Source: Prevotella sp. (GTDB taxonomy: Bacteria > Bacteroidota > Bacteroidia > Bacteroidales > Bacteroidaceae). From it: a DNA stretch of 64,000 bases. The position numbers were made by a program, and so were the translations under genes. Below are positions 1 through 64,000 of the stretch, piece by piece. The notes beneath the pieces are model-generated. The model saw only the letters and a list, made by a program, of their open reading frames with translations. It was not told the DNA's origin and did no database searches. The DNA is taken from assembly GCA_017458225.1 (NCBI GenBank), contig JAFTFX010000026.1:1-64000 (forward strand), read 5' to 3'. Position 1 is the stretch's first letter. The number at the start of each line of letters is the position of its first letter.

Positions 1-117
1 AGCCTCTCGACCTTACGGGGTAAGGGGGAACTAGTTCATGTCCCGTCGGATTACGCGCTTGTATGGCAAAAAAAACAGACAGGCATGTCTCAAATGACGG
101 CAAGACTAGACCGTTGA
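1..117 (+). CDS. Possible 3' end of an unidentified gene
   Basis: An open frame runs from base 1 to a TGA at 115-117 (38 residues, ending ...MSQMTARLDR). It would be the C-terminus of a gene starting before the window. I do not recognise the sequence. A reverse-strand frame is also open here, so chance openness cannot be excluded. The stretch 118-332 that follows is AT-rich and I see nothing in it. Confidence 0.35.
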   Translation, partial: SLSTLRGKGELVHVPSDYALVWQKKQTGMSQMTARLDR

Positions 118-332
118 AAAATTATCTGCGGATTTTAGGCATAATTATATCATTTTAATTGGTTAGTTCTGCAAATATATGAAAAAAGGATAAAATGAAC
201 AAAAAAACGGATGAAATAATATGCTTTTGCGTGCATTTTTAATTTTTTTTTATGTTATTGTGTTTTGTCAGAGTAGCATAGGCTTTTCTAAAGGCAAAGA
301 ATCGAGGCTCATTTTGAAAAAAGTGTAATTAA

Positions 333-364
333 TTTGTATTTTCGCTCATTAAATCGTACCTTTG
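333..364 (+). promoter_or_regulatory. Bacteroidetes-type promoter for tsaD
   Basis: TTTG at 333-336, a 20-bp spacer, then TACCTTTG at 357-364. This matches the Bacteroidetes sigma-ABfr consensus. The -7 element overlaps a possible TTG start of the tsaD frame, so translation must start further downstream, at the ATG at 386. Confidence 0.8.
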
Positions 365-385
365 CAGCCGATAAATGAATTGGTA

Positions 386-1498
386 ATGGATAAGGATATA
401 TATATATTAGGTATAGAGTCGAGCTGCGACGACACATCGGCGGCCGTGCTGAAGAATGGGGTGCTACTGTCGAACGTGACGGCATCGCAGGCAGTGCATG
501 AAGCCTATGGCGGCGTAGTGCCCGAGTTGGCCAGCCGCGCACATCAACAGAATGTGGTGCCCGTGGTGAGTGAGGCCATCAAGCGTGCTGGTATTGAGAA
601 AGAGCAGTTGTCGGCAGTGGCTTTCACTCGTGGACCGGGCCTGATGGGGTCGCTGCTCGTGGGTGTGAACTTCGCCAAGGGCTTCGCCCGTTCGCTGGGC
701 ATTCCCTTGATTGATGTGAACCACCTGCAGGGCCATGTGATGGCACACTTCATTAAGACCTCCCCCGACCCCTCCAAAGGAGGGGAGAGGCTTTCGCACC
801 CTCAAATTACTTCCTCGGACTCCGTTAGGCACTCCCCTCCTTTGGAGGGGTTGGGGGAGGTTGCACCTCCTTTCCCTTTCCTCTGCCTGCTGGTCTCTGG
901 CGGCAACTCACAAATAGTATTAGTACGCGCGTATAACGATATGGAGGTGTTGGGCCAGACCATCGACGATGCTGCCGGCGAGGCTATCGACAAGTGCTCG
1001 AAGGTGATGGGACTGGGTTATCCTGGCGGTCCTATTATCGACAGGTTGGCACGTCAGGGCAATCCCAAGGCCTACACGTTTGCCGAACCCCATATTCCAG
1101 GGCTCGACTATAGCTTCTCGGGCTTGAAGACCTCGTTCCTCTATAGTTTGCAGAAGTGGGTGCAGGATGATCCCGACTTCGTGGAGCACCATAAGGAAGA
1201 CTTGGCCGCATCGCTGGAGTGGACCATTGTGGACATCTTGATGAAGAAACTGCGGCTGGCCGTGAAGCAAACGGGTATCAAGCACGTGGCGGTGGCTGGC
1301 GGCGTGAGTGCCAACAACGGGTTGCGCAACGCCTTCCATGACCATGCCCGTCGCTATGGCTGGACTATCTACATTCCCAAGTTCAGCTATACCACCGACA
1401 ATGCCGCCATGATTGGCATTGTGGGCTACTATAAGTACTTGGACAAGGAGTTCTGTTCGATAGATGCCCCGGCATTCTCGAAAGTAACGTTCAAATAA
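386..1498 (+). CDS. tsaD: tRNA N6-adenosine threonylcarbamoyltransferase TsaD
   Basis: TsaD transfers the threonylcarbamoyl group to A37 of ANN-decoding tRNAs. Visible family motifs are the N-terminal GIESSCDDTSAAV, the metal-binding HxxxH in VNHLQGHVMAHFI, LVSGGNSQIV, and a C-terminal VAGGVSANNGLR. The ATG at 386 is chosen because the upstream TTG lies inside the promoter -7 box; this gives 370 residues. That is longer than usual because about 34 codons of palindromic repeat DNA (759-860) sit in frame between the HFI motif and the LCLLVSGG strand. The insert falls in a loop between core elements, so the enzyme is probably still active. Confidence 0.95.
   Translation: MDKDIYILGIESSCDDTSAAVLKNGVLLSNVTASQAVHEAYGGVVPELASRAHQQNVVPVVSEAIKRAGIEKEQLSAVAFTRGPGLMGSLLVGVNFAKGFARSLGIPLIDVNHLQGHVMAHFIKTSPDPSKGGERLSHPQITSSDSVRHSPPLEGLGEVAPPFPFLCLLVSGGNSQIVLVRAYNDMEVLGQTIDDAAGEAIDKCSKVMGLGYPGGPIIDRLARQGNPKAYTFAEPHIPGLDYSFSGLKTSFLYSLQKWVQDDPDFVEHHKEDLAASLEWTIVDILMKKLRLAVKQTGIKHVAVAGGVSANNGLRNAFHDHARRYGWTIYIPKFSYTTDNAAMIGIVGYYKYLDKEFCSIDAPAFSKVTFK
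759..860. repeat. Palindromic element inserted in frame in tsaD
   Basis: Two 29-bp arms, 759-787 and 832-860, are inverted copies with one mismatch. Each arm holds the inner palindrome CCCCTCCAAAGGAGGGG or its near copy. The whole element is 102 bp, exactly 34 codons, so it keeps the tsaD frame. The encoded residues are rich in Pro, Ser and Gly and look unlike the rest of TsaD. Confidence 0.85.
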
Positions 1499-1541
1499 TA
1501 AAGTCTATAGGCTAAAGTCAGAAAAAACTAAAGTCAAATAT

Positions 1542-2054
1542 ATGGATTTCGAAAGTAAGATTATCAGCAGGGAGATTAGTGAACTGCTGTGGGAGAAAGA
1601 GAAGACACTGGCCACTGCTGAGAGCTGCACAGGCGGCCGCATAGCTGAGGCTATCATTGCTGTGCCCGGTGCATCAAAGTATTTCAAAGGCGGCATCATC
1701 TGCTATGTCGATGAAGTAAAGGAAAATCTTTTAGGTGTCTCACGCCAGTTGCTCGAGGAGAAGACTGCCGTCTGCGAAGAGGTGGCCATCGAGATGGTGA
1801 AAGGTGCCTGCAAGACGCTGAATACCGACTATGCCATTGCTGCAACGGGCTTTGCAGGCCCTGGCGGCGGCACCAAGGAGATACCTGTGGGCACCATTTG
1901 GCTGGCCTGTGGCAACAGAGATGGGGCTGTGGCCTGCAAGGTAGAGGAAGATCACGGACGCGACATCAACTTGGCTATCGCCACCAATCGCGCCATCCAA
2001 ATGTTCCGCGACTACCTGAAGCAAGAAGATGCCGAAGAGGTCGTGACGGAATAG
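1542..2054 (+). CDS. CinA C-terminal-domain protein (NMN amidohydrolase PncC family)
   Basis: This 170-residue protein consists only of the CinA C-terminal domain, known as nicotinamide-nucleotide amidohydrolase (PncC), which recycles NMN to nicotinic acid mononucleotide. The signature TAESCTGGRIAEAI is near the N-terminus, followed by KYFKGGIICY and ATGFAGPGGG. It lacks the N-terminal MoCF-like domain of full CinA. It lies 43 bp after tsaD on the same strand and may be cotranscribed with it. It ends in TAG, showing that TAG acts as a normal stop in this genome. Confidence 0.9.
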   Translation: MDFESKIISREISELLWEKEKTLATAESCTGGRIAEAIIAVPGASKYFKGGIICYVDEVKENLLGVSRQLLEEKTAVCEEVAIEMVKGACKTLNTDYAIAATGFAGPGGGTKEIPVGTIWLACGNRDGAVACKVEEDHGRDINLAIATNRAIQMFRDYLKQEDAEEVVTE

Positions 2055-2123
2055 AATCCGTTAAAAAAAATTAAGGCAGAAAATAATTCATAATTTATAA
2101 TTCATAATTCACAATTATTTTTG

Positions 2124-2131
2124 TACCTTTG
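2124..2131 (+). promoter_or_regulatory. Probable -7 element for rpmB operon
   Basis: TACCTTTG lies 55 bp before the rpmB start. No clear TTTG is present at the -33 position; the upstream DNA is made of imperfect TTCATAATT repeats. Confidence 0.6.
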
Positions 2132-2185
2132 CACCCTGTTTGGAGTAAGTAAGTATTTAAAGACTTAAAAAGAAAGTAGATAGCA

Positions 2186-2449
2186 ATGTCTAAAGTTTGT
2201 CAAATCACAGGAAAGAAGGCACAGATCGGTAACAATGTGTCTCACTCAAAGCATCGCACAAAGCGCAGCTTTGATGTCAACCTGTTCAGCAAGAAGTTCT
2301 ACTATGTAGAGGAGGATTGCTGGATTCAGTTGAAGATTAGCGCTGCTGGTCTTCGCATGATTAATAAAGTAGGTCTGGACGCCGCTTTGAAGCAGGCCGT
2401 TGCCAAGGGCTTCGTGGATTGGAAGGACATTAAAGTAATAGGAGACTAA
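2186..2449 (+). CDS. rpmB: 50S ribosomal protein L28
   Basis: An 87-residue L28 of the large ribosomal subunit. The N-terminus [21 protein letters not shown] and the basic [10 protein letters not shown] stretch are typical. It is followed after 5 bp by rpmG. The order rpmB-rpmG-DUF4295-ftsY is characteristic of Bacteroidetes. It has its own promoter motif upstream. Confidence 0.97.
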
Positions 2450-2454
2450 AGACC

Positions 2455-2646
2455 ATGGCAAGCAAGAAAGCAAAGGGTAACCGCGTCCAGGTAGTTCTGG
2501 AGTGCACCGAGATGAAGACCAGCGGACTCCCCGGCACCAGCCGTTACGTTACGACGAAGAATCGTAAGAACACGCCTGAGCGCATGGAGCTGATGAAGTA
2601 TAACCCCATCCTGAAGAAGATGACTCTTCATAAGGAGATTAAGTAA
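2455..2646 (+). CDS. rpmG: 50S ribosomal protein L33
   Basis: A 63-residue L33. The [12 protein letters not shown] start and the [22 protein letters not shown] core are diagnostic. The zinc-binding cysteine pairs of C+ L33 forms are absent, so this is a zinc-independent form. It is cotranscribed with rpmB and the following DUF4295 gene. Confidence 0.97.
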
Positions 2647-2663
2647 GAGAAAGGCACTGACAC

Positions 2664-3027
<364 letters not shown>

Positions 3028-3086
3028 TTACTGTCTTGAAATAGCTTGGTCTTATCATAAAGCTCTTAAACTATAAACTCTACACT

Positions 3087-3200
3087 TTATTCAGCACTTC
3101 TCTCACAGTACTCGAAGTCGGCTGTGCAAAGACCTGTTTCTAACTTGCCGAAGGTCATCAGACCGTCCAGCATTGTCTCTCTCTGTTGTGATTTTTCCAT
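3087..3200 (-). CDS. Small ORF of the minus-strand cassette, unidentified
   Basis: A 37-residue ORF starting MEKSQQRETMLDGLMTFGKL and ending in YCERSAE, in the same orientation as two upstream ORFs. I do not recognise it. It has a clean ATG and TAA and lies 44 bp after the Cys-rich ORF. Its reality rests mainly on the cassette context. Between 2820 and 3086 I see only hairpins and no convincing gene. Confidence 0.45.
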   Translation of the reverse strand: MEKSQQRETMLDGLMTFGKLETGLCTADFEYCERSAE

Positions 3201-3244
3201 AGTTGTTGTTTTAAAAGTTTATATAAATGGAGCCGCGCTCCCGT

Positions 3245-3421
3245 TCAAATTCCTTTCTGATGTCCGCCACTCATGCCGGCATTTTGCAGCCGTCGGCTCA
3301 TTTCCCAATGCTCGCATCGGTTGTATCCCGTCACCTGTTTTCCACTGCGGCCACACACGCGGCCCCCTTCACATCTGATCTCTCGCTTCTTGCACGAGGC
3401 GCAGCATATCTTGACTTTCAC
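3245..3421 (-). CDS. Small Cys-rich (zinc-ribbon-like) protein
   Basis: A 58-residue frame with GTG start: VKVKICCASCKKREIRCEGG, then a CGRSGKQV stretch and CEHWEMSRRLQNAG. The spaced cysteines (CCxxC, C, C, C-x-HW) suggest a small metal-binding fold. Similar short Cys-rich proteins ending in HWxMSxxLxNAG are, to my recollection, common on Bacteroidetes mobile elements. No in-frame ATG exists; a 12-residue ATG ORF in another frame overlaps the GTG, so the real N-terminus may be lost or translationally coupled. Confidence 0.5.
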   Translation of the reverse strand: MKVKICCASCKKREIRCEGGRVCGRSGKQVTGYNRCEHWEMSRRLQNAGMSGGHQKGI

Positions 3422-3469
3422 GCCGTGCTCGTTTCTTGAAAAATTCTCTTTATCATATTTTTGTCGTTT

Positions 3470-3883
3470 TTAATTATCTATCTCGTCTATAAAGATACAG
3501 AATGGTTTCAGCATGTCGTCTGGACGCAGAAATCCGTTAGGATGATACCGATGGAGGCAGAATGTAGGACATTCGTTTGTCGGAGCAAGCCAAGACTGAT
3601 ACTGACGGACACACAGATTCATCAGTTCACAGGAACGGGTCAAATAGTAGTTCTACTGTGCTTCTGAAATGCCTCGGCCAACGAATACCAATACCTTTAT
3701 GTGAGTCTCATCTGTAGGATGAAAAGCTTTCACGTATGGCCAATAGCGCAGGTGTTCACGGGCATTTTTCTGCTGCTGTGCCGTAGGTGCTGATGGCATG
3801 AAAACTATCATTCCCGACTGTCGCTTGAAAGCCTATCTGAGCAACTTCGCGCTTAAAGATTGTAAAAACTCTACGATTTTCAT
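3470..3883 (-). pseudogene. Gene interrupted by two in-frame TAG codons, unidentified
   Basis: Reading the minus strand from the ATG at 3883 gives one continuous frame of 137 codons broken only by TAG at 3833-3835 and 3653-3655, ending at TAA (3470-3472). Segments are MKIVEFLQSLSAKLLR, then AFKRQSGMIVFMPSAP... to GISEAQ, then NYYLTRSCELMNL... to FIDEIDN. Both stops are one transition from CAG (Gln). I do not recognise the family. Decay by C-to-T changes is the simplest reading; amber readthrough is an alternative. Nearby host genes end in TAG. Confidence 0.55.
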
Positions 3884-4010
3884 TATTTATTAACCCTTAA
3901 AAAAGACACCCAGGGGCTGACCACACAGTCGTGCATGTAGCAGGGCATGCGGAATAAATGCAAAATTTGTGTGCAAGATTTTGAAGAATGTTAATAATTG
4001 GGGGCAATGC

Positions 4011-4041
4011 TTTGTGCTTTGCTCCCTTTTCTGTAATTTTG
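4011..4041 (+). promoter_or_regulatory. Promoter for ftsY
   Basis: TTTG at 4011-4014, 19-bp spacer, TAATTTTG at 4034-4041. The upstream-extended reading frame would cover this promoter, so the ATG at 4063 is the preferred ftsY start. Confidence 0.75.
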
Positions 4042-4062
4042 CAGGCACTTAAGTATAGCTAT

Positions 4063-5019
4063 ATGGGAATTTTCGGATTTTTTGGTAAAAAGAACAGAGA
4101 AACGCTTGACAAGGGCTTGGAGAAGACCAAGACCAGCGTGTTCGACAAGCTGGCACGCGCCGTGGCAGGCAAGTCAAAGGTTGACGATGATGTGCTCGAC
4201 AATCTGGAGGAGGTACTCATCACTTCAGATGTTGGCGTAGATACCACACTGAAAATCATACAACGCATCGAAGAGCGTGTGGCTCGCGACAAGTATGTTT
4301 CTACATCGGAGCTGAACGGTATCCTGCGCGATGAGATAGCATCGCTGCTGGCAGAAAACAATACAGAGGATAACGCTAACTGGGATCTTCCAGCCGACCA
4401 CAAGCCCTATGTCATTTTAGTAGTAGGCGTGAATGGTGTGGGGAAGACCACAACCATCGGAAAACTGGCTTACCAGTTTAAGCAGGCAGGCAAGAAAGTC
4501 TATCTGGGCGCTGCCGACACGTTCCGTGCTGCTGCCGTAGAGCAGATCTGCATCTGGGGCGAGCGCGTGGGTGTGCCTGTCATCAAGCAGCAGATGGGCA
4601 GCGATCCTGCCTCGGTAGCCTTCGACACACTGCAGAGCGCAAAGGCGAATGGTGCCGACGTGGTCATCATCGACACGGCTGGTCGTCTGCACAATAAGGT
4701 TGGCCTGATGAACGAACTGAAGAAGATCAAGGACGTGATGAAGAAGGTGCTGCCCGAGGCTCCCGACGAGGTGATGCTCGTACTGGACGGCTCTACCGGC
4801 CAGAACGCCTTCGAGCAGGCCAAGCAGTTCTCGGCCGTCACGCAGATTACGTCGCTGGCCATTACCAAGCTCGACGGCACTGCCAAGGGCGGTGTGGTCA
4901 TCGGCATCAGCGACCAGCTGAAGGTGCCCGTGAAATACATCGGACTGGGCGAGGGTATGGAAGACCTGCAGCTGTTCAACAAGCGCCAGTTCGTAGATAG
5001 TCTGTTTAAAACTGAATAG
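4063..5019 (+). CDS. ftsY: Signal recognition particle receptor FtsY
   Basis: FtsY is the SRP receptor GTPase that docks ribosome-SRP complexes at the inner membrane. The 318-residue protein starts MGIFGFFGKKNRETLDKG, an amphipathic membrane-targeting N-terminus without the long acidic A domain of enterobacteria. The NG domain shows the P-loop GVNGVGKTTTIGKL (about residues 122-135), DTFRAAA, DTAGR (about 204) and TKLDG (about 268). A longer upstream frame is rejected because it overlaps the promoter. It ends in TAG, 9 bp before rimO. Confidence 0.95.
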   Translation: MGIFGFFGKKNRETLDKGLEKTKTSVFDKLARAVAGKSKVDDDVLDNLEEVLITSDVGVDTTLKIIQRIEERVARDKYVSTSELNGILRDEIASLLAENNTEDNANWDLPADHKPYVILVVGVNGVGKTTTIGKLAYQFKQAGKKVYLGAADTFRAAAVEQICIWGERVGVPVIKQQMGSDPASVAFDTLQSAKANGADVVIIDTAGRLHNKVGLMNELKKIKDVMKKVLPEAPDEVMLVLDGSTGQNAFEQAKQFSAVTQITSLAITKLDGTAKGGVVIGISDQLKVPVKYIGLGEGMEDLQLFNKRQFVDSLFKTE

Positions 5020-5028
5020 CGACCGGTG

Positions 5029-6384
5029 ATGAAGAAGACTGTTGACATCATCACCATGGGGTGCTCGAAGAATCTTGTTGACTCTGAACGACTGATGGGG
5101 CTCTTCGAGGCTAACGGCTATCATTGCACCCACGACAGCGAGAATCCGCAAGGCGAGATTGTCGTGGTGAACACCTGCGGCTTCATTGCCGATGCCAAGG
5201 AGGAAAGCATCAACATGATTCTTGAAATGGCACAGGCAAAGACCGAGGGTCGCATTGAGAAACTCTACGTCATGGGGTGCCTGTCGGAACGCTATCTGGC
5301 CGACTTGGAGGAAGAGATTCCTGAGGTTGACGGATGGTACGGAAAGTTCAACTACCAGGAACTGGTGGAAGAATTAGAGACCCACCCCCTTACCCCTCCC
5401 TGTATGGAGGGGAGTAGTAAGACTCAAGCGCAAAAACTATCTACGCCTCGCCCTTCAGGGAGAGGATGGGAGAGGGTCTTAACCACTCCTCGCCACTACG
5501 CCTACTTGAAGATCAGTGAGGGCTGCGACCGCCACTGCGCCTACTGTGCCATTCCGCTGATTACGGGCAAGCATCAGAGCCGGCCCATGGAGGAAATACT
5601 CGACGAGGTGCGCTGGCTGGTGTCGCAAGGCACCGTGGAGTTTCAGGTGATTGCCCAGGAACTGACCTACTATGGCGTTGACCTCTACGGCCAGCAACGT
5701 ATAGCCGAACTGGTGGAGCGCATGGCGGAGATAGAGGGCGTGAAGTGGATTCGCCTGCATTATGCTTATCCGGCCCATTTTCCTTGGGATCTGTTGCGCG
5801 TGATGCGCGAGAAGCCAAATGTGTGCAACTATCTTGACATCGCCTTGCAGCACATCTCCGACCACATGCTGGAGCGCATGCAACGCCATGTGACGAAGGC
5901 AGAGACGATGCAGCTCATCGGCCGCATGCGTCGCGAGGTTCCGGGCATCCATATACGAACCACCCTGATGGTGGGCTTCCCCGGCGAGACCGACGAGGAC
6001 TTCCGCGAACTGGTGGAGTTCGTCAAATGGGCTCGCTTTGAGCGGATGGGAGCCTTCGCCTATTCAGAGGAGGAGGGAACCTATTCAGCCGAGCACTACA
6101 ACGACGATGTGCCGGAAGAGGTGAAGCAGCAGCGACTGGACAAGCTGATGCGCGTGCAGCAGAACATCAGCGCCGAGGTGGAAGCTGCAAAAATAGGACA
6201 GATAATGACCGTCGTCATCGACCGGCAGGAAGGTGACTACTACATAGGGCGCACGGAGTTCTGCTCACCCGAAGTAGACCCCGAAGTGCTGATACCCTGT
6301 GATGTACACTTGGAACTGGGAGACTTTTATGAAGTGAAAATCGTCGACTCGGAAGAGTTCGACCTTTATGGAGAAATCGTATGA
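5029..6384 (+). CDS. rimO: Ribosomal protein S12 methylthiotransferase RimO
   Basis: RimO is a radical-SAM enzyme that methylthiolates an Asp of ribosomal protein S12. The N-terminal MTTase domain has the cluster cysteines in TMGCSKNLVDSE, NTCGFI and MGCLSERY. The radical-SAM CxxxCxxC is in EGCDRHCAYCAIP (about residues 163-175), and a C-terminal TRAM domain follows. ATG 5029 is chosen over the adjacent GTG at 5026. The linker between the first two domains holds an in-frame, Pro/Ser-rich insert from repeat DNA at about 5381-5480. The start of the next gene overlaps the rimO stop (ATGA). Confidence 0.93.
   Translation: MKKTVDIITMGCSKNLVDSERLMGLFEANGYHCTHDSENPQGEIVVVNTCGFIADAKEESINMILEMAQAKTEGRIEKLYVMGCLSERYLADLEEEIPEVDGWYGKFNYQELVEELETHPLTPPCMEGSSKTQAQKLSTPRPSGRGWERVLTTPRHYAYLKISEGCDRHCAYCAIPLITGKHQSRPMEEILDEVRWLVSQGTVEFQVIAQELTYYGVDLYGQQRIAELVERMAEIEGVKWIRLHYAYPAHFPWDLLRVMREKPNVCNYLDIALQHISDHMLERMQRHVTKAETMQLIGRMRREVPGIHIRTTLMVGFPGETDEDFRELVEFVKWARFERMGAFAYSEEEGTYSAEHYNDDVPEEVKQQRLDKLMRVQQNISAEVEAAKIGQIMTVVIDRQEGDYYIGRTEFCSPEVDPEVLIPCDVHLELGDFYEVKIVDSEEFDLYGEIV
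5381..5480. repeat. Repeat DNA inserted in frame in rimO linker
   Basis: The segment contains CCCCTCC-ctgtat-GGAGGGG (5393-5412) and, about 45 bp on, a CTCGCCCTTCAGGGAGAGG block followed by GGGAGAGGGTC. Composition and palindromic style match the tsaD insert, although the two halves are not simple inverted copies. The encoded residues lie between the MTTase and radical-SAM domains, where length is tolerated. Confidence 0.65.
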
Positions 6385-6668
6385 ATAATAAAGAGTTTGT
6401 AGCCGAGCTGTCTCGCAGAATGGGATATAAAAACGAGAAGACGCAGCGGCTGTTGCAGAACGTGCTAAACAGTATGGGCGACCGCTTTCTGGAGGGCGAT
6501 GCCCTTCAGGTGCCCAATTTCGGTACGTTTGAAGTGAAAAAGAAACTGGAGCGCGTGATCGTCAATCCAACGACCGGTCAGCGCATGCTGGTTCCTCCCA
6601 AGATGGTGCTGGGCTTCAAACCCTATTCCTCATGGAAAGATAAACTAAAGAATGGAGGGGACGAGTGA
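6381..6668 (+). CDS. HU-family DNA-binding protein
   Basis: A 95-residue HU/IHF-type protein. It has the helical start NNKEFVAELSRRMGY, the beta-arm region FGTFEVKKKLERVIVNPTTG and the conserved LGFKPYSSWKDKL tail. It would bind DNA non-specifically and shape the nucleoid. Its ATG overlaps the rimO stop and its TGA overlaps the next ATG, so all three genes are translationally coupled. Confidence 0.85.
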   Translation: MNNKEFVAELSRRMGYKNEKTQRLLQNVLNSMGDRFLEGDALQVPNFGTFEVKKKLERVIVNPTTGQRMLVPPKMVLGFKPYSSWKDKLKNGGDE

Positions 6669-7753
6669 TGGGAAAACTGACAATGCAAGACTTGGCCGCT
6701 ATTCTCATAGAAAAAAACGGCTTGAAGAAGACAGAAGCCAAACACTTTGTCACCGCTATATTCGACGTGATTCGCGATGCCGTTGAGAAGGAAAAGCTGG
6801 TCAAAGTGAAGGGACTTGGCACGTTCAAGGTGATTGATGTGGATGCACGTGAGAGTGTCAATATCAATACGGGTGGGCGTGTGCTAATCGACGGCCATTC
6901 GAAGATTACGTTCACGCCAGATTCTACGATGAAGGAACTGGTGAACAAGCCTTTCTCCAGTTTCGAAACAGTGGTGCTGAACGAGGGCGTGGAGTTCGAC
7001 GACGAACCCGTGGTTGAGGAACCCGTCATCGAAGAACCTGTGGTCGACGAACCCGTGACTGAAGAGCCCGTCGTTGAAGGACCTGTGACTGAAGAGCCCG
7101 TTGCAGAGGAACCTGTGGTTGAAGAGCCTGTGACCGAAAAACCCGTCGTTGAAGAACCAGTTGCAGAAGAACCAACGACCGAAGAACCTGTCGCAGAGGA
7201 ACCTGTCGTTGAAGAACCTCTTGAAGAGGAAGAGCAGACTTCTGCTTGGTGGAAGTGGGCGCTGGTGCTGATTCTCGGAATCTGTATAGGCTTTGCACTG
7301 GGCTACTATGTCGGCAAGAACGGACAAGAAACACTTGTTGCCGACAACTCGCAGGAACAAGTCGCAACAGATACAATAGTCGTCGCAATGGATACGCTAA
7401 CGACTGATTCTGCACTTGTTGCCGACAGCTTACAGGAACAAGTAGCAACAGATACAACAGCCGTAGCAACAGATACGCTAACGACTGATGCCGCCGAGCC
7501 AGAATACAAAAAGTATGACGCAATGGACACGCGCGTCAGGTTGGGTGCCTACTATATTGACGGTCTGGATCAAGAAGTGGAGGCTCGTGCCGGCGACAAT
7601 CTGGCAAAGGTGAGCCGCCGCTATTTGGGCGAAGGCATGTCGTGCTACGTTGAAGTGTACAACGGCATGGGGGCCAAGACTGAACTTGAGGCTGGTCAGA
7701 AAATCAAGATTCCCAAGCTGCGACTGAGAAAGTTTTTGAAAAATAAAAAATAA
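6668..7753 (+). CDS. HU domain - acidic repeat - transmembrane - LysM-like fusion protein
   Basis: A 361-residue mosaic. Residues 1-100 are an HU-like domain (FVTAIFDVIRDAVEKEKLVK, GLGTFKVIDVDARESVNINT). Residues about 110-195 are short acidic EEPV-type repeats. A single membrane helix follows (WWKWALVLILGICIGFALGYY). After it come two copies of a 27-residue repeat built on LVADxxQEQVATDT and a C-terminal LysM-like domain (EVEARAGDNLAKVSRRYLG, YVEVYNGMG, LEAGQKIKIPKL). With HU in the cytoplasm, the LysM part would face the periplasm. Inference: it tethers DNA to the envelope. The ATG at 6668 overlaps the previous stop. Confidence 0.75.
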   Translation: MGKLTMQDLAAILIEKNGLKKTEAKHFVTAIFDVIRDAVEKEKLVKVKGLGTFKVIDVDARESVNINTGGRVLIDGHSKITFTPDSTMKELVNKPFSSFETVVLNEGVEFDDEPVVEEPVIEEPVVDEPVTEEPVVEGPVTEEPVAEEPVVEEPVTEKPVVEEPVAEEPTTEEPVAEEPVVEEPLEEEEQTSAWWKWALVLILGICIGFALGYYVGKNGQETLVADNSQEQVATDTIVVAMDTLTTDSALVADSLQEQVATDTTAVATDTLTTDAAEPEYKKYDAMDTRVRLGAYYIDGLDQEVEARAGDNLAKVSRRYLGEGMSCYVEVYNGMGAKTELEAGQKIKIPKLRLRKFLKNKK

Positions 7754-7795
7754 GAGAATAAAAGCATAAAAAGTAAAAATATAAAAAATAAAATT

Positions 7796-8791
7796 ATGGC
7801 AGAATCTATTGATATCCGCGAGTTGAACATCCGGATTGAACAACAGAGCGCGTTCGTGACCAATCTGACTACAGGCATGGATCGTGTTATCGTGGGTCAG
7901 AAACATCTTGTAGAGTCGTTGCTCATTGGCTTGTTGAGCGATGGAAATATCCTGCTGGAGGGTGTCCCCGGTTTGGCAAAGACACTGGCCATTAAGACCT
8001 TGTCGCAGTTGATCGACGCAAAGTATAGTCGCATTCAGTTCACGCCCGATTTGCTTCCTGCCGACGTGACAGGTACGATGATCTATTCACAGAAAGACGA
8101 GCGCTTCATGACGAAGCAGGGTCCTGTGTTTGCCAATTTCGTATTGGCCGACGAGATCAACCGTGCTCCGGCCAAGGTGCAAAGCGCCCTGCTGGAGGCC
8201 ATGCAGGAGAAACAGGTGACCATCGGCAGCGAGACCTTCGACCTGCCAACGCCCTTCCTGGTGATGGCTACGCAGAACCCCATTGAGCAGGAAGGTACCT
8301 ATCCGCTGCCCGAGGCACAGGTGGACCGTTTCATGCTGAAGGTGGTCATTGACTATCCTACCTTGGAGGAAGAGAAGAAAATCATCCGCGAGAATATTGC
8401 CGGCAGTCTGCCCAAGGTGACACCCGTCACAACGGCTGCAGAGATTCTGAAGGCTCGTGAGGTAGTGCGCGAGGTGTATATCGACGAAAAGATTGAACAG
8501 TATATTGCTGACATTGTCTTTGCAACCCGTTATCCGGAGCGCTATGGCTTGAAAGAGCTGAAGGACATGATCTCGTTCGGCGGTTCGCCTCGTGCTTCCA
8601 TCAATCTCGCCAAAGCTGCCCGTGCATACGCCTTCATCAAGCGTCGCGGCTATGTGGTGCCCGAGGACGTGCGTGCTGTGGCTCACGACGTGCTGCGCCA
8701 TCGTATTGGTCTTACTTACGAGGCCGAGGCAAGCAACGTAACGAGCGAAGAAATCGTCTCGAAGATTATCAACAAGGTGGAGGTGCCCTGA
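7796..8791 (+). CDS. MoxR-family AAA+ ATPase
   Basis: A 331-residue MoxR ATPase, a chaperone-like AAA+ protein that usually acts with DUF58 and von Willebrand A proteins. The Walker A is GVPGLAKTLAIKTL and the Walker B VLADEINRAPAKVQ. Also visible are the sensor-1 region MATQNPIEQEGTYPLPEAQ and the sensor-2 area SFGGSPRASINLAKAARAYA. It begins the Bat (Bacteroides aerotolerance) operon. A short AT-rich gap (7754-7795) separates it from the HU-LysM gene. Confidence 0.93.
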   Translation: MAESIDIRELNIRIEQQSAFVTNLTTGMDRVIVGQKHLVESLLIGLLSDGNILLEGVPGLAKTLAIKTLSQLIDAKYSRIQFTPDLLPADVTGTMIYSQKDERFMTKQGPVFANFVLADEINRAPAKVQSALLEAMQEKQVTIGSETFDLPTPFLVMATQNPIEQEGTYPLPEAQVDRFMLKVVIDYPTLEEEKKIIRENIAGSLPKVTPVTTAAEILKAREVVREVYIDEKIEQYIADIVFATRYPERYGLKELKDMISFGGSPRASINLAKAARAYAFIKRRGYVVPEDVRAVAHDVLRHRIGLTYEAEASNVTSEEIVSKIINKVEVP

Positions 8792-8834
8792 CTAGTAGGA
8801 CTAGGATGACTACTAGGACTAGTAGAACTAGAAT
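8792..8834. repeat. ACTAGTAGGACTAG-type repeats between moxR and DUF58 gene
   Basis: The gap is almost entirely imperfect copies of ACTAGTAGGACTAG, which is itself nearly palindromic. It is low-complexity intergenic filler and appears to lie inside the operon. Confidence 0.6.
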
Positions 8835-9704
8835 ATGGAAACATCTGAGATCATCAAGAAAGTCAGGAAGATAGAGATCAAGGCCCGCGGCTTGAGCTCG
8901 AACATCTTTGCCGGTCAGTACCACTCGGCCTTCAAGGGCCGCGGTATGGCCTTTTCAGAGGTGCGCGAGTATCAATATGGCGACGATGTGCGCGACATCG
9001 ACTGGAACGTGACGGCCCGCTTCCACAAACCCTTCGTGAAGGTGTTTGAGGAGGAACGCGAGCTGACGGTGATGCTGCTGATTGATGTCAGCGGCTCGCA
9101 GGATTTCGGCACGCAGAAGCAGATGCAGCGCGACATGGTGACGGAGATAGCTGCCACCATCGCCTTCTCGGCCATTCAGAACAATGATAAGATTGGCGTG
9201 ATCTTCTTCTCTGACAAGATTGAAAAATACATACCGCCCAAGAAGGGACGTAAGCATATTCTCTATATCATCCGCGAAATGCTCGATTTCCAGGCGGAGT
9301 CGAAGCATACCGACGTGGGACAGGCTGTTGAGTTCCTGACGGGAGTGTCCAAGCGTCGCTGCACGGCCTTCTTGCTCAGCGACTTCTATGTGCGTCAGGA
9401 TTTCCTGCAGCAGCTGACCATTGCCAACCGCAAGCACGACGTGGTGGCTATACAGGTATACGACAAACGCAGCAAGGAACTCCCCGACGTGGGCCTGATG
9501 AAAGTGGTTGATGCTGAGACCGGCTTTGAACAGTATGTTGATACAAGCAGCCGTAAACTGCGCGAGTCGTATCGTCGCTATTGGATGAATCGGCAGAATC
9601 AGCTGAAAGACACCTTCACCAAGAGCAATGTGGACAGCGTCAGTATCGCTACTGACGAAGATTTCGTGAAGTCTTTATTAGGACTGTTTAAACAAAGAGG
9701 GTAA
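8835..9704 (+). CDS. DUF58 domain protein (von Willebrand-like)
   Basis: A 289-residue DUF58 protein, the usual partner of MoxR. The family signature is EYQYGDDVRDIDWNVTARF (about residues 45-64), then a VWA-like core with the MIDAS-type motif LLIDVSGSQDFG and later LLSDFYV. No signal peptide or membrane segment is obvious, so it is probably cytoplasmic or peripheral. It lies between moxR and the BatD-like gene in the same direction, 7 bp from the next start. Confidence 0.9.
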   Translation: METSEIIKKVRKIEIKARGLSSNIFAGQYHSAFKGRGMAFSEVREYQYGDDVRDIDWNVTARFHKPFVKVFEEERELTVMLLIDVSGSQDFGTQKQMQRDMVTEIAATIAFSAIQNNDKIGVIFFSDKIEKYIPPKKGRKHILYIIREMLDFQAESKHTDVGQAVEFLTGVSKRRCTAFLLSDFYVRQDFLQQLTIANRKHDVVAIQVYDKRSKELPDVGLMKVVDAETGFEQYVDTSSRKLRESYRRYWMNRQNQLKDTFTKSNVDSVSIATDEDFVKSLLGLFKQRG

Positions 9705-9711
9705 TAATTTG

Positions 9712-10818
9712 ATGTTAAAAGAAAGAATATTTCATAGGCTTCTGCTGCTCGCTTCCTTCGTGATGCTGTCATCGGCAGGCATCTATGCCCAAGGGGTATC
9801 GGTAGAGGCAACGATAAGTCCGATAGAGATATTGGTGGGCGAGCAGACACAGGTGACGCTCACGGCAACCATGAAGGAGGGTGCCGTCGCCGTGTTCCCC
9901 GTCTTCCAGCCCACGCAGCCGCTCATGGCGGGCATCGAAGTGCTGGACAGCAAGGAACTGGGGGTGCATGCAAAAGACAACGGTTTCGTGGAGCGTAGTG
10001 TGGTCTATACGCTGACCTCGTTCGACGATTCGCTCTATTATCTGCCTCCTTTCGTTGTCAATGTCGACGGTCAGCCTTACAAGAGCCAAAGTCTTGCCTT
10101 GAAGGTGCTGACGGTAGAGGTAGACACCCTGCATCCTGAGCATTATTTCGGTCCGAAGTCGGTGCAGGAGAATCCCTTCCTGTGGAGTGAGTGGTCGCCA
10201 TCGTTCTGGATGAGCGTGCTGTTGTTGGTGCTGATGGCCGTAGGCTACTATCTGTATCTGCGCTTCCGCGACAACAAGCCTATCATCGCCACCATTCGCA
10301 TCATCAAGCGTCTGCTGCCTCACCAGAAGGCCATGAAGGAGATTGAAGAACTGCGCGTGGAGCGTAAGGGTATGGGCGACGACAGTCAGGAGAGTCAGAA
10401 AGAGTACTACACGAAGCTGACCGACACCCTGCGCCGCTACATTGAGGAACGCTACGGCTTCTCGGCTATGGAGATGACCAGCGCGGAGATTATCGACCGT
10501 CTGATGAAGTCGCCCGACTCGAAGTCGCTCGATGAACTGCGCCAGCTGTTCCAGACCGCCGACCTTGTGAAGTTTGCCAAATACTCTACGCTGATCAATG
10601 AGAACGATGCCAACCTGATGAGTGCCATTGAGTTTATCAACGAGACCAAGCAGGAGAACATGCCGACCGAGGAGACAGTGAAACCACAACTGACCGAAGA
10701 GCAGCAGCGCTCGAAGAAGACCCGTACGGCCTTGAAGTGGACCATCATCGGCATCGGCATTGCCTCTGTGCTGCTGTTTGTCTGCATCGTCTATAGTCTA
10801 TATCTGTTAGTAGCATAG
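9712..10818 (+). CDS. BatD-like membrane protein of the Bat operon
   Basis: A 368-residue protein with a signal peptide (LLLLASFVMLSSAGIYAQ), a beta-rich Ig-like periplasmic region resembling the start of BatD (SPIEILVGEQTQVTLTA), a membrane helix at about 160-180 (FWMSVLLLVLMAVGYYLYL), a charged helical cytoplasmic region (DTLRRYIEERYGFSAMEMT, as in DUF4381-type proteins), and a C-terminal membrane helix. Its position between DUF58 and BatA fits the unnamed third gene of Bacteroidetes Bat operons. The exact role is unknown. ATG 9712 is preferred over the adjacent TTG. Confidence 0.75.
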   Translation: MLKERIFHRLLLLASFVMLSSAGIYAQGVSVEATISPIEILVGEQTQVTLTATMKEGAVAVFPVFQPTQPLMAGIEVLDSKELGVHAKDNGFVERSVVYTLTSFDDSLYYLPPFVVNVDGQPYKSQSLALKVLTVEVDTLHPEHYFGPKSVQENPFLWSEWSPSFWMSVLLLVLMAVGYYLYLRFRDNKPIIATIRIIKRLLPHQKAMKEIEELRVERKGMGDDSQESQKEYYTKLTDTLRRYIEERYGFSAMEMTSAEIIDRLMKSPDSKSLDELRQLFQTADLVKFAKYSTLINENDANLMSAIEFINETKQENMPTEETVKPQLTEEQQRSKKTRTALKWTIIGIGIASVLLFVCIVYSLYLLVA

Positions 10819-10824
10819 TCATTT

Positions 10825-11823
10825 ATGGAATTTGCCAATAAAGAATATCTGATACTGCTGGTACTCATACTGCCGTATATTATATGGTACGTGATGTACA
10901 GGAAGAAGAGTGAACCGACGCTCCGCATGGCCGACACTTTCATGTTCCGCTATGCTGCGCGCAGCTGGCGTGTGATGCTGATGCCCGTGCAGCCCCTGTT
11001 GCGCATCATTGCCTTTGTGGCCTTGGTGCTGGTGCTGGCTCGTCCGCAAACGCAGAATTCATGGAAGAATCAAACCGTTGAGGGTATCGACATCATGCTA
11101 GCTATGGACGTGTCGACCTCCATGCTGGCTGAAGACCTGAAGCCCAATCGTATTGAGGCAGCGAAGAACGTTGCGGCTGAGTTCATTGCCGGCCGTCCCA
11201 ACGACAATATCGGTCTGGCCATTTTTGCAGGCGAATCGTTCACACAGTGCCCTATGACCATCGACCACTCGTCGCTGTTGTCGCTGTTGCAGAATGTGCG
11301 TACTGACATTGCCGCCCGCGGACTGATAGAAGACGGAACAGCTATCGGTATGGGACTTGCCAATGCCGTGAGCCGCCTGAAGGAATCAAAGGCCAAGAGC
11401 AAGGTGGTTATCCTGCTGACCGACGGTTCGAACAATCGTGGCGATATCTCGCCCATGACGGCAGCCGAGATTGCCAAGAGTCTGGGCATCCGTGTCTATA
11501 CTATTGGTGTGGGAACCACCGGCACAGCTCGCTACCCCATGAATTACGGCGGTGCCACACAGTATGTGAACCTGCCTGTTGAAATTGACGAGAACACCCT
11601 CAGGTCGATAGCTTCGGCCACCGATGGTGATTTCTATCGTGCAAAGAATAATAAAGAACTGAACCAGATTTATCAAGAGATTGACAAACTGGAAAAGACC
11701 AAACTGAATGTGAAGCAGTTCAGTCGCCGCTATGAGGCCTATCAGCCCTTTGCCATTGTGGCTGTGTTGGGCTTGTTGTTGGAGATATTGCTTCGCATCA
11801 CCGTGTTTAGGAGGATACCATAA
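10825..11823 (+). CDS. batA: BatA, VWA-domain aerotolerance protein
   Basis: A 332-residue membrane protein with two N-terminal membrane helices, a VWA domain with the complete MIDAS motif in MLAMDVSTSMLAEDLKP and LTDGSNNRGD, and a C-terminal helix (FAIVAVLGLLLEILLRI). In Bacteroides fragilis the Bat operon supports oxygen tolerance; the mechanism is unresolved and probably involves envelope protein complexes. Its stop overlaps the batB/C start (TAATG). Confidence 0.9.
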   Translation: MEFANKEYLILLVLILPYIIWYVMYRKKSEPTLRMADTFMFRYAARSWRVMLMPVQPLLRIIAFVALVLVLARPQTQNSWKNQTVEGIDIMLAMDVSTSMLAEDLKPNRIEAAKNVAAEFIAGRPNDNIGLAIFAGESFTQCPMTIDHSSLLSLLQNVRTDIAARGLIEDGTAIGMGLANAVSRLKESKAKSKVVILLTDGSNNRGDISPMTAAEIAKSLGIRVYTIGVGTTGTARYPMNYGGATQYVNLPVEIDENTLRSIASATDGDFYRAKNNKELNQIYQEIDKLEKTKLNVKQFSRRYEAYQPFAIVAVLGLLLEILLRITVFRRIP

Positions 11824-13514
11824 TGTTTAGATTTGAAGATCCAATATATCTTTATGGATTGGTGGCAGTCGTCGTGCTGGCACTCATTCGTTTTGTTACC
11901 TATCGTAAGCAGAAGAGCCGTCTTCGCAAATTTGGCGACCCCCAGTTGCTGAAAGCGCTGATGCCCGACGTGTCGCGTTTTCGCCCTGTGGTGAAGTTCT
12001 GGCTGCTCGAAGGAGCACTGGCGTTGCTCTTCGTGGTGCTTGCCCGTCCGCAGATGGGCACTCGCATTAGTCATGAGAAGCGCACAGGTATTGAGACCAT
12101 CATCGCGATAGACATCAGTAACTCCATGCGTGCACAAGACGTGGAGCCCAGTCGTTTGGATCGTGCCAAGATGATGGTGGAGAATCTTGTAGACAATTTT
12201 ACGAACGACAAGATCGGCCTCATTGTCTTTGCCGGCGATGCCTTTGTGCAGTTGCCCATCACGAGCGACTATGTGTCGGCAAAGATGTTCCTTAGCAGCA
12301 TCGATCCCTCAATGATGCAAAATCAGGGAACCGATGTTGCTGCAGCCATCGAGATGGCCACTCACAGTTTCACTCAGCAGGAGAATATCGGTAAGGCCAT
12401 TATCGTCATCACCGATGGTGAAGACCACGAGGGTGGGGCACTCGAAGCAGCCAAAGCCGCACGCGAGAAAGGCATGCGTGTCTATGTGCTGGGTGTCGGC
12501 TCAACGAAAGGTTCGCCTGTTCCCGTTCCCGGCACGGGCGACTATATGCGCGACAATGCCGGCAATACCGTCATGTCGGCTCTGAATGAGCAGATGTGTA
12601 GCGAGATTGCACAGGCAGGCGGCGGTGCCTATATCCATGTGGAGAATAACTCGGGTGCCCAGCGGCAGTTGGACGAAGAACTCGACAAACTGGAGAAGAA
12701 CGAGACGGAGAGCACCATCTATAGCGACTACGACGAGCAGTTCCAGGCCGTAGCTCTCATTGCACTGCTCTTGCTCATCATTGAAATCGTTATTTTGGAA
12801 TGCAAGAATCCGTTGCTTCGTCGTGTATCGCTTTTCAAGCGAACCGTCAGTTTGTCATTTATCATTTGTCTTTTGTCATTTAGCCCTGCAGGGGCACAAA
12901 CCGACCGCCAGCTGGTGCGACAGGGCAACCGTCTGTTCCAGAAAGGCGACTATGAGCATGCTGAGGTGGCCTATAGCAAGGCTGTTGAAAAGAACGACAA
13001 GAACACGCAGGCCCACTACAATCTGGGTGCAGCCCTGATGGCTCAGAAGAAAGACTCGGCTGCCGTTGTGGAGTTCGAGAAGGCCGGACAGCAGGAGACT
13101 GTTCCCATGCGAAAGGCTCAGAGCTATCACAACATGGGTGTGCTCTGTCAGCGCAACCAGCTCTATGGTGAAGCCATCGAAGCCTATAAGCAGTCTTTGC
13201 GACTGAATCCTGCCGACGACGAGACCCGCTACAATCTGGTGCTCTGTCAGCAGCAGAAAAAGAAGCAGGATGAGCAAAAACAGCAGCAGCAGGAACAACA
13301 GCAACAGCAGCAGAAGCAGGAACAGCAACAGCAGAAGCAAGACCAGCAGAAAGAGGAGCAACAGCAGCCTCAGGAGCAGAAACAGCAGATGAGCAAGGAG
13401 AATGCCGAGCAGTTGCTGAAGGCTGCCATGCAGCAGGAGAAGCAGACGCAGAAGCGCATGAAGGAAGCTCAGCAGAAAGCCGGTCAGCGTAGGCAGAACG
13501 AGAAAAATTGGTAA
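11823..13514 (+). CDS. BatB-BatC fusion: VWA domain joined to TPR domain
   Basis: The first about 335 residues are BatB: N-terminal helices, VWA with IIAIDISNSMRAQDVEPSRL and ITDGEDHEGG, and a C-terminal membrane helix (ALIALLLLIIEIVIL). The frame then continues without a stop into a signal-peptide-like stretch (LSFIICLLSFSPAGAQ) and a TPR protein, BatC (GNRLFQKGDYEHAEVAYSKA, AHYNLGAALM, AIEAYKQSLRLNP), ending in a Gln/Lys-rich tail. In Bacteroides batB and batC are separate genes. The joint region is T-rich repeat-like DNA (12850-12882). Confidence 0.88.
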   Translation: MFRFEDPIYLYGLVAVVVLALIRFVTYRKQKSRLRKFGDPQLLKALMPDVSRFRPVVKFWLLEGALALLFVVLARPQMGTRISHEKRTGIETIIAIDISNSMRAQDVEPSRLDRAKMMVENLVDNFTNDKIGLIVFAGDAFVQLPITSDYVSAKMFLSSIDPSMMQNQGTDVAAAIEMATHSFTQQENIGKAIIVITDGEDHEGGALEAAKAAREKGMRVYVLGVGSTKGSPVPVPGTGDYMRDNAGNTVMSALNEQMCSEIAQAGGGAYIHVENNSGAQRQLDEELDKLEKNETESTIYSDYDEQFQAVALIALLLLIIEIVILECKNPLLRRVSLFKRTVSLSFIICLLSFSPAGAQTDRQLVRQGNRLFQKGDYEHAEVAYSKAVEKNDKNTQAHYNLGAALMAQKKDSAAVVEFEKAGQQETVPMRKAQSYHNMGVLCQRNQLYGEAIEAYKQSLRLNPADDETRYNLVLCQQQKKKQDEQKQQQQEQQQQQQKQEQQQQKQDQQKEEQQQPQEQKQQMSKENAEQLLKAAMQQEKQTQKRMKEAQQKAGQRRQNEKNW

Positions 13515-13515
13515 C

Positions 13516-16197
13516 ATGATATATTTATTTAAGAAAGAAGAAAGGGTGAAAACAGGAAAAACAGATGGAGTCTTGAGGGTGTTGCTCTGTGTGGCATTCT
13601 TCATGCTTCATTCTTTACTCTTCATTTCCCCTGCATGGGCGCAGCGGCTCACGGCCAATGCCCCACAGAGTGTGGCGGTGGGACAGCAGTTCCGCCTCAC
13701 CTATACCGTCGACACCCATGATGCCAGCGGATTCCGTATCGGACAGGTGCCCGATGCGTTCGAGATTCTGATGGGCCCCAGCACTTCCACCCAGTCGAGC
13801 TATCAGATTATCAATGGCAAAGCCAGTCAGTCGTCGTCCATCACCTATACCTATATATTGAGTGCGACGAAGAATGGCACGTTCACCATCCCTGCTGCTA
13901 CGGTTACCGTAGACGGCAACCAGATAGCATCGAATGCCGTGAAGATCGTGGTCAGTGGTCAGACGCAGACGGGTGGCAGCAGCGGCGGTAACAGTCGTCA
14001 GCGTCAGGAACCGCAGATGCGTGATGCCGGTACGGCTATCAGTAGCAGCGACCTCTTCATCCGCGTCAGTGCCAATAAGAAGCATGTTGTGGAGCAGGAG
14101 CCCATCCTCTTGACCTATAAGGTGTATACGCTGGTCGACCTGACCCAGCTGGATGGTAAAATGCCCGACTTGAAGGGCTTCCATACGCAGGAAGTGCCGC
14201 TGCCTCAGCAGAAAAGCTTCTCTGTGGAACAACTTAACGGTCGTCCCTATCGCACAGTTACTTGGAGCCAGTATGTCATGTTCCCCCAGATTACGGGCAA
14301 GCTGGAAATTCCCGGCATCACGTTCAACGGCATCGTGGTGCAGCGCAACCGCAATATCGACCCCTTCGAGGCTTTCTTCAATGGCGGCTCGGGCTATATT
14401 GAGGTGAAGAAAGCTATTCAGGCACCCGGTGTGGAGATTCAGGTAGACCCGTTGCCTGCGCGTCCTGCAGGCTTCTCTGGCGGTGTTGGCAAGTTCAATA
14501 TCTCGGCCACTGTCGACAAGACGGAGGTGAAAGCCAACGACCCCATCAACATGCGTGTGGTGGTTAGCGGCGTGGGCAATCTGAAGCTGATCAAGGAGCC
14601 TGTTGTCGAGTTTCCCAAGGACTTCGACAGCTATGATGCCAAGCAGACCGACAAGACGAAACTGACGGTGAACGGTGTTGAGGGCAGCATGGTCTACGAC
14701 TTTTTGGCAGTGCCCCGTCATCAGGGCGACTTCGATATTCCGCCTGTGGAATTCGTCTACTACGACACCACAGCCAAGCAGTACAAGACAGTGAAGACTG
14801 AGGGCTTCCATATCCATGTGGAGAAAGGCGAGGGGACAGGCAGCAACACCGTCATCGACTTCTCTGGACAGGAAGACGTACAGCTGCTGGCCAAGGACAT
14901 CCGCCATATCCGGCAGGGTGAGGCCCGTCTCTACAAGGTGGGCGAGTATTTCTTCGGTAGCACGTTCTATTGGGTGATCATCGCTTTGCTGCTGACAGCT
15001 TTTGCCTCGCTGTTCATCGTGTTCCGTCAGCGTGCCATCAGCAATGCCGACTTGGTGGGTGCTCGTGCCGGCAAGGCCAACAAGGTGGCCACCAAGCGAC
15101 TGAAACTGGCGGCCAAGCTGAAGAAGGAAGGCAAAACGGGCGAGTTCTTCGACGAGACATTGCGAGCTCTTTGGGGCTATGTGGGTGACAAGTTGAACAT
15201 TCCTGTCACCAGTCTGTCGCGCGACAATATCCGTGAGCGGCTGCTGGAGCGTGGTGTCGACGAGGCAACCATCAACCCGTTCCTAGAGGCTATTGACGAG
15301 TGCGAGTTCCAGCGCTATGCTCCCGGCGATCCGCAGGGCAACATGAATAAGGTCTATGAAAAAGCTATGACAGCCATTGAGAAGATAGAAAGCGTGATGA
15401 AGAAAAGCAAGCCGAAGAAGACAGCTACAGCCGCTCGCTCGTTCCTGATGCTGCTGATGGCGGGGGTGGCCTCTTTCTCCTTTGTAAGTCAGGCTCATGC
15501 AGCCACACAGAGCGTGAAACAACAGGCCGACAGTGCCTACGTGGACGGGAATTATCAGAAGGCCATCGCCCTCTACGACTCCCTGCTGACCGAAGGTGTG
15601 AGTGCCGATCTGTACTACAATCTGGGCAATGCCTACTATCGCATGGACGACATCACACGTGCCGTGCTCTACTACGAACGTGCCATCCAGCTGGCACCCG
15701 GCGACGAGGATATCCGTTTCAACCTGCAGATGGCGCGCTCAAAGACCATCGACAAGATCGTGCCTGAGTCGGAGCCATTCTTCGTGACGTGGTATCACTC
15801 GCTGGTCAATATGACCAGTGTCGACGGTTGGGCCTACGTGGCACTCGTCTCGCTGGCGCTGGCCGTTGTGCTGGCTTTGGTCTATCTGTTCTCCAACCCC
15901 CTTTGGATGCGCAAGATTGGCTTCTTCGGAGCCTTTGCCACCATCGTGGTTTTCCTTGTGGCCAATCTGCTGGCTTGGCAGCAGCGCGACACGCTGACCC
16001 ACCACAAAGGAGCCATCATCGTGGAGTCGGCCGTGACCGTGAAGAGCACGCCGGCCAAAAACGGCACCGACCTCTTCATCCTGCATGAAGGCACGAAGGT
16101 GGTGATTGTCGACGACACCATGCGCGAGTGGAAAGAGGTGCGCTTGGCCGATGGCAAGCAAGGCTGGCTGCAGACCTCGCAGATAGAAGAAATTTAA
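13516..16197 (+). CDS. BatD-BatE fusion protein
   Basis: An 893-residue protein. After a signal peptide (LHSLLFISPAWAQ) comes BatD: repeated Ig-like domains (NAPQSVAVGQQFRLTYTV, VSANKKHVVEQEPILLTYKV, VDKTEVKANDPINMRVVVSG), a membrane helix (FYWVIIALLLTAFASLFIVF) and a cytoplasmic part. At about residue 640 a second signal-like helix (FLMLLMAGVASFSFVSQAHA) begins BatE: TPR repeats (AYVDGNYQKAIALYDSLL, LYYNLGNAYYRMDD), two membrane helices and an SH3-like end (GTKVVIVDDTMREWKEVRL). BatD and BatE are usually separate genes. Confidence 0.88.
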   Translation: MIYLFKKEERVKTGKTDGVLRVLLCVAFFMLHSLLFISPAWAQRLTANAPQSVAVGQQFRLTYTVDTHDASGFRIGQVPDAFEILMGPSTSTQSSYQIINGKASQSSSITYTYILSATKNGTFTIPAATVTVDGNQIASNAVKIVVSGQTQTGGSSGGNSRQRQEPQMRDAGTAISSSDLFIRVSANKKHVVEQEPILLTYKVYTLVDLTQLDGKMPDLKGFHTQEVPLPQQKSFSVEQLNGRPYRTVTWSQYVMFPQITGKLEIPGITFNGIVVQRNRNIDPFEAFFNGGSGYIEVKKAIQAPGVEIQVDPLPARPAGFSGGVGKFNISATVDKTEVKANDPINMRVVVSGVGNLKLIKEPVVEFPKDFDSYDAKQTDKTKLTVNGVEGSMVYDFLAVPRHQGDFDIPPVEFVYYDTTAKQYKTVKTEGFHIHVEKGEGTGSNTVIDFSGQEDVQLLAKDIRHIRQGEARLYKVGEYFFGSTFYWVIIALLLTAFASLFIVFRQRAISNADLVGARAGKANKVATKRLKLAAKLKKEGKTGEFFDETLRALWGYVGDKLNIPVTSLSRDNIRERLLERGVDEATINPFLEAIDECEFQRYAPGDPQGNMNKVYEKAMTAIEKIESVMKKSKPKKTATAARSFLMLLMAGVASFSFVSQAHAATQSVKQQADSAYVDGNYQKAIALYDSLLTEGVSADLYYNLGNAYYRMDDITRAVLYYERAIQLAPGDEDIRFNLQMARSKTIDKIVPESEPFFVTWYHSLVNMTSVDGWAYVALVSLALAVVLALVYLFSNPLWMRKIGFFGAFATIVVFLVANLLAWQQRDTLTHHKGAIIVESAVTVKSTPAKNGTDLFILHEGTKVVIVDDTMREWKEVRLADGKQGWLQTSQIEEI

Positions 16198-16220
16198 CTG
16201 TAGCAGAAAGGAGCGCAGAT

Positions 16221-16922
16221 ATGGATTGGAACGCATTGATTGATTTCGACAAGCAACTGCTGTTGGCTGTCAATGGCAGCGACTCGCTGTTCCTTGACGG
16301 ACTGGTGATGACGCTGACCACTGCCACAACGTGGATACCCCTCTATCTGGCGCTATTCTATATGGTTATTCGCAACAACAACAGCGTAAAAAAGATAGCC
16401 TTCATCGTGGCCTGTGCCGGCCTGTGCGTCTTCTTTGCCGGTTCGCTCGACGATATGATTGTGAAGCCTCTGGTGGCCCGGTGGCGACCCACACACGATC
16501 CAGAGATTGGCATTCTGGTCGATACAGTCAATGGCTATCGTGGTGGCAACTACGGCTTCTTTTCCGCACATGCCAGCAACACGTTCAGTCTTGCCGTCTT
16601 TTTCTCGCTGCTCGTTCGCAGCCGGTTGCTGACGTGCTTCCTCGTGGGCTGGTCGCTGGTGAACTGCTGGACGCGCATGTATCTGGGTGTCCACTATCCG
16701 GGCGACATCCTCGTGGGCTTGCTCTGGGGCGGCATCGTTGGCACCTGTATGTGGCTGCTGCACCAGTGGGTCGCGCGTCGCTGGTTTCTGGCTTCGCAGT
16801 ATGTGTCTGGCCAATATACCCGTTCCGGCTATCAGTATGTTGACATCAACGTCGTGGTCACCGTGCTGTTGCTCACGCTGTTCTATGCCATCCTGAAGGC
16901 ATGCTATTTTATCTATATTTAG
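16221..16922 (+). CDS. PAP2-family membrane phosphatase
   Basis: A 233-residue multi-pass protein with the three PAP2 motifs: KPLVARWRP, FFSAHASNTFSLA and TRMYLGVHYPGDILVG. Such enzymes dephosphorylate undecaprenyl pyrophosphate or lipid phosphates at the membrane. ATG 16221 (MDWNALIDFDKQLLL) is chosen because the longer frame runs back into batD/E. Start is 23 bp after the batD/E stop, so it may be cotranscribed. The substrate cannot be told from sequence. Confidence 0.88.
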   Translation: MDWNALIDFDKQLLLAVNGSDSLFLDGLVMTLTTATTWIPLYLALFYMVIRNNNSVKKIAFIVACAGLCVFFAGSLDDMIVKPLVARWRPTHDPEIGILVDTVNGYRGGNYGFFSAHASNTFSLAVFFSLLVRSRLLTCFLVGWSLVNCWTRMYLGVHYPGDILVGLLWGGIVGTCMWLLHQWVARRWFLASQYVSGQYTRSGYQYVDINVVVTVLLLTLFYAILKACYFIYI

Positions 16923-16926
16923 AAAA

Positions 16927-18177
16927 ATGAATCCTAAGCAAATTCGAATTAGCGACTATAACTATCCTCTGCCCGACGAGCGTATAGCCAAGTTTCCCTT
17001 GGCGCAGCGCGACCATTCCAAGTTGCTCGTCTACAATAAGGGTGAAGTGGGGGAAGATGTGTTCTACAATCTGCCTCAGCATCTGCCCCAGGGTGCTTTG
17101 ATGGTGTTCAACAATACGAAGGTCATTCAGGCACGCATGCATTTCCGCAAGGAGAGTGCCGGTCAGGGACAGCTGGGCGCACTCATCGAGGTGTTCCTGC
17201 TGGAGCCTGCCGAGCCTGCCGACTACGAGCTGATGTTTCAGACCACTGGCCACTGTGCCTGGTACTGTCTGGTGGGCAATCTGAAAAAATGGAAGACAGG
17301 CCCCTTGAGTCGTACGATCTCTGTTGGCGGACAGGAAGTTGTCGTCACAGCCACCCGTACCGGCGAACATGGCACCAGCCACCGCATCGACTTCGAGTGG
17401 GCACCACTTTCCACTCTCTCCGCTAAAATCTCTTTCGCTGAAATCATCGATGTGATGGGCGAACTGCCCATTCCGCCTTATCTCAACCGCGATACACAAG
17501 AGAGTGACAAGACCACCTACCAGACGGTCTACTCGAAAATAAAGGGCAGCGTGGCGGCTCCTACCGCCGGTCTTCACTTCACGCCTGAGGTGCTCTCGGC
17601 TCTCGACCAGCGAGGCATCGACCGCGAAGAACTCACCCTCCATGTGGGCGCAGGAACGTTCAAACCAGTCAAGAGCGAGCAGATAGAGGGGCACGAAATG
17701 CATACCGAGTATATCGCCGTTCGCAGGCAGACACTTGAGAAACTGCTGCGCCACGACTGTCAAGCCATCGCCGTGGGAACAACCAGTGTGCGCACCCTTG
17801 AAAGCCTCTATTATATGGGCTGCAAGGTGCTCCGCAATCCCGATGCCACTGACGACCAGTTGCATGTCAACCAGTGGGAGCCCTACGAGCAGTCCCTGCC
17901 TGATGTCACTTCCTCAGATGCCATCCGGGCACTCATCGACTGGCTCGACCGTCGCGGTCAGACGGTGCTCCACAGCAGCACACAGATAATCATTGCACCT
18001 GGTTATGATTACAAGATTGTGCGTATGCTGGTCACCAATTTCCACCAGCCGCAGTCAACACTCTTGTTGCTGGTCAGTGCCTTTGTGCATGGCGACTGGC
18101 ACCGTATCTACGATTATGCCCTGTCTCATGATTTCCGTTTCCTGAGCTATGGCGACAGTTCATTATTAATTCCTTAA
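16927..18177 (+). CDS. queA: S-adenosylmethionine:tRNA ribosyltransferase-isomerase QueA
   Basis: QueA transfers the ribosyl part of SAM to preQ1 in tRNA to form epoxyqueuosine. Typical stretches are YNYPLPDERIAKFPLAQRD, ALMVFNNTKVIQARM, AAPTAGLHFTPEVL, HVGAGTFKPVK and VGTTSVRTLES. At 416 residues it matches the longer Bacteroidetes form. Start is 4 bp after the PAP2 gene. Confidence 0.93.
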   Translation: MNPKQIRISDYNYPLPDERIAKFPLAQRDHSKLLVYNKGEVGEDVFYNLPQHLPQGALMVFNNTKVIQARMHFRKESAGQGQLGALIEVFLLEPAEPADYELMFQTTGHCAWYCLVGNLKKWKTGPLSRTISVGGQEVVVTATRTGEHGTSHRIDFEWAPLSTLSAKISFAEIIDVMGELPIPPYLNRDTQESDKTTYQTVYSKIKGSVAAPTAGLHFTPEVLSALDQRGIDREELTLHVGAGTFKPVKSEQIEGHEMHTEYIAVRRQTLEKLLRHDCQAIAVGTTSVRTLESLYYMGCKVLRNPDATDDQLHVNQWEPYEQSLPDVTSSDAIRALIDWLDRRGQTVLHSSTQIIIAPGYDYKIVRMLVTNFHQPQSTLLLLVSAFVHGDWHRIYDYALSHDFRFLSYGDSSLLIP

Positions 18178-18195
18178 AACAACCTCCTAAACAAA

Positions 18196-18789
18196 ATGAA
18201 AAAGAACCTGTTTTCCTTCTTATTCATCGCCCTGTTGGCCTTCACTTCCTGCAAGAACAGCGCGAAAGGACAGAACGTGGTCAGCGAACCCGTTGTTAAC
18301 GAAATTGAGACACCGGCTGAAGCCGACGAACTGCTTGCCGAAGCCGATGAGGCACTTACTGAAGCCGATGAGGTGCGCTTCCTTGATCTGGAAGAACCCG
18401 ATGTGGACGGAAAGATGCACAAACTGAGTGAGTATGTCGGTCAGGGCCAGTGGGTGCTCATTGATTTCTGGGCATCGTGGTGTGGTCCCTGTCGTGCCGA
18501 AATGCCCAATGTGGTGGCAGCCTATCAGAAGTATCATTCCAAGGGCTTCAATATCGTGGGCCTTTCCTTCGACCAGAACCACGAAGCATGGACGCAGGCC
18601 ATTCATGACTTGCAGATGCCCTGGATTCATCTTTCTGACCTGAAGGGCTGGCACTCCAAGGCTGCCGAGGTCTATGGAGTCAACTCCATTCCTGCCAGTC
18701 TGCTGGTCAACCCGTCGGGTGTCATCGTGGCAGCCAACCTTCGTGGCGAAGCCCTCGGACAGGCACTTGCCGAAATCTTCGGGGAGTAA
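18196..18789 (+). CDS. TlpA-like thioredoxin-family lipoprotein
   Basis: A 197-residue lipoprotein with the lipobox AFTSCKN at the end of a short signal, an acidic Glu/Ala/Asp spacer, and a thioredoxin fold with FWASWCGPCRAEMP (Cys pair near residues 95-98) and NSIPASLLVNPSG with the cis-Pro. It is a probable periplasm-facing thiol reductase of the TlpA/ResA type. It follows queA by 18 bp. No terminator is evident after it. Confidence 0.88.
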   Translation: MKKNLFSFLFIALLAFTSCKNSAKGQNVVSEPVVNEIETPAEADELLAEADEALTEADEVRFLDLEEPDVDGKMHKLSEYVGQGQWVLIDFWASWCGPCRAEMPNVVAAYQKYHSKGFNIVGLSFDQNHEAWTQAIHDLQMPWIHLSDLKGWHSKAAEVYGVNSIPASLLVNPSGVIVAANLRGEALGQALAEIFGE

Positions 18790-18836
18790 GCCGCGAATTT
18801 CGTGATATAGATTCCACTATTATATGATGCAAATCT

Positions 18837-18990
18837 CGCTCTAATTCGCTATGAATTCCACTCTGATTAGCGTCACTTTCCGCTCTGATTCAATATAGAT
18901 TTCACTCTAATCCAATACAAACCAGAGCAGGAAGTGACGCTAATTGTAGCAGCGTTTGACGTTTATTTCAGCAGCGTTTGACGTTCACAA
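18837..18990. repeat. 22-bp-periodic repeat array
   Basis: Seven consecutive units of exactly 22 bp. Units 1-4 begin C(G/A)CTCT(A/G)AT (18837, 18859, 18881, 18903). Unit 5 (18925) contains AAGTGACGCTAAT, the exact reverse complement of ATTAGCGTCACTT in unit 2. Units 6-7 share AGCAGCGTTTGACGTT (18948-18963 and 18970-18985). No ORF fits because the period is not a multiple of 3. Confidence 0.75.
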
Positions 18991-19043
18991 CCTGAGCATT
19001 ACAATGTGAGTTCAACGGAAACAGGCTATTTTTTTTCTGTCAT

Positions 19044-19133
19044 TTTTGCATACACTGCTGTCACTCTGCTCTAACTTCCTGAAACGCTGAGTGATAGCGC
19101 GTTGTGTGCAGAGTGACAGCAGTGTATGCAAAA
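19044..19133. repeat. 26-bp perfect inverted repeat with 38-nt loop
   Basis: The left arm 19044-19069 begins TTTTGCATACACTGCTGTCA and the right arm 19108-19133 is its exact reverse complement. It could form a long hairpin in RNA or a cruciform, or mark the ends of a miniature element. Parts of the arms and loop resemble the neighbouring 22-bp units. Confidence 0.85.
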
Positions 19134-19258
19134 TATGTGAAACTTTTAACCTCTATGGCAATAAGTTGCTTGTTGAACTCTATCACTGCAAAGCTAAGCG
19201 TTTAATTTCAATTTTGTGAGAAAACGAATAGTTTTTTCGGACTGAGCCGTTTTTTTCA

Positions 19259-19266
19259 TATCTTTG
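19259..19266 (+). promoter_or_regulatory. -7 promoter element before truncated ORF
   Basis: TATCTTTG overlaps the first codon of the downstream frame, so if used it would give a leaderless or 5'-truncated message. Confidence 0.4.
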
Positions 19267-19629
19267 TCCACGAAAGCTAGAGTTGATGACGCAATCAATC
19301 GTAAAGTCTTTGTTTTGGCTTCTGTAGATTCAAAACCTGGACAAGGAGTATTGGACAAAAATGGTTCTTATAGATTAGCTAATGGTGTTGTCGGAGGTGC
19401 TGTTTTTGCGGTTCCTGCATACTCTCCGTGCTATATGAACGAAGTAGATATATGGTTGCCTGTAAGTGAATTGCATGTTCCACTTGGTACAGGAGCAACA
19501 TGGAATGTTCATTTTGCAGTTGTCATTGACGATGATCCATTAATCAAGCTGGATGGAAATAAGATTTTGACATGGTCGGACTTCCTTTCTAAGGTCGGTG
19601 TGGCGAAAGGTGCAGTCTCATCTTCTTGA
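19264..19629 (+). pseudogene. 5'-truncated remnant of a Bacteroidetes beta-domain protein
   Basis: An open frame of 121 codons with no ATG near its beginning; the first possible codon is a TTG inside a promoter motif. The sequence (RLANGVVGGAVFAVPAYSP, NEVDIWLPVSELHVPLGTG, WNVHFAVVI) resembles the C-terminal beta-sandwich domain I recall from Bacteroidetes TPR/MORN-type proteins ending in a PxxEL motif. The N-terminal part is missing. It overlaps the 3' end of the convergent dedA-like gene by 12 bp. Probably a relic. Confidence 0.45.
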
Positions 19630-20238
19630 GTTTCCCAGATAGTGCTTGCCGACGAACCAAAGAATGGCAAGGACGACGAGGGAGAGAATAGCGGCCACGA
19701 TGTAGTGGTTGTATTGCTCGATGGTCTGCTCCAGCTGGTCTTCGGGCACGATGGCGTGCAGATACCAGCCCATGGCAGCCAGGATGGTGTGCCACGCACC
19801 AGCACCCAGGGTGGTGTAGAGCAGGAACTTCCAGTAGTTCATGCGCGCCAGACCGGCCGGCAGCGAGATGAGATGGCGTATGCCAGGAATGAGACGGCCG
19901 GTGAGGGTGGCCACGATGCCGTGGTCGTCGAAGTAGCGCTCGCTCTTCTCCACCTTCTCCTGGTTGAGCAGGCACATCTTGCCCCAGCGGCTGTTGGCGA
20001 AGCGGTAGATGACGGGACGGCCCACATAGAGGGCCACGAAATAGTTGATGGAGGCTCCGAGGTCGGCTCCGATAGTGGCGAAGAGCACCACAAGGATAAC
20101 GTTGAGACCGCCGCCGGCTGCATGGTAGGCAGCTGGGGCCACGACGAGTTCGGAGGGAACGGGGATGACGGTGCTCTCAAGGAGCATGAGCAGCAGGATA
20201 GTGCCGTAGTTCAGGTTGCTGAGGAGGGAGGAAAGCAT
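19618..20238 (-). CDS. DedA-family membrane protein
   Basis: A 206-residue protein of the DedA/SNARE-associated (VTT) family, which includes undecaprenyl-phosphate flippases. Family landmarks are LLLESTVIPVPSELVVAPAA, the FATIGADLGASINYFVALYVG segment with glycine-rich helix, GRLIPGIRHLISLPAGLARM and several membrane helices. It starts 12 bp after the TPR gene on the same strand. Confidence 0.88.
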   Translation of the reverse strand: MLSSLLSNLNYGTILLLMLLESTVIPVPSELVVAPAAYHAAGGGLNVILVVLFATIGADLGASINYFVALYVGRPVIYRFANSRWGKMCLLNQEKVEKSERYFDDHGIVATLTGRLIPGIRHLISLPAGLARMNYWKFLLYTTLGAGAWHTILAAMGWYLHAIVPEDQLEQTIEQYNHYIVAAILSLVVLAILWFVGKHYLGNSRR

Positions 20239-20250
20239 GGGGATTTGTTT

Positions 20251-21672
20251 CTAATTTTGCATTTTTTCTTTAAGGTAGTCGAAGTAGTGCTCGGGTTCTA
20301 CATCGGTGGGGAAGAGGTGATTCAGCACCATGCGGCATTCACGCGGATTGAGCTGGCAGGCCTTTTCCAGATAGTGCAGGTATTCATCGTAGCGGTGCAG
20401 GTCGTGGCAGCACAGGGCCATGTAGGCATAGCCCTCGGTGTTGTTGTCGCCGGCAATATCGAAGAACTGCAGTAGCATTTTGTGAGCTCCTTCCAGATAG
20501 CGGTTGTCGTAGAGTGAGACGATGATGCGCAGAAGGGTCTGTGGGGTGTCGTTACTGTTGGCGAGGGCTTCATGGAAATAGTGTTCGGCCTCGTCGAGGC
20601 GTGCGGCTGACAGGCACACGTGGCCTTTGACGGCCAGTATCTGCACATGGTCGCACGGCAGGTCATCGGTCTTGTCGAGCCACAGCAGGGCGCTGTCGGT
20701 GTCGCCTTTTTCTGAGCAGGCAAAGGCCAGCTCCTGATAGATGTCGGGAAGATAGGGCGAGTCGGAGGGTGCCGTCTGGGCGGCTTGTTCCAGCGTGTCG
20801 ACGGCCTTGTCGGTCTGCCCGATGTTGATGAGGCAGGTGCCCAGGTGGAGCATGGCGAACTCGTCGTCGGGCTCTTGCTGCAGGTAGCGCGTGTAGTAGT
20901 CGGCGGCCTGCTCGTAGTTGCACAGACGATAGAGACCGTTAGCCTTGGCGATGAGGCCGTCAGGGTCGTCGGGGTCGATGGCAATGGCATACTCGCTACT
21001 CTCAATGGCATCGGAGTAGTCTTCGTTCATGAACTGTGCCGATGCCAGCGAGTTCCAATAGCGTTTCTGGAAAGGGTCGGTGTCAATGAGCTCGCTGAAC
21101 AGCCGGGCAGAGTCGTTGTACTTGCCAAGACCGAAGAGCGTGCGTGCCATGAGCTCCTTGAAGTCGGGCGTGTCTTCGTGCTTGGCGCGCGACATCCACT
21201 CCATGGCTTTTTCGCTGATGCCGTAGTCGGAGTAGATGCTGGCCACGTCGACCACGAAGTCCTGATATTCATCGGGGGGTGTCTTGCGAAATTCACTGCG
21301 AAAGTACTCGTCAGCCTCGTCGATGCGTCCTTCGGCGATGAGTATCTCGCCACGGTCATAGACGTAGTCGGGATCGTCTTTCTCTACAATCTGGTCGAGC
21401 AGTTGCCAGGCTCGCTGGGTGTCGCCATTGTAGATGGCTTCGTGGATGCGGTAGGTGAGGGGGGCAATGGCTCCAGGCGACAAACTGAGGGCCAAACGGA
21501 TAGCCCGCTCGGCCTCGTCCAGCCGGTCTTGCAACTGGTAGAAGTCGGCAATTTCAGACAGTTCGTCGGCATCCATGAACACGGGTTGCCCCGTGCTCAC
21601 TGCTTTCTCGTAAACAGCGAGCATGTCGTGGAACTCCTGACTGTCATAATAATCGTCGCCCGTCTTCTTCAT
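20251..21672 (-). CDS. Tetratricopeptide-repeat protein
   Basis: A 473-residue protein made almost wholly of TPR helices (for example AERAIRLALSLSPGAIAPL, SLASAQFMNEDYSDAIESS, AMLHLGTCLINIGQTDKAVD). There is no signal peptide or membrane segment, so it is probably cytoplasmic and a protein-interaction scaffold. It lies 42 bp downstream of glnS and just upstream of dedA in one direction. Specific partners are not evident. Confidence 0.85.
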   Translation of the reverse strand: MKKTGDDYYDSQEFHDMLAVYEKAVSTGQPVFMDADELSEIADFYQLQDRLDEAERAIRLALSLSPGAIAPLTYRIHEAIYNGDTQRAWQLLDQIVEKDDPDYVYDRGEILIAEGRIDEADEYFRSEFRKTPPDEYQDFVVDVASIYSDYGISEKAMEWMSRAKHEDTPDFKELMARTLFGLGKYNDSARLFSELIDTDPFQKRYWNSLASAQFMNEDYSDAIESSEYAIAIDPDDPDGLIAKANGLYRLCNYEQAADYYTRYLQQEPDDEFAMLHLGTCLINIGQTDKAVDTLEQAAQTAPSDSPYLPDIYQELAFACSEKGDTDSALLWLDKTDDLPCDHVQILAVKGHVCLSAARLDEAEHYFHEALANSNDTPQTLLRIIVSLYDNRYLEGAHKMLLQFFDIAGDNNTEGYAYMALCCHDLHRYDEYLHYLEKACQLNPRECRMVLNHLFPTDVEPEHYFDYLKEKMQN

Positions 21673-21714
21673 CTTTTTTCGCTTCTCTCTCCACTTCTTA
21701 CTTCTTCCAAGTGT

Positions 21715-23469
21715 CTACTTCTTCCAAGTGTCCTTCAGACCCACGGTTTTGTTGAATACGGGGTGCTCAGGTGTTGAGTCGGGATCGACGTTGAAGTAGC
21801 CAATGCGCTGGAACTGCAGGTAGCTGAGCGAGGGCATGTTGACGGCGAAGGGCTCTACATAGCAGCCTTTGAGCACATGGAGCGAGTCGGGGTTGATGAT
21901 TTGGCGCATGGCGGTGACGGCATCGCACTGCTGTGCATCGCGTATGGCGGCCATGTCGTCGCGTGGGTTCTCCACCTTCCACAGACGGTCGTACAGGCGC
22001 ACCTCGGCTTCGACGGCATGCTGGCAGCTGACCCAGTGTAGTGTCTTGCCCTTGATTTTGCGGTCGGCACCAGGCAGACCGCTGCGCGTTTCGGGATCGT
22101 AGGTGCAGTAGATGGTAGTGACACGGCCCTCGCTGTCCTTGTCGCAGGGGTGCTCCTCGTCACATTTTATAATATAGGCGTTCTTCAGGCGCACCTCTTT
22201 GCCAGGGGCTAAGCGCATGAACTTCTTCTCGGCCACCTCCTGGAAGTCGTCGCGCTCAATCCACAGCTCGCGACCAAACTCCACGGTGTGAGTGCCGTCG
22301 GCCTCATTCTCAGGATTGTTGATAGCAGTGAGTTGTTCGGTCTGTCCCTCAGGATAGTTGGTGATGACCACCTTCACAGGGTCGAGTACGGCAGAAACAC
22401 GGATGGCGCGGCTGTTCAGGTCGTCGCGCACCACGCTCTCCAGCAGGGCCATGTCGTTGAGTGCATCGAGCTTGGTGTAGCCAATCTTATCGATGAACTT
22501 GCGCAGGCTCTCGGGCGAGTAGCCGCGACGGCGGAAGCCGCAGATGGTGGGCATGCGGGGGTCGTCCCATCCGCTCACCATGCCGTTCTGCACCAGTGCC
22601 AGCAGGTTGCGCTTCGACATGAGCGTGTAGTTCAGGTTCAGCTTGTTGAACTCAGTCTGACGAGGTCGGTTGTCTTCAATATTCTCAGTCTCTCCCTTCC
22701 ATTCCTTCATCCAAGTGACGAACAGATCATAGAGGGGACGGTGCTCAACGAACTCCAGCGTGCACCACGAGTGGGTGACACCCTCCAGATAGTCGCTCTG
22801 ACCGTGGGTGAAGTCGTACATGGGGTAGGCGTTCCACCGGGTGCCCGTCTTCACATGGGGAATGTTCAGCACGCGATAGAGCAGGGGGTCGCGGAACAGC
22901 ATGTTGGGATGAGCCATGTCGATCTTGGCACGCAGTACCAGCGTGCCAGGCTCGCACTTGCCACTGTTCATGAACTCGAACAGGCGCAGGTTTTCCTCCA
23001 CAGGACGGTCGCGATAGGGGCTGTTCTGGCCGGGCGAGGTGGTGGTGCCCTTCTGCTGGGCAATCACCTCGGCACTCTGCTCGTCCACATAGGCACGCCC
23101 CTGACGGATGAGCCATACGGCGAAGTCCCACAGCTGCTGGAAGTAGTCGCTGGCGTAGTAGACATTGGCCCACTCAAAGCCCAGCCACTTGATGTCTTGC
23201 TCGATGTTCTCTATATATTCAGTATCTTCCTTTACGGGGTTGGTGTCGTCGAAGCGCAGGTTGCATACGCCGCCATACTTCTTGGCCAGTCCGAAGTCGA
23301 TGGCGATGGCCTTGGCGTGGCCTATGTGCAGGTAGCCGTTGGGCTCGGGTGGAAAGCGCGTCTGAATGCGTCCGCCATTCTTGCCGGCGGCCAGATCGTC
23401 AATCACTATCTGCTCAACGAAACTAACAGATTTCTTCTCTTCACTCTCTGTAATAACTGTTTCTGCCAT
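21715..23469 (-). CDS. glnS: Glutamine--tRNA ligase
   Basis: A class I aminoacyl-tRNA synthetase charging tRNA-Gln. The N-terminal catalytic domain has the HIGH motif in PPEPNGYLHIGHAKAI and the KMSKS counterpart in NYTLMSKRNLLALV; the GlnRS beta-barrel anticodon domain follows. The 584-residue length is normal. A promoter with TACCTTTG lies 35 bp upstream. Confidence 0.95.
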   Translation of the reverse strand: MAETVITESEEKKSVSFVEQIVIDDLAAGKNGGRIQTRFPPEPNGYLHIGHAKAIAIDFGLAKKYGGVCNLRFDDTNPVKEDTEYIENIEQDIKWLGFEWANVYYASDYFQQLWDFAVWLIRQGRAYVDEQSAEVIAQQKGTTTSPGQNSPYRDRPVEENLRLFEFMNSGKCEPGTLVLRAKIDMAHPNMLFRDPLLYRVLNIPHVKTGTRWNAYPMYDFTHGQSDYLEGVTHSWCTLEFVEHRPLYDLFVTWMKEWKGETENIEDNRPRQTEFNKLNLNYTLMSKRNLLALVQNGMVSGWDDPRMPTICGFRRRGYSPESLRKFIDKIGYTKLDALNDMALLESVVRDDLNSRAIRVSAVLDPVKVVITNYPEGQTEQLTAINNPENEADGTHTVEFGRELWIERDDFQEVAEKKFMRLAPGKEVRLKNAYIIKCDEEHPCDKDSEGRVTTIYCTYDPETRSGLPGADRKIKGKTLHWVSCQHAVEAEVRLYDRLWKVENPRDDMAAIRDAQQCDAVTAMRQIINPDSLHVLKGCYVEPFAVNMPSLSYLQFQRIGYFNVDPDSTPEHPVFNKTVGLKDTWKK

Positions 23470-23503
23470 TATTTTATTTATTTAATATTGTGAATTTGGC
23501 TGC

Positions 23504-23533
23504 AAAGGTAAGAAAATTCAGTAGAAATGCAAA
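23504..23533 (-). promoter_or_regulatory. Promoter for glnS
   Basis: On the minus strand TTTG (23533-23530) is followed after 18 bp by TACCTTTG (23511-23504). The spacer is a little shorter than the usual 19-21. Confidence 0.6.
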
Positions 23534-23710
23534 AGAAAAGGACTTTCTTTTGACGTTAAATGGACTGGGCGTTGCCCTTCTGGTGAAAAATATTGTTCGT
23601 TTTTGGTTTGTTGATGGTGTAAAAGAGAAGAATAATTGTACCGAAATTGCCAATAATCGGGGGCTCTGTATCAAAAAACTAAGGAAAGTGCAAAAAAATA
23701 TGTAAAAAAG

Positions 23711-23742
23711 TTTGGAGGATTGATTTAAATCAATTACCTTTG
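23711..23742 (+). promoter_or_regulatory. Consensus promoter of a candidate small RNA
   Basis: TTTG at 23711-23714, exactly 20 bp, then TACCTTTG at 23735-23742. No ORF follows on this strand. Confidence 0.75.
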
Positions 23743-23748
23743 CAATCG

Positions 23749-23838
23749 TTATCCTGAATACAATCTTTTTACCTTAAAAAGACTAATACCTATTGAGATA
23801 AGTGCTCTTCGCTGTGAAGCGAGGGGCATTTTTAGTTT
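23749..23838 (+). ncRNA. Candidate small RNA with intrinsic terminator
   Basis: About 90 nt lie between a full consensus promoter and a terminator. Inside is a CTTTTT-acctt-AAAAAG hairpin. The 3' end is a 10-bp stem, GCTCTTCGCT with AGCGAGGGGC, closed by a GTGA (GNRA-type) loop at 23804-23827 and followed by ATTTTTAGTTT. No start codon gives a meaningful peptide. I recall conserved stand-alone RNAs of this kind in Bacteroidales (such as the Rfam Bacteroidales-1 motif) but cannot confirm identity. The rest of 23534-23710 shows nothing. Confidence 0.6.
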
Positions 23839-23850
23839 GTGGTTTCTGAC

Positions 23851-24885
23851 TCACTCTATTCCCCTTTCATTAAGTGCACGGGCATAGCGGGCAGCATTCT
23901 GCAGGTGCTCTTTGTAGGTAGCAGCAAAATTATGGGTGCCAGAGAAATCTTCTTTAGCGCACATGTAGAGATAGTTGTGGCCGATGCGGTTGAGCACGGC
24001 ATCGATGCCCTTGATGCTGGCAATCTTGATGGGGCCGGGTGGCAGTCCCTCATATCGGTAAGTGTTGTAGGGACTGTCGATGGTCAGCATGCCATGGCGC
24101 ACGCGCTTGATGGCGAAGTCGCCCAAAGCAAACTTCACCGTGGGGTCGGCCTGCAGGGGCATGCCAGCCTTCAGCCGGTTCAGGTACATGCCGGCAATCA
24201 TGGGTTTCTCTTTGGTGTTGGCCGTCTCCTCGTCAATGATACTGGCCAGCGTGCACACCTCAACAGACGACAGGCCGATGGCTTCAGCCTTGTGAAGTCG
24301 TTCGTAGTTCCAGAAGGCATCATGTTCTTTCTGCATGCGCTGCATGAACTTCTCAATGCTGGTGTTCCAGTACACTTCGTAGGTGTTTGGAACGAACAGA
24401 GCAGGAATGGTCAGCGGCGTATAGCCCAGCGTGGCACAGAAAGCACTATCGGTGAGGGCATCGACAATGCTTGCACTGTCGGCCATCAGTCGTTTGCCCA
24501 GCACCGCAGCCAGCCGGTCGACGGTGCGGCTCTCGGGGATGGTGATCCTGACGGGTGTCTGTTGTCCGTTCTTCAGTCGGCGGAACATGGTGACGACACC
24601 GTCGCCTGGGTTGATGGCGAAACGGCCCGTCCGGATGTGTTCTGCGTAGTCGCTATGGCGCATCAGGGTGCTTAGGGCCGTCATGCCGTGGCGCGAGCCG
24701 ATAGGAGTCAGTTTGTTGTAGACGGAGTCGACATTGTCATTGTTGTCGATATAGACATATTCGACCTCAGTGTGGTGGGAAAAGCCCGTGAAGAAGTAAT
24801 AGTAAAAAAGCCCCACAAGCCCTGCCAGACAGATACAGGCAGGGATGAGGTAGAGCTTCTTTTCGTTCAGATAGCGTTTGTTCAT
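23851..24885 (-). CDS. mltG: Endolytic transglycosylase MltG
   Basis: MltG (YceG) is an inner-membrane lytic transglycosylase that cuts nascent peptidoglycan strands. The 344-residue protein has one N-terminal membrane helix (LYLIPACICLAGLVGLFYYYF), a LysM-like part, and the catalytic region VCTLASIIDEETANTKEKP with MIAGMYLNRLKAGMPLQADP. The N-terminus is cytoplasmic and the domain periplasmic. It starts 31 bp after trpA and may receive read-through from the trp operon. Confidence 0.92.
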   Translation of the reverse strand: MNKRYLNEKKLYLIPACICLAGLVGLFYYYFFTGFSHHTEVEYVYIDNNDNVDSVYNKLTPIGSRHGMTALSTLMRHSDYAEHIRTGRFAINPGDGVVTMFRRLKNGQQTPVRITIPESRTVDRLAAVLGKRLMADSASIVDALTDSAFCATLGYTPLTIPALFVPNTYEVYWNTSIEKFMQRMQKEHDAFWNYERLHKAEAIGLSSVEVCTLASIIDEETANTKEKPMIAGMYLNRLKAGMPLQADPTVKFALGDFAIKRVRHGMLTIDSPYNTYRYEGLPPGPIKIASIKGIDAVLNRIGHNYLYMCAKEDFSGTHNFAATYKEHLQNAARYARALNERGIE

Positions 24886-24916
24886 AGTTTTTTATCGTGC
24901 TTTATGCTGGGATTCT

Positions 24917-25693
24917 CTAATTCCCCAATGCGTCCATCAGACGATCAAGGGCACGATCGGCATCCTGTTCTTCGTCGAGCAGGGTGACAAACTTCGAGCC
25001 GATGATGGCACCGGCTGCATTCTGCTGGGCAGCCTGCAGTGTCTGGCGGTTGCTGATGCCGAAGCCTATCATGCGTGGATGGCGCAGGTTCAGGCTGTTG
25101 ATGCGACGAAAATATTCCTGCTTGGCTTCGTCAAAACTCTTCTGCGCACCAGTGATTGCGGCTGAGCTGACCATGTAGATGAATCCGTCGGTATTGTCGT
25201 CAATGAAGCGGATGCGCTCCTCGGAGGTCTCAGGCGTGATGAGCATGATGACGCGCACGTCATAGTGGTCTGCAAGGGGCTTCACTTCTTCCAAATAGTC
25301 CTTGAAGGGCAGGTCGGGGATGATGACTCCGCTCACGCCACTCTCCTGACAAGCTTTGAAGAAAGTATCGAAGCCCATCTGCATGATGGGGTTCAAATAG
25401 CCCATCAGAACCAGCGGAATGCTCACTTCGTTCTTGATGGCTGCCAGCTGGGTGAAGAGCAAGGGCAGGGTCATGCCGTTTTTTAAAGCTTTGGTGGCAG
25501 CATCCTGTATGACAGGACCGTCGGCCATGGGGTCGCTGAAGGGAATGCCCACCTCAATCATGTCGATGCCTCGGCGCTCAAGGGTCTTGATGACCTGGGC
25601 TGTGCCATCCAGTGTGGGGGCACCGGCACAGAAATAGAGTGAGAGCAGTTTACGGTCTTTATTCTCAGAAAAAAGTTGGTTAATCTTGTTCAT
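24917..25693 (-). CDS. trpA: Tryptophan synthase alpha chain
   Basis: TrpA cleaves indole-3-glycerol phosphate to indole for TrpB. The 258-residue TIM barrel has the catalytic Glu in [19 protein letters not shown] and the Asp in [18 protein letters not shown], with the phosphate-binding [10 protein letters not shown] and [11 protein letters not shown]. Last trp gene of the operon, 6 bp after trpF. Confidence 0.95.
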
Positions 25694-25699
25694 AATGGT

Positions 25700-26386
25700 T
25701 TAGTTCTTTAGTTGTGATAGAAACGAGCGGAGGGCTTCAACGTCTTTCATGCCTGGCTCGGTCTCGAAACGCGAATTCAGGTCGATGCCGATGCACTGGG
25801 GATGGCTGAAGGTTTTGATGCGGTCGGCATCGTCGGGGCCGATGCCACCGCTAAGCAGGAAAGGCTTCTGACCGTTGTAGGCTTTCAGCAGACTCCAGTC
25901 GAACTGCCGGCCGCTGCCGCCGACGGTTGTACACTTTGTGTCGAAAAGGAAATAGTCGACACAGTCTTCATAGTCTTTGCAAAGCAGCAAGTCATCGGCA
26001 CAGGCAATGCTGACGGCCTTCATGAAGCGGATGCCAGGTCGAAGGTCGGGGTCGAGCGTGTGGCGGAGATTGCGAATGAAGGTGGGACTCTCGTGGCCGT
26101 GCAGCTGAATGATGTCGAGCCGATAGTTGACGGCACGGGTGATGATGTTCTGCGCCATCTCGTCGACAAACACCCCCACTCGCTGGGGTGCAGTATATGA
26201 GACACCAGATGCAGATGAGGTCTCAAACTCTTTCGCACGGTCAGGAATGATGCCGGCATGCGTAGGAATCATCGTCACGTTGCGAGGCGACTGCTCCCAG
26301 AAAATCATACCTATCCAGTTGACTCCTAATGCTGATACCTGACGGATGTTTTCGCCGTCGCGCATGCCACATACCTTAATGATCAT
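25700..26386 (-). CDS. trpF: Phosphoribosylanthranilate isomerase
   Basis: TrpF converts phosphoribosylanthranilate to CdRP in the third step of tryptophan synthesis. The N-terminal IIKVCGMRDGENIRQV holds the catalytic Cys; the central part has RLDIIQLHGHESP and the C-terminus LSGGIGPDDADRI and IDLNSRFETEPGMKD. It is a stand-alone enzyme of 228 residues, not fused to TrpC. Confidence 0.93.
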   Translation of the reverse strand: MIIKVCGMRDGENIRQVSALGVNWIGMIFWEQSPRNVTMIPTHAGIIPDRAKEFETSSASGVSYTAPQRVGVFVDEMAQNIITRAVNYRLDIIQLHGHESPTFIRNLRHTLDPDLRPGIRFMKAVSIACADDLLLCKDYEDCVDYFLFDTKCTTVGGSGRQFDWSLLKAYNGQKPFLLSGGIGPDDADRIKTFSHPQCIGIDLNSRFETEPGMKDVEALRSFLSQLKN

Positions 26387-26408
26387 TTCTCTTCTGTTCT
26401 TCTTTTCG

Positions 26409-27152
26409 TTATTGAATGCTTGCTATGAAATCTTTCAATGCCAACCCAGGGTTGGGGGCCTTCATGAAGGTCTCGCCAATGAGGAATCCACGGAAACCAG
26501 CCTGCCGCAACTCGCTGATGGTGCGTGGATGACTGATGCCGCTCTCGCTCACTTTCACGGCCTCCTTCGGCAGACGCTCTGCCAGTCGGAACGAATTCTC
26601 CACATCGGTGACAAACGAACCCAAATTGCGGTTGTTGATGCCGCAAAGATCAGGCTCCAGTTCGGCATACTCCAACTCGCGCTCGTCGTGCATCTCTAAT
26701 AGTACCTCTAACCCCAGTTCATGCGCCTTAGCCATCAGTTCCCGAAGCTTCTCCTTCGGGAGACAGGCAGCAATGAGCAGCACAGCAGAGGCTCCGCAGA
26801 GACAGGCTTCATAGAGCTGGAACTCGTCGACCACGAAGTTCTTGTAGAGAATGGGAAGGGTGACTCCCGATGCTCTAGCCTCAATGATAAAACGGTCGTG
26901 ACCACCAAAATATTGTTTGTCGGTGAGAATGGAGAGGGCTGCGGCCCCGTTTTGCTGATAGCTGAGAGGTATCTCTGTGGCAAGACCGTCCTCCTTGATC
27001 CACCCTTTTGAGGGCGAACGACGCTTGAACTCGGCAATAATGCCGGTCTCGCTCTTTAGCAAGGCTTCTCTTAATGAGGGCTTTTTGGCCTTCATGCGTT
27101 GCAGTTCGTCACGCTTGGTCGCTATGATTTCTTGTAGAATGTCAGTCGCCAT
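26409..27152 (-). CDS. trpC: Indole-3-glycerol phosphate synthase
   Basis: TrpC closes the indole ring. The 247-residue TIM barrel shows IIAEFKRRSPSKGWI with the catalytic Lys, ALSILTDKQYFGG, LYKNFVVDEFQLYEA, ICGINNRNLGSF-type active-site strand and SESGISHPRTI. It lies 22 bp before trpF and 14 bp after trpD. Confidence 0.94.
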   Translation of the reverse strand: MATDILQEIIATKRDELQRMKAKKPSLREALLKSETGIIAEFKRRSPSKGWIKEDGLATEIPLSYQQNGAAALSILTDKQYFGGHDRFIIEARASGVTLPILYKNFVVDEFQLYEACLCGASAVLLIAACLPKEKLRELMAKAHELGLEVLLEMHDERELEYAELEPDLCGINNRNLGSFVTDVENSFRLAERLPKEAVKVSESGISHPRTISELRQAGFRGFLIGETFMKAPNPGLALKDFIASIQ

Positions 27153-27166
27153 GGTGGGTGATGGGG

Positions 27167-28165
27167 TTATGAGTTCAGTTCAACGAACTTCTTGAAGGTT
27201 CGCAAAGCAGCACCGCTATCAATGCTGGTCCGGGCAATATCAATACACTCCTCAATGCTCTTCTGCCCACGCTCTAATACCTGGATGCCGAAGGCGGCGT
27301 TGGCCAGCACAATGTTCTTTTGGGCAGGCAGACAACGGTTCTCCAGCACCGAGTCGAAAATCTCCTTGGCTTCCTGCTCGGTAGCACCGGCTACGAGCTC
27401 TTCAGGCTTGGCCTTGCTGAAGCCCAGATCGTCGGGCGAGAAAATCTTTTCGTAGTTGTTGGTGGTTACCTTGAAGTCGCCTGTCAACGAGATCTCGTCG
27501 TAGCCGTCGATGGTGTTCACAATGCCGTAGTCGATGCCAATCTTCTGGTACACATTGCTGTAGAGGCGCATCTGGTCGAGGTTGGCAACACCCAACAGCT
27601 GGCATTGTGGCTGAGAGGGATTGACAATGGGGCCCAGCAGGTTGAAGAAGGTGGGGAAGGGTAGGGCCTTGCGGATGGGACCTACGAACTTCATGGCACG
27701 GGCGAAGAGCTGTGCATGCAGGTAGACGATGCCTACTTCGTCGAGGCAGCGGTTCAGCTGGTCGATGTTGTCAGTGAACTTCACGCCGTGGTTGGCAATG
27801 ACATTCGAAGCTCCGCTGGTCGACGTGGCTGCATAGTTGCCGTGCTTGGCCACCTTGTAGCCGGCACCGGCAATGACGAAACATGATGTCGTCGAAATGT
27901 TAAAAGTGTTCTTGCGGTCGCCGCCCGTACCCACCACGTCGATGTAGCGGTCGCACTTTAGGGGAACGGGAACACCCGTCTCCAGAATGCCGTCGCGGAA
28001 GCCCAGCAACTCGTCGACAGTGATGCCGCGCATCTGCAGGCCTGTGATGAGGGCAGTGATCTGCTCAGTGGGGTACTGGCTTTGGGTAATGCCGATGAGC
28101 ACGTTCTTCGTTTCTTCACGGGTAAGTTCCTCGTGATTCAGAATTTTTCCTAAGATCTCTTTCAT
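27167..28165 (-). CDS. trpD: Anthranilate phosphoribosyltransferase
   Basis: TrpD joins anthranilate to PRPP. Diagnostic stretches are the PRPP-binding VVGTGGDRKNTFNISTTS, VAKHGNYAATSTSGASNV and the FFNLLGPIVNPSQP motif. The 332-residue length is normal. It is not fused to TrpG, unlike in enterobacteria. Confidence 0.95.
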   Translation of the reverse strand: MKEILGKILNHEELTREETKNVLIGITQSQYPTEQITALITGLQMRGITVDELLGFRDGILETGVPVPLKCDRYIDVVGTGGDRKNTFNISTTSCFVIAGAGYKVAKHGNYAATSTSGASNVIANHGVKFTDNIDQLNRCLDEVGIVYLHAQLFARAMKFVGPIRKALPFPTFFNLLGPIVNPSQPQCQLLGVANLDQMRLYSNVYQKIGIDYGIVNTIDGYDEISLTGDFKVTTNNYEKIFSPDDLGFSKAKPEELVAGATEQEAKEIFDSVLENRCLPAQKNIVLANAAFGIQVLERGQKSIEECIDIARTSIDSGAALRTFKKFVELNS

Positions 28166-28191
28166 AAGTCTATGTTCTTTTTGCTATGTTA

Positions 28192-28752
28192 CTATTTGAT
28201 GAAATTTTTGATGATGATTCGTCCTTCCGGGGTTAGCACTGACTCGGGGTGGAACTGAATGCCGTGTATGTCGAGTGTCTTGTGTTTCAGTGCCATGATC
28301 TGGCCCTCGTCGCTCTCAGCCGTAATCTCCAGGCAGTCAGGGAAACCGTCTTTCGACACAACCCAGGAATGGTAGCGCCCCATGGTGATGCGCTTGGGCA
28401 GTCCTACGAAGATGCGGTCTTTGTTGAACTGTGTACCCTCGGTGGCTACACCGTGAAAAACGAAACTGAGGTTCTCGAGTTTGGCACCAAACACTTCGCC
28501 GATGGCCTGGTGGCCCAGACATACACCCAAAATGGGCTTGCGGCCGGCGTATGTGCGGATGACATCGAGCAGGAGGCCCGCCTCCGAGGGGATGCCGGGG
28601 CCGGGGGAGAGGATAATCTTGTCGAATTGTTCCAAATAGGGCAGCTCGAACTGGTCGTTGCGCACCACGGTTACCTCGGCACCTAATTCTTTCACCAAGT
28701 GGCTTAGGTTATAGGTGAAAGAGTCGTAATTATCGATAATGACTATTTTCAT
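28192..28752 (-). CDS. trpG: Anthranilate synthase glutamine amidotransferase component
   Basis: TrpG supplies ammonia to TrpE. The class I amidotransferase triad is visible: nucleophile Cys in ILGVCLGHQAIGE, and His/Glu in GIQFHPESVLTPEG. IIDNYDSFTYNL at the N-terminus and LSPGPGIPSEAG are typical. 186 residues, 30 bp after trpE. Confidence 0.95.
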   Translation of the reverse strand: MKIVIIDNYDSFTYNLSHLVKELGAEVTVVRNDQFELPYLEQFDKIILSPGPGIPSEAGLLLDVIRTYAGRKPILGVCLGHQAIGEVFGAKLENLSFVFHGVATEGTQFNKDRIFVGLPKRITMGRYHSWVVSKDGFPDCLEITAESDEGQIMALKHKTLDIHGIQFHPESVLTPEGRIIIKNFIK

Positions 28753-28782
28753 ATTGCTTCTGTTTTTCTCTCTGCCGTGATA

Positions 28783-30378
28783 TTACATCTTTTCTGCCAT
28801 GAGAATCGCTCTCCTTAAAGCGCCTAATTTGTTGTTCACCTCCTGCAGCTCGTACTCCTCGTTGCTCTTGGCCACGATGCCGCCGCCGGCCTGGAACCAG
28901 AGCTCGCCGTTGCGCGAGACGAAGGTGCGGATGGTGATGGCCTGATTGAGCGAGCCGTCGAGGCCGATGATGCCGATGCATCCGCCGTAGGCCCCTCGGT
29001 TGTGCGGCTCGTACTCCGAGATGAGCTGCATGGCGCGGACTTTCGGGGCGCCCGACAGCGTGCCGGCGGGGAACGTGTCGATAAACGCCTTGATGGGGTC
29101 GGCGCCCGATGACAATGGCTTGCCATCGGGGCCAAGGCTTTCACTTGGCCCGTCGAGCTCGCCGCTGACGCGGGAGACGAGGTGGATGACGTGCGAGTAG
29201 TACTGGATGTCCTTGTAGTAGTCCACGCGCACGCCGTGGCAGTTGCGGCTCAGGTCGTTGCGGGCCAGGTCTACCAGCATCACGTGTTCGGCGTTCTCCT
29301 TCGGGTCGTTCCTCAGGAACTCCGCGCCGCGACGGTCGGCCTCCGCGTCGCCCGTGCGCTTCGTCGTGCCGGCGATGGGGTCGATGTAGGCGCGGAACTT
29401 CGGCCCGCCCAGCGGAGAACCGCTGGGCACGGTGGCTGACGTGCCGGCCGCAGTGCCCGACGCCTCTCCGTCGGGCAGCCGCTCGATGCGGCAGTGCGTC
29501 TCGGGCGAGGAGCCGAAGATGCGGAAGCCGCCGAAGTCGAAGTAGAAGAGGTAGGGCGAGGGGTTGATGCTGCGCAGGGCGCGGTAGAGCTTGAAGTCGT
29601 CGCCCTCGTAGTGCTGGATGAACCTTCTGGACAGCACAATCTGGAAGACGTCGCCGCGCAGACAGTGCTGTATGCCTCGGCGGATGTTCGCCTTGTGCGC
29701 CTCGTCGGTCAGCGGGCTCGTCACCTCGCCCACCGGACGGAAGTCGTAGGCCTTCACGCTGGCGCGGTTCATCGCCTTGATGACGGTATCGATTTGGAGT
29801 TCAGGAGTTCTGGAGTTCTGGAGTTCAGACGTTACATCAGCAGAACTATCGTCTGTACTCCTGTACTCCTGTACTCCTGAACTCCTCTGAAGCGCCACCA
29901 CCTTCAACTGATTGTTGTGATGGTCGAACACGATGACCGTCTGGAAAAGGATATAGAGCACATCGGGGGCATCGTTCTTCTGTAGGGTCTCGTCTTTTAC
30001 GTTGATGTTTTCGAAATAACGTACTGCATTGAACGACGTGTAGCCGAATAATCCGCAAACGTCAGCATCATCGCCTTCCACGCAAATGCTGTCAATCAGT
30101 GTGTGAATGGCTTCTGTACTGCCAAAATCGTCAGATAGTTCACGGCGTAGCGTGGTTCCGTCTGGATAGTTGACCGTAGCAATACCGTGCCCGATGGCTA
30201 TCGAAGCAATGGGGTTGATGCCGATGAACGAGCGTGCGTTTGCCTGTTCATGATAGTCGGAACACTCCATCAGTGCGCTCTGAGGATAAAGGTCCCGAAG
30301 ACGCATGTATACTCCCACGGGTGTATAGAGGTCGGCCAGAATGGTTTTGCTCGTTGTTTGATATTCAAAGCTAATCAT
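28783..30378 (-). CDS. trpE: Anthranilate synthase component I, with repeat insertions
   Basis: TrpE makes anthranilate from chorismate with TrpG. Motifs: feedback-site region LMECSDYHEQANARSFIG, then GDVFQIVLSRRF, NPSPYLFYFDFGGFRIFGSS, PIAGTTKRTGDAEADRRG, HVMLVDLARNDLSRN and FPAGTLSGAPKVRAM. At 531 residues it is longer than usual. About 30 codons at 29796-29885 are an inverted repeat, and two further Gly/Pro/Ser-rich inserts (about 29095-29160 and 29385-29478) carry GC-rich hairpins. Roughly 28845-29790 is much more GC-rich than the two ends, suggesting a mosaic gene. Confidence 0.93.
   Translation of the reverse strand: MISFEYQTTSKTILADLYTPVGVYMRLRDLYPQSALMECSDYHEQANARSFIGINPIASIAIGHGIATVNYPDGTTLRRELSDDFGSTEAIHTLIDSICVEGDDADVCGLFGYTSFNAVRYFENINVKDETLQKNDAPDVLYILFQTVIVFDHHNNQLKVVALQRSSGVQEYRSTDDSSADVTSELQNSRTPELQIDTVIKAMNRASVKAYDFRPVGEVTSPLTDEAHKANIRRGIQHCLRGDVFQIVLSRRFIQHYEGDDFKLYRALRSINPSPYLFYFDFGGFRIFGSSPETHCRIERLPDGEASGTAAGTSATVPSGSPLGGPKFRAYIDPIAGTTKRTGDAEADRRGAEFLRNDPKENAEHVMLVDLARNDLSRNCHGVRVDYYKDIQYYSHVIHLVSRVSGELDGPSESLGPDGKPLSSGADPIKAFIDTFPAGTLSGAPKVRAMQLISEYEPHNRGAYGGCIGIIGLDGSLNQAITIRTFVSRNGELWFQAGGGIVAKSNEEYELQEVNNKLGALRRAILMAEKM
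29796..29885. repeat. Palindromic repeat inserted in frame in trpE
   Basis: Two 36-bp arms, 29796-29831 and 29850-29885, are inverted copies with five mismatches. Each contains tandem GGAGTTCAGGAGT-type units (GGAGTTCTGG on one arm, CCTGTACTCC on the other). The total of 90 bp is 30 codons, so the frame is kept. It lies close to the change from low to high GC within the gene. Confidence 0.85.
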
Positions 30379-30405
30379 AGTTGTTAATTCTCAATTTCCT
30401 GTTTT

Positions 30406-31608
30406 TCAAAAGTTCCCGTATTCTCCTGCTAAGTCTTTGTTGTTCAGATAGGTTTCAACGTCTTTGTCACCGCGTCCACTGACCGTTAAGACTACCACGT
30501 CGTCCTGCTTGAATGTTATCTTCTGTAGGGCGGCAATGGCATGAGCCGACTCCAGAGCTGGGATGATGCCCTCCATGCGCGTCAGTTCGTAGGCAGCACG
30601 CACGGCCTCGTCATCATTGATGCTATAGACGGTGGCGCGGTGCTGGGTGGCCAGGTTGGCGTGCATCGGACCGATGCCAGGGTAGTCAAGACCAGCCGAG
30701 ATACTCTCCGCCTCAATAATTTGACCATCGGGGGTCTGCATGACAAGCGTCTTCGAGCCATGCAGGATGCCCAGTCTGCCAGCATGGATCGTGGCAGCCG
30801 TATGTCCTGTGTCGGCACCCTTGCCACCAGCTTCGGCCAGTACAATCTTTACACGTTCGTCATCAATATAGTGATAGATGGTTCCGGCGGCATTCGAACC
30901 TCCACCTACGCAGGCCATCAAGTAGTCGGGATAGTCACGGCCAATTTTCTCCTGCAGTTGTTCCTTGATCTCCTTTGAAATGATGCTCTGCAGGCGAGCC
31001 ACCATGTCGGGGTAGGGGTGGGGACCTACGGTAGAACCAATGATATAGAAAGTGTCGGAAGGATGGCAGCACCAGTCACGAATGGCCTCGTTGGTAGCAT
31101 CCTTCAGCGTCCAGTTGCCAGTCTTTACGGGGCGAACCTCGGCACCCAGCATCTTCATACGCTCTACGTTGACGTGCTGTCGCTCTACGTCAAGTGCTCC
31201 TTGGTATACCACGCAGGGCATATCCATCAGTGCACAGACGGTGGCTGTGGCTACGCCGTGTTGTCCGGCACCAGTCTCAGCAATGATGCGTTTTTTGCCC
31301 ATTTTCTTGGCCAGTAGAATTTGTCCGATGGTGTTGTTGATCTTGTGGGCACCTGTGTGATTCAGGTCTTCACGCTTCAGGTACAACTGGCAGCCATATT
31401 TCCCGCTCATGCGACGTGCCAAATAAAGAGGTGAAGGACGACCTACATAGTCGCGCAACAGTTCCATATATTCTTTCTGGAATTCTTTCGACTCCAAAAT
31501 GGGCAGGTACTGCTCTTGCAAGTTCTTTACAGTGGAATAGAGAATTTCTGGCACATATGCTCCGCCAAATTCTCCGTAAAATCCTCGTTTGTCAACTAAA
31601 TAGCTCAT
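30406..31608 (-). CDS. trpB: Tryptophan synthase beta chain
   Basis: TrpB condenses indole and serine using PLP. The PLP-lysine is in LKREDLNHTGAHKINN; also present are AETGAGQHGVATAT, the glycine-rich GGGSNAAGT phosphate loop and HANLATQHRATVYS. 400 residues, normal length. It is the first structural gene of the operon, 29 bp downstream of the leader hairpin. Confidence 0.96.
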   Translation of the reverse strand: MSYLVDKRGFYGEFGGAYVPEILYSTVKNLQEQYLPILESKEFQKEYMELLRDYVGRPSPLYLARRMSGKYGCQLYLKREDLNHTGAHKINNTIGQILLAKKMGKKRIIAETGAGQHGVATATVCALMDMPCVVYQGALDVERQHVNVERMKMLGAEVRPVKTGNWTLKDATNEAIRDWCCHPSDTFYIIGSTVGPHPYPDMVARLQSIISKEIKEQLQEKIGRDYPDYLMACVGGGSNAAGTIYHYIDDERVKIVLAEAGGKGADTGHTAATIHAGRLGILHGSKTLVMQTPDGQIIEAESISAGLDYPGIGPMHANLATQHRATVYSINDDEAVRAAYELTRMEGIIPALESAHAIAALQKITFKQDDVVVLTVSGRGDKDVETYLNNKDLAGEYGNF

Positions 31609-31636
31609 ATTTTGATGTTTTTATTGTTGGCGCTTC

Positions 31637-31672
31637 GAAAAAAGGCTCGCCGTAAGAACGACGAGCCTTTTC
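31637..31672 (-). terminator. Attenuator hairpin before trpB
   Basis: On the minus strand AAAGGCTCGTCG pairs with CGGCGAGCCTTT around a 6-nt loop, followed by a T-run. It lies between the leader peptide and trpB, where a terminator would abort transcription when tryptophan is plentiful. Confidence 0.85.
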
Positions 31673-31707
31673 CTATTTCTAATATATACAGGGCTTGCTT
31701 CTCACGA

Positions 31708-31758
31708 CTATTTCTGTCTTGAGTTGCACCACCACCATACATTTGCAAGTTGATTCAT
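31708..31758 (-). CDS. trpL: trp leader peptide with three consecutive Trp codons
   Basis: A 16-residue ORF, MNQLANVWWWCNSRQK, with TGG TGG TGG at 31737-31729 and a TAG stop. It lies between the trp promoter and the attenuator hairpin. In this arrangement ribosome stalling at the Trp codons would favour an antiterminator and expression of trpB-E-G-D-C-F-A. It agrees with the described Bacteroid-trp RNA motif. Confidence 0.9.
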   Translation of the reverse strand: MNQLANVWWWCNSRQK

Positions 31759-31789
31759 AAATATTTGTTACTTTTTTGTTTTCTGGGAG

Positions 31790-31821
31790 CAAAGGTATGC
31801 ATTTTTATTTGTTTATGCAAA
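31790..31821 (-). promoter_or_regulatory. Promoter of the trp operon
   Basis: On the minus strand TTTG (31821-31818), 20 bp, TACCTTTG (31797-31790). The leader peptide starts 32 bp downstream. Confidence 0.85.
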
Positions 31822-31933
31822 TATTTTTGCAAGAAAATTCTTTAGAAAGTGTCTTTTTGCATATTTATTGAATATTATGTGCACTAATTTCGTTAATCTT
31901 CTCAAAAAGCTTTATACTTTCAATGTTTTTTCT

Positions 31934-31941
31934 TATTTTTG
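31934..31941 (+). promoter_or_regulatory. Probable -7 element for the GH128-like gene
   Basis: TATTTTTG lies 35 bp before the start codon at 31977. The -33 region has only TTTA (31911-31914) at the right distance. 31822-31910 shows no gene. Confidence 0.5.
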
Positions 31942-31976
31942 TCCCCAAATTAGAATAACTAAAAACTATTTACAAT

Positions 31977-34900
31977 ATGAAAAGACTATTTTCCCCATTT
32001 TTTGGAAGGATGATTGTGACTGCATCGTTGCTGATGTTGGCCTCTGTATGCATCTGGTCGGCTAATACGAAAAAGACCGTGGCCCAGGTGACAACAACTG
32101 TGACGCTTGACACGGATGTTGATTATACCGTGTCAAATGCGACACCGTTTGGTGATGAGGGTGTAGTGGATATTACCAATACCGAACATGCCGTCCTCAT
32201 TCTGAGCAAAGTAAGACCTTCAGCAGCCATTAAGCTGTTAGCTGATCATGTGAAGATAAATGGCGCAAAAGCAGTGAATAATTCCAACTGCCAAGTAAAA
32301 CTTTATAATCTTGGTTGTATCATACTTCCTTATGGCACTTCCACAAAGCCTCTAACTGTATATTCTGAGCAGAATTTTCAGGGAGAGTCGTGCAATGATT
32401 TCGGATTGGAACATACAGGTGGTTACATGAATACGCTGACTGCCGCCAAACTGAACAATAAAATCCGCTCTTTCAAGTTGAAGCGTGGCTATATGGTCAC
32501 CTTCTCGCTGCGTGCTGGCGGTCGCGGTTATAGCCGTTGCTTTATCGCTGCCGACAAGGACTTGGAAATGGCTACGCTGCCTGCAGTTATGGACAAGAAA
32601 ATTTCCTCCTATCGCGTGTTCAATTGGTATGATGCTGGCAAGAAGCAATTAGCGAATCAGGTGGACAAAAACGCGATGTCTGCTCTCAATGTGCAAAGCA
32701 GTTACGACTGGGGACAGGGTAATGGAAGTCTCCTTCCCGACTATGAATGGGTGCCTAATCATATTTATGAGGATTGGCCTTCTTCGGCTACTATCGGAAG
32801 TACTACCCAGTCGCCGCATACAAAGAATAACAATGAGCCAAGAAACTCGGCGGATGATCACCCTCAGGATTTAACAACTATTCTCAATAACTGGGAGAAC
32901 ATGATGCGTACGGGCTTGCGTCTTTGTTCACCAGCCTCTTGGGATGGTAGCGATTATTGGAACGCAACTGGCTTCTTGGCAGAATTTATGGATTCTATTG
33001 ATGCCCGTGGATGGCGTTGTGATATTCTTGACCTACACTGCTATTGGGTGGAAAGCAATTTTGGCAACATTGCCAACTGGGTGAACAAATATAAGCGTCC
33101 AGTCTGGATTTCGGAATGGTGTTGGGGAGCATCTTGGAACAAAAATGGTGCTTTTGCAAGCGGTGTGACACAAGCTCAAGTAAAAACAGCCCTTCAGAAT
33201 ATCTGTTCAAAACTGAATAACTGGGACTATGTGGAGCGCTATTATTATTGGAATGGTGAAGCTGATATTTCAAAGATCTATCTTAATGGTGCACTCACTC
33301 CTGCTGGTGAATACTATGCAAGCATGAATTCTGGTTTGGGATATAATGGCAAGTATGATTTTGTGCCTACTACTCCGAAGCAGTATGATTTTACCAATAT
33401 TTCCGTGAGTAGTGCCAATGGCAAGATTACTTTCTCTTGGCATGATCCTAATGGCGAATATAATCAGTTGATGGAAATCCAGAAAAAGGATGCTTCAGGT
33501 GTATGGACTACTTATGCGATAGTCGAGCAGAAAGAGTTACCGTCAGATTATACCTATGTCGTTGAATCTCCTGAAGAATTTGTTGAGTATCGTTTGCATT
33601 TAGTTGATTTGTACGGAAAGAGTTATTATTCAAGTGATAACATGAATGCAGGAGATGTCATTGATGTGGACGGAACAACCTATTATTTGGGTGGTAATTT
33701 GATATCGAATAGTGATTTCGATATGGGATTCTTCGGATGGACCAATGGAGCTGGTACTACGCTTAGTGAACCATCGTTCCAAGTTGTCGGAGCTGGCGGA
33801 TATGGCAACGGCTCTTATTTGCAAGCTTATGGCTCGGGAACTATTAATGATGAAGCCTCCGTATTTCAAGCAGTTGATGTTGAGCCAGGGAAAAACTATT
33901 ATCTTCGAATTGCAGTGCGCAATGGTAATTCAAATATGAAAGTCAGTCTTTCGTCTACAGGAACAACAGAGGATAAGGTGATAAAAGCAATGAGCGCATC
34001 GTCAGACTGGACCGTTTTGACACAATCGTTTAATACGGAAAATTACACTAAAGTTCTATTTGCTTTTAGGGCGTTGAATGCTAAAGCTCAAATTGATAAG
34101 GTGGAGTTGTTCCAATTGTTTGATACCCATGATGGAGCTATTGCCAATGGAGTGGAGCAGATGAAAAAGAAAGCTGAACAGGCGCAAGTATTCAATACAA
34201 AATACTCTTCTTTAAATGAAGATCTTTCTGCTGTGGTGGCTGGCGTTTCAACTTCAGACGATTTGGCTTTCAATACATTATCGAAAGCCGTTGCCAATCA
34301 TTTAAAGGCTATCCGCTATATGTCTGTAGCAGATTCTTTGCAGACGGTACTGAAAAGTATTGAAGGCGTTGGGTGTGCATATTATAATGTGATGACCGCT
34401 CGGTTGAATGAACTGAAGAATGCTCCTTCTGCCACTATGGTAATCGAAAATGTTGACGAAGTAAAAGCACTGATGGAAAAATATTTTGCTTTTACCGATG
34501 CTGCTAAACAACCACTGAACCCATCGTTCGGATTCTCTACAGGTTGGGAGACCAAGGTCGGTTCATACCAAGGTGGCGATCAACGGGTGAATACTAAAGA
34601 TGGCAAATCTTTTTGGAATGCATGGTGGGGTGTTAGTAAAGCGACAGATCCAGATGCAACTATGGAAATCCGACAGACTGTTTCGGGATTGGAAAGTGGC
34701 TACTATGTCTTGGAGTGTGCGGCTACAACTGAGCACTTCTGCTTGAGTGACCAGCATGCCTATCTGAAATATGGAAATGCAGTTTCGGTGTCGCCAAATC
34801 TGTCTGTCGACTATTTTGACCTTCCTGTTCAAAATATATGGCAAAAGTTGGCAACGGCTCCAGTCTATTTAGAAGAGGATTCTGTGACAATTGGCTTTGT

Positions 34901-35660
34901 TAGCTCTAAGGATGGAGCGGTTGATCGCAAATGGCATGCAATCGGGAAGACAACGTTAGGAGATTATCGTGAAGGATGGTGGGGTGCTACCGACTTTGTG
35001 TTGAAGTTCCATCCTCTCTATAAACTTTCTGTTGTGCCTGATGAGTGGGGGATTGTTTGCTTGCCTTATGCCGTACCAGCAACTGACAATCTGAAATTCT
35101 ATCAGATTGTAGGTATCAATGCCACATACGATCAGCTCTGTCTTGAGGAGATGAATGAAGCACAGGCAGGTGTGCCATGTGTTTATCGTTCTTCAGTGGC
35201 TGATGCACTGTTCTATGAATATGGAGCAGCTGAGTCAACGGCACTGAATGGCCCTGGAAATCTTCGTGGATTCTTTAAGTCATCTTCTCGAGTTCCTAAA
35301 GACTATTTTTACATGAAGAATGGTGTAATGACAAAACAAACTGAAAGTACAAGTTCAAAGCGCCCCTATATAGGTGACTATACTGCCATTATGTATCCTT
35401 TCAGTGATAAAAAGAATGAAGGATTCACTGTGTATGATAATTGGACGGGTGCAACTCTTCCGATAGAAGGAATAACTCAAGAGGATATAGATGCAAATGT
35501 TAAGGTGACCTCTTTGTCTTCAATCGTCAAAGACAATAGTAAGATTGACGGTATTTATACCATTGATGGACGTCGACTCTCTGATTCGTCAACAGGGCTA
35601 AAGAAAGGCCTCTATATTAAAGTTGTTGACGGACATGCTCAAAAAGTTATTCTGAAATAG
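31977..35660 (+). CDS. Secreted GH128-like glycoside hydrolase, multidomain
   Basis: A 1227-residue exported protein. After a signal region and an N-terminal beta domain (about residues 35-220) comes an Asl1/GH128-like TIM barrel: likely acid/base Glu in NNEPRNSADD, then CDILDLHCYWV and the likely nucleophile in RPVWISEWCWGASW. GH128 enzymes cut beta-1,3-glucan. An FN3-like domain (FTNISVSSANGKITFSWHD), a carbohydrate-binding-type sandwich (FDMGFFGWTNGAG), helical regions and a sorting-type tail (GIYTIDGRRLSDSSTGLKKG) follow. The next gene encodes a second glycosidase-like protein 30 bp on. Substrate is inferred only. Confidence 0.75.
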   Translation: MKRLFSPFFGRMIVTASLLMLASVCIWSANTKKTVAQVTTTVTLDTDVDYTVSNATPFGDEGVVDITNTEHAVLILSKVRPSAAIKLLADHVKINGAKAVNNSNCQVKLYNLGCIILPYGTSTKPLTVYSEQNFQGESCNDFGLEHTGGYMNTLTAAKLNNKIRSFKLKRGYMVTFSLRAGGRGYSRCFIAADKDLEMATLPAVMDKKISSYRVFNWYDAGKKQLANQVDKNAMSALNVQSSYDWGQGNGSLLPDYEWVPNHIYEDWPSSATIGSTTQSPHTKNNNEPRNSADDHPQDLTTILNNWENMMRTGLRLCSPASWDGSDYWNATGFLAEFMDSIDARGWRCDILDLHCYWVESNFGNIANWVNKYKRPVWISEWCWGASWNKNGAFASGVTQAQVKTALQNICSKLNNWDYVERYYYWNGEADISKIYLNGALTPAGEYYASMNSGLGYNGKYDFVPTTPKQYDFTNISVSSANGKITFSWHDPNGEYNQLMEIQKKDASGVWTTYAIVEQKELPSDYTYVVESPEEFVEYRLHLVDLYGKSYYSSDNMNAGDVIDVDGTTYYLGGNLISNSDFDMGFFGWTNGAGTTLSEPSFQVVGAGGYGNGSYLQAYGSGTINDEASVFQAVDVEPGKNYYLRIAVRNGNSNMKVSLSSTGTTEDKVIKAMSASSDWTVLTQSFNTENYTKVLFAFRALNAKAQIDKVELFQLFDTHDGAIANGVEQMKKKAEQAQVFNTKYSSLNEDLSAVVAGVSTSDDLAFNTLSKAVANHLKAIRYMSVADSLQTVLKSIEGVGCAYYNVMTARLNELKNAPSATMVIENVDEVKALMEKYFAFTDAAKQPLNPSFGFSTGWETKVGSYQGGDQRVNTKDGKSFWNAWWGVSKATDPDATMEIRQTVSGLESGYYVLECAATTEHFCLSDQHAYLKYGNAVSVSPNLSVDYFDLPVQNIWQKLATAPVYLEEDSVTIGFVSSKDGAVDRKWHAIGKTTLGDYREGWWGATDFVLKFHPLYKLSVVPDEWGIVCLPYAVPATDNLKFYQIVGINATYDQLCLEEMNEAQAGVPCVYRSSVADALFYEYGAAESTALNGPGNLRGFFKSSSRVPKDYFYMKNGVMTKQTESTSSKRPYIGDYTAIMYPFSDKKNEGFTVYDNWTGATLPIEGITQEDIDANVKVTSLSSIVKDNSKIDGIYTIDGRRLSDSSTGLKKGLYIKVVDGHAQKVILK

Positions 35661-35690
35661 TAAATGTTATGCTTTTAATATGTTGAAACT

Positions 35691-38417
35691 ATGAATAGGA
35701 AAAAACTGCTTCTCTTGATAGCCGCAATTAGCAGTACTATTACGGTTTTTTCGCAAGATGCTATACGTTCTTCTTCGAGCCAGTTTTTGCCAGCCTTTCA
35801 AAAGCCTGATGTGAGCATTTCTTTTGCTACTTCGGCTGAAGGTAAACGATACACACCTACATGGGGATTGGATCAGGCATGGATCAGTGAACAGAATCTT
35901 CGTAAGGGTGTCAATCATATGGGAAGTGAAAATATCGGTATTGGCCGTTCAGCTTTTCGCTATACTGAGGAATTAGTCAATGACAAAAACTTGACATCGG
36001 GTATCATTGCTACGATGAAAGAGCGGAATCGCATCTTTGATATTTTCAGCAAAACGTTGCCGATTGTCTTTACTGCTGATCAGGAAGCAGTAAGTCCGAA
36101 TACAGAAACAGGCGTAACAGGTCCCCCCACGTACTACGTGAAGAGTAATAGCGCAAACAACGATCACTGGGCAGCTATGATTGATGCCCATGTGCGCTGG
36201 ATGCAGAGTAATACCAAGCATCCTGTTGCTGGAATTTCGCCTTTTAATGAAGGTGATTATTGGACTAAAGAGGAGGGTGCTACCACTGTCAAGCAATATC
36301 AAATAGCCAAACTGTTGAAAGAGAACTATTCCAGTTGCGCTAATATACCAATGGTAGGAGGAAATACCTTGAATAATGACAAGGCTCTGACTTGGTATTC
36401 ATCTGGTAAGAACTACTATGATTGGGGTAATACCCATCAGTTAGCAGGCTCATTCGATAATTTTGCAGCATTCTATCAGCAGTTGGCTGCTGATGGAAAG
36501 ATTGGCTATGCTGACGAGATGCACAATGTGGGTGAGGCTATGATTGGTCTGGAATATGGCATGACGGTCGGTATTTGGTGGGGCTTCGACAGCCGAGCAC
36601 GCGGTGAGTTCTGCGATATCAGTCGCAATGGTGTCCGCTTGGCTTATGGTGAGCACCGTAATAACTGGACGGCTGCATCTGTTTACCGTCATAATGATGG
36701 CCGCGTAAAAGCTTTTATCGGTTCAAGTGAGCGTCAGGCCTATACCACTAACTATCAGTTTGTTTCTACCGAGCGTGATGTCTATTATGATGGCTATGGT
36801 CCTGTTCGTGAATTCGTGATGGAAATGCCTGGAGGCACTGGCTATCAGACTGGCCAAACCAATGCTGAGCGTGTTATTAACGTGACGTGGGGTGAAGATG
36901 TCCAGCCCAGCGTAATCAATGGTACCTATAAGATTGTGAACAAGGCTACTGGTAATCTTCTGTCGGTTAATGGCAGTACAATCGTGATGCAGAAAGAAAA
37001 AAATGCCAAGACGCAGCAGTGGAATGTTGCTCCGATTTCCAGTCGTATAGGTGGTGACTATAGTTTCTATAATATAGAATCTGTCAGTGATGCAAAGCTT
37101 CATATCAACGTGCTGGATTTTTCAACTCAAGAAGGTGCGAATATTTTGGCGTATAAGGTAAATGAAGTTCCAACCAGCAATGAGCAGTGGTATATAGAAT
37201 ATGCTGGTAACGGTTATTTCTATATACGAAATCGCGAAAGTGCTCTTTATTTAGTTGGTAAAAGTAGTCTTACTATCAACAACGTAGGAGTAACTCAGAA
37301 GAAACTGGGAAGTGACCCTGAGGCCGATCGCTACCTGTGGCGATTCCTGCCTGCTGAGTTGACCTATGAGACTGCCGCTCCTGCTCAGCCCTCAGGACTC
37401 GGTGCCGAAGCTCATACAGCCTCCGTCTCGCTTTGGTGGAATGCCAATACCGAGAAGGACTTGGAGGGCTACATGGTATTGCGTGCACCAAAGGGAACTA
37501 ATGACTGGAACACCATTGCCCGCAAGGTGACAACCAACTATTTTACGGATAATAGCTGCCGTCAGGGGGTCTCTTATATATATAAGGTGAAAGCCATCGA
37601 CCTCTCGCAGAATCTTTCCGCTGCTTCTGAAGAGGTGGAAGCCATGCCTACAGGTGAACCGTCGTTGATTGCCCGATGGGCTTTCAACGGAACCCTGAAC
37701 GACGATACGCCCAATATGATGGATGCTGTCTGCTCGGCTGCTCCTACTTATGCTGACAAAGATGATGCGAAGGCAGTGTCATTGGCATCCAACAGATATC
37801 TTCAGTTGCCATACGAGGTGGCTAACAGCGACGAGTTGACCATCGGCATGTGGGTCTACTGGAATGGTTCCGGCAACTGGACACGCATCTTTGACTTTGG
37901 CTACGACACTGATCATTATCTCTTCTTGACTCCGAGTAATGGCTCTATTATGCGCTTTGCCATCAAGAATGGTGGCAATGAGCAGACGGTTGATTGCAAC
38001 GCTAAACTGACTTCGAAGGCTTGGAAGCATGTGGTGGTAAGTATTGGAAACGGTAAGACCACTATCTATGTGGATGGTGTCGAGGCTGGTTCGAGTACAG
38101 GCATCACTATTCGACCCAGCGATGTCAAGCCTGTTTTGAACTATCTGGGACGCAGCCAGTTTGTTGCCGATCCCTATTTCACGGGTAGCCTGAGTGATGT
38201 GCGTATCTATAATTATGCAGTGAGTGCCGACGAAGTTCAGTCGATGATGCGTGGCGAACTGCCCACTGGCGTGCAACAATTGTCGGGTGCAGAGGCGCAA
38301 CAGAAACCGAATGTCTACGGCCTTGACGGCGTGAAGCGTAGCGGTCTTCGCCAAGGCATGAACATCGTCCGCTCTTCCGATGGTTGTTCGAATAGCAGAA
38401 AAGTGATTGTAAAATAA
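35691..38417 (+). CDS. Secreted glycosidase-like protein with RICIN, FN3 and LamG domains
   Basis: A 908-residue exported protein (signal LLLLIAAISSTITVFSQ). Residues about 25-400 look like a clan-A type TIM barrel with candidate catalytic glutamates in GISPFNEGDYW and GYADEMHNVGEAM. Then come a ricin-type trefoil (GTYKIVNKATGNLLSVNG, AKTQQWNV), an FN3 domain (TASVSLWWNANTEKDLEGY), a LamG/concanavalin domain (WAFNGTLNDDTPNMMDA) and a sorting-type tail (NVYGLDGVKRSGLRQGMNIV). The GH family is not clear to me. Probably cotranscribed with the GH128-like gene and acting on the same glycan. Confidence 0.65.
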   Translation: MNRKKLLLLIAAISSTITVFSQDAIRSSSSQFLPAFQKPDVSISFATSAEGKRYTPTWGLDQAWISEQNLRKGVNHMGSENIGIGRSAFRYTEELVNDKNLTSGIIATMKERNRIFDIFSKTLPIVFTADQEAVSPNTETGVTGPPTYYVKSNSANNDHWAAMIDAHVRWMQSNTKHPVAGISPFNEGDYWTKEEGATTVKQYQIAKLLKENYSSCANIPMVGGNTLNNDKALTWYSSGKNYYDWGNTHQLAGSFDNFAAFYQQLAADGKIGYADEMHNVGEAMIGLEYGMTVGIWWGFDSRARGEFCDISRNGVRLAYGEHRNNWTAASVYRHNDGRVKAFIGSSERQAYTTNYQFVSTERDVYYDGYGPVREFVMEMPGGTGYQTGQTNAERVINVTWGEDVQPSVINGTYKIVNKATGNLLSVNGSTIVMQKEKNAKTQQWNVAPISSRIGGDYSFYNIESVSDAKLHINVLDFSTQEGANILAYKVNEVPTSNEQWYIEYAGNGYFYIRNRESALYLVGKSSLTINNVGVTQKKLGSDPEADRYLWRFLPAELTYETAAPAQPSGLGAEAHTASVSLWWNANTEKDLEGYMVLRAPKGTNDWNTIARKVTTNYFTDNSCRQGVSYIYKVKAIDLSQNLSAASEEVEAMPTGEPSLIARWAFNGTLNDDTPNMMDAVCSAAPTYADKDDAKAVSLASNRYLQLPYEVANSDELTIGMWVYWNGSGNWTRIFDFGYDTDHYLFLTPSNGSIMRFAIKNGGNEQTVDCNAKLTSKAWKHVVVSIGNGKTTIYVDGVEAGSSTGITIRPSDVKPVLNYLGRSQFVADPYFTGSLSDVRIYNYAVSADEVQSMMRGELPTGVQQLSGAEAQQKPNVYGLDGVKRSGLRQGMNIVRSSDGCSNSRKVIVK

Positions 38418-38439
38418 GATAAGCGGAAGATTCCATATC

Positions 38440-38483
38440 GCGGTGTTCCAACTTTCTTTTGGATTGTCGGAATACCGCTTTTT
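38440..38483 (+). terminator. Terminator after the glycosidase pair
   Basis: GCGGTGTTCC (38440-38449) pairs with GGAATACCGC (38469-38478), one G-U pair, followed by TTTTT. Confidence 0.75.
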
Positions 38484-38557
38484 GGTGGCCATTTGTCAAA
38501 ACTGAATTTTCTTTTGTCAATTAGGGAACTTAAATGATTCCCCTCATTTTTTATCAT

Positions 38558-38565
38558 TACCTTTG
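38558..38565 (+). promoter_or_regulatory. -7 element for the B6 regulator/pdxST unit
   Basis: TACCTTTG lies 28 bp before the regulator start. No TTTG is present at -33, as might be expected of an activator-dependent promoter. Confidence 0.55.
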
Positions 38566-38593
38566 TACCCAGTTTCAGTAAACACTGTAGGAT

Positions 38594-39505
38594 ATGAATA
38601 AAACCATACTGACAATCACAGGCAGCGACGGAACTGGTGGCTCTGGCGTACAGGCAGACGTCCGCTTCATCAACAGCCTGGGAGGAACGGCAGCTTCGGC
38701 CATTACCTCTATCACCGTACAAAACACACTGGGCATCCAGGAATTCTACGATTTGCCCGTTGCTGTTGTACGGCAACAGATAGAAGCCATTGTCAACGAT
38801 ATGCAGCCGCAGGTGGTTAAGATTGGTTTGTTGCGTCGTAAAGATCATGTGGAAATGGTTGCAGGTATGCTTAGGGCGTATCATCCGCGTCATGTGGTGT
38901 ATGCACCGGTACTGACATCCACTAAGGGTGAACAGTTGGTGTCGCCTGTAGTGTTTAAGGCTATCGAGCAGCTATTGCTCCCCCTGTGTACAGTTGTGCT
39001 AAAACCGTCAGATTTACCTGTAGGCGAGCGTCGGCATGGTCACGCCAATCAGTTAGGCTCAGCAGTTGCCTACTATCTCAGTCTTGGTGAGAGCAACAAC
39101 GAGGCGATGCTCCATGCGCAGACCTACTTGCAGCAGTTGCCTGCCGACTATGCAGAGGGAAACGGAAGGAGTGGAGAACTGTATAATATGTTTCTGGATG
39201 CTGTTGAGCATCACTACACTCATTATGCCGATGTGTTGTTCTATGCTGAGCAACTGAACGTAAGTCCCCGCTATTTGGGACAGGTGACGCGCCGCATTGC
39301 CGGTCGTTCTCCCAAAGCAATCATCGACGAACGTATTACCAGCGAGGTTGCGTCGTTGTTGACTACCACTAATAAGCCGCTGAAAGAGATTGCTCACATG
39401 CTCGGCTTCTCCTCTCAGTCGCATCTGTCTCGTTTCTTCAGACAACACAAGGGCGTTTCACCAACCGATTTCAAACGAGCTTTGAATATAGATTCTAAAA
39501 AATAA
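38594..39505 (+). CDS. Degenerate ThiD/pyridoxal-kinase-like domain fused to AraC DNA-binding domain
   Basis: A 303-residue fusion. Residues 1-185 resemble ThiD/PdxK kinases ([36 protein letters not shown]), but the domain is about 80 residues short and the anion-hole motif HGTGCT reads HGHANQ, so catalysis is unlikely. Residues about 205-300 are an AraC helix-turn-helix pair ([40 protein letters not shown]). It directly precedes pdxS and pdxT. Inference: the kinase-like part senses a B6 vitamer and controls the operon. Confidence 0.8.
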
Positions 39506-39519
39506 AAGGAGTAAACACA

Positions 39520-40395
39520 ATGACAAACGAAAGACAAACTTTAAACCGTCAGTTAGCTCAAATGCTGAAGGGCGGTGTGATTATGGACGTAACAACCCCC
39601 GAACAGGCAAAGATAGCCGAAAAGGCCGGAGCCTGTGCAGTGATGGCACTTGAGCGTATTCCTGCCGATATCCGTGCTGCAGGTGGCGTTTCGAGAATGA
39701 GCGATCCCAAGATGATTCGTGGTATTCAGGAGGCCGTGAGTATCCCCGTGATGGCAAAATGCCGTATTGGTCATATTGCAGAGGCACTGATTCTGCAAGC
39801 CATCGAAATAGACTATATTGACGAAAGCGAAGTGCTCTCGCCAGCCGATAACATCCATCACATCGACAAGACCCAGTTTGACGTTCCTTTCGTGTGTGGT
39901 GCAAAGAACTTGGGTGAGGCGTTGCGTCGCATAGCTGAAGGTGCTACGATGATACGTACCAAGGGCGAGCCTGGAACGGGCGATGTGGTGCAGGCTGTCA
40001 GTCACATGCGGCTGATGCAGAGTGAGATTCGCCGACTGGTATCGATGAGTGAGGACGAACTCTATGAGGCAGCTAAGCAGTTGCAGGCTCCTTACGAACT
40101 GGTGCGCTATGTGCATGACAACGGTCGCTTGCCGGTGGTGAATTTCGCGGCTGGTGGCGTAGCTACCCCTGCCGATGCTGCTTTGATGATGATGCTTGGT
40201 GCCGAGGGAGTTTTCGTGGGCAGCGGTATCTTTAAGAGTGGCAATCCCGAAAAGCGTGCTTCTGCCATTGTACAGGCTGTTACCAATTATCAGGATTCAA
40301 AGATGCTTGCTGCTCTTAGTGAAGATTTGGGCGAGGCAATGGTCGGTATCAACGAGCAGGAAATAGAACTGCTAATGGCCGAGCGGGGAAAGTGA
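39520..40395 (+). CDS. pdxS: Pyridoxal 5'-phosphate synthase lyase subunit PdxS
   Basis: PdxS forms PLP from ribose 5-phosphate, glyceraldehyde 3-phosphate and ammonia. The 291-residue protein shows [55 protein letters not shown] with a catalytic Lys, and [17 protein letters not shown]. It lies 14 bp after the regulator gene. Confidence 0.96.
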
Positions 40396-40435
40396 AAGTT
40401 CGGAGTGAAAGTGTAGCGTGAAAGAGTGAAGAGCG

Positions 40436-41017
40436 ATGACAATAGCAGTTTTAGCATTACAAGGAGCTTTTGCCGAGCATGAGCAGATGCTCCGCAGGTT
40501 GGGAGCCGATGTTTTTGAGGTGAGAAATCTACGCGACTGGCAACGGCATAAAGACGGTCTTGTGTTGCCTGGTGGTGAAAGTACAGTACAGACGCAGCTG
40601 CTCATGCAACTGCGTCTGTTAGAACCGATGCGTCAGGCGATCTCTGATGGGTTACCAGTTTTAGCCACCTGTGCAGGCCTCATTCTTTTGGCACGGCAGG
40701 AAGGCGGACAGCCCCGTAATGGCCTCTGTACGATGGACATTGATGTTGTGCGCAATGCCTATGGCCGGCAGTTGGGCAGCTTCCATACCTTGGGCAGGGT
40801 GGAAGGCATTGACGGTGAAGTGCCCATGACCTTTATTAGGGCTCCCTACGTTGGTAAGGTGCTTTCCCCCGATGTTGATGTTCTGGCTGAAGTTGACGGT
40901 CGTATTGTTGCAGTCCGACAGCGTAATCAGATTGCTACAGCCTTTCATCCCGAACTGACCGATGACTCACGTCTACATCAAATGTTAATCGGGTGTGCCA
41001 AGACTTTTTGTTCTTGA
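40436..41017 (+). CDS. pdxT: Pyridoxal 5'-phosphate synthase glutaminase subunit PdxT
   Basis: PdxT hydrolyses glutamine and channels ammonia to PdxS. The class I triad is visible: Cys in LATCAGLILLAR, and His/Glu in TAFHPELTDDSR; LPGGESTVQ is typical. 193 residues. Its TGA stop lies inside the terminator hairpin that ends the transcript. Confidence 0.95.
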   Translation: MTIAVLALQGAFAEHEQMLRRLGADVFEVRNLRDWQRHKDGLVLPGGESTVQTQLLMQLRLLEPMRQAISDGLPVLATCAGLILLARQEGGQPRNGLCTMDIDVVRNAYGRQLGSFHTLGRVEGIDGEVPMTFIRAPYVGKVLSPDVDVLAEVDGRIVAVRQRNQIATAFHPELTDDSRLHQMLIGCAKTFCS

Positions 41018-41040
41018 CACACCCGACATTTCTTTTTTTT
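40989..41040 (+). terminator. Terminator overlapping the end of pdxT
   Basis: TCGGGTGTGCCAAGA (40989-41003) pairs with TCTTGACACACCCGA (41012-41026) with one mismatch, followed by a run of T. The pdxT stop codon is in the 3' arm. Confidence 0.85.
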
Positions 41041-41054
41041 ACGAGGATCTTCTG

Positions 41055-44000
41055 CTATTTCACGATGATCTTCTTTCCACCACGGATATAGACTCCGGCA
41101 GGCAGACCAACGGTGTTGGCAGCATTCTTACGAACCAGTTGTCCTCGAATATCGTATATGTCGTTGCTGTCAGCTTCGCGGGCTACTGCTTGAATGCCTG
41201 TTGCAACGCTCTGCACAAAGAGCAGACCCTCGCTGATGCGGCTGGTATCCCAAGTGATTCCGTCGTCTTGTGACTCCAAAATGGGATTGCCCTCCATTTC
41301 AGTTGCTCTCCAGATGCGAATACTGTCACCGGCTTTCAGTGTGTTGTATGCAGAAGCTTTCACGCGGATGGTGCCATTCATAATCAGTTTGCTGATACCG
41401 TTGAGGCTGGCGCATCCGTTGGCGGTAGCTGTTGCACATGAGAGGGCTCCAAGAGAGAGAACACTGCCTGCATTGAACGTAACAGGCTTGTCGCCAAAGT
41501 TGAGCGTTCCTATAGAAGCACCGTCGTAGGTGCCAGGGCGTACCGTGCCGTTGACGATAACGCTTGCATTGTTCAGCGAGTTTGAGGTGCCGTGATTACC
41601 GCTCAGGCAACCATTAACTCCGATGGTCAGTCGGCCTGTTCCCAGTTTGCTGGTCGTTGAGCTCAGACCTATTTCACCCTCGTTGATCTGTGCAGTTCCT
41701 GTGTTTGTGCTGACCGCGTTCCATGTAATCTTACCAGTACCTACCTTTACGAAGTTGGCATTCGAGGTAATCTTGACTGTGTTTGTCCAGTTGGCATCGT
41801 TGCCCACCTGCCAGGTGTTAGCTCCCACGCTGACACCGTTACTGAAAGTACAGCTGCCACCGAGGGCACCAGTACCCGTCAGCTTGCCAATGCGGTATGT
41901 CTTGCCGCTGTTCTGTACCTCAACGTTGGCCGCAATGTTCATGGTGCCCTTCGGCATGCCTCCGGCAATATTCATCGTAAAACGAAGAACGGCAGGATCA
42001 TCCAGACTTGAGTTGGGCTTCAAGATGCCTTCAAAGTCGCTGAAGTCGCACTGTACAGGTGTGCGTGTGGCATAGTAGTTGGTGCCTTTCTCAGTCACGC
42101 AGTAGGCGTTCAGCGTGCCAGCTCCCGTCACCTTGTTTGTGTAGGTGGAACGGTTGGCCATATACCAATTGCCGGTCTTTCCGCTTGGAATGTTGATGGC
42201 ATAGCTGGTGCCTGTGTTCTCGCGCAGTGTGCCGCCTTGGTATTCCACGGTCTTGGCCGGGATATTGGCATTGATACACTGCACGGTGCCAGCAGCAATA
42301 ATCATCTTGTTCAAGTTTGTGTTGCTAATGTTCAGCTTCAGCCAGCCAGTACCTTTCTTCGTAAGCATGGTTCCGCTCATCGCGCGGTCTACGTTGAAGT
42401 CGGCACTGTTGTTGATGACACCTCCCTGTTCGCCGTCGAACCTAATGGCCGAACCGTTGGTGACGGTTGCCGTCGTGCGCAGCTCGGCACCGTTCTCCAT
42501 CACGAATTTGGATGCTACAGTAGTCATAGCTCCTAAGTTGCCCTTTTCCTGATTGGCATTGGCCAATGATTTCACGGTCACCACACCACCCGACAGGTGG
42601 TTACCACCCGTATAGCTGTTCTCGGTGTTGATAGTCAACGTGCCTGTGCCTTTCTTCTCCAACGAGCTGTTGCCTATGATAGAGCCGCTGCCGTTGAAAG
42701 TGTATGCCTGGGTGTTGTCTACGGTGATGATGCCAGCCTCAATCTCGTTGTTGATTTGTATGGTTCGGCTCTTGGCATCGTCATTGAATGCGATGTTGTC
42801 GCCCGTAACGAACCACTCGCTGTCGCCTTCTCCATTCTGGAAATTAAAGGTGTTGGCTACATCCCAGATGCTGTTCTCGTTGGCGGTCCAGATGATGTCG
42901 GTCGGATCGCGCATGCCTAAGATATTCAGGTATAGGTTGCCATCCTCCAGTGTCAGTTTTGTCTTCAGTGTGGTGCTGATGCCTTCAATGCGGATGTTGT
43001 CCAGACTGCCAGTCACTGTTTCTGCCTTACCGATGAGATATTTGCCGACGTTGGCCTCGGTCATGTCGTGAGAGACGAACTCGAAGACAGGTGTCAGGTA
43101 TTTGGGACCATAATTCCATGACTTGGTCTCGATGGTCAGCAACTTCGTGTTCACCTGGTCGGCGGTGAGGTCACTATAGATATCGAAGATGACGCGCGAG
43201 CCAAAGCCCAGAAGCAGTGAGTCAGTGGTGATGGTGCCCTTGTTGTCGGCACGTCCGGGACGCAACTTGGCATCATAGTCCATCTTGATGCTGCGGAATG
43301 TGCCACCATTGCTGTTCAGCTCGGCAAAGCGGTTCAGCCAGAGCGATGAGTTACGCAGTGAGCCGTCGAAGTTCACGGTGCCGGCCCAGATATTGGTCTC
43401 ACCGGTATAGGTATTGTCGGTGGCAGGCAGGTTCAGAATGCCGTCGCCCTGTTTCACCAGTCGCATCGAACCTGTGAAGGCTGCACCCGTCACGTCGCAG
43501 GTGTAGTAGGTGTAGTTGATTTTCGGGTTGCCAGTGGTGATGTTGCTGTTGGTGCCCTGCACCCAAGAAGGCACGTTGAAGGTCACCATGTAGGGCTTTG
43601 CACCTTCGGCCACCGTGATCTTTGTGTCGTTGGTCTCGCAGACAATTACGTGCTGGTCGTTCTGTGCCGAGCCGATGGTGCCGTTGTTAGCTACCTCGGT
43701 GCGTCCCGTCATCGTGAAGGGTGGGGGAGTTACGGTGATGCCCTCCAGTTCGCCGATGAAGTAGCTGGCATGGGGCGGCTGGTTATAGCCGATGCTCTCC
43801 CACACCATGCCTTGGCGATACTGATGGTCGTGCCACAGCGTGTAGTTGCGGTAGTTGGTCTTTATATTAGTAGTGTACACGCGAACATATTTATTATCAG
43901 CAGTACGTGCGATGATTTCTTCGCGCCAGTCGCCCAGAATGTCGCCAGTAGCTGAGGGTGTGTTCTTCGTCCAGTTGCAGTTTGCTGTGCCGTCGGCTGT

Positions 44001-45578
44001 AAATACAATGCTGCCGTCGGCCTTGAACACACGGGCTGCTCCCTCACGAGAGTTGGCACCGTCGAGTCCCTCTTCCAGTAGGTCGCCGTCCCAGTAAATG
44101 CGGAAGTTGTTGGTGAAGCCGCCGGGGCCGCCGTCGATCACCTTGTCGCTGACGCACGAGATCGTGCCCGACTGCGATGAGTGTCCGATGGCACCGGGAT
44201 AGGCATTCGAGAAATTGCCGCACAGGGCGCGGCCGTCATCGCTGGTTGTCTTCAGGCGGTAGTATATTTTTGATGTTGTGGCATCGCGATAGTTCATGGC
44301 CGGCTCATCCTCGTTGCATGCAAATATTTCCTGACCGTGGCGATAGGGGTCAAAGTCAGAGCAGTGCTGAGCATCGCCATGTCCCAGACCAGTGGTGGAG
44401 AGACCCTTGCCGTTGTCGTCGATGACCATCGAGCCAAACACAATCTCGTCGCGTCCGTCCCAGTCAACATCGGCAATACCAAAGTTGTGATAGCCGTTGC
44501 CATACCAGGGATCGCTCCAGCCATTGTTGTTTTCCCATGACCAGTACTGTGTCAGTTTATGGGTGGTGGGGTCTACGCTGAAGGCCTTCATCATGTGGCG
44601 CGTATAGCAGCCGCGGCCCAGGAAGATGAACGGATGACGGCCGTCCAGGAACGGAGCACCGAAGTAGTGCTTCGTTGAACGGTGGCCATAGCCGTCGCCC
44701 CAGTCATCAGCAGCACCGCGAGGCAGCGGATAGGTCATCCAGTTGGGTGTGGAGCCGGAACCTATCTGATAAGGCTTGCCTGTTGCACCCTCTAAATAGA
44801 GCAGATACTCGGCACCGCTGTTGGTATAGGTCATGTTGGCTGTCTGCAGAACGGTGTTACGAGTGTTCACGTTCATGTTGCCGATGTTTACGGTCGTACC
44901 GTCGGCACAGTGAATCACCATGTTGTCGGCACCGCGCAGCAGCACCTCGGCCTTGCCGTCGCCATCCCAGTCGTAGCCCACAGCATCATACTGCTCGTCG
45001 GGTCCAGAGACCATATTGGGTCCCAGGTCGATCCACCACAAGCGGTCGCCCTTGATGTTGTATACTTCAATATGGTTATAGGCCGAGTCGTTGGCTACCG
45101 ACGAGCCGTCGGGGCCGTAGTTGCGTTTCATGATGAACTCAGAAACACCGTCGCCCGTCACATCGGCCAGTGCGATGTCGTTGATCAGATAGTCGTTGGT
45201 GATGTCGGTGCCGCGACGTGAGTACACCTTTCCTACGGGGAACTGAATGTACTGCTGGTTGAGTCGGGTCACCTCGGCGCACTTCTCCTGTTCCACGCCG
45301 CGCACCACGGCAGCCACCTGATACTTGGCTCCCGATTTTCCGCCGGTATCCGTGTAGTTCGAGACTTTCAGCGGTGTGCTGTTCACCTTGACACCGTCGC
45401 GATACAGGTTGTACTCCGTGTCGTAGTACTCCTCGCCGAAGATGCGCCAGCTCACGAAACTGCCACTGCCTGAGGGCACGGCTACCAGTCCACGATCCAG
45501 CTTGTCGGTGGTGCGTTGTGCATTGGCGCTTGTCACAAGAGCCAACAACATGAGAGTTAGTAATAGTAATTTTTTCAT
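41055..45578 (-). CDS. PL11-type rhamnogalacturonan lyase fused to autotransporter-like repeats
   Basis: A 1507-residue secreted protein (signal LLLLTLMLLALVTSANAQ). Residues about 25-620 match the PL11 rhamnogalacturonan lyase fold: DRGLVAVPSGSGSFVSWRIF, DVTGDGVSEFIMKRNYGPDG, YDWDGDGKAEVLLRG, DVDWDGRDEIVFGSM, GDILGDWREEIIARTADNK. It cleaves the pectin backbone. Residues about 650-1440 are beta-helix-like autotransporter-associated repeats (TGETNIWAGTVNFDGSL, GTGTLTINTENSYTGGN, KVGTGKITWNAVSTNTG). A sorting-type tail (DIYDIRGQLVRKN, AGVYIRGGKKIIVK) ends it. No beta-barrel translocator is present. Confidence 0.85.
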   Translation of the reverse strand: MKKLLLLTLMLLALVTSANAQRTTDKLDRGLVAVPSGSGSFVSWRIFGEEYYDTEYNLYRDGVKVNSTPLKVSNYTDTGGKSGAKYQVAAVVRGVEQEKCAEVTRLNQQYIQFPVGKVYSRRGTDITNDYLINDIALADVTGDGVSEFIMKRNYGPDGSSVANDSAYNHIEVYNIKGDRLWWIDLGPNMVSGPDEQYDAVGYDWDGDGKAEVLLRGADNMVIHCADGTTVNIGNMNVNTRNTVLQTANMTYTNSGAEYLLYLEGATGKPYQIGSGSTPNWMTYPLPRGAADDWGDGYGHRSTKHYFGAPFLDGRHPFIFLGRGCYTRHMMKAFSVDPTTHKLTQYWSWENNNGWSDPWYGNGYHNFGIADVDWDGRDEIVFGSMVIDDNGKGLSTTGLGHGDAQHCSDFDPYRHGQEIFACNEDEPAMNYRDATTSKIYYRLKTTSDDGRALCGNFSNAYPGAIGHSSQSGTISCVSDKVIDGGPGGFTNNFRIYWDGDLLEEGLDGANSREGAARVFKADGSIVFTADGTANCNWTKNTPSATGDILGDWREEIIARTADNKYVRVYTTNIKTNYRNYTLWHDHQYRQGMVWESIGYNQPPHASYFIGELEGITVTPPPFTMTGRTEVANNGTIGSAQNDQHVIVCETNDTKITVAEGAKPYMVTFNVPSWVQGTNSNITTGNPKINYTYYTCDVTGAAFTGSMRLVKQGDGILNLPATDNTYTGETNIWAGTVNFDGSLRNSSLWLNRFAELNSNGGTFRSIKMDYDAKLRPGRADNKGTITTDSLLLGFGSRVIFDIYSDLTADQVNTKLLTIETKSWNYGPKYLTPVFEFVSHDMTEANVGKYLIGKAETVTGSLDNIRIEGISTTLKTKLTLEDGNLYLNILGMRDPTDIIWTANENSIWDVANTFNFQNGEGDSEWFVTGDNIAFNDDAKSRTIQINNEIEAGIITVDNTQAYTFNGSGSIIGNSSLEKKGTGTLTINTENSYTGGNHLSGGVVTVKSLANANQEKGNLGAMTTVASKFVMENGAELRTTATVTNGSAIRFDGEQGGVINNSADFNVDRAMSGTMLTKKGTGWLKLNISNTNLNKMIIAAGTVQCINANIPAKTVEYQGGTLRENTGTSYAINIPSGKTGNWYMANRSTYTNKVTGAGTLNAYCVTEKGTNYYATRTPVQCDFSDFEGILKPNSSLDDPAVLRFTMNIAGGMPKGTMNIAANVEVQNSGKTYRIGKLTGTGALGGSCTFSNGVSVGANTWQVGNDANWTNTVKITSNANFVKVGTGKITWNAVSTNTGTAQINEGEIGLSSTTSKLGTGRLTIGVNGCLSGNHGTSNSLNNASVIVNGTVRPGTYDGASIGTLNFGDKPVTFNAGSVLSLGALSCATATANGCASLNGISKLIMNGTIRVKASAYNTLKAGDSIRIWRATEMEGNPILESQDDGITWDTSRISEGLLFVQSVATGIQAVAREADSNDIYDIRGQLVRKNAANTVGLPAGVYIRGGKKIIVK

Positions 45579-45644
45579 ACTTAGATGGTTGAAATAGTTT
45601 TATGTTTATGATGATTGTAATTTATAGTTTAGTTTAGTTGGGTG

Positions 45645-45652
45645 CAAATTTA
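45645..45652 (-). promoter_or_regulatory. -7 element for the PL11 gene
   Basis: TAAATTTG on the minus strand, 66 bp before the start codon; no clear -33 TTTG. Confidence 0.45.
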
Positions 45653-45748
45653 CAACTAATTTTCTAAATAAAATGTATAGATATGAAAAAAGTTTACTTT
45701 TTACACTAATTTTTTCCTTGCCCCTGCTTTTTGAAGTGTTGATGACCT

Positions 45749-45788
45749 CAAAAAAACAAGGCGGCCCGTCGTTGCAAGACAGGTCGCC
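45749..45788 (-). terminator. Terminator after the ROK gene
   Basis: On the minus strand GGCGACCTGTC pairs with GACGGGCCGCC (one mismatch, one G-U), loop TTGCAAC, followed by TTGTTTTTTT. It separates the ROK gene from the PL11 gene. Confidence 0.8.
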
Positions 45789-45816
45789 GTATGAAGATTT
45801 TTAAAGGAAAGAATCG

Positions 45817-46803
45817 TTACTGAATCTCCCAGCCTACAGCCGAGGCACCCAGCACAGCAGCCGAAGCGCCGTCGAGTCCGCTGACGAGGAACTTGGCCTT
45901 GCCACGGAAGATGGGCAGCACGTGGGCATCGTAAGCTTCGCGGATGGGCTTCATGATCAGTTCGCCGGCCTTCACCATGCCTCCGAAGAAGATGAATGCC
46001 TCGGGTGAAGAGAAGGCGGCAAAGTCGGCACAGGCCTCGCCCAGCATTTTGCCAGTGAACTCATAGATTTCCTTGGCTACTTCGTCGCCCTTGCCGGCTG
46101 CAATCGACACGTCGAGCGAGGTGATATCCTCCGGATTCATGTCGCGCAACAGTGAAGGACGTGTGGTCTTGGCCAGAATCTCGCGAGCCGTGCGAGCCAC
46201 ACCCGTTGCTGAGCAGTAGGCTTCCAGGCAGCCCGTGCGTCCACAGCCGCAAGAGCGACCTTCTTCGCCGCGCACCATCGTGACGTGGCCCAGTTCGCCG
46301 GCAAAGCCGTCAGAGCCATAAAGCAACTGGCCGTTGACCACGATACCTGAACCTACACCTGTTCCCAAGGTGATGACGATGAAGTTCTTCATGCCGCGTG
46401 CCACGCCATAGACCATCTCGCCGATAGCAGCTGCATTGGCATCGTTGGTCAGTGCAACGGGCAGATTGCCCAGTCGCTCGCTGAACATCTGAGCCAAGGG
46501 AACTACACAGTCGTGAGCCCAGGGCAGGTTGGGGGCATACTCGATAGTGCCTTTATAGTAATTGCCGTTAGGTGCACCAATGCCCATGGCCTTGATGGTG
46601 TCGAGACCTCCCGCCTCCTCGATGATGGGCTGGATGGCTTTGACGCAGGCATCAACGTATGCCTCAGCCGTAGCATATCCACCGGTCTTGATGGCCGTTG
46701 TAGCTTTGATTTCTCCACGTGCATCTACGATGCCGAATACCGAGTTGGTTCCGCCCAGGTCTAAACCTATTACGTAAGGCTTCATTGTTTGTTGTCCGTT
46801 CAT
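45817..46803 (-). CDS. ROK-family sugar kinase (glucokinase-like)
   Basis: A 328-residue ROK protein. The N-terminal ATP site is IGLDLGGTNSVFGIVD; the second phosphate motif is TLGTGVGSGIVVNG; the ROK zinc motif CGCGRTGCLEAYCS is complete. There is no N-terminal helix-turn-helix, so it is an enzyme, probably glucokinase, rather than a repressor. ATG 46803 is used; an internal ATG six codons on is possible. Confidence 0.9.
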   Translation of the reverse strand: MNGQQTMKPYVIGLDLGGTNSVFGIVDARGEIKATTAIKTGGYATAEAYVDACVKAIQPIIEEAGGLDTIKAMGIGAPNGNYYKGTIEYAPNLPWAHDCVVPLAQMFSERLGNLPVALTNDANAAAIGEMVYGVARGMKNFIVITLGTGVGSGIVVNGQLLYGSDGFAGELGHVTMVRGEEGRSCGCGRTGCLEAYCSATGVARTAREILAKTTRPSLLRDMNPEDITSLDVSIAAGKGDEVAKEIYEFTGKMLGEACADFAAFSSPEAFIFFGGMVKAGELIMKPIREAYDAHVLPIFRGKAKFLVSGLDGASAAVLGASAVGWEIQ

Positions 46804-46859
46804 ACTTAGATTGTTTATGTGTTATAATTGTTTTTTCGTAATAAATACGTTTCAGCATG

Positions 46860-46867
46860 CAAAGATA
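46860..46867 (-). promoter_or_regulatory. -7 element for the ROK gene
   Basis: TATCTTTG on the minus strand, 57 bp before the start. It is divergent from the promoter of the next gene. Confidence 0.55.
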
Positions 46868-46887
46868 GCAGAAAAATGCGAAAAAAG

Positions 46888-46918
46888 TTTGTTTTTTGAC
46901 GGAAAATATTTATATTTG
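46888..46918 (+). promoter_or_regulatory. Promoter for the cytidylate-kinase-like gene
   Basis: TTTG at 46888-46891, 19 bp, TATATTTG at 46911-46918. Confidence 0.7.
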
Positions 46919-46953
46919 CAAACAAAGTACTAACCTTTAAACCTAATGAGCTT

Positions 46954-47574
46954 ATGAACAAGGAGGATAAATTTGTCATTACCATCAGCCGACAGTTTGG
47001 AACGGGTGGTCATGAGATTGGTGTCGAGTTGGCTCGCCGACTGGATGTGAAGTTGCTCGACAAGCAGATCCTGAACGAAATGGCACGTAAGTATAAGGTG
47101 GTGGAAGAGGCTGTTGAGAAGATTGAAGCGCGTAATCCGCTCTGGCGCGACGACTTCACCGATTTCTACCGTCAGTACATGGCCGGTGCCGAGTATAATG
47201 GCCAGGAACAGGACCAAACGTCTCACCAGTTGTTTGAGGCGCAGGCCCATGCTATCAAGAAAATTGCCCGTGAGGAGTCGTGTGTCATCATAGGCCGTTG
47301 CGGATTTCACATCTTCAAGGATCATCCCAACTGTCTGAAGATTTTCATTCATGCCGACGACGACTGCCGCAAGCGCCGCATAGGGCGGAAGTACGACATT
47401 CCCGAGAGCGATGCAGGGGCAATGATAGTAGACAACGACTATTCGCGCGAACTCTACACAAAGACGTTCACCGGCAGCGAATGGCAGGATGCACGCAACT
47501 ATGACCTGAGCATCAACGTGAAGAAGTTCGGCGTGAACGGTGCCGTTGACTTCATCATGCAGTGCATTGAGTAA
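46954..47574 (+). CDS. Cytidylate kinase-like family protein
   Basis: A 206-residue P-loop protein of the cytidylate_kin2 type. VITISRQFGTGGHEIGVELA is the nucleotide-binding loop, followed by CVIIGRCGFHIFKD, a helical lid (AHDDDCRKRRIGRKY-type, seen as HADDDCRKRRIGRKYDIP) and NYDLSINVKKFGV. It would phosphorylate a nucleoside monophosphate or a related small molecule; the exact substrate is unknown. It is convergent with the nuclease gene. Confidence 0.85.
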   Translation: MNKEDKFVITISRQFGTGGHEIGVELARRLDVKLLDKQILNEMARKYKVVEEAVEKIEARNPLWRDDFTDFYRQYMAGAEYNGQEQDQTSHQLFEAQAHAIKKIAREESCVIIGRCGFHIFKDHPNCLKIFIHADDDCRKRRIGRKYDIPESDAGAMIVDNDYSRELYTKTFTGSEWQDARNYDLSINVKKFGVNGAVDFIMQCIE

Positions 47575-47599
47575 GGGACTGCGATGAGTGCGTGGGGGC

Positions 47600-49147
47600 T
47601 TATGGCTGTGTGGTCGTAAGTCCCCAGGTTGTAATCAGTTCCTCTATATCCTGCGTTTCAACCGATTCTTCAATATCGTCGGGCAGATTGTGGAAGAAGT
47701 CGATGCCCGTCAGTTGTTCCAGCGCGCGAATGTTCATGGCAAAGTTGCCGATGGGATCCTTGGTGGTATATTCCGCCGTATGGTCGACCCACAGGCCGAT
47801 GGCGGTGTAGCCTGAGAGGCTTTTGCCCAGCACGGCCATGAAGAAATAGCGCGGTATGGGTGTCTCGTTCTCGCCGCTGCCTATGTAGTTCAGAATATTT
47901 GCCTCGTTGTCAATGGTTCCGCCTTTGCAGACATAGAGCGTGTCGAACTGTGCCCCCCAGTTTTTTACTTGAGTCTCCATGCGCGACCACATGCCTGCAT
48001 TCAGCGCGTGGGTCTGTGGCATCATGTTGGTCATGAAGAACGTCTGATAGTTGGCTTCGGCTGCACTTACGCGGTCGTCGCTGGGGCAGATGTGGCCGTG
48101 GTCATAGCCCGTGCCGGGGTAGGGGTCGGCAGTGAACTGAAACTCCAAGGGCAGGTCGGGGTCGTTGGGATACTGGCTGTTGGGGCCTAAGCCCGTTCCA
48201 TGGCCGCTATAGCGGTCAACATTCTTCTCCAACAAACTGGCATAGAGCTGATAGCAACTCCAGCGCTGCGCGTTGATGTCCGGGTTCCATTCCACAGAGT
48301 AGTTCACGCCCTGCTCGCCAGTGCGGTCGTTCAGGGTGGCGGCATGAACCAGCACAATGCTGCGGTCGTCGTCGCTCAGTCTGGGGAACTCCAGTCGCTG
48401 GGTGGGGTCGCTCTCAATGATTGGGTCTTGATAGACAAAGACAATGCTGTCGATATCGGCAATATGAATGTTGGTGGCTGAATTGTATGCATAGACCACC
48501 ATACGGGCCACCTCATTGTCGGCAACGGCTGCCGTCAGCTGAGCGTCGTCAATCAAAATGTTCTGGCCGGAACTGCTCGGGTTCATGGCTACCAGGTTGA
48601 CAGTGGTAGGCTCGCTGAGCGTGAACTGATAGCTGACGGGTGTCCATTCGGTTGCTGACAGCGCGGTGTAGTTGGCAGCATACTTGTAGGTTCCCAACTT
48701 CCCGTCGGAACAGGGAACGTAGCCGGGCTTCACCTGTGCAGTGTTGTCGACGGTGGCTTTGGCGTAGAACACGAAGGTGTAGGTGCCGGCTTCGAGGGCC
48801 AGTTCCTGATAGGCGATGCGCTTGTTGCTGTTGGCCCCTTCTACCGAAACGGCATACTGCCCGCTATGGGCATTGTTGCTGATGGCAAGTTTGGCATTGC
48901 TGGCAGTCGTTGTTGACTTCCAGTGGTCGGGCATGTCGTCAGTCCAGAGTTCAAAGCTGCCATTCTCCAGCAGGTTGGGCATCTCAGCAGGCTCCAGCTT
49001 GTCTGTGTCTTGAAACAGGGTGCTGTCGGTCTTTTCAATATTGAAGACACTGCGTTTGCCGTCCTTTGTGTAGACGTGCATAAATGTCTGGGCTTGCATG
49101 CAGGCGGTAGCCAGTACAGCAGTTATCAAGATTAGTAGTCTTTTCAT
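47600..49147 (-). CDS. Secreted DNA/RNA non-specific endonuclease with binding domain
   Basis: A 515-residue exported protein. After the signal (LLILITAVLATACMQAQ, which may also serve as a lipobox) comes a carbohydrate-binding-type beta sandwich (LLENGSFELWTDDMPDHWKS, to about residue 215). The C-terminal half is a His-Me finger nuclease (NUC1): GYDHGHICPSDDR holds the DxGH catalytic motif and TNMMPQTHALNAGMWSRME the metal-ligand Asn. It would degrade extracellular DNA and RNA. It lies downstream of a TonB receptor and two OB-fold lipoproteins in the same orientation and has its own promoter motif. Confidence 0.88.
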   Translation of the reverse strand: MKRLLILITAVLATACMQAQTFMHVYTKDGKRSVFNIEKTDSTLFQDTDKLEPAEMPNLLENGSFELWTDDMPDHWKSTTTASNAKLAISNNAHSGQYAVSVEGANSNKRIAYQELALEAGTYTFVFYAKATVDNTAQVKPGYVPCSDGKLGTYKYAANYTALSATEWTPVSYQFTLSEPTTVNLVAMNPSSSGQNILIDDAQLTAAVADNEVARMVVYAYNSATNIHIADIDSIVFVYQDPIIESDPTQRLEFPRLSDDDRSIVLVHAATLNDRTGEQGVNYSVEWNPDINAQRWSCYQLYASLLEKNVDRYSGHGTGLGPNSQYPNDPDLPLEFQFTADPYPGTGYDHGHICPSDDRVSAAEANYQTFFMTNMMPQTHALNAGMWSRMETQVKNWGAQFDTLYVCKGGTIDNEANILNYIGSGENETPIPRYFFMAVLGKSLSGYTAIGLWVDHTAEYTTKDPIGNFAMNIRALEQLTGIDFFHNLPDDIEESVETQDIEELITTWGLTTTQP

Positions 49148-49171
49148 GATAGGTTATTCTATTTGTCACTG

Positions 49172-49179
49172 CAAAAATA
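49172..49179 (-). promoter_or_regulatory. -7 element for the nuclease gene
   Basis: TATTTTTG on the minus strand, 24 bp before the start codon. No -33 TTTG is seen. Three phased palindromes lie upstream. Confidence 0.55.
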
Positions 49180-49234
49180 CATATTTTATTTTTATTATCA
49201 GTCAGCATCAATCATGTTATTGTTGTTTCTTCTC

Positions 49235-49297
49235 GAATTTATGCATAAATTGGATGAATTTTTGCATAAATTGACTGAATTTACGCATAAATTGTTT
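49235..49297. repeat. Three tandem 21-bp palindromic repeats, possible operator
   Basis: Units start at 49235, 49256 and 49277. Unit 1 holds the perfect 16-bp palindrome AATTTATGCATAAATT; units 2 and 3 differ by one base (AATTTTTGCATAAATT, AATTTACGCATAAATT). The 21-bp spacing puts all sites on one face of the helix. They lie about 55 bp upstream of the nuclease -7 element. Confidence 0.75.
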
Positions 49298-49325
49298 TTG
49301 AATCATGGTGAATGCTGCAAAGAAA

Positions 49326-49363
49326 AAAGAGCCGCAACATCGGGATGGATGCTACGGCTCTTT
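49326..49363 (-). terminator. Terminator after the OB-fold lipoprotein gene
   Basis: AAAGAGCCG and CGGCTCTTT form a stem around a 20-nt loop, followed on the minus strand by a further T-run. It separates the lipoprotein transcript from the nuclease gene. Confidence 0.8.
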
Positions 49364-49382
49364 CGGTATCAATTGAAATGAT

Positions 49383-51134
49383 TTACTTTGCGTAGGTGAT
49401 TGTCATGGTCTGAACACGAAGCTGGACACCGCCCTTGGCTTCCGTGTGGTCGTTTACAATCGTAAACTGATTGCCGTTGATGCTGCCATAGAGCATATCG
49501 TTGCCGATATATGTTGTGCCGCTGTAGACATCACAGGTCATGACAACTTTTGCAACCGGAGCCTTTCCGTTGATTGTGATAGTGTTCTTGGCATAAACGC
49601 GCACGCCCTTGGTAGCTGTGTAGAAGGCTGGCGCATTGGTGGTGTTCTCACCTTTACCAAATGCAATCGTTGTTCCGTCGCTCAGCGTAACACTTGTTGC
49701 TGCAGCTCCATTAGTGAATCCCTGTTCGTTGAAGTCTACTGTCACAACGTCTGACGATTCTGTTGCCGAGGTGTTGGTCAGTGTAATCACATTGTCGGTA
49801 ATGCTCTTTGCTGCCTTTGTTCCGTCGACAGATGGCTCGGGATCGTTGCCGGGGTCGTTGCCTTCACCGTCTTTGGATACCAGTACGCCGCCATTTATCT
49901 CAGGAGTCATAACACCCGAGTTCTTGTTGACGTATTTCATCAGCTTACCCTTGACGACAACATCCATGCCTACTGCCAGATCTGTCTGTGCGGCAAAGTC
50001 AGTTCCATTGACGTTCTTACCGTTATAGATCTGAATTTCGTTTGTAGTCTGGCCGTCATCAGAGATATAATAGGTAATCACGCTGTTGCTGTAGTAACCC
50101 TTAATCTGCGAAATCTTACCTTTGACAAATGCCTCTTTGCTTGTTGATGCACCGTCATCCAGTTTGTTGATTTCTGCCAAGGCTTCGGCTACAGTGATAG
50201 GATTCTTTTCAGTACCAATGGTCTCGTCATTGCTGGGCTCGCCGCCATTTTTCGATACCAGTACGCCGCCGTTCATTTCGGGAGTCATAACGCCCGAATT
50301 CTTGTTGACATACTTCATCAGCTTGCCCTTGACAATGACTTCCATGCCTACAGCAAGGTCGGTCTGTGCGGCAAAGTCTGTTCCATTAACATTCTTACCG
50401 TTATAAATCTGAATCTCGTTTGTCGTCTGACCGTCATCAGAGATATAATAGGTGATTTGGCTGTTGTTATAGTAACCCTTAATCTGCGAAATCTTACCCT
50501 TGACGTATGCCTCTTTGCTTGTTGATGCACCGTCCTCCAGTTTGTTGATTTCAGCCAAGGCTTCAGCTACAGTGATAGGATTCTGCTCGGTGCCGATGGT
50601 GTCGCCCTCAGGATTAGGGTCATCACTTGAGTCATCCATGCTTAATATCTTGCTACCATACTGGAATTCAAGCGTGTTTCCTTTGAAATTGATGACTTTT
50701 CCACAAACTTTAACTTTTGTACCGAGTTTTAAGTCGGAATCTGATGTGAACTTTTCTCCATTGAGTCCTAATCCACCATAGACATAAAACTTCTGAGAAA
50801 GTCCTTCTTTGTCATCTGTAATATAATAGTCGAGTTCACCGTATATTTCCGTAAATTTCCCTACTTGAGCCACATAGCCTACGACAAATATATCAGTTCC
50901 ATTATTAAGAAGTTCATCTGCACCAAGATTGTTGCATGCAGCAAATAAGCCAGCAACATTGTAAGGGTCATCTGTCGTACCGCTTCCTTTAGGATCTGCA
51001 TTCGGAACATCATTGCCATTGTTCTGGATTACATAATCATAAGGATTGTTGTATGGCTCTGGCACGTCCTCACAGGCAGTGAAGGTGCTGGCGGCGATGG
51101 CAACGGCCATCATGCTGTAAAATAGCTTTTTCAT
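49383..51134 (-). CDS. Lipoprotein with three OB-fold nucleic-acid-binding domains
   Basis: A 583-residue lipoprotein (lipobox FTACEDVPEPY). It has three OB-fold units at residues about 52-165, 179-296 and 305-421; the last two are near-identical copies (NPITVAEALAEINKL, VKGKISQIKGYY, TTNEIQIYNGKNVNGTDF, VIVKGKLMKYVNKNSGVM), duplicated at DNA level. A C-terminal beta sandwich (about 440-583) follows. OB folds of this type are annotated as nucleic-acid binding. It lies 42 bp after the DUF5689 gene and would sit on the cell surface beside the TonB receptor. Confidence 0.8.
   Translation of the reverse strand: MKKLFYSMMAVAIAASTFTACEDVPEPYNNPYDYVIQNNGNDVPNADPKGSGTTDDPYNVAGLFAACNNLGADELLNNGTDIFVVGYVAQVGKFTEIYGELDYYITDDKEGLSQKFYVYGGLGLNGEKFTSDSDLKLGTKVKVCGKVINFKGNTLEFQYGSKILSMDDSSDDPNPEGDTIGTEQNPITVAEALAEINKLEDGASTSKEAYVKGKISQIKGYYNNSQITYYISDDGQTTNEIQIYNGKNVNGTDFAAQTDLAVGMEVIVKGKLMKYVNKNSGVMTPEMNGGVLVSKNGGEPSNDETIGTEKNPITVAEALAEINKLDDGASTSKEAFVKGKISQIKGYYSNSVITYYISDDGQTTNEIQIYNGKNVNGTDFAAQTDLAVGMDVVVKGKLMKYVNKNSGVMTPEINGGVLVSKDGEGNDPGNDPEPSVDGTKAAKSITDNVITLTNTSATESSDVVTVDFNEQGFTNGAAATSVTLSDGTTIAFGKGENTTNAPAFYTATKGVRVYAKNTITINGKAPVAKVVMTCDVYSGTTYIGNDMLYGSINGNQFTIVNDHTEAKGGVQLRVQTMTITYAK
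49872..50600. repeat. Internal tandem duplication in the OB-fold lipoprotein gene
   Basis: Segments 50247-50600 and 49872-50222 encode nearly the same 117-118 residues with few DNA differences, offset by 378 bp. This points to a recent duplication or gene conversion. Confidence 0.85.
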
Positions 51135-51176
51135 ATATTTATAATCTTTTTTGTTCGGTTAAAAGTTATTCTTCTA

Positions 51177-52484
51177 TTAGTTGCCCTCGGCATTGATGGA
51201 CACGATGTAGCAGCCCTGCGTGAACTCGGGGGTGTTGCCCTTGAAGTTGACCAGCTTGCCGCAGATAACTACTTTGTCGCCTTCTTTGATGATGTTTGCG
51301 TCAGTGATAGCCTGATTGTCAAGACCTTTGGCGCGATAGACGGTCAGCATGTTGCCGCCCTCTTTCGAATCGGCAATCATGAAAGTGGCATTACCATAAC
51401 CCTTTCCATCTATTTGCGGAGAAACTTCGCTAATGGAAACTATATAGCCCTCGGCATATACATTTTCTGTCGTACCGGTTTCTCCAACTTCTTCACATTT
51501 TGCCAATGCAGCGGCAACGTTGAAGGGATTATCGGCAGTTCCCGTTCCCTTGGGGGCGATTGTTTCGGCACCATCGTCGGTGGGCTCCCAGTCATCGGGC
51601 AGTTCAACTACATCGTCTTCGCTGCGGATGATGATTTCCCACTGGTCGCGATAGCGCTTGAAGACACCCGTGATCTGAAGCTTCTTGTGTGAAAGCAGTT
51701 TGGCAGCAAAGTCGGCATAGCAGCTGGTGTAGATCTGCACACCGCCCGTCTGTCCGTCGTTCTGCTCGTTGAAGTACCATGAGGTGGAGTAGTCGGGGTG
51801 CGAATAGGTGGAACTCTCCGTAAAAGGTACGTTGCTGATGTAGTTCTTCAGGTCAGAGTTGTAATAACCACCGTTTTTCACCGTCACTCCCACCAGTACA
51901 CCCAGCTTGCCGGCATCGGTGTCGATGTTCCACTTGGTGGGGTTCTTGCCGACGGCAAACACTTCGGGCTTTACTTCCTTCTTCTGGCCAGTGTACTTGA
52001 AGTGCTGCTGCCAAAGCATGCGAGCCATGCGGCTGACGCTGACCTCGCCGTCTTTGTCAGTGTAAGGTGTGCCGATTGTGGGACTCTTGCGATAGTTGCC
52101 AACATACAGTCCGCGCAGGTCAATCAGGATCTCAGTGCCCAGCGGCAGATAGCCATAGACACCACCCTGGGCGATGCCGATGAAGATGGCTCCCGTCTCG
52201 TCCTGAATAGAGATTTCGTTGTACATGTTGCCCTGGATGTCATTACCCGTGACAACACCTTTGATCTGGATGTCTTCCTTGATTTCCTTGTATTTTCCTT
52301 CTGTCGTGAACTCGGTATTGAACTTTGCCTTCAATGCCTGAATGGTCATGACGTTGGTTTCCTGGATGCTATTGTTGCCATATACGCTTTCGGCAGGAGT
52401 CTGAGGATCGTCCCAGTCCTTGTTCATGCACGAAGTCATGGCTCCGCATACAAGTGCTAAAAACAGATATTGTATCTTTTTCAT
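51177..52484 (-). CDS. DUF5689 lipoprotein with C-terminal OB fold
   Basis: A 435-residue lipoprotein: start MKKIQYLFLALVCGAMTSC with lipobox AMTSC. The upstream-extended frame overlaps the receptor gene and is not used. The DUF5689 region (about 45-290) includes IQIKGVVTGNDIQGNMYNE, SIQDETGAIFIGIAQ and GVFKRYRDQWEIIIRSEDDV. The C-terminal OB fold (about 315-430) resembles those of the next gene (GTADNPFNVAAALAKCEEVG, GDKVVICGKLVNFKGNTPEF). By position it is the surface partner of the TonB receptor, analogous to SusD. Confidence 0.82.
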   Translation of the reverse strand: MKKIQYLFLALVCGAMTSCMNKDWDDPQTPAESVYGNNSIQETNVMTIQALKAKFNTEFTTEGKYKEIKEDIQIKGVVTGNDIQGNMYNEISIQDETGAIFIGIAQGGVYGYLPLGTEILIDLRGLYVGNYRKSPTIGTPYTDKDGEVSVSRMARMLWQQHFKYTGQKKEVKPEVFAVGKNPTKWNIDTDAGKLGVLVGVTVKNGGYYNSDLKNYISNVPFTESSTYSHPDYSTSWYFNEQNDGQTGGVQIYTSCYADFAAKLLSHKKLQITGVFKRYRDQWEIIIRSEDDVVELPDDWEPTDDGAETIAPKGTGTADNPFNVAAALAKCEEVGETGTTENVYAEGYIVSISEVSPQIDGKGYGNATFMIADSKEGGNMLTVYRAKGLDNQAITDANIIKEGDKVVICGKLVNFKGNTPEFTQGCYIVSINAEGN

Positions 52485-52503
52485 AACTTTTTCCTCCTTT
52501 CTT

Positions 52504-55107
52504 TTAGAACTTATATGCAATGTTCAGCATGCCGTTGATGCCGTAAGCATAATATTTCTTCGGGTTACGGGCGAAAGAGTAGGCACGCATGTTGCTGCTT
52601 GCGGTATAGTCACTACGGCTCTGCTCATAGCCGCCGGTCACAATGTTCTGGTTGTTAAGCAGGTTGGTCACCGAAAGGTTGATGCTCATAGAGCGGCCAT
52701 GCTTCAGCCAGATGCTCTTGCCGATAGACAGGTCGAGCATGAAGCCGCCGTGTCCCTTCTCCTGTTCCAAAGCACTCATCAAGACGTTGCCAGCATTGTC
52801 CATAACGGTCTCGCCTGCCTTCTGGCGTGCTTTCAGTGTTGACTCGTAGCGATAGCAGGGCGAGTAGGACAGGTAGATGCGGTCGTAGTAGTTGCCATTC
52901 ACATCAATGAACCATCCACCCTGATGGTAGCTCAGAATGAGGCTCAAGGCGGTCAGCGGTGTACCAGCCTCGCGCATGTTCTTGTTCAGTACCATTTCAG
53001 GCTGGTTGTCGTTGTTGTCATTGTAGGTTCCGTCGGTCGAGCTCATATACCACACACGGGCATTGTTCGTGTTCTTGGCCTCGCTGATGGTTCCCAGAGT
53101 CTTGATGTTGAAAGCGCTGGTCAACTTGAAGTTCAGTCCCCATTCCACACCGTAGTATTCTTTGTTGATGCCGGTCATGGAAACGTAGGAGAACGAGTTG
53201 ATATCGTCGAAGTAGAAGTTCTGCCACTCGGTAGCATCCTTCACCTGGCTGTAGTAGCCGCTGATGTTAGCTTTCAGCCAAGAGGTCTGCAGCTGATAGC
53301 CTACTTCGCCGCTCAGCACCTTCTCGTTCTTCAGGTCGACCACGAAGTCGTTGTTGATCTCGGGTGATACAAAGGCTGTTGAGGCCTGTGGGGCTTTCTG
53401 CTCATAGCCACCGCCAAGGGTGATGGCATTGCCCTTGCCGAGGTTGAAGGAGAAACCAATCTTTCCGCCGCCCTCCAGGAACTTACCTTTCTTGCTCTTG
53501 CCGAAAGAGTTGTCGAACGAGGTGCCATCGGCCAACTGTACGAATCCCATGCCGTTCGACATCTTGCCTTCGCGCTGCATCTCTACACCGGCTACACGAC
53601 CACTGATGAACGAGTGAACACGTCCACGGTCGTACTTAAAGGTGAGCCAGCCGGCAGCCTTGTTGACAAACAGGTTGTAGTCGTAGCCGAACTTGTCGCC
53701 TTCCTTGACAATACCGTTGGGATTGTTAGTGTCATACTGGATACGGGGATCGTTGGGGGCATACTTGCCCAAAGCATAGGTGTTGATGTTGTGGAACTGC
53801 TGGGCACCCATCAGATCGTCCATGGTCTGATAGTGCATGCCCTTGTTGGTTGCCAGCTGAACACCCAGGTTCAGCGATGCATAGCGGTTCAGCTCTTTGT
53901 TCAAACTTGATGCCAGGGCGATATTCAGGTTGTCATTATGCTTGGCCTGAATGTAGTACATAGCGTCCTGGCCCTGTGCTGCTGCAGCGTGGTTGGCTGC
54001 ATAGAGACGGTCGAAGTTGATCTGACGGTCTTCCTTGTAGCCAGAGAATATGGTTTTTGCACGCAGCCAGTCGCTCTGTGCCTGCTCCGTGCGCAGATGG
54101 CCCAGTCCTTCGCGTCCCCACACGTCATAGTAGCTGGAAGGCATGTTTTTCCAGTAGTCGGGATGGGGGTTGTCGGCATTGTTGTAGTTCAGCTTCGTGC
54201 TCTTATACATAGAGTAGCGACCCGTGACGGCAGTGGTGAGCTTGGTGCGTTCGTTGATCTGCCAGTCCCAAGTGGCCAGCAGGGTGGGGGCGAAGTCGTT
54301 CACCACGCGCGAGTTGCGCTTTTTGCCGTTCTGATAGCCCCAGTAGGGGTTGTAGTAGCGGTCGTTGGCCAGCCAGTAGCACTCGTCGGTGGCTGCACCC
54401 TGTCCAGCTCGCTCAGTAGGGTTACCCCAAGTGACGATAGAGATGTGGTGCTTGTCGCCAATGAACTTCTCGGCTCCGAGGAAATAGGAAAGCGAGTTGT
54501 AGAACGTTCCTTCCACATAGCCAGTATTCATGTCGGCCCAACGGTAGGTCAGGTTGGCTGAGAATGCCCAGCCGTTCTGTAGAATACCGCTGTTGTAGGT
54601 GTACATGCCGCGAAGTGTGTAGTTGCGGTTGGCACCTGTCAGCGTGAGGCGCTGTCCGGTGGCAAAGTGTGACGGACGGAAGTTGTAGTTGTTTGAGCCG
54701 CCCATGGCCGACATGCTGAAGCCGTTGTTCTCGAATGGCAGCGAGTGTTCAACATCGCGTGTCTGTTGGTTCAGACCACCAACCAGCGAAAAGCGGAACT
54801 GGCCGGTCTCCATGTCGTTCATGGGAACGCCGTTGATGAAAATTTCATTGTACTTTTGATTAAAAGCACGATAGCGGAAACGTACGGGACTGAACAGATA
54901 GCCCACCTGTGAGGCGTAGATGTTATTGTTCGAGTTGACGATGGTCACGTTCTGCGACATGTCATCGTCTTCTCCCAGCTGAGCTTCCGTGAAGGTGAAT
55001 GCCTGCTCGTCCTGAACGCCTACAACTCCCAGGGAATCTTCTTCCTGGGCAATGGCAGCCGAAGAGAAACAGAGCGCAAACACCAAAAATTTCAGCTTTT
55101 TGCTCAT
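52504..55107 (-). CDS. TonB-dependent outer-membrane receptor
   Basis: An 867-residue receptor: signal FLVFALCFSSAAIAQ, a plug domain (NVTIVNSNNNIYASQVGYLF, EIFINGVPMNDMETGQF) and a long beta-barrel ending in aromatic GINGMLNIAYKF. The usual N-terminal carboxypeptidase-like domain of SusC proteins is absent. It is the first gene of a unit with the DUF5689 and OB-fold lipoproteins and nuclease, suggesting nucleic-acid-derived substrates. A consensus promoter lies upstream. Confidence 0.88.
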   Translation of the reverse strand: MSKKLKFLVFALCFSSAAIAQEEDSLGVVGVQDEQAFTFTEAQLGEDDDMSQNVTIVNSNNNIYASQVGYLFSPVRFRYRAFNQKYNEIFINGVPMNDMETGQFRFSLVGGLNQQTRDVEHSLPFENNGFSMSAMGGSNNYNFRPSHFATGQRLTLTGANRNYTLRGMYTYNSGILQNGWAFSANLTYRWADMNTGYVEGTFYNSLSYFLGAEKFIGDKHHISIVTWGNPTERAGQGAATDECYWLANDRYYNPYWGYQNGKKRNSRVVNDFAPTLLATWDWQINERTKLTTAVTGRYSMYKSTKLNYNNADNPHPDYWKNMPSSYYDVWGREGLGHLRTEQAQSDWLRAKTIFSGYKEDRQINFDRLYAANHAAAAQGQDAMYYIQAKHNDNLNIALASSLNKELNRYASLNLGVQLATNKGMHYQTMDDLMGAQQFHNINTYALGKYAPNDPRIQYDTNNPNGIVKEGDKFGYDYNLFVNKAAGWLTFKYDRGRVHSFISGRVAGVEMQREGKMSNGMGFVQLADGTSFDNSFGKSKKGKFLEGGGKIGFSFNLGKGNAITLGGGYEQKAPQASTAFVSPEINNDFVVDLKNEKVLSGEVGYQLQTSWLKANISGYYSQVKDATEWQNFYFDDINSFSYVSMTGINKEYYGVEWGLNFKLTSAFNIKTLGTISEAKNTNNARVWYMSSTDGTYNDNNDNQPEMVLNKNMREAGTPLTALSLILSYHQGGWFIDVNGNYYDRIYLSYSPCYRYESTLKARQKAGETVMDNAGNVLMSALEQEKGHGGFMLDLSIGKSIWLKHGRSMSINLSVTNLLNNQNIVTGGYEQSRSDYTASSNMRAYSFARNPKKYYAYGINGMLNIAYKF

Positions 55108-55149
55108 AAAATTAGATTTGATTTTATAGTTAATAATTGTTTATTGCTG

Positions 55150-55181
55150 CAAAGGTACTCAAAAAAGGTCTATCAACCAAA
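55150..55181 (-). promoter_or_regulatory. Promoter for the TonB receptor operon
   Basis: On the minus strand TTTG (55181-55178), 20 bp, TACCTTTG (55157-55150). Confidence 0.8.
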
Positions 55182-55247
55182 TAATCCACAATTTATTTTT
55201 CAATATTGAAATACAAATTGTGGATAAAATGCAGAATAATATGCTTA

Positions 55248-55700
55248 TCAGTACTTTCTGAAGTGGAGGCGATAGAGTTTGTTTGTCAGCACCATGTGTT
55301 CGCCGCCCAGTTCCTGAATGTGCAGGACGGACTCTAGAACACTGTCGGCATTGTAGGTTCCAACGATGTAGTAGCGGGCCAGTGTGGCAGAGTCGTGAAC
55401 GATGCTGTCGGAAATCCTTTTGTGGTTAACGATGGGGTTCCAGATGCGGAGGATGTCGCCTGCCTTGTCGAAACGAAAAAGCAAACTGTTAAAGGGATTA
55501 TAATTGTCTCTTACTTCCAGCAGGTTGACTTGTACCGACCAGAATAGGCCAGAGTTGCGCATGTCGGCAATGCCGCCTGCCAGTGTGTCTACTTGGCGAA
55601 GTTGCCAGTATCCGTCCAGTTCTCCATTGTCAGAGGTCTCGAAGTCGCAGGCGGCAAAAACGGCGCAGGCGGATATGATGAGATATAATAGTTTCTTCAT
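55248..55700 (-). CDS. Lipocalin-like lipoprotein
   Basis: A 150-residue lipoprotein with lipobox AVFAACDFETSDN and a small beta-rich domain (ELDGYWQLRQVDTLAGG at the start, LLFRFDKAGDILRIWNP, NKLYRLHFRKY at the end), as in lipocalin-like proteins of Bacteroidetes. It is the last gene of the inositol-lipid unit, 5 bp after the Wzi gene. The ligand is unknown. Confidence 0.65.
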   Translation of the reverse strand: MKKLLYLIISACAVFAACDFETSDNGELDGYWQLRQVDTLAGGIADMRNSGLFWSVQVNLLEVRDNYNPFNSLLFRFDKAGDILRIWNPIVNHKRISDSIVHDSATLARYYIVGTYNADSVLESVLHIQELGGEHMVLTNKLYRLHFRKY

Positions 55701-55705
55701 GTTGC

Positions 55706-57262
55706 TTATTTCTTGATGTTAAGTCGTTTGCTGATGGTGAGTTGGCCGCCGGTGTTGTTGCCAAGCAGTCCGCCGTGGTCCAGTCCGAAGGCGGCCTTGA
55801 CAGCCCATCCGGCCAGTTTGTGTCCGTTGGCAAAGCGGTATTCAGCCTCGGCCAGCAGACTCATGTTACGCTCTGGGTCGGGCAGTGGATTGTCGTACGT
55901 TCCCCATCCGCGCTGCCAGGTGGCCAGCACGCGGTAGTGCAGACCTTCAAGAGGGTCGCCGCTCAGTCCGAAGTGCCAAGCCCAGAAACGGTTGTTCGCT
56001 ACTCTGGCTTCAGGAGTGGTGTTGTAGAGGGGTGAACGGTAGAGTGGGTTGCCCATTACCTGTCCCCAGTGCTGCCATCCTGCCTGATAGTAGTTGTTGT
56101 AGTAGTTGTCGCGTCCGGCAATATGGTCGGAAAGATAGTAGGTGCGGTCGTGGTAGATAGGACCGCTTTGATACTTGGTGTAGAGGTATTCCACCACAAT
56201 ATCATTCAGCCAGGGATTCTTTTTCAGTTTCAGTTCAGTTCCCATCATCATGTCTTTCAGGTCGTAGATGAGCCAGCGGCTGTCTTTCCACTCGTTGAAC
56301 TCTTCGCCGTGTCCATAGCCGTCGTAGTCGAGGAAGAACATCTGTGAGTGATCTTCAAAGAAGTGATCGGCATAGACCCCCAGATACCAGTCGTCGAAGT
56401 CCATGTTGACACGCAGCACATAGCTGCCTAAGTGGTTGCCCGAGGCATTTGCATAGATATCTTCGCCTGCATCGCCGCCACTGGGTATCAAGGCGTGAAA
56501 CATACCTTTGAGGCCGTCTTCGTTCTTGACGGCAATATATTCTATGGTGCCAGGTACTGAAGGATAGGGGTTCTGCACATAGCTTGTTCCACCGTACTGA
56601 CAGGCCATTTCGATTCCCATCTCTACGCTGACAGGCTTGTCTGCCTTGCCGATGCGCAGATAACCAGCTTTGGTGTGCAGTTTGGTATGTTCCGTGCGTT
56701 TGTAAGGCTCTGCTGTGAAGTCTTTCTGCCAACCGTCGTCGGTGGGCATGCCATAGGCAATATGTCCCTTAAATCCCAGCCAACCACGGGTGTAGGGCAC
56801 TGTCCAATAGTCTGGCAGCGACAGCCGGATGCTGGGCACGGGCCGTGCATTGATGCCCAAAGTCTGCGAACCGCTACTCAGTTCCTGATTCTTCAGCTCC
56901 ATGGGCTGCTCTTTGCTGCCTACGGTGAGCAGTCCTTTCAGCCAGCGCACGTCAGCGTAAGCCTGCTGGACTGCTACCGTGCTGGTGTAGCCTCCTGCAA
57001 CAGCAATGTCGGCACCGTAGGCGATGGCCCAGCGACGGGCTGAGTCGGCTTCCATGGAATGGAAAATACCGGCCCTTAGGTAGCCATTACTTGTCTTCAG
57101 CGAACTGAGACCGTACTTGTTGGCGTTCAGCCAAAGTGGTGTGTGGTCGCCCGATGTTGCGGAATACTGTGCCTCAGTCCGCACTTCCCACTGTGCCTGT
57201 ACTGTCAGTGAGACAGCGCTTAGCAATAGAGCACATAGGGGTCTTGTCAGTAGTTTCGTCAT
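55706..57262 (-). CDS. Wzi-family outer-membrane protein
   Basis: A 518-residue outer-membrane barrel of the capsule-assembly Wzi family. MTKLLTRPLCALLLSAVSLT starts a signal ending in VQAQ; then EAQYSATSGDHTPLWLNANK, GADIAVAGGYTSTVAVQQ, SLPDYWTVPYTRGWLGFKGH. ATG 57262 is chosen because it overlaps the preceding stop by 4 bp and begins a signal peptide; the longer frame overlaps the PAP2 gene. Here it is coupled to lipid genes rather than capsule genes. Confidence 0.8.
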   Translation of the reverse strand: MTKLLTRPLCALLLSAVSLTVQAQWEVRTEAQYSATSGDHTPLWLNANKYGLSSLKTSNGYLRAGIFHSMEADSARRWAIAYGADIAVAGGYTSTVAVQQAYADVRWLKGLLTVGSKEQPMELKNQELSSGSQTLGINARPVPSIRLSLPDYWTVPYTRGWLGFKGHIAYGMPTDDGWQKDFTAEPYKRTEHTKLHTKAGYLRIGKADKPVSVEMGIEMACQYGGTSYVQNPYPSVPGTIEYIAVKNEDGLKGMFHALIPSGGDAGEDIYANASGNHLGSYVLRVNMDFDDWYLGVYADHFFEDHSQMFFLDYDGYGHGEEFNEWKDSRWLIYDLKDMMMGTELKLKKNPWLNDIVVEYLYTKYQSGPIYHDRTYYLSDHIAGRDNYYNNYYQAGWQHWGQVMGNPLYRSPLYNTTPEARVANNRFWAWHFGLSGDPLEGLHYRVLATWQRGWGTYDNPLPDPERNMSLLAEAEYRFANGHKLAGWAVKAAFGLDHGGLLGNNTGGQLTISKRLNIKK

Positions 57263-58182
57263 GATATGTATTTTGTGTATGTTTGAATGATTCGTTGAAA
57301 TGCCGACCATCGCATGAGTACGCCTTCGAACAAAGCGATGCCAATGAGAGCCGTCATGATGCCCAGCAAGACATCTATGATGTAGTGATGACATGTATAG
57401 ACAGCCGTACACCAGATGCCCACTGAAATGATGCCGCAAAGTGTGATGAGCCATCGCGGTTGCCGGCTCATGATGGCATAGATGGTAGCCGTCAGCATGT
57501 AGGCGGCATGTAGCGATGGAACCGCTGCAAAAATATTGGAGGCTTTTACATATATGGTGGCAAAGAGCGGAAAGCCTATCAGTTCGTCAAAACGTGCCAG
57601 TCCAGCAGAGTTTGCAGGGGTTGTGAAGTCCGGTTCAAAGCCGTAGTTAATGGCATACCAGGGTGGGGCGGCAGGGTGGACATAATAGCCAATGAATCCA
57701 ATGATGTTGACTAACAGGAAAGCCCATGTGAAGCGAAGCCCCCACTGGCGTTCGCCTTTTAAGAAAAGCCATACAGAAAAGGCGATGGGGCCCGGCACCC
57801 AGCAGAGATAGAACAGTCCAGCCAATAGGTCGGCTACAGGGTGATGATGCAGATTAAAGTATTCGCCAGGAATGAGCGTCCCGTTCTCAGTAGCAATGCC
57901 GAACAGTGCTTTCTCTGCATCGTAGAGCCCTTGTATGTCGATGGGGTTCACTTCGTAGTTGGGACAGAGGCGCATCCAGTCGTAGCTGATTTCGAATAGA
58001 ACGAAGGGAATGCCCATCAAGGCGAACTTGCGCGTCAGTGGGTGGACAAAGAACAGAACGTTGAAAACCAGCACCATAGCGAGCTGTGCTGACGTGAGTC
58101 CCACTATCAGCCACTGTAATAGCAGAAAAACTGCCGAAGCCGACAGCTCAATAACGGTCTCTTTTCGTGAAACGTAGTTCAT
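57259..58182 (-). CDS. PAP2-family transferase, probable inositol phosphorylceramide synthase
   Basis: A 307-residue multi-pass protein of the PAP2/AUR1 type: GYYVHPAAPPWYAINYG, AVPSLHAAYMLTATIYA and TCHHYIIDVLLGI give the active-site histidines. In Bacteroides thetaiotaomicron a similar gene in a similar cluster (BT_1522) makes inositol phosphorylceramide; the assignment here rests on gene context plus motif resemblance. It lies 39 bp after the CDP-alcohol transferase gene. Confidence 0.8.
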   Translation of the reverse strand: MNYVSRKETVIELSASAVFLLLQWLIVGLTSAQLAMVLVFNVLFFVHPLTRKFALMGIPFVLFEISYDWMRLCPNYEVNPIDIQGLYDAEKALFGIATENGTLIPGEYFNLHHHPVADLLAGLFYLCWVPGPIAFSVWLFLKGERQWGLRFTWAFLLVNIIGFIGYYVHPAAPPWYAINYGFEPDFTTPANSAGLARFDELIGFPLFATIYVKASNIFAAVPSLHAAYMLTATIYAIMSRQPRWLITLCGIISVGIWCTAVYTCHHYIIDVLLGIMTALIGIALFEGVLMRWSAFQRIIQTYTKYIS

Positions 58183-58221
58183 TCGTGGTTGTTTTCGTGA
58201 TTGCGTTATTACGAAATATCG

Positions 58222-58860
58222 TTATTTTAATTTTTTGTAGCAGTGGGCAATTCTCCAGAAAGCGGTGATGTTGGCCAGCACGGCAATGAGTGTCATGCCG
58301 CCTGCCAGCCACCACAGGTTCTGGGTAATGCCTGTGATGATAGCAGCAACAGCTGTGACCACCACACGCTCAGGCCGCTGCATCAGTCCCACCTTGCACT
58401 CAATGCCCAGCCCTTCAGCACGTGCCCTTACATAGCTCACCATTACTGACCCCACCAGGGCGGCAAAGGTGATGACACCCGTCCAGAACCAGTCGGCCTC
58501 GATGAAGACGAGACTGATGCCGAAAAGTGTTACCAGTTCGCTGTAGCGGTCAAGCGTAGAGTCCCAAAGGGCTCCGAAGCGCGATGACAGGTTTCCCATG
58601 CGAGCCAGTCGGCCGTCCATCATGTCGAACAGTCCTGCGACCAGGATGATGAAGCCGCCCCAGCCAATCAGACCGAACGAACTCTCAGGCATCTGTTGCC
58701 AGCTTATAGCTGCATCCAGGAAGAATCCCAGCGCCAGCAGGTTGCCTGCAAAGCCGGCTGCAGTAATGCCGTTGGGTGTGATGCCCAGTTTGATCATCCC
58801 TTTGATGAAAGGGTCGATGCAATAGTAGATGATTTTTTGTAAGAAGTCGCGATAGTTCAT
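58222..58860 (-). CDS. CDP-alcohol phosphatidyltransferase, probable PI-phosphate synthase
   Basis: A 212-residue membrane enzyme with the CDP-alcohol motif in [28 protein letters not shown] written in the family form DGxxAR-x8-Gx3-Dx3-D. Other membrane helices follow. In the inositol-lipid cluster it would join CDP-diacylglycerol with inositol phosphate. It overlaps the GtrA gene by 4 bp. Confidence 0.82.
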
Positions 58861-59285
58861 ATTTCAATTCTCAATTTCTCCCTCAGGTGGGTTTCCTTGT
58901 AGACAAAATTGCGCTGCAGCATGTAGTTCCAAAGAACGGCCACGCAGACGGCTACTACGATTTTGGGGAAGATGAAGTAGTGTTGTGATAATTCGGTCAG
59001 TGCATAGGTGCCCAGTGTGTTCAGCACGATGCTTCCTGTCCATACAAAGAGGTACTTGCCCAATACGTTCGTTCTTTTCAGTCCCATGGTGTCGAATACC
59101 CATCGGTAGTTCATGGTGCAGTTCGTCAGTCCTCCTGTCAGTGCACCGAGAAATGACGACCATACATACCAAAGACCGGCGCATTCGGCTAAGACGATTG
59201 TCACCGCAAAGTCGATGAGCGTTGCTATCTGGGCGGTCAGTTGCGCTTTGCAGAATGTCCATATTTCCCGGCCTACTTTTCCCAT
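58857..59285 (-). CDS. GtrA-like small membrane protein
   Basis: A 142-residue protein with four membrane helices typical of Gtr[54 protein letters not shown] and [19 protein letters not shown]. GtrA proteins help flip lipid-linked sugars. In this cluster it may flip an inositol lipid intermediate. It overlaps the PgpA-like gene by 13 bp and the CDP-alcohol transferase by 4 bp. Confidence 0.8.
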
Positions 59286-59743
59286 AATAATATTATAAGG
59301 TATAGAACGATGAGCGAATAGATACCGGCCAGCAGGTCGTCGGCCATCACCCAGAAAGCACCTTTCCGCTTGTCAAGACTACGAATGCCGAGCGGCTTCA
59401 CGATGTCGAAGAATCGGAACAGCACCAGTGCCATCAGGGCCTGTTGCCAATTGGCGGCAATGAGTAGCGGTGTCCACACTCCTACCATCTCGTCGACCAC
59501 CACGCGGCTCGGATCGTCGCCCCAGTAAGGTTGCAACAGTTTGGTGGCCCATGTTCCCAAGGCGGTAAACACTACGATGCAGAGTGCAGTCAGCAAGCAT
59601 AGTTCTGTCGGGCCTGTCAGCGATAGTCCGCCCAGCCACAGCAGTGTAGCCAGCACGGATCCTGCCGTTCCAGGTCCCCAGGGCCAGAACCCAGCACCAA
59701 ATCCTGTGCCAATGATTGTCGGAATGATGGGTGGTTTCTCCAT
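59273..59743 (-). CDS. PgpA-type lipid phosphatase, probable PI-phosphate phosphatase
   Basis: A 156-residue protein of the phosphatidylglycerophosphatase A family: GTGFGAGFWPWGPGTAGS, DDPSRVVVDEMVGVW and FRFFDIVKPLGIRSLDKR with membrane helices. Next to a CDP-alcohol transferase and an inositol phosphate synthase it more likely removes the phosphate from phosphatidylinositol phosphate, as described for the Bacteroides cluster. First gene of the minus-strand unit. Confidence 0.83.
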   Translation of the reverse strand: MEKPPIIPTIIGTGFGAGFWPWGPGTAGSVLATLLWLGGLSLTGPTELCLLTALCIVVFTALGTWATKLLQPYWGDDPSRVVVDEMVGVWTPLLIAANWQQALMALVLFRFFDIVKPLGIRSLDKRKGAFWVMADDLLAGIYSLIVLYLIILLWEK

Positions 59744-59852
59744 TTGGGTGCAAAATTAACTATTTTATCCCAAATAAGAGGGATTATGTTCTAAAAAAAT
59801 TAATTTAATTAAAATCGTCTTTTAAAAAGCGTCGTTTTATGAAACAAATCAT

Positions 59853-59860
59853 TACCTTTG
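59853..59860 (+). promoter_or_regulatory. -7 element for inositol-phosphate synthase gene
   Basis: TACCTTTG, 58 bp before the start; no clear -33 TTTG. Confidence 0.6.
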
Positions 59861-59918
59861 CACGTTAATTGTTATATAAATAAGAAAAACAACACTTAGA
59901 AATTGAAAACAAACAGAT

Positions 59919-61229
59919 ATGGGACAAAAGAATGAAGTGAAGCCCGCAGAGGGCAAACTGGGAATCATGGTGGTTGGCTGTGGTGCCGTGGCCACAACGT
60001 TTATGACGGGTGTGCTGATGGCACGCAAGGGACTGGCCAAGCCTGTCGGTTCAATGACGCAGTACGATAAGATTCGCGTGGGGCGTGGTGCCGACAAGCA
60101 GTACAAGAAGTATGGAGAGATTGTCTCGATTGCCGACTTGGACGACATTGTCTTCGGCACATGGGATGTCTATCCGCAGAACGCCTATCAGGCAGCTATG
60201 TATGCCCAGGTGCTGAAGCCTCAGGACATTGAGCCGGTGCGCGACGAGCTGGAACAGATCATACCCATGAAGGCTGCTTTCGATAAGAACTATGCCAAGC
60301 GTCTGGATGGTGACAATGTGAAGGACTGCAAGACCCGTTGGGAGATGGTGGAACAGTTGCGTCAGGACATTCGCTCGTTCAAGGAGCAGAATGGCTGCGC
60401 TCGTATCGTGGTGCTCTGGGCCGCCTCTACCGAGATTTATGTGCCTGTCTACGAGCCTGTTCACAACCGCCTCTCCGACCTTGAGGCTGCCATGAAGGCC
60501 GACGACCGTCGGCATGTGGCTCCCTCGATGTGCTATGCCTATGCAGCCTTGAAGGAAGGTGCTCCTTTCGTGATGGGCGCTCCTAACACTACGGTCGACA
60601 TTCCTGCCATGTGGGAGTTGGCCGAGCAGACACAGATGCCTATTGCCGGCAAGGACTTCAAAACGGGTCAGACACTGGTAAAGAGCGGCTTCGCTCCTAT
60701 CATCGGCACACGTTGTCTGGGCCTCGACGGCTGGTTCTCAACCAACATTCTGGGCAACCGCGACGGCTTGGTGCTCGACGAGCCTGAGAACTTCCGCACC
60801 AAGGAGGTCAGCAAGCTCTCTACGCTGGAGACCATCTTGAAGGCCGACGAACAGCCCGACCTCTACACCGACTACTACCACAAGGTGCGCATCAACTACT
60901 ATCCGCCGCGCAACGACAACAAGGAGTCGTGGGACAACATCGACATCTTCGGCTGGATGGGCTATCCCATGCAGATCAAGATCAACTTCCTCTGCCGCGA
61001 CAGCATCTTGGCAGCTCCCGTTTGCCTCGACCTCTGTCTGCTCATCGACTTGGCTGCTCGTGCAGGCCGCTACGGCACGCAGCGTTTCCTCTCGTTCTTC
61101 CTGAAGTCGCCCATGCACGACTACACCGTAGGCGAAGAGGCTGTCAACCACCTCTATCGCCAGCACACCATGCTGAAGAATGCCATTCGCGAGATGGGTG
61201 GCTACGAGGCCGACGAAGAAATCGACTAA
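59919..61229 (+). CDS. myo-Inositol-1-phosphate synthase
   Basis: A 436-residue NAD-dependent synthase that makes inositol 3-phosphate from glucose 6-phosphate. It has a Rossmann start (GIMVVGCGAVATTFMTGVLMA), IVVLWAASTEIYVPV, PFVMGAPNTTVDIPAMWE, the active-site stretch IAGKDFKTGQTLVKSGFAP and a C-terminal FPLVL-type region. It is divergent from the PgpA/GtrA/CDP-alcohol/PAP2 genes. Together these give a complete route to inositol lipids. Confidence 0.92.
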   Translation: MGQKNEVKPAEGKLGIMVVGCGAVATTFMTGVLMARKGLAKPVGSMTQYDKIRVGRGADKQYKKYGEIVSIADLDDIVFGTWDVYPQNAYQAAMYAQVLKPQDIEPVRDELEQIIPMKAAFDKNYAKRLDGDNVKDCKTRWEMVEQLRQDIRSFKEQNGCARIVVLWAASTEIYVPVYEPVHNRLSDLEAAMKADDRRHVAPSMCYAYAALKEGAPFVMGAPNTTVDIPAMWELAEQTQMPIAGKDFKTGQTLVKSGFAPIIGTRCLGLDGWFSTNILGNRDGLVLDEPENFRTKEVSKLSTLETILKADEQPDLYTDYYHKVRINYYPPRNDNKESWDNIDIFGWMGYPMQIKINFLCRDSILAAPVCLDLCLLIDLAARAGRYGTQRFLSFFLKSPMHDYTVGEEAVNHLYRQHTMLKNAIREMGGYEADEEID

Positions 61230-61251
61230 AAGAAGACTGAACAACTGAATA

Positions 61252-61295
61252 AAAAGACTGAGGGGCTGTTTCTTAACGCAGCCCCTCAGTCTTTT
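61252..61295. terminator. Bidirectional terminator between inositol synthase and asd
   Basis: AAAAGACTGAGGGGCTG and CAGCCCCTCAGTCTTTT are perfect 17-bp inverted arms around a 10-nt loop. T-runs are on both strands, serving both convergent genes. Confidence 0.92.
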
Positions 61296-61313
61296 ATTAT
61301 ATACAATCTATTG

Positions 61314-62336
61314 CTATGCGAAACAAGGCAGCGCCTTCTTCTCCACCAGGTATTCGGCTATCTGCACGGCATTCAGTGCGGCACCCTTGCGAATCTGGTC
61401 GCCTGAGAGCCAGAAGGTCAGACCGTTGTCATCGGCCAAATCCTTGCGCACGCGACCCACGAAGATGTTGTCCTTGCCTGCTGTGTCTTTCGGCATGGGG
61501 TAGGTGAGGGTGGCAGGGTCGTCCACCAGTGTGCAGCCGGGAGCAGCAGCAATAGCCTTCTGCGCCTCCTCAACGCTGATGGGCTGCTCGGTCTCAATCC
61601 ACACACTCTCCGAGTGGCTGCGCAGCGAGCTTACACGCACACACATGGCCGAGCAACGGGCATCGGTATGCATAATCTTGCGTGTCTCGTTGTACATCTT
61701 CATCTCCTCCTTCGTATAGCCGTTGGGCTGGAACACGTCAATCTGCGGAATCACGTTGTAAGCCAGCTGGTGGGGGAACTTCTTGATGGTCTTTACCTCG
61801 CCCGTCTCCACAATCTCCTTGTACTGCTGCTCCAGCTCAGCCATGGCGGCAGCACCGGCACCGCTGGCACTCTGATACGAGCTTACGTGGATGCGCTTGA
61901 TGTGGCTCAGCTTCTCCAGCGGTTGCAGCACCACCACCATCATGATGGTCGTACAGTTGGGGTTGGCAATGATGCCGCGCGGACGCTTCAGCGCATCTTC
62001 GGCATTGCACTCGGGCACCACCAGGGGCACATCCTCATCCATGCGGAAAGCACTCGAGTTGTCTATCATCACGGCACCATACTTTGTGATGTCCTCTGCA
62101 AACTCCTTCGATGTACCGGCACCGGCACTGGTGAAGGCGATGTCGATATCCTTGAAGTCGTCGCCGTGTTTCAGCAGTTTCACCTCAATATCCTTACCTT
62201 TGAAGTTATACTTACGACCGGCCGAACGCTCTGAGCCAAACAATACCAGTTCGTCCATCGGGAAATTTCTCTCAGCCAGGATACGCAGGAACTCCTGTCC
62301 CACGGCGCCACTCGCGCCAACGATTGCTACTTTCAT
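61314..62336 (-). CDS. asd: Aspartate-semialdehyde dehydrogenase
   Basis: Asd reduces aspartyl phosphate to the semialdehyde for lysine, threonine and methionine synthesis. [18 protein letters not shown] binds NADPH; the catalytic Cys is in [24 protein letters not shown] and [14 protein letters not shown] are typical. 340 residues. A TACTTTTG element lies upstream at 62383-62376. Confidence 0.95.
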
Positions 62337-62375
62337 TTTGTTACTTTATAAAAGGTTTTACTTTCTATTTGGCCG

Positions 62376-62383
62376 CAAAAGTA
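62376..62383 (-). promoter_or_regulatory. -7 element for asd
   Basis: TACTTTTG on the minus strand, 39 bp before the asd start. Confidence 0.5.
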
Positions 62384-62446
62384 CAAATAAAAACTGATAT
62401 TTCATCATTTCTGCCAAATATTCTTGTCATTATTGTGGATTTTCGC

Positions 62447-62454
62447 TACTTTTG
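62447..62454 (+). promoter_or_regulatory. -7 element for the thioredoxin-like gene
   Basis: TACTTTTG, 38 bp before the start codon. Confidence 0.55.
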
Positions 62455-62492
62455 CACCCTAGAAAGTAAAGTCGAAACTAAAGAATACAGAG

Positions 62493-63023
62493 ATGAGAAG
62501 AATAATGATGGTATTGTTGACAGCCCTGTTTGCTGTTGCGACAAATGCCCAGACAGCACTGAAAAAAGTATATGATGAAGACATAAACCCGTTGGAGCAA
62601 ATCGATCAGGCGCTTGTGAAAGCAAGAGCAGAAGGCAAGTTCGTTGTCTGTCAGGTGGGTGGCAACTGGTGTCCCTGGTGCCTGCGTTTTGCCGACTTCA
62701 TCGCCAACGACAGCACCATCAGCAAAGTCATTGCCGATAACTATGAGTATATCCACGTGAACTACAATCCCAGAAAGGCTGGAGATGACGCTGCGCAGCC
62801 GCTCGGCTCTGCTGCTTTGTCTCGCAAAGAACAGGCTGCAGCCCTGATGAAGCGCTTAGACAATTGTGGCCGTTTCGGTTTCCCCGTCTTCGTCGTCCTT
62901 GGTGAAGACGGTAAAGTGATTCACATTCAAGACTCGAGCTTCCTGGAAGAGGGCAAAGGCTATAATCAGGCAAAGGTACTCCGCTTCTTCAAGAACTGGA
63001 CACCAAAAGTGGTGAATAAATAA
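62493..63023 (+). CDS. Exported thioredoxin-fold protein
   Basis: A 176-residue protein with signal peptide (MMVLLTALFAVATNAQ) and a thioredoxin-like domain with the redox motif GGNWCPWCLRFADF and the cis-Pro region GRFGFPVFVVLGEDGKVI. It probably acts in the periplasm. CPWC rather than CGPC suggests the DUF255/thioredoxin_7 branch. It is a single gene with its own promoter. Confidence 0.82.
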   Translation: MRRIMMVLLTALFAVATNAQTALKKVYDEDINPLEQIDQALVKARAEGKFVVCQVGGNWCPWCLRFADFIANDSTISKVIADNYEYIHVNYNPRKAGDDAAQPLGSAALSRKEQAAALMKRLDNCGRFGFPVFVVLGEDGKVIHIQDSSFLEEGKGYNQAKVLRFFKNWTPKVVNK

Positions 63024-63057
63024 ATGCCTTGTTCCTGTTGCCGCCGTGTGCCTCCAT

Positions 63058-64000
63058 TTACAACACACACTTCAGCACTCCCACAGTCCGATACTCCGTT
63101 TCACTATCCAACACTATTGTGCCATAGTCTTTGTTCTGTGGTATCAGTTCCACTTTGGTATGCTGCCAACCTTCTTCCGTAACCACCTTTTCACTCTTAT
63201 ACTTCTTGATTGTGTACATGCCACCATAGTCAAGGTCTTTCTCATTGCACTCGGTCAGCACAATCTCGCCATTTCGAGAACCGGCTCGATACCACTCGAA
63301 CACACAGATGTCGCCATCCTTTATCTTGGGTAGCATCGAATCGCCTTTTGCATGAACGGCAAAATGACGTTTCGGGTCAGGAGTAAAACCGTAACCAGAA
63401 GCATCCACCCAACCTTCTTCTTCTGGTACTTCTCCGTCTTTGAAGTAACCGCAGGCAGCACGCAACGTGTAAAGTGGCACACATTCCTTGCGATATTCAG
63501 AATAGATGGGAATGGTCCTACTAGGCTCTTCTGCCGCCATCAGCATACTTCCATCTTCTTCCTCAATCGTGGGATAGGGCATCTTTGTCTCGCCCAATGC
63601 GCTGTTCCGATAGTTCAGATACATCGCCTTGGCCATCTCACTCATCACACGCTTATAGAACTGCTCATCTTCGAAGAGCTTGGAGAATGCATCCATCTGT
63701 TCCATGTAGCACTTCTGAGCCACCTTGTCGAATTCCTTGGGGAAGATGCTGGTCTCGAACATCTGGGCATCGTTGTTCTTGGCCTGCTTTTTCAGTGTCT
63801 TGCTGCTACGAACCATCTTGTCGTAAATGGTTTCAACGATGACCCTGTCTGCCTCTGTGAACTTGCCTGCATACATGATGTTAATCTTCTCGATGATGTT
63901 TGCCAGCAGGTCTGTCTTCACTTCAGGCTTCTTGCCCTGCGTACCCTGTTCCGGGTTCACCGTCTTGTCTTTCTCCGTAGGTTTCAGTTCGATGACGCCA
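63058..64000 (-). CDS. Partial: type I restriction HsdR C-terminus fused to S24 peptidase domain
   Basis: The frame is open to the window edge; GTG at 63960 is only an internal codon (GVIELKPTEKDKT precedes it). The first about 125 residues (LLANIIEKINIMYAGKFTEA, FSKLFEDEQFYKRVMSEMAK) resemble the helical C-terminal domain of HsdR. The rest is a LexA/UmuD-like S24 domain: a possible cleavage dipeptide Cys-Gly in LRAACGYFKDG, Ser in VHAKGDSMLPKIKDGD, Lys in MYTIKKYKSE. The ATPase and nuclease parts would lie beyond the window. Fusion is seen directly; the HsdR call is by resemblance. Confidence 0.65.
   Translation of the reverse strand, partial: GVIELKPTEKDKTVNPEQGTQGKKPEVKTDLLANIIEKINIMYAGKFTEADRVIVETIYDKMVRSSKTLKKQAKNNDAQMFETSIFPKEFDKVAQKCYMEQMDAFSKLFEDEQFYKRVMSEMAKAMYLNYRNSALGETKMPYPTIEEEDGSMLMAAEEPSRTIPIYSEYRKECVPLYTLRAACGYFKDGEVPEEEGWVDASGYGFTPDPKRHFAVHAKGDSMLPKIKDGDICVFEWYRAGSRNGEIVLTECNEKDLDYGGMYTIKKYKSEKVVTEEGWQHTKVELIPQNKDYGTIVLDSETEYRTVGVLKCVL

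Follow-up and report, generated by a model that had tools for sequence, protein, structure and literature searches.

The closest described system is a gene pair of Riemerella anatipestifer, RA0C_RS04915 and RA0C_RS04920. In the accessible text of PMC8459023, markerless deletion of either gene left no detectable transformants; RA0C_RS04920 contains DUF5689 and DUF5017, RA0C_RS04915 contains PF13620 and is given homologues in Flavobacteriaceae only, and the model of DNA uptake assigns a nuclease step to a yet-unnamed protein. Transformation of this species was reduced in tonBA and tonBB mutants and not in a tbfA mutant, as stated in the accessible part of PMC8383284. For Bacteroidales, the route by which DNA reaches the periplasm of Porphyromonas gingivalis was called unclear in 2024 (accessible part of PMC11532111), and a search of the open-access literature for a published DNA-uptake receptor of this order returned only the Riemerella work.

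The window, a stretch of 64,000 nucleotides from a Prevotella sp. contig (JAFTFX010000026.1), has four minus-strand genes in a row at positions 47600-55107: a receptor (REC), a DUF5689 lipoprotein, an OB-repeat lipoprotein and a NUC1 nuclease, all four as placed in the initial annotation. As in the R. anatipestifer pair, a gene for a TonB-receptor-type outer-membrane barrel adjoins a DUF5689 gene. The window's version differs in that the receptor has no carboxypeptidase-like domain (PF13620) and the partner no DUF5017, and it adds the OB-repeat lipoprotein and NUC1, whereas the accessible text on the RA0C pair names no nuclease there (PMC8459023). Loci of other orders, found with the receptor profile, have the build described for the RA0C pair, with DUF5017 plus DUF5689 in three of four scanned partners. 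This shared build and the reach of the profile into other orders suggest that the window pair is homologous to the RA0C pair. The locus also resembles SusCD-type polysaccharide utilisation loci and the PusCD phosphate loci covered in the accessible part of PMC8115612, in which genes for lipoproteins and an exported hydrolase come after that for a TonB-dependent-type receptor. Here, in contrast, the lipoproteins are of the DUF5689 and OB type and the hydrolases are nucleases. None of the window proteins scanned with Pfam matched a SusD family, and together with the missing carboxypeptidase-like domain this rules out a standard SusCD pair, as the initial annotation had concluded.

Organisation of the locus

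REC (52504..55107, minus strand, 867 aa) encodes a divergent outer-membrane protein of the TonB-dependent-receptor type, assigned through the homology of its family profile. The window protein alone matched no Pfam or NCBIfam model. A profile of 24 REC-family members aligned with four receptor proteins over 842 columns (hhalign probability 100, E = 4.4e-90); two of these four were scanned with Pfam, which found Plug in both and the TonB barrel domain in one. Plug was matched at E ≤ 0.01 by 10 of the 24 family members. Judged by this profile homology, REC is related to TonB-dependent receptors. The receptor barrel matched none of the Pfam barrel models, the NCBIfam scan of the receptor family gave nothing useful, the REC sequence had no match in the PDB, and the match of the receptor profile to the PDB was confined to the N-terminal carboxypeptidase-like stretch. 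By eye, REC has a signal peptide (SSAAIAQ). The absence of the SusC carboxypeptidase-like domain, claimed earlier, was borne out by the Pfam scan of the window protein, yet 17 of 24 homologues have such a domain (PF13620 in 16 of 24), and window REC has therefore probably lost it secondarily.

The adjoining lipoprotein (51177..52484, minus strand, 435 aa) matches DUF5689 (PF18942) at 194 bits. Its gene likely starts at the ATG at 52484, after AAAGGAGG, rather than at the listed TTG at 52520. Cys-19 is followed by MNKDWDD, which by eye resembles a surface-export signal. While the DUF5689 assignment stands, the OB fold also ascribed to this protein corresponds to a C-terminal stretch scoring 23.3 bits, under the Pfam cut-off of 27. 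The nearest NCBIfam name is M949_1556, and PDB sequence searches with the protein and with the DUF5689 profile gave no matches. The DUF5689 model also matches in Bacillus subtilis.

The description of the next protein (49383..51134, minus strand, 583 aa) as a lipoprotein with three OB folds agrees with a PF01336 match of 35.5 bits (cut-off 27): nearly identical OB repeats start at residues 181 and 307, and by eye a divergent first unit precedes them. The lipobox (...TAC-ED) was likewise recognised by eye. Relatives scanned at this gene position matched OB or DUF6359 models, and a search of PDB sequences with the window protein found no match.

The fourth gene (47600..49147, minus strand, 515 aa) encodes a predicted DNA/RNA nuclease of the NUC1 type (PF01223 at 126.3 bits, cut-off 23), with a CBM_4_9 match of 46.3 bits in the N-terminal domain. 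The catalytic residues are intact: the His, two Asn and Glu, whose roles we take from Serratia nuclease, are conserved in all 63 aligned sequences, that of the window included. In the DRGH motif His replaces Arg, as in 39 of 63 sequences, and Lys-395 occupies a position where Arg is found in 55 of 63. A signal peptide seen by eye suggests export, as a lipoprotein or a soluble protein. EndA of Streptococcus pneumoniae is a membrane-anchored DNA-entry nuclease of the same family in a Gram-positive bacterium, and has been proposed to trim DNA during uptake; the window enzyme differs in its predicted export and in its place beside a TonB-type receptor. ExeM/NucH- and YhcR-type nucleases are exported enzymes that combine OB-type binding domains and nuclease in one protein, whereas at this locus the two are encoded by separate genes around the receptor. 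A relative's EEP protein (L079) matched the ExeM/NucH model weakly (32 bits, cut-off 300).

The REC, DUF5689 and OB genes look like a single operon, with a TAnnTTTG sequence, which we take to be a promoter motif, upstream of REC (55150..55157, minus strand). NUC1 is probably transcribed separately, because it is preceded by an intrinsic-terminator-like hairpin past the OB gene (49325..49364, minus strand, 17 pairs and a T tail) and has a TAnnTTTG motif of its own (49172..49179, minus strand). The number of terminator-like sites in the region is not above that in shuffled sequences (11 against a mean of 11.1); the stem at 49364-49325 is by far the longest, with at most 7 pairs at every other such site. 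Two more minus-strand copies of TAnnTTTG occur in 46900-58300, one in the OB coding sequence, the other ahead of a Wzi-like gene.

Conservation of the pair and its linkage to nucleases

A DUF5689-type gene lies on the same strand within 1 kb of REC at 79 of 80 Bacteroidales loci and at 39 of 40 from orders other than Bacteroidales in the same class, where the labels come from phmmer seeds that may cross-match OB proteins; all seven partner proteins scanned with Pfam contained PF18942. This conserved pairing rules out an orphan receptor. The 80 order-set loci were hand-picked from the top of a ranked list of 195 matching genomes, with a few rows skipped, and one genome (G165) was added as a member of the window's family. 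For other orders, 46 of 296 genomes reached at least 440 bits with the receptor profile, 43 of them outside Bacteroidales, and 40 of the 43 were used.

Three unrelated nuclease families adjoin REC and DUF5689 genes: EEP (PF19580), NUC1 (PF01223) and endonuclease I (PF04231). A gene for EEP lies at most 10 kb from REC in 50 of 58 Bacteroidales genomes, one for endonuclease I in 15 and one for NUC1 in 12. With positions drawn at random in every genome, about 0.8, 0.6 and 0.4 would be expected; kinship among the genomes makes P values exaggerate the effect. At least one of the three was present in 52 genomes and none in six. This set comprises the 57 order-set genomes with a stretch of at least 15 kb, chosen by length alone, plus the window's own; it was picked after the phmmer labels were known and is biased to close, well-assembled relatives. 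Out of 80 named, mostly Prevotella-type loci, 64 were counted for nucleases (16 had flanks that were too short): a divergent EEP occurred at 55, NUC1 downstream and in the same orientation as REC at 46, both at 39 and either at 62. In other orders, 15 of 40 loci had no EEP within 3 kb. On these frequencies we reject a pure chance neighbourship of nucleases and receptor. A consistent linkage of homologous pairs to enzymes other than nucleases would have spoken against the initial annotation; given the linkage in 52 of 58 genomes and at 62 of 64 named loci, this is not what was found. On the receptor tree, linkage changed at least three times for NUC1 (two changes are forced by well-supported branches), and a minimum of eight times each for endonuclease I and EEP, gains and losses being counted together.

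Proposed function and competing explanations

We propose, with a probability of about 0.52, that the locus is an outer-membrane module that captures and imports DNA, most likely for natural transformation. It rests on the observed gene content, on the consistent pairing of REC with DUF5689, on the nucleases nearby, on the homology of the receptor and on the com genes of the genome; DNA binding, transport through the barrel, the order of steps, the roles of the nucleases and activity in the window organism are inferences. The DUF5689 and OB-repeat lipoproteins would hold extracellular DNA at the surface above the receptor, which, consisting of barrel and plug, would admit it to the periplasm with energy provided by TonB. 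NUC1 at the surface, together with an exported divergent EEP in relatives, may trim the DNA to an importable size or strip one strand. On the periplasmic side it would pass to ComEC and to a membrane-anchored ComEA-like protein with a triple helix-hairpin-helix. Natural transformation would be the main use, and breakdown products a probable second one.

The com genes are on contig C36 of the same genome, where ComEC, DprA, ComF-like and ComEA-like genes were found; such genes are common and hence weak evidence. The ComEA-like protein has 308 aa, three HHH_3 matches and, by eye, an N-terminal anchor, and the NCBIfam matches to comEA and comF were both under cut-off. PF07075 (DUF1343), another family essential in R. 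anatipestifer, was not found in this genome, which is 74.7% complete. Among 295 genomes, REC and a ComEA-like protein occurred together in 122, REC alone in 16, the ComEA-like protein alone in 127 and neither in 30 (Fisher P = 0.08), where REC was scored as present at E ≤ 1e-50 and the remainder takes in 57 genomes with a weaker match. The 16 REC-only genomes had HHH_3 in frames of 700-858 aa, with a few single matches in frames of 232-471 or more than 970 aa, and two of them had no HHH_3 match. The co-occurrence gave no support to a strict competence reading. Several observations count against DNA import: REC shows no clear association with the ComEA-like protein, the window's NUC1 is probably a separate unit, the genome's one EEP gene is on another contig, PF07075 was not found, RA0C_RS04915 is given homologues in Flavobacteriaceae only, six of the 58 genomes lack all three nuclease families within 10 kb, and 15 of the 40 other-order loci lack EEP within 3 kb.

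The strongest competitor, which we consider a real but less probable option, is nutrient scavenging: nucleases would yield oligonucleotides for uptake by the lipoproteins and receptor, and enzymes of the periplasm and cytoplasm would free and recycle phosphate and nucleosides, with transformation incidental or absent in this lineage. The presence of three nuclease families next to the receptor fits such a role, as do seven genomes (families f22, f60 and f109) that have REC and an adjacent EEP without a recognised ComEA-like protein. Pyrimidine genes near REC further strengthen this explanation and weaken the DNA-import reading. At 36 of 80 named loci a uridine kinase gene is found no more than 6 kb from REC, and in many loci of the Prevotella type it adjoins EEP; no such gene is near REC at the 80 order-set or 40 other-order loci. 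Dihydroorotase is near REC at 17 of 80 order-set loci. The window has neither gene, and the absence of both from the 40 other-order loci speaks against scavenging. Flavobacterium johnsoniae induces receptors and two PF04231 nucleases at low phosphate, but the accessible text of PMC8115612 lists these nucleases as orphans and mentions none of DUF5689, pf18942, pf19580, pf03372 and pf01223. Moreover, the sole functional data that we found for a pair of the same build concern transformation (accessible text of PMC8459023). The initial annotation's idea of a nucleic-acid counterpart of a polysaccharide utilisation locus thus keeps its nucleic-acid theme through the nuclease linkage, and is only a possible reading as to the nutrient role, as the window proteins scanned have no SusD match and the studied pair is needed for transformation. 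Use in transformation is somewhat more likely than feeding alone.

It is improbable that the nucleases instead clear biofilm DNA or host DNA nets at the surface while the receptor-lipoprotein pair imports other cargo or just anchors the enzymes. The first 25 N-termini of each family in relatives would suit this, being by eye acidic-tailed and surface-lipoprotein-like for NUC1 and exported-protein-like for EEP, and the receptor has no substrate signature; this reading would, however, leave unexplained why R. anatipestifer needs such a receptor-DUF5689 pair for transformation and why lipoproteins of this operon carry OB folds. Slightly less probable again is a system of REC, DUF5689 and OB proteins with an unrelated NUC1 as neighbour, which the hairpin and separate promoter-like motif before NUC1 would allow, as would the location of the genome's second NUC1 and only EEP found on another contig, but which the same-orientation downstream NUC1 of 46 of 64 named loci and the twelve linked genomes against about 0.4 expected speak against.

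Significance for DNA uptake in Bacteroidota

The DNA-import reading can be extended, tentatively and at slightly less than even odds, to the phylum: the outer-membrane DNA gate of Bacteroidota would be a TonB-dependent transporter coupled to nucleases and equipped with OB-fold lipoproteins at the surface, in place of a type IV pilus and secretin, a module general across several orders and not just its flavobacterial version, serving both transformation and feeding. The locus would also add a nuclease step to the R. anatipestifer model of DNA uptake, as laid out in the accessible text of PMC8459023. The window bacterium, a Prevotella-like gut organism, probably uses these genes to grip DNA at its surface, cut it and draw it across the outer membrane. 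For Prevotella-type bacteria the locus offers candidates for DNA uptake in the receptor, the DUF5689 and OB lipoproteins and the coupled nucleases. If the proposal is true, TonB-dependent receptors, with iron, vitamin B12 and glycans as known cargo, would move DNA too, and gene exchange among gut and oral Bacteroidales would become testable gene by gene.

Receptor operon and its neighbours in the window

Four genes lie in a row on the minus strand, encoding a divergent TonB-dependent-type receptor (REC, 52504-55107), a DUF5689 lipoprotein (51177-52484), an OB-repeat lipoprotein (49383-51134) and a NUC1-type nuclease (47600-49147). REC and the DUF5689 gene are separated by 19 bases, and the latter and the OB gene by 42 bases. 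A terminator-like hairpin of 17 pairs (49364-49325, minus strand) is found at the end of this trio, and TAnnTTTG motifs, a form of the Bacteroidetes promoter element, precede both REC and NUC1 in the intergenic gaps. The hairpin and the motifs make it likely that there are two separate units, REC-DUF5689-OB and NUC1 on its own.

Lipocalin_8 and Wzi-like genes occupy 55248-57454, immediately upstream of the receptor; Wzi-like genes were also present in the regions retrieved for relatives L123 and L124, and a lipocalin-like gene in that for L123. The region 57259-61229 encodes a PAP2 phosphatase, followed by what appear by eye to be CDP-alcohol phosphatidyltransferase-, GtrA-, PgpA- and myo-inositol-phosphate synthase-like genes, and looks like an inositol-lipid synthesis cluster. 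A protein of 1507 aa at 41055-45578 belongs to rhamnogalacturonan lyase family 11 and has PATR (passenger-associated repeat) matches behind the lyase domain, an unusual combination.

The window receptor alone gave no match to Pfam and NCBIfam models, and its closest named relatives are Prevotella-type records with at most 73% identity. The profile of a 24-member REC family aligned with four receptor proteins over 842 columns; two of these were scanned, both containing a Plug domain and one of them also a TonB barrel domain. In the family itself, Plug was matched in 10 members. The initial annotation was correct that REC is not a standard SusC, since the window protein lacks the carboxypeptidase-like domain although 17 of the 24 family members have one. 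This non-SusC character is probably a derived state. A receptor 60% identical to that of the window occurs in locus L137, titled Eggerthellaceae bacterium UBA5906, an actinobacterial title that suggests mis-binning or mislabelling of this metagenome genome.

The window's NUC1 carries a CBM_4_9-type domain and has intact catalytic residues. In its DRGH motif Arg is replaced by His, a substitution shared by 39 of 63 aligned sequences; it also has Lys at a position where 55 of the 63 have Arg. The one Exo_endo_phos_3 nuclease (EEP) gene found in the source genome (2.24 Mb, 74.7% complete) lies on another contig, 4.8 kb from a second NUC1. That stretch (L112, G000:C35:46000-65000) contains NUC1 (5814-6851), Pyr_redox_2 (7484-8416), uridine kinase (10959-11573) and EEP (11608-12657), and uridine kinase and Pyr_redox_2 genes flank the module in relative L116 as well. 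Because of these shared neighbours, the window's receptor operon has apparently become separated from its ancestral partners; it lies beside a different NUC1.

Conservation of the receptor pair and linkage to nucleases

Of the 295 genomes examined from the order, 195 had a REC match (E ≤ 1e-10). A DUF5689-type gene accompanied REC, same-stranded and no more than 1 kb away, in 79 of 80 order loci and in 39 of 40 loci from other orders of the class, with labels based on phmmer seeds, for which cross-hits to OB/DUF6359 proteins are possible. All seven partner proteins scanned with Pfam contained PF18942. In locus L194 the PF18942 protein is encoded by the second gene, and the 193-aa gene in between had no match.

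The commonest gene divergent from REC encodes an EEP nuclease. Three Pfam nuclease families were searched in 58 whole genomes, after which the distance to REC was computed. Within 10 kb of REC, EEP was found in 50 genomes, endonuclease I in 15 and NUC1 in 12, against about 0.8, 0.6 and 0.4 genomes expected by chance. Any of the three was present in 52 genomes and at least two families in 22; the six genomes with none of them within 10 kb were G053, G078, G090, G134, G171 and G207. The system proposed at 47600-55107 is real and non-random, and the view that it concerns nucleic acids was right.

In named, mostly Prevotella-type records, the regular order is divergent EEP, REC, DUF5689, OB/DUF6359 lipoprotein, NUC1. 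Enough flank was available for 64 of 80 named loci; EEP was present in 55 of these, NUC1 in 46 and both in 39, so that 62 had one nuclease or the other and L171 and L174 had neither. In other orders, EEP was absent within 3 kb of REC in 15 of 40 loci, an observation against the transformation reading given below; L199, L202, L204, L221-L227 and L229 keep REC and DUF5689 without EEP at that distance, and the upstream gene in L204 encodes an MFS transporter.

On the receptor tree, NUC1 linkage requires a minimum of three changes, of which well-supported branches force two, and endonuclease I and EEP linkage require eight each, counts in which gains are not distinguishable from losses. That the side and orientation of NUC1 relative to REC vary between lineages suggests repeated recruitment of NUC1. 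Judged by eye from the first 25 N-termini of each of these two nucleases, many NUC1 proteins start with a lipoprotein signal and, behind it, acidic residues, which is a pattern of surface export in this phylum, and EEP proteins start with a plain signal peptide.

Natural transformation or nutrition

As a mechanism, the evidence best supports nuclease-coupled DNA import across the outer membrane by a TonB-type module, somewhat likelier a Bacteroidales form of the Riemerella transformation pair than a nutrition-only locus (slightly better than even, about 0.52). In a natural-transformation screen of Riemerella anatipestifer, the one open-access paper found for DUF5689, RA0C_RS04915 was described as a PF13620-containing outer-membrane protein, adjoined by RA0C_RS04920, which carries DUF5689 and DUF5017; both are essential, as either markerless deletion gave zero detectable transformants (PMC8459023). 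The authors proposed that RA0C_RS04920 binds DNA, which RA0C_RS04915 then moves across the outer membrane, and left the DNA-trimming enzyme unidentified. Other-order genomes reached by the receptor profile have the same arrangement, and DUF5017 was present in three of four scanned partner proteins from other orders. In R. anatipestifer, tonBA and tonBB mutants show reduced transformation, the tonBB effect being tied to iron by the authors (PMC8383284), and for P. gingivalis it is stated to be unclear how DNA enters the periplasm (PMC11532111). PMC8459023 reports RA0C_RS04915 homologues in Flavobacteriaceae only, which conflicts with the inferred Bacteroidales homology unless that search was less sensitive.

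The window's genome encodes ComEC, DprA, a ComF-like protein and a triple-HHH_3 protein similar to what was reported for RA0C_RS02645, with the comEA and comF models both scoring below cut-off. No match was found in this 74.7% complete genome to PF07075, to which another essential R. anatipestifer gene belongs. The ComEC, DprA and HhH genes say little for transformation, because they are common.

A purely nutritional nucleic-acid locus is possible, at distinctly less than even odds. A uridine kinase gene sits no more than 6 kb from REC in 36 of 80 named loci, and 17 of 80 order-set loci have a dihydroorotase gene at that distance, identities being based on NCBIfam matches of one member each; these pyrimidine genes favour nutrition and speak against transformation. 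Neither gene was near REC in the 40 other-order loci. A family-2 glycosyltransferase gene lies within 6 kb in 20 of 80 order-set loci; L061 4807-6162 and L073 12612-13349 are examples of the dihydroorotase and glycosyltransferase genes recurring near the receptor. Nutrition is also favoured by seven genomes, from families f22, f60 and f109, that have REC and an adjacent EEP without a recognised ComEA-like protein; two further genomes with REC but no such protein (G135 and G209) lay outside the nuclease survey. REC (E ≤ 1e-50) and a ComEA-like protein occurred together in 122 genomes, REC only in 16, ComEA-like only in 127 and neither in 30, a co-occurrence that was not significant (Fisher P = 0.08). 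Among the 16 REC-only genomes, a domain search located HHH_3 in frames 700-858 aa long, together with a few single matches in frames of 232-471 aa or longer than 970 aa; two genomes had none at all.

Of the proposed nucleic-acid counterpart of a polysaccharide utilisation locus, the nucleic-acid part stood; pure nutrition is somewhat less likely than the transformation form. A pair of this build is already known; what the present analysis adds is its conservation in Bacteroidales, together with the OB-repeat lipoprotein and the three nuclease families that recur as its partners.
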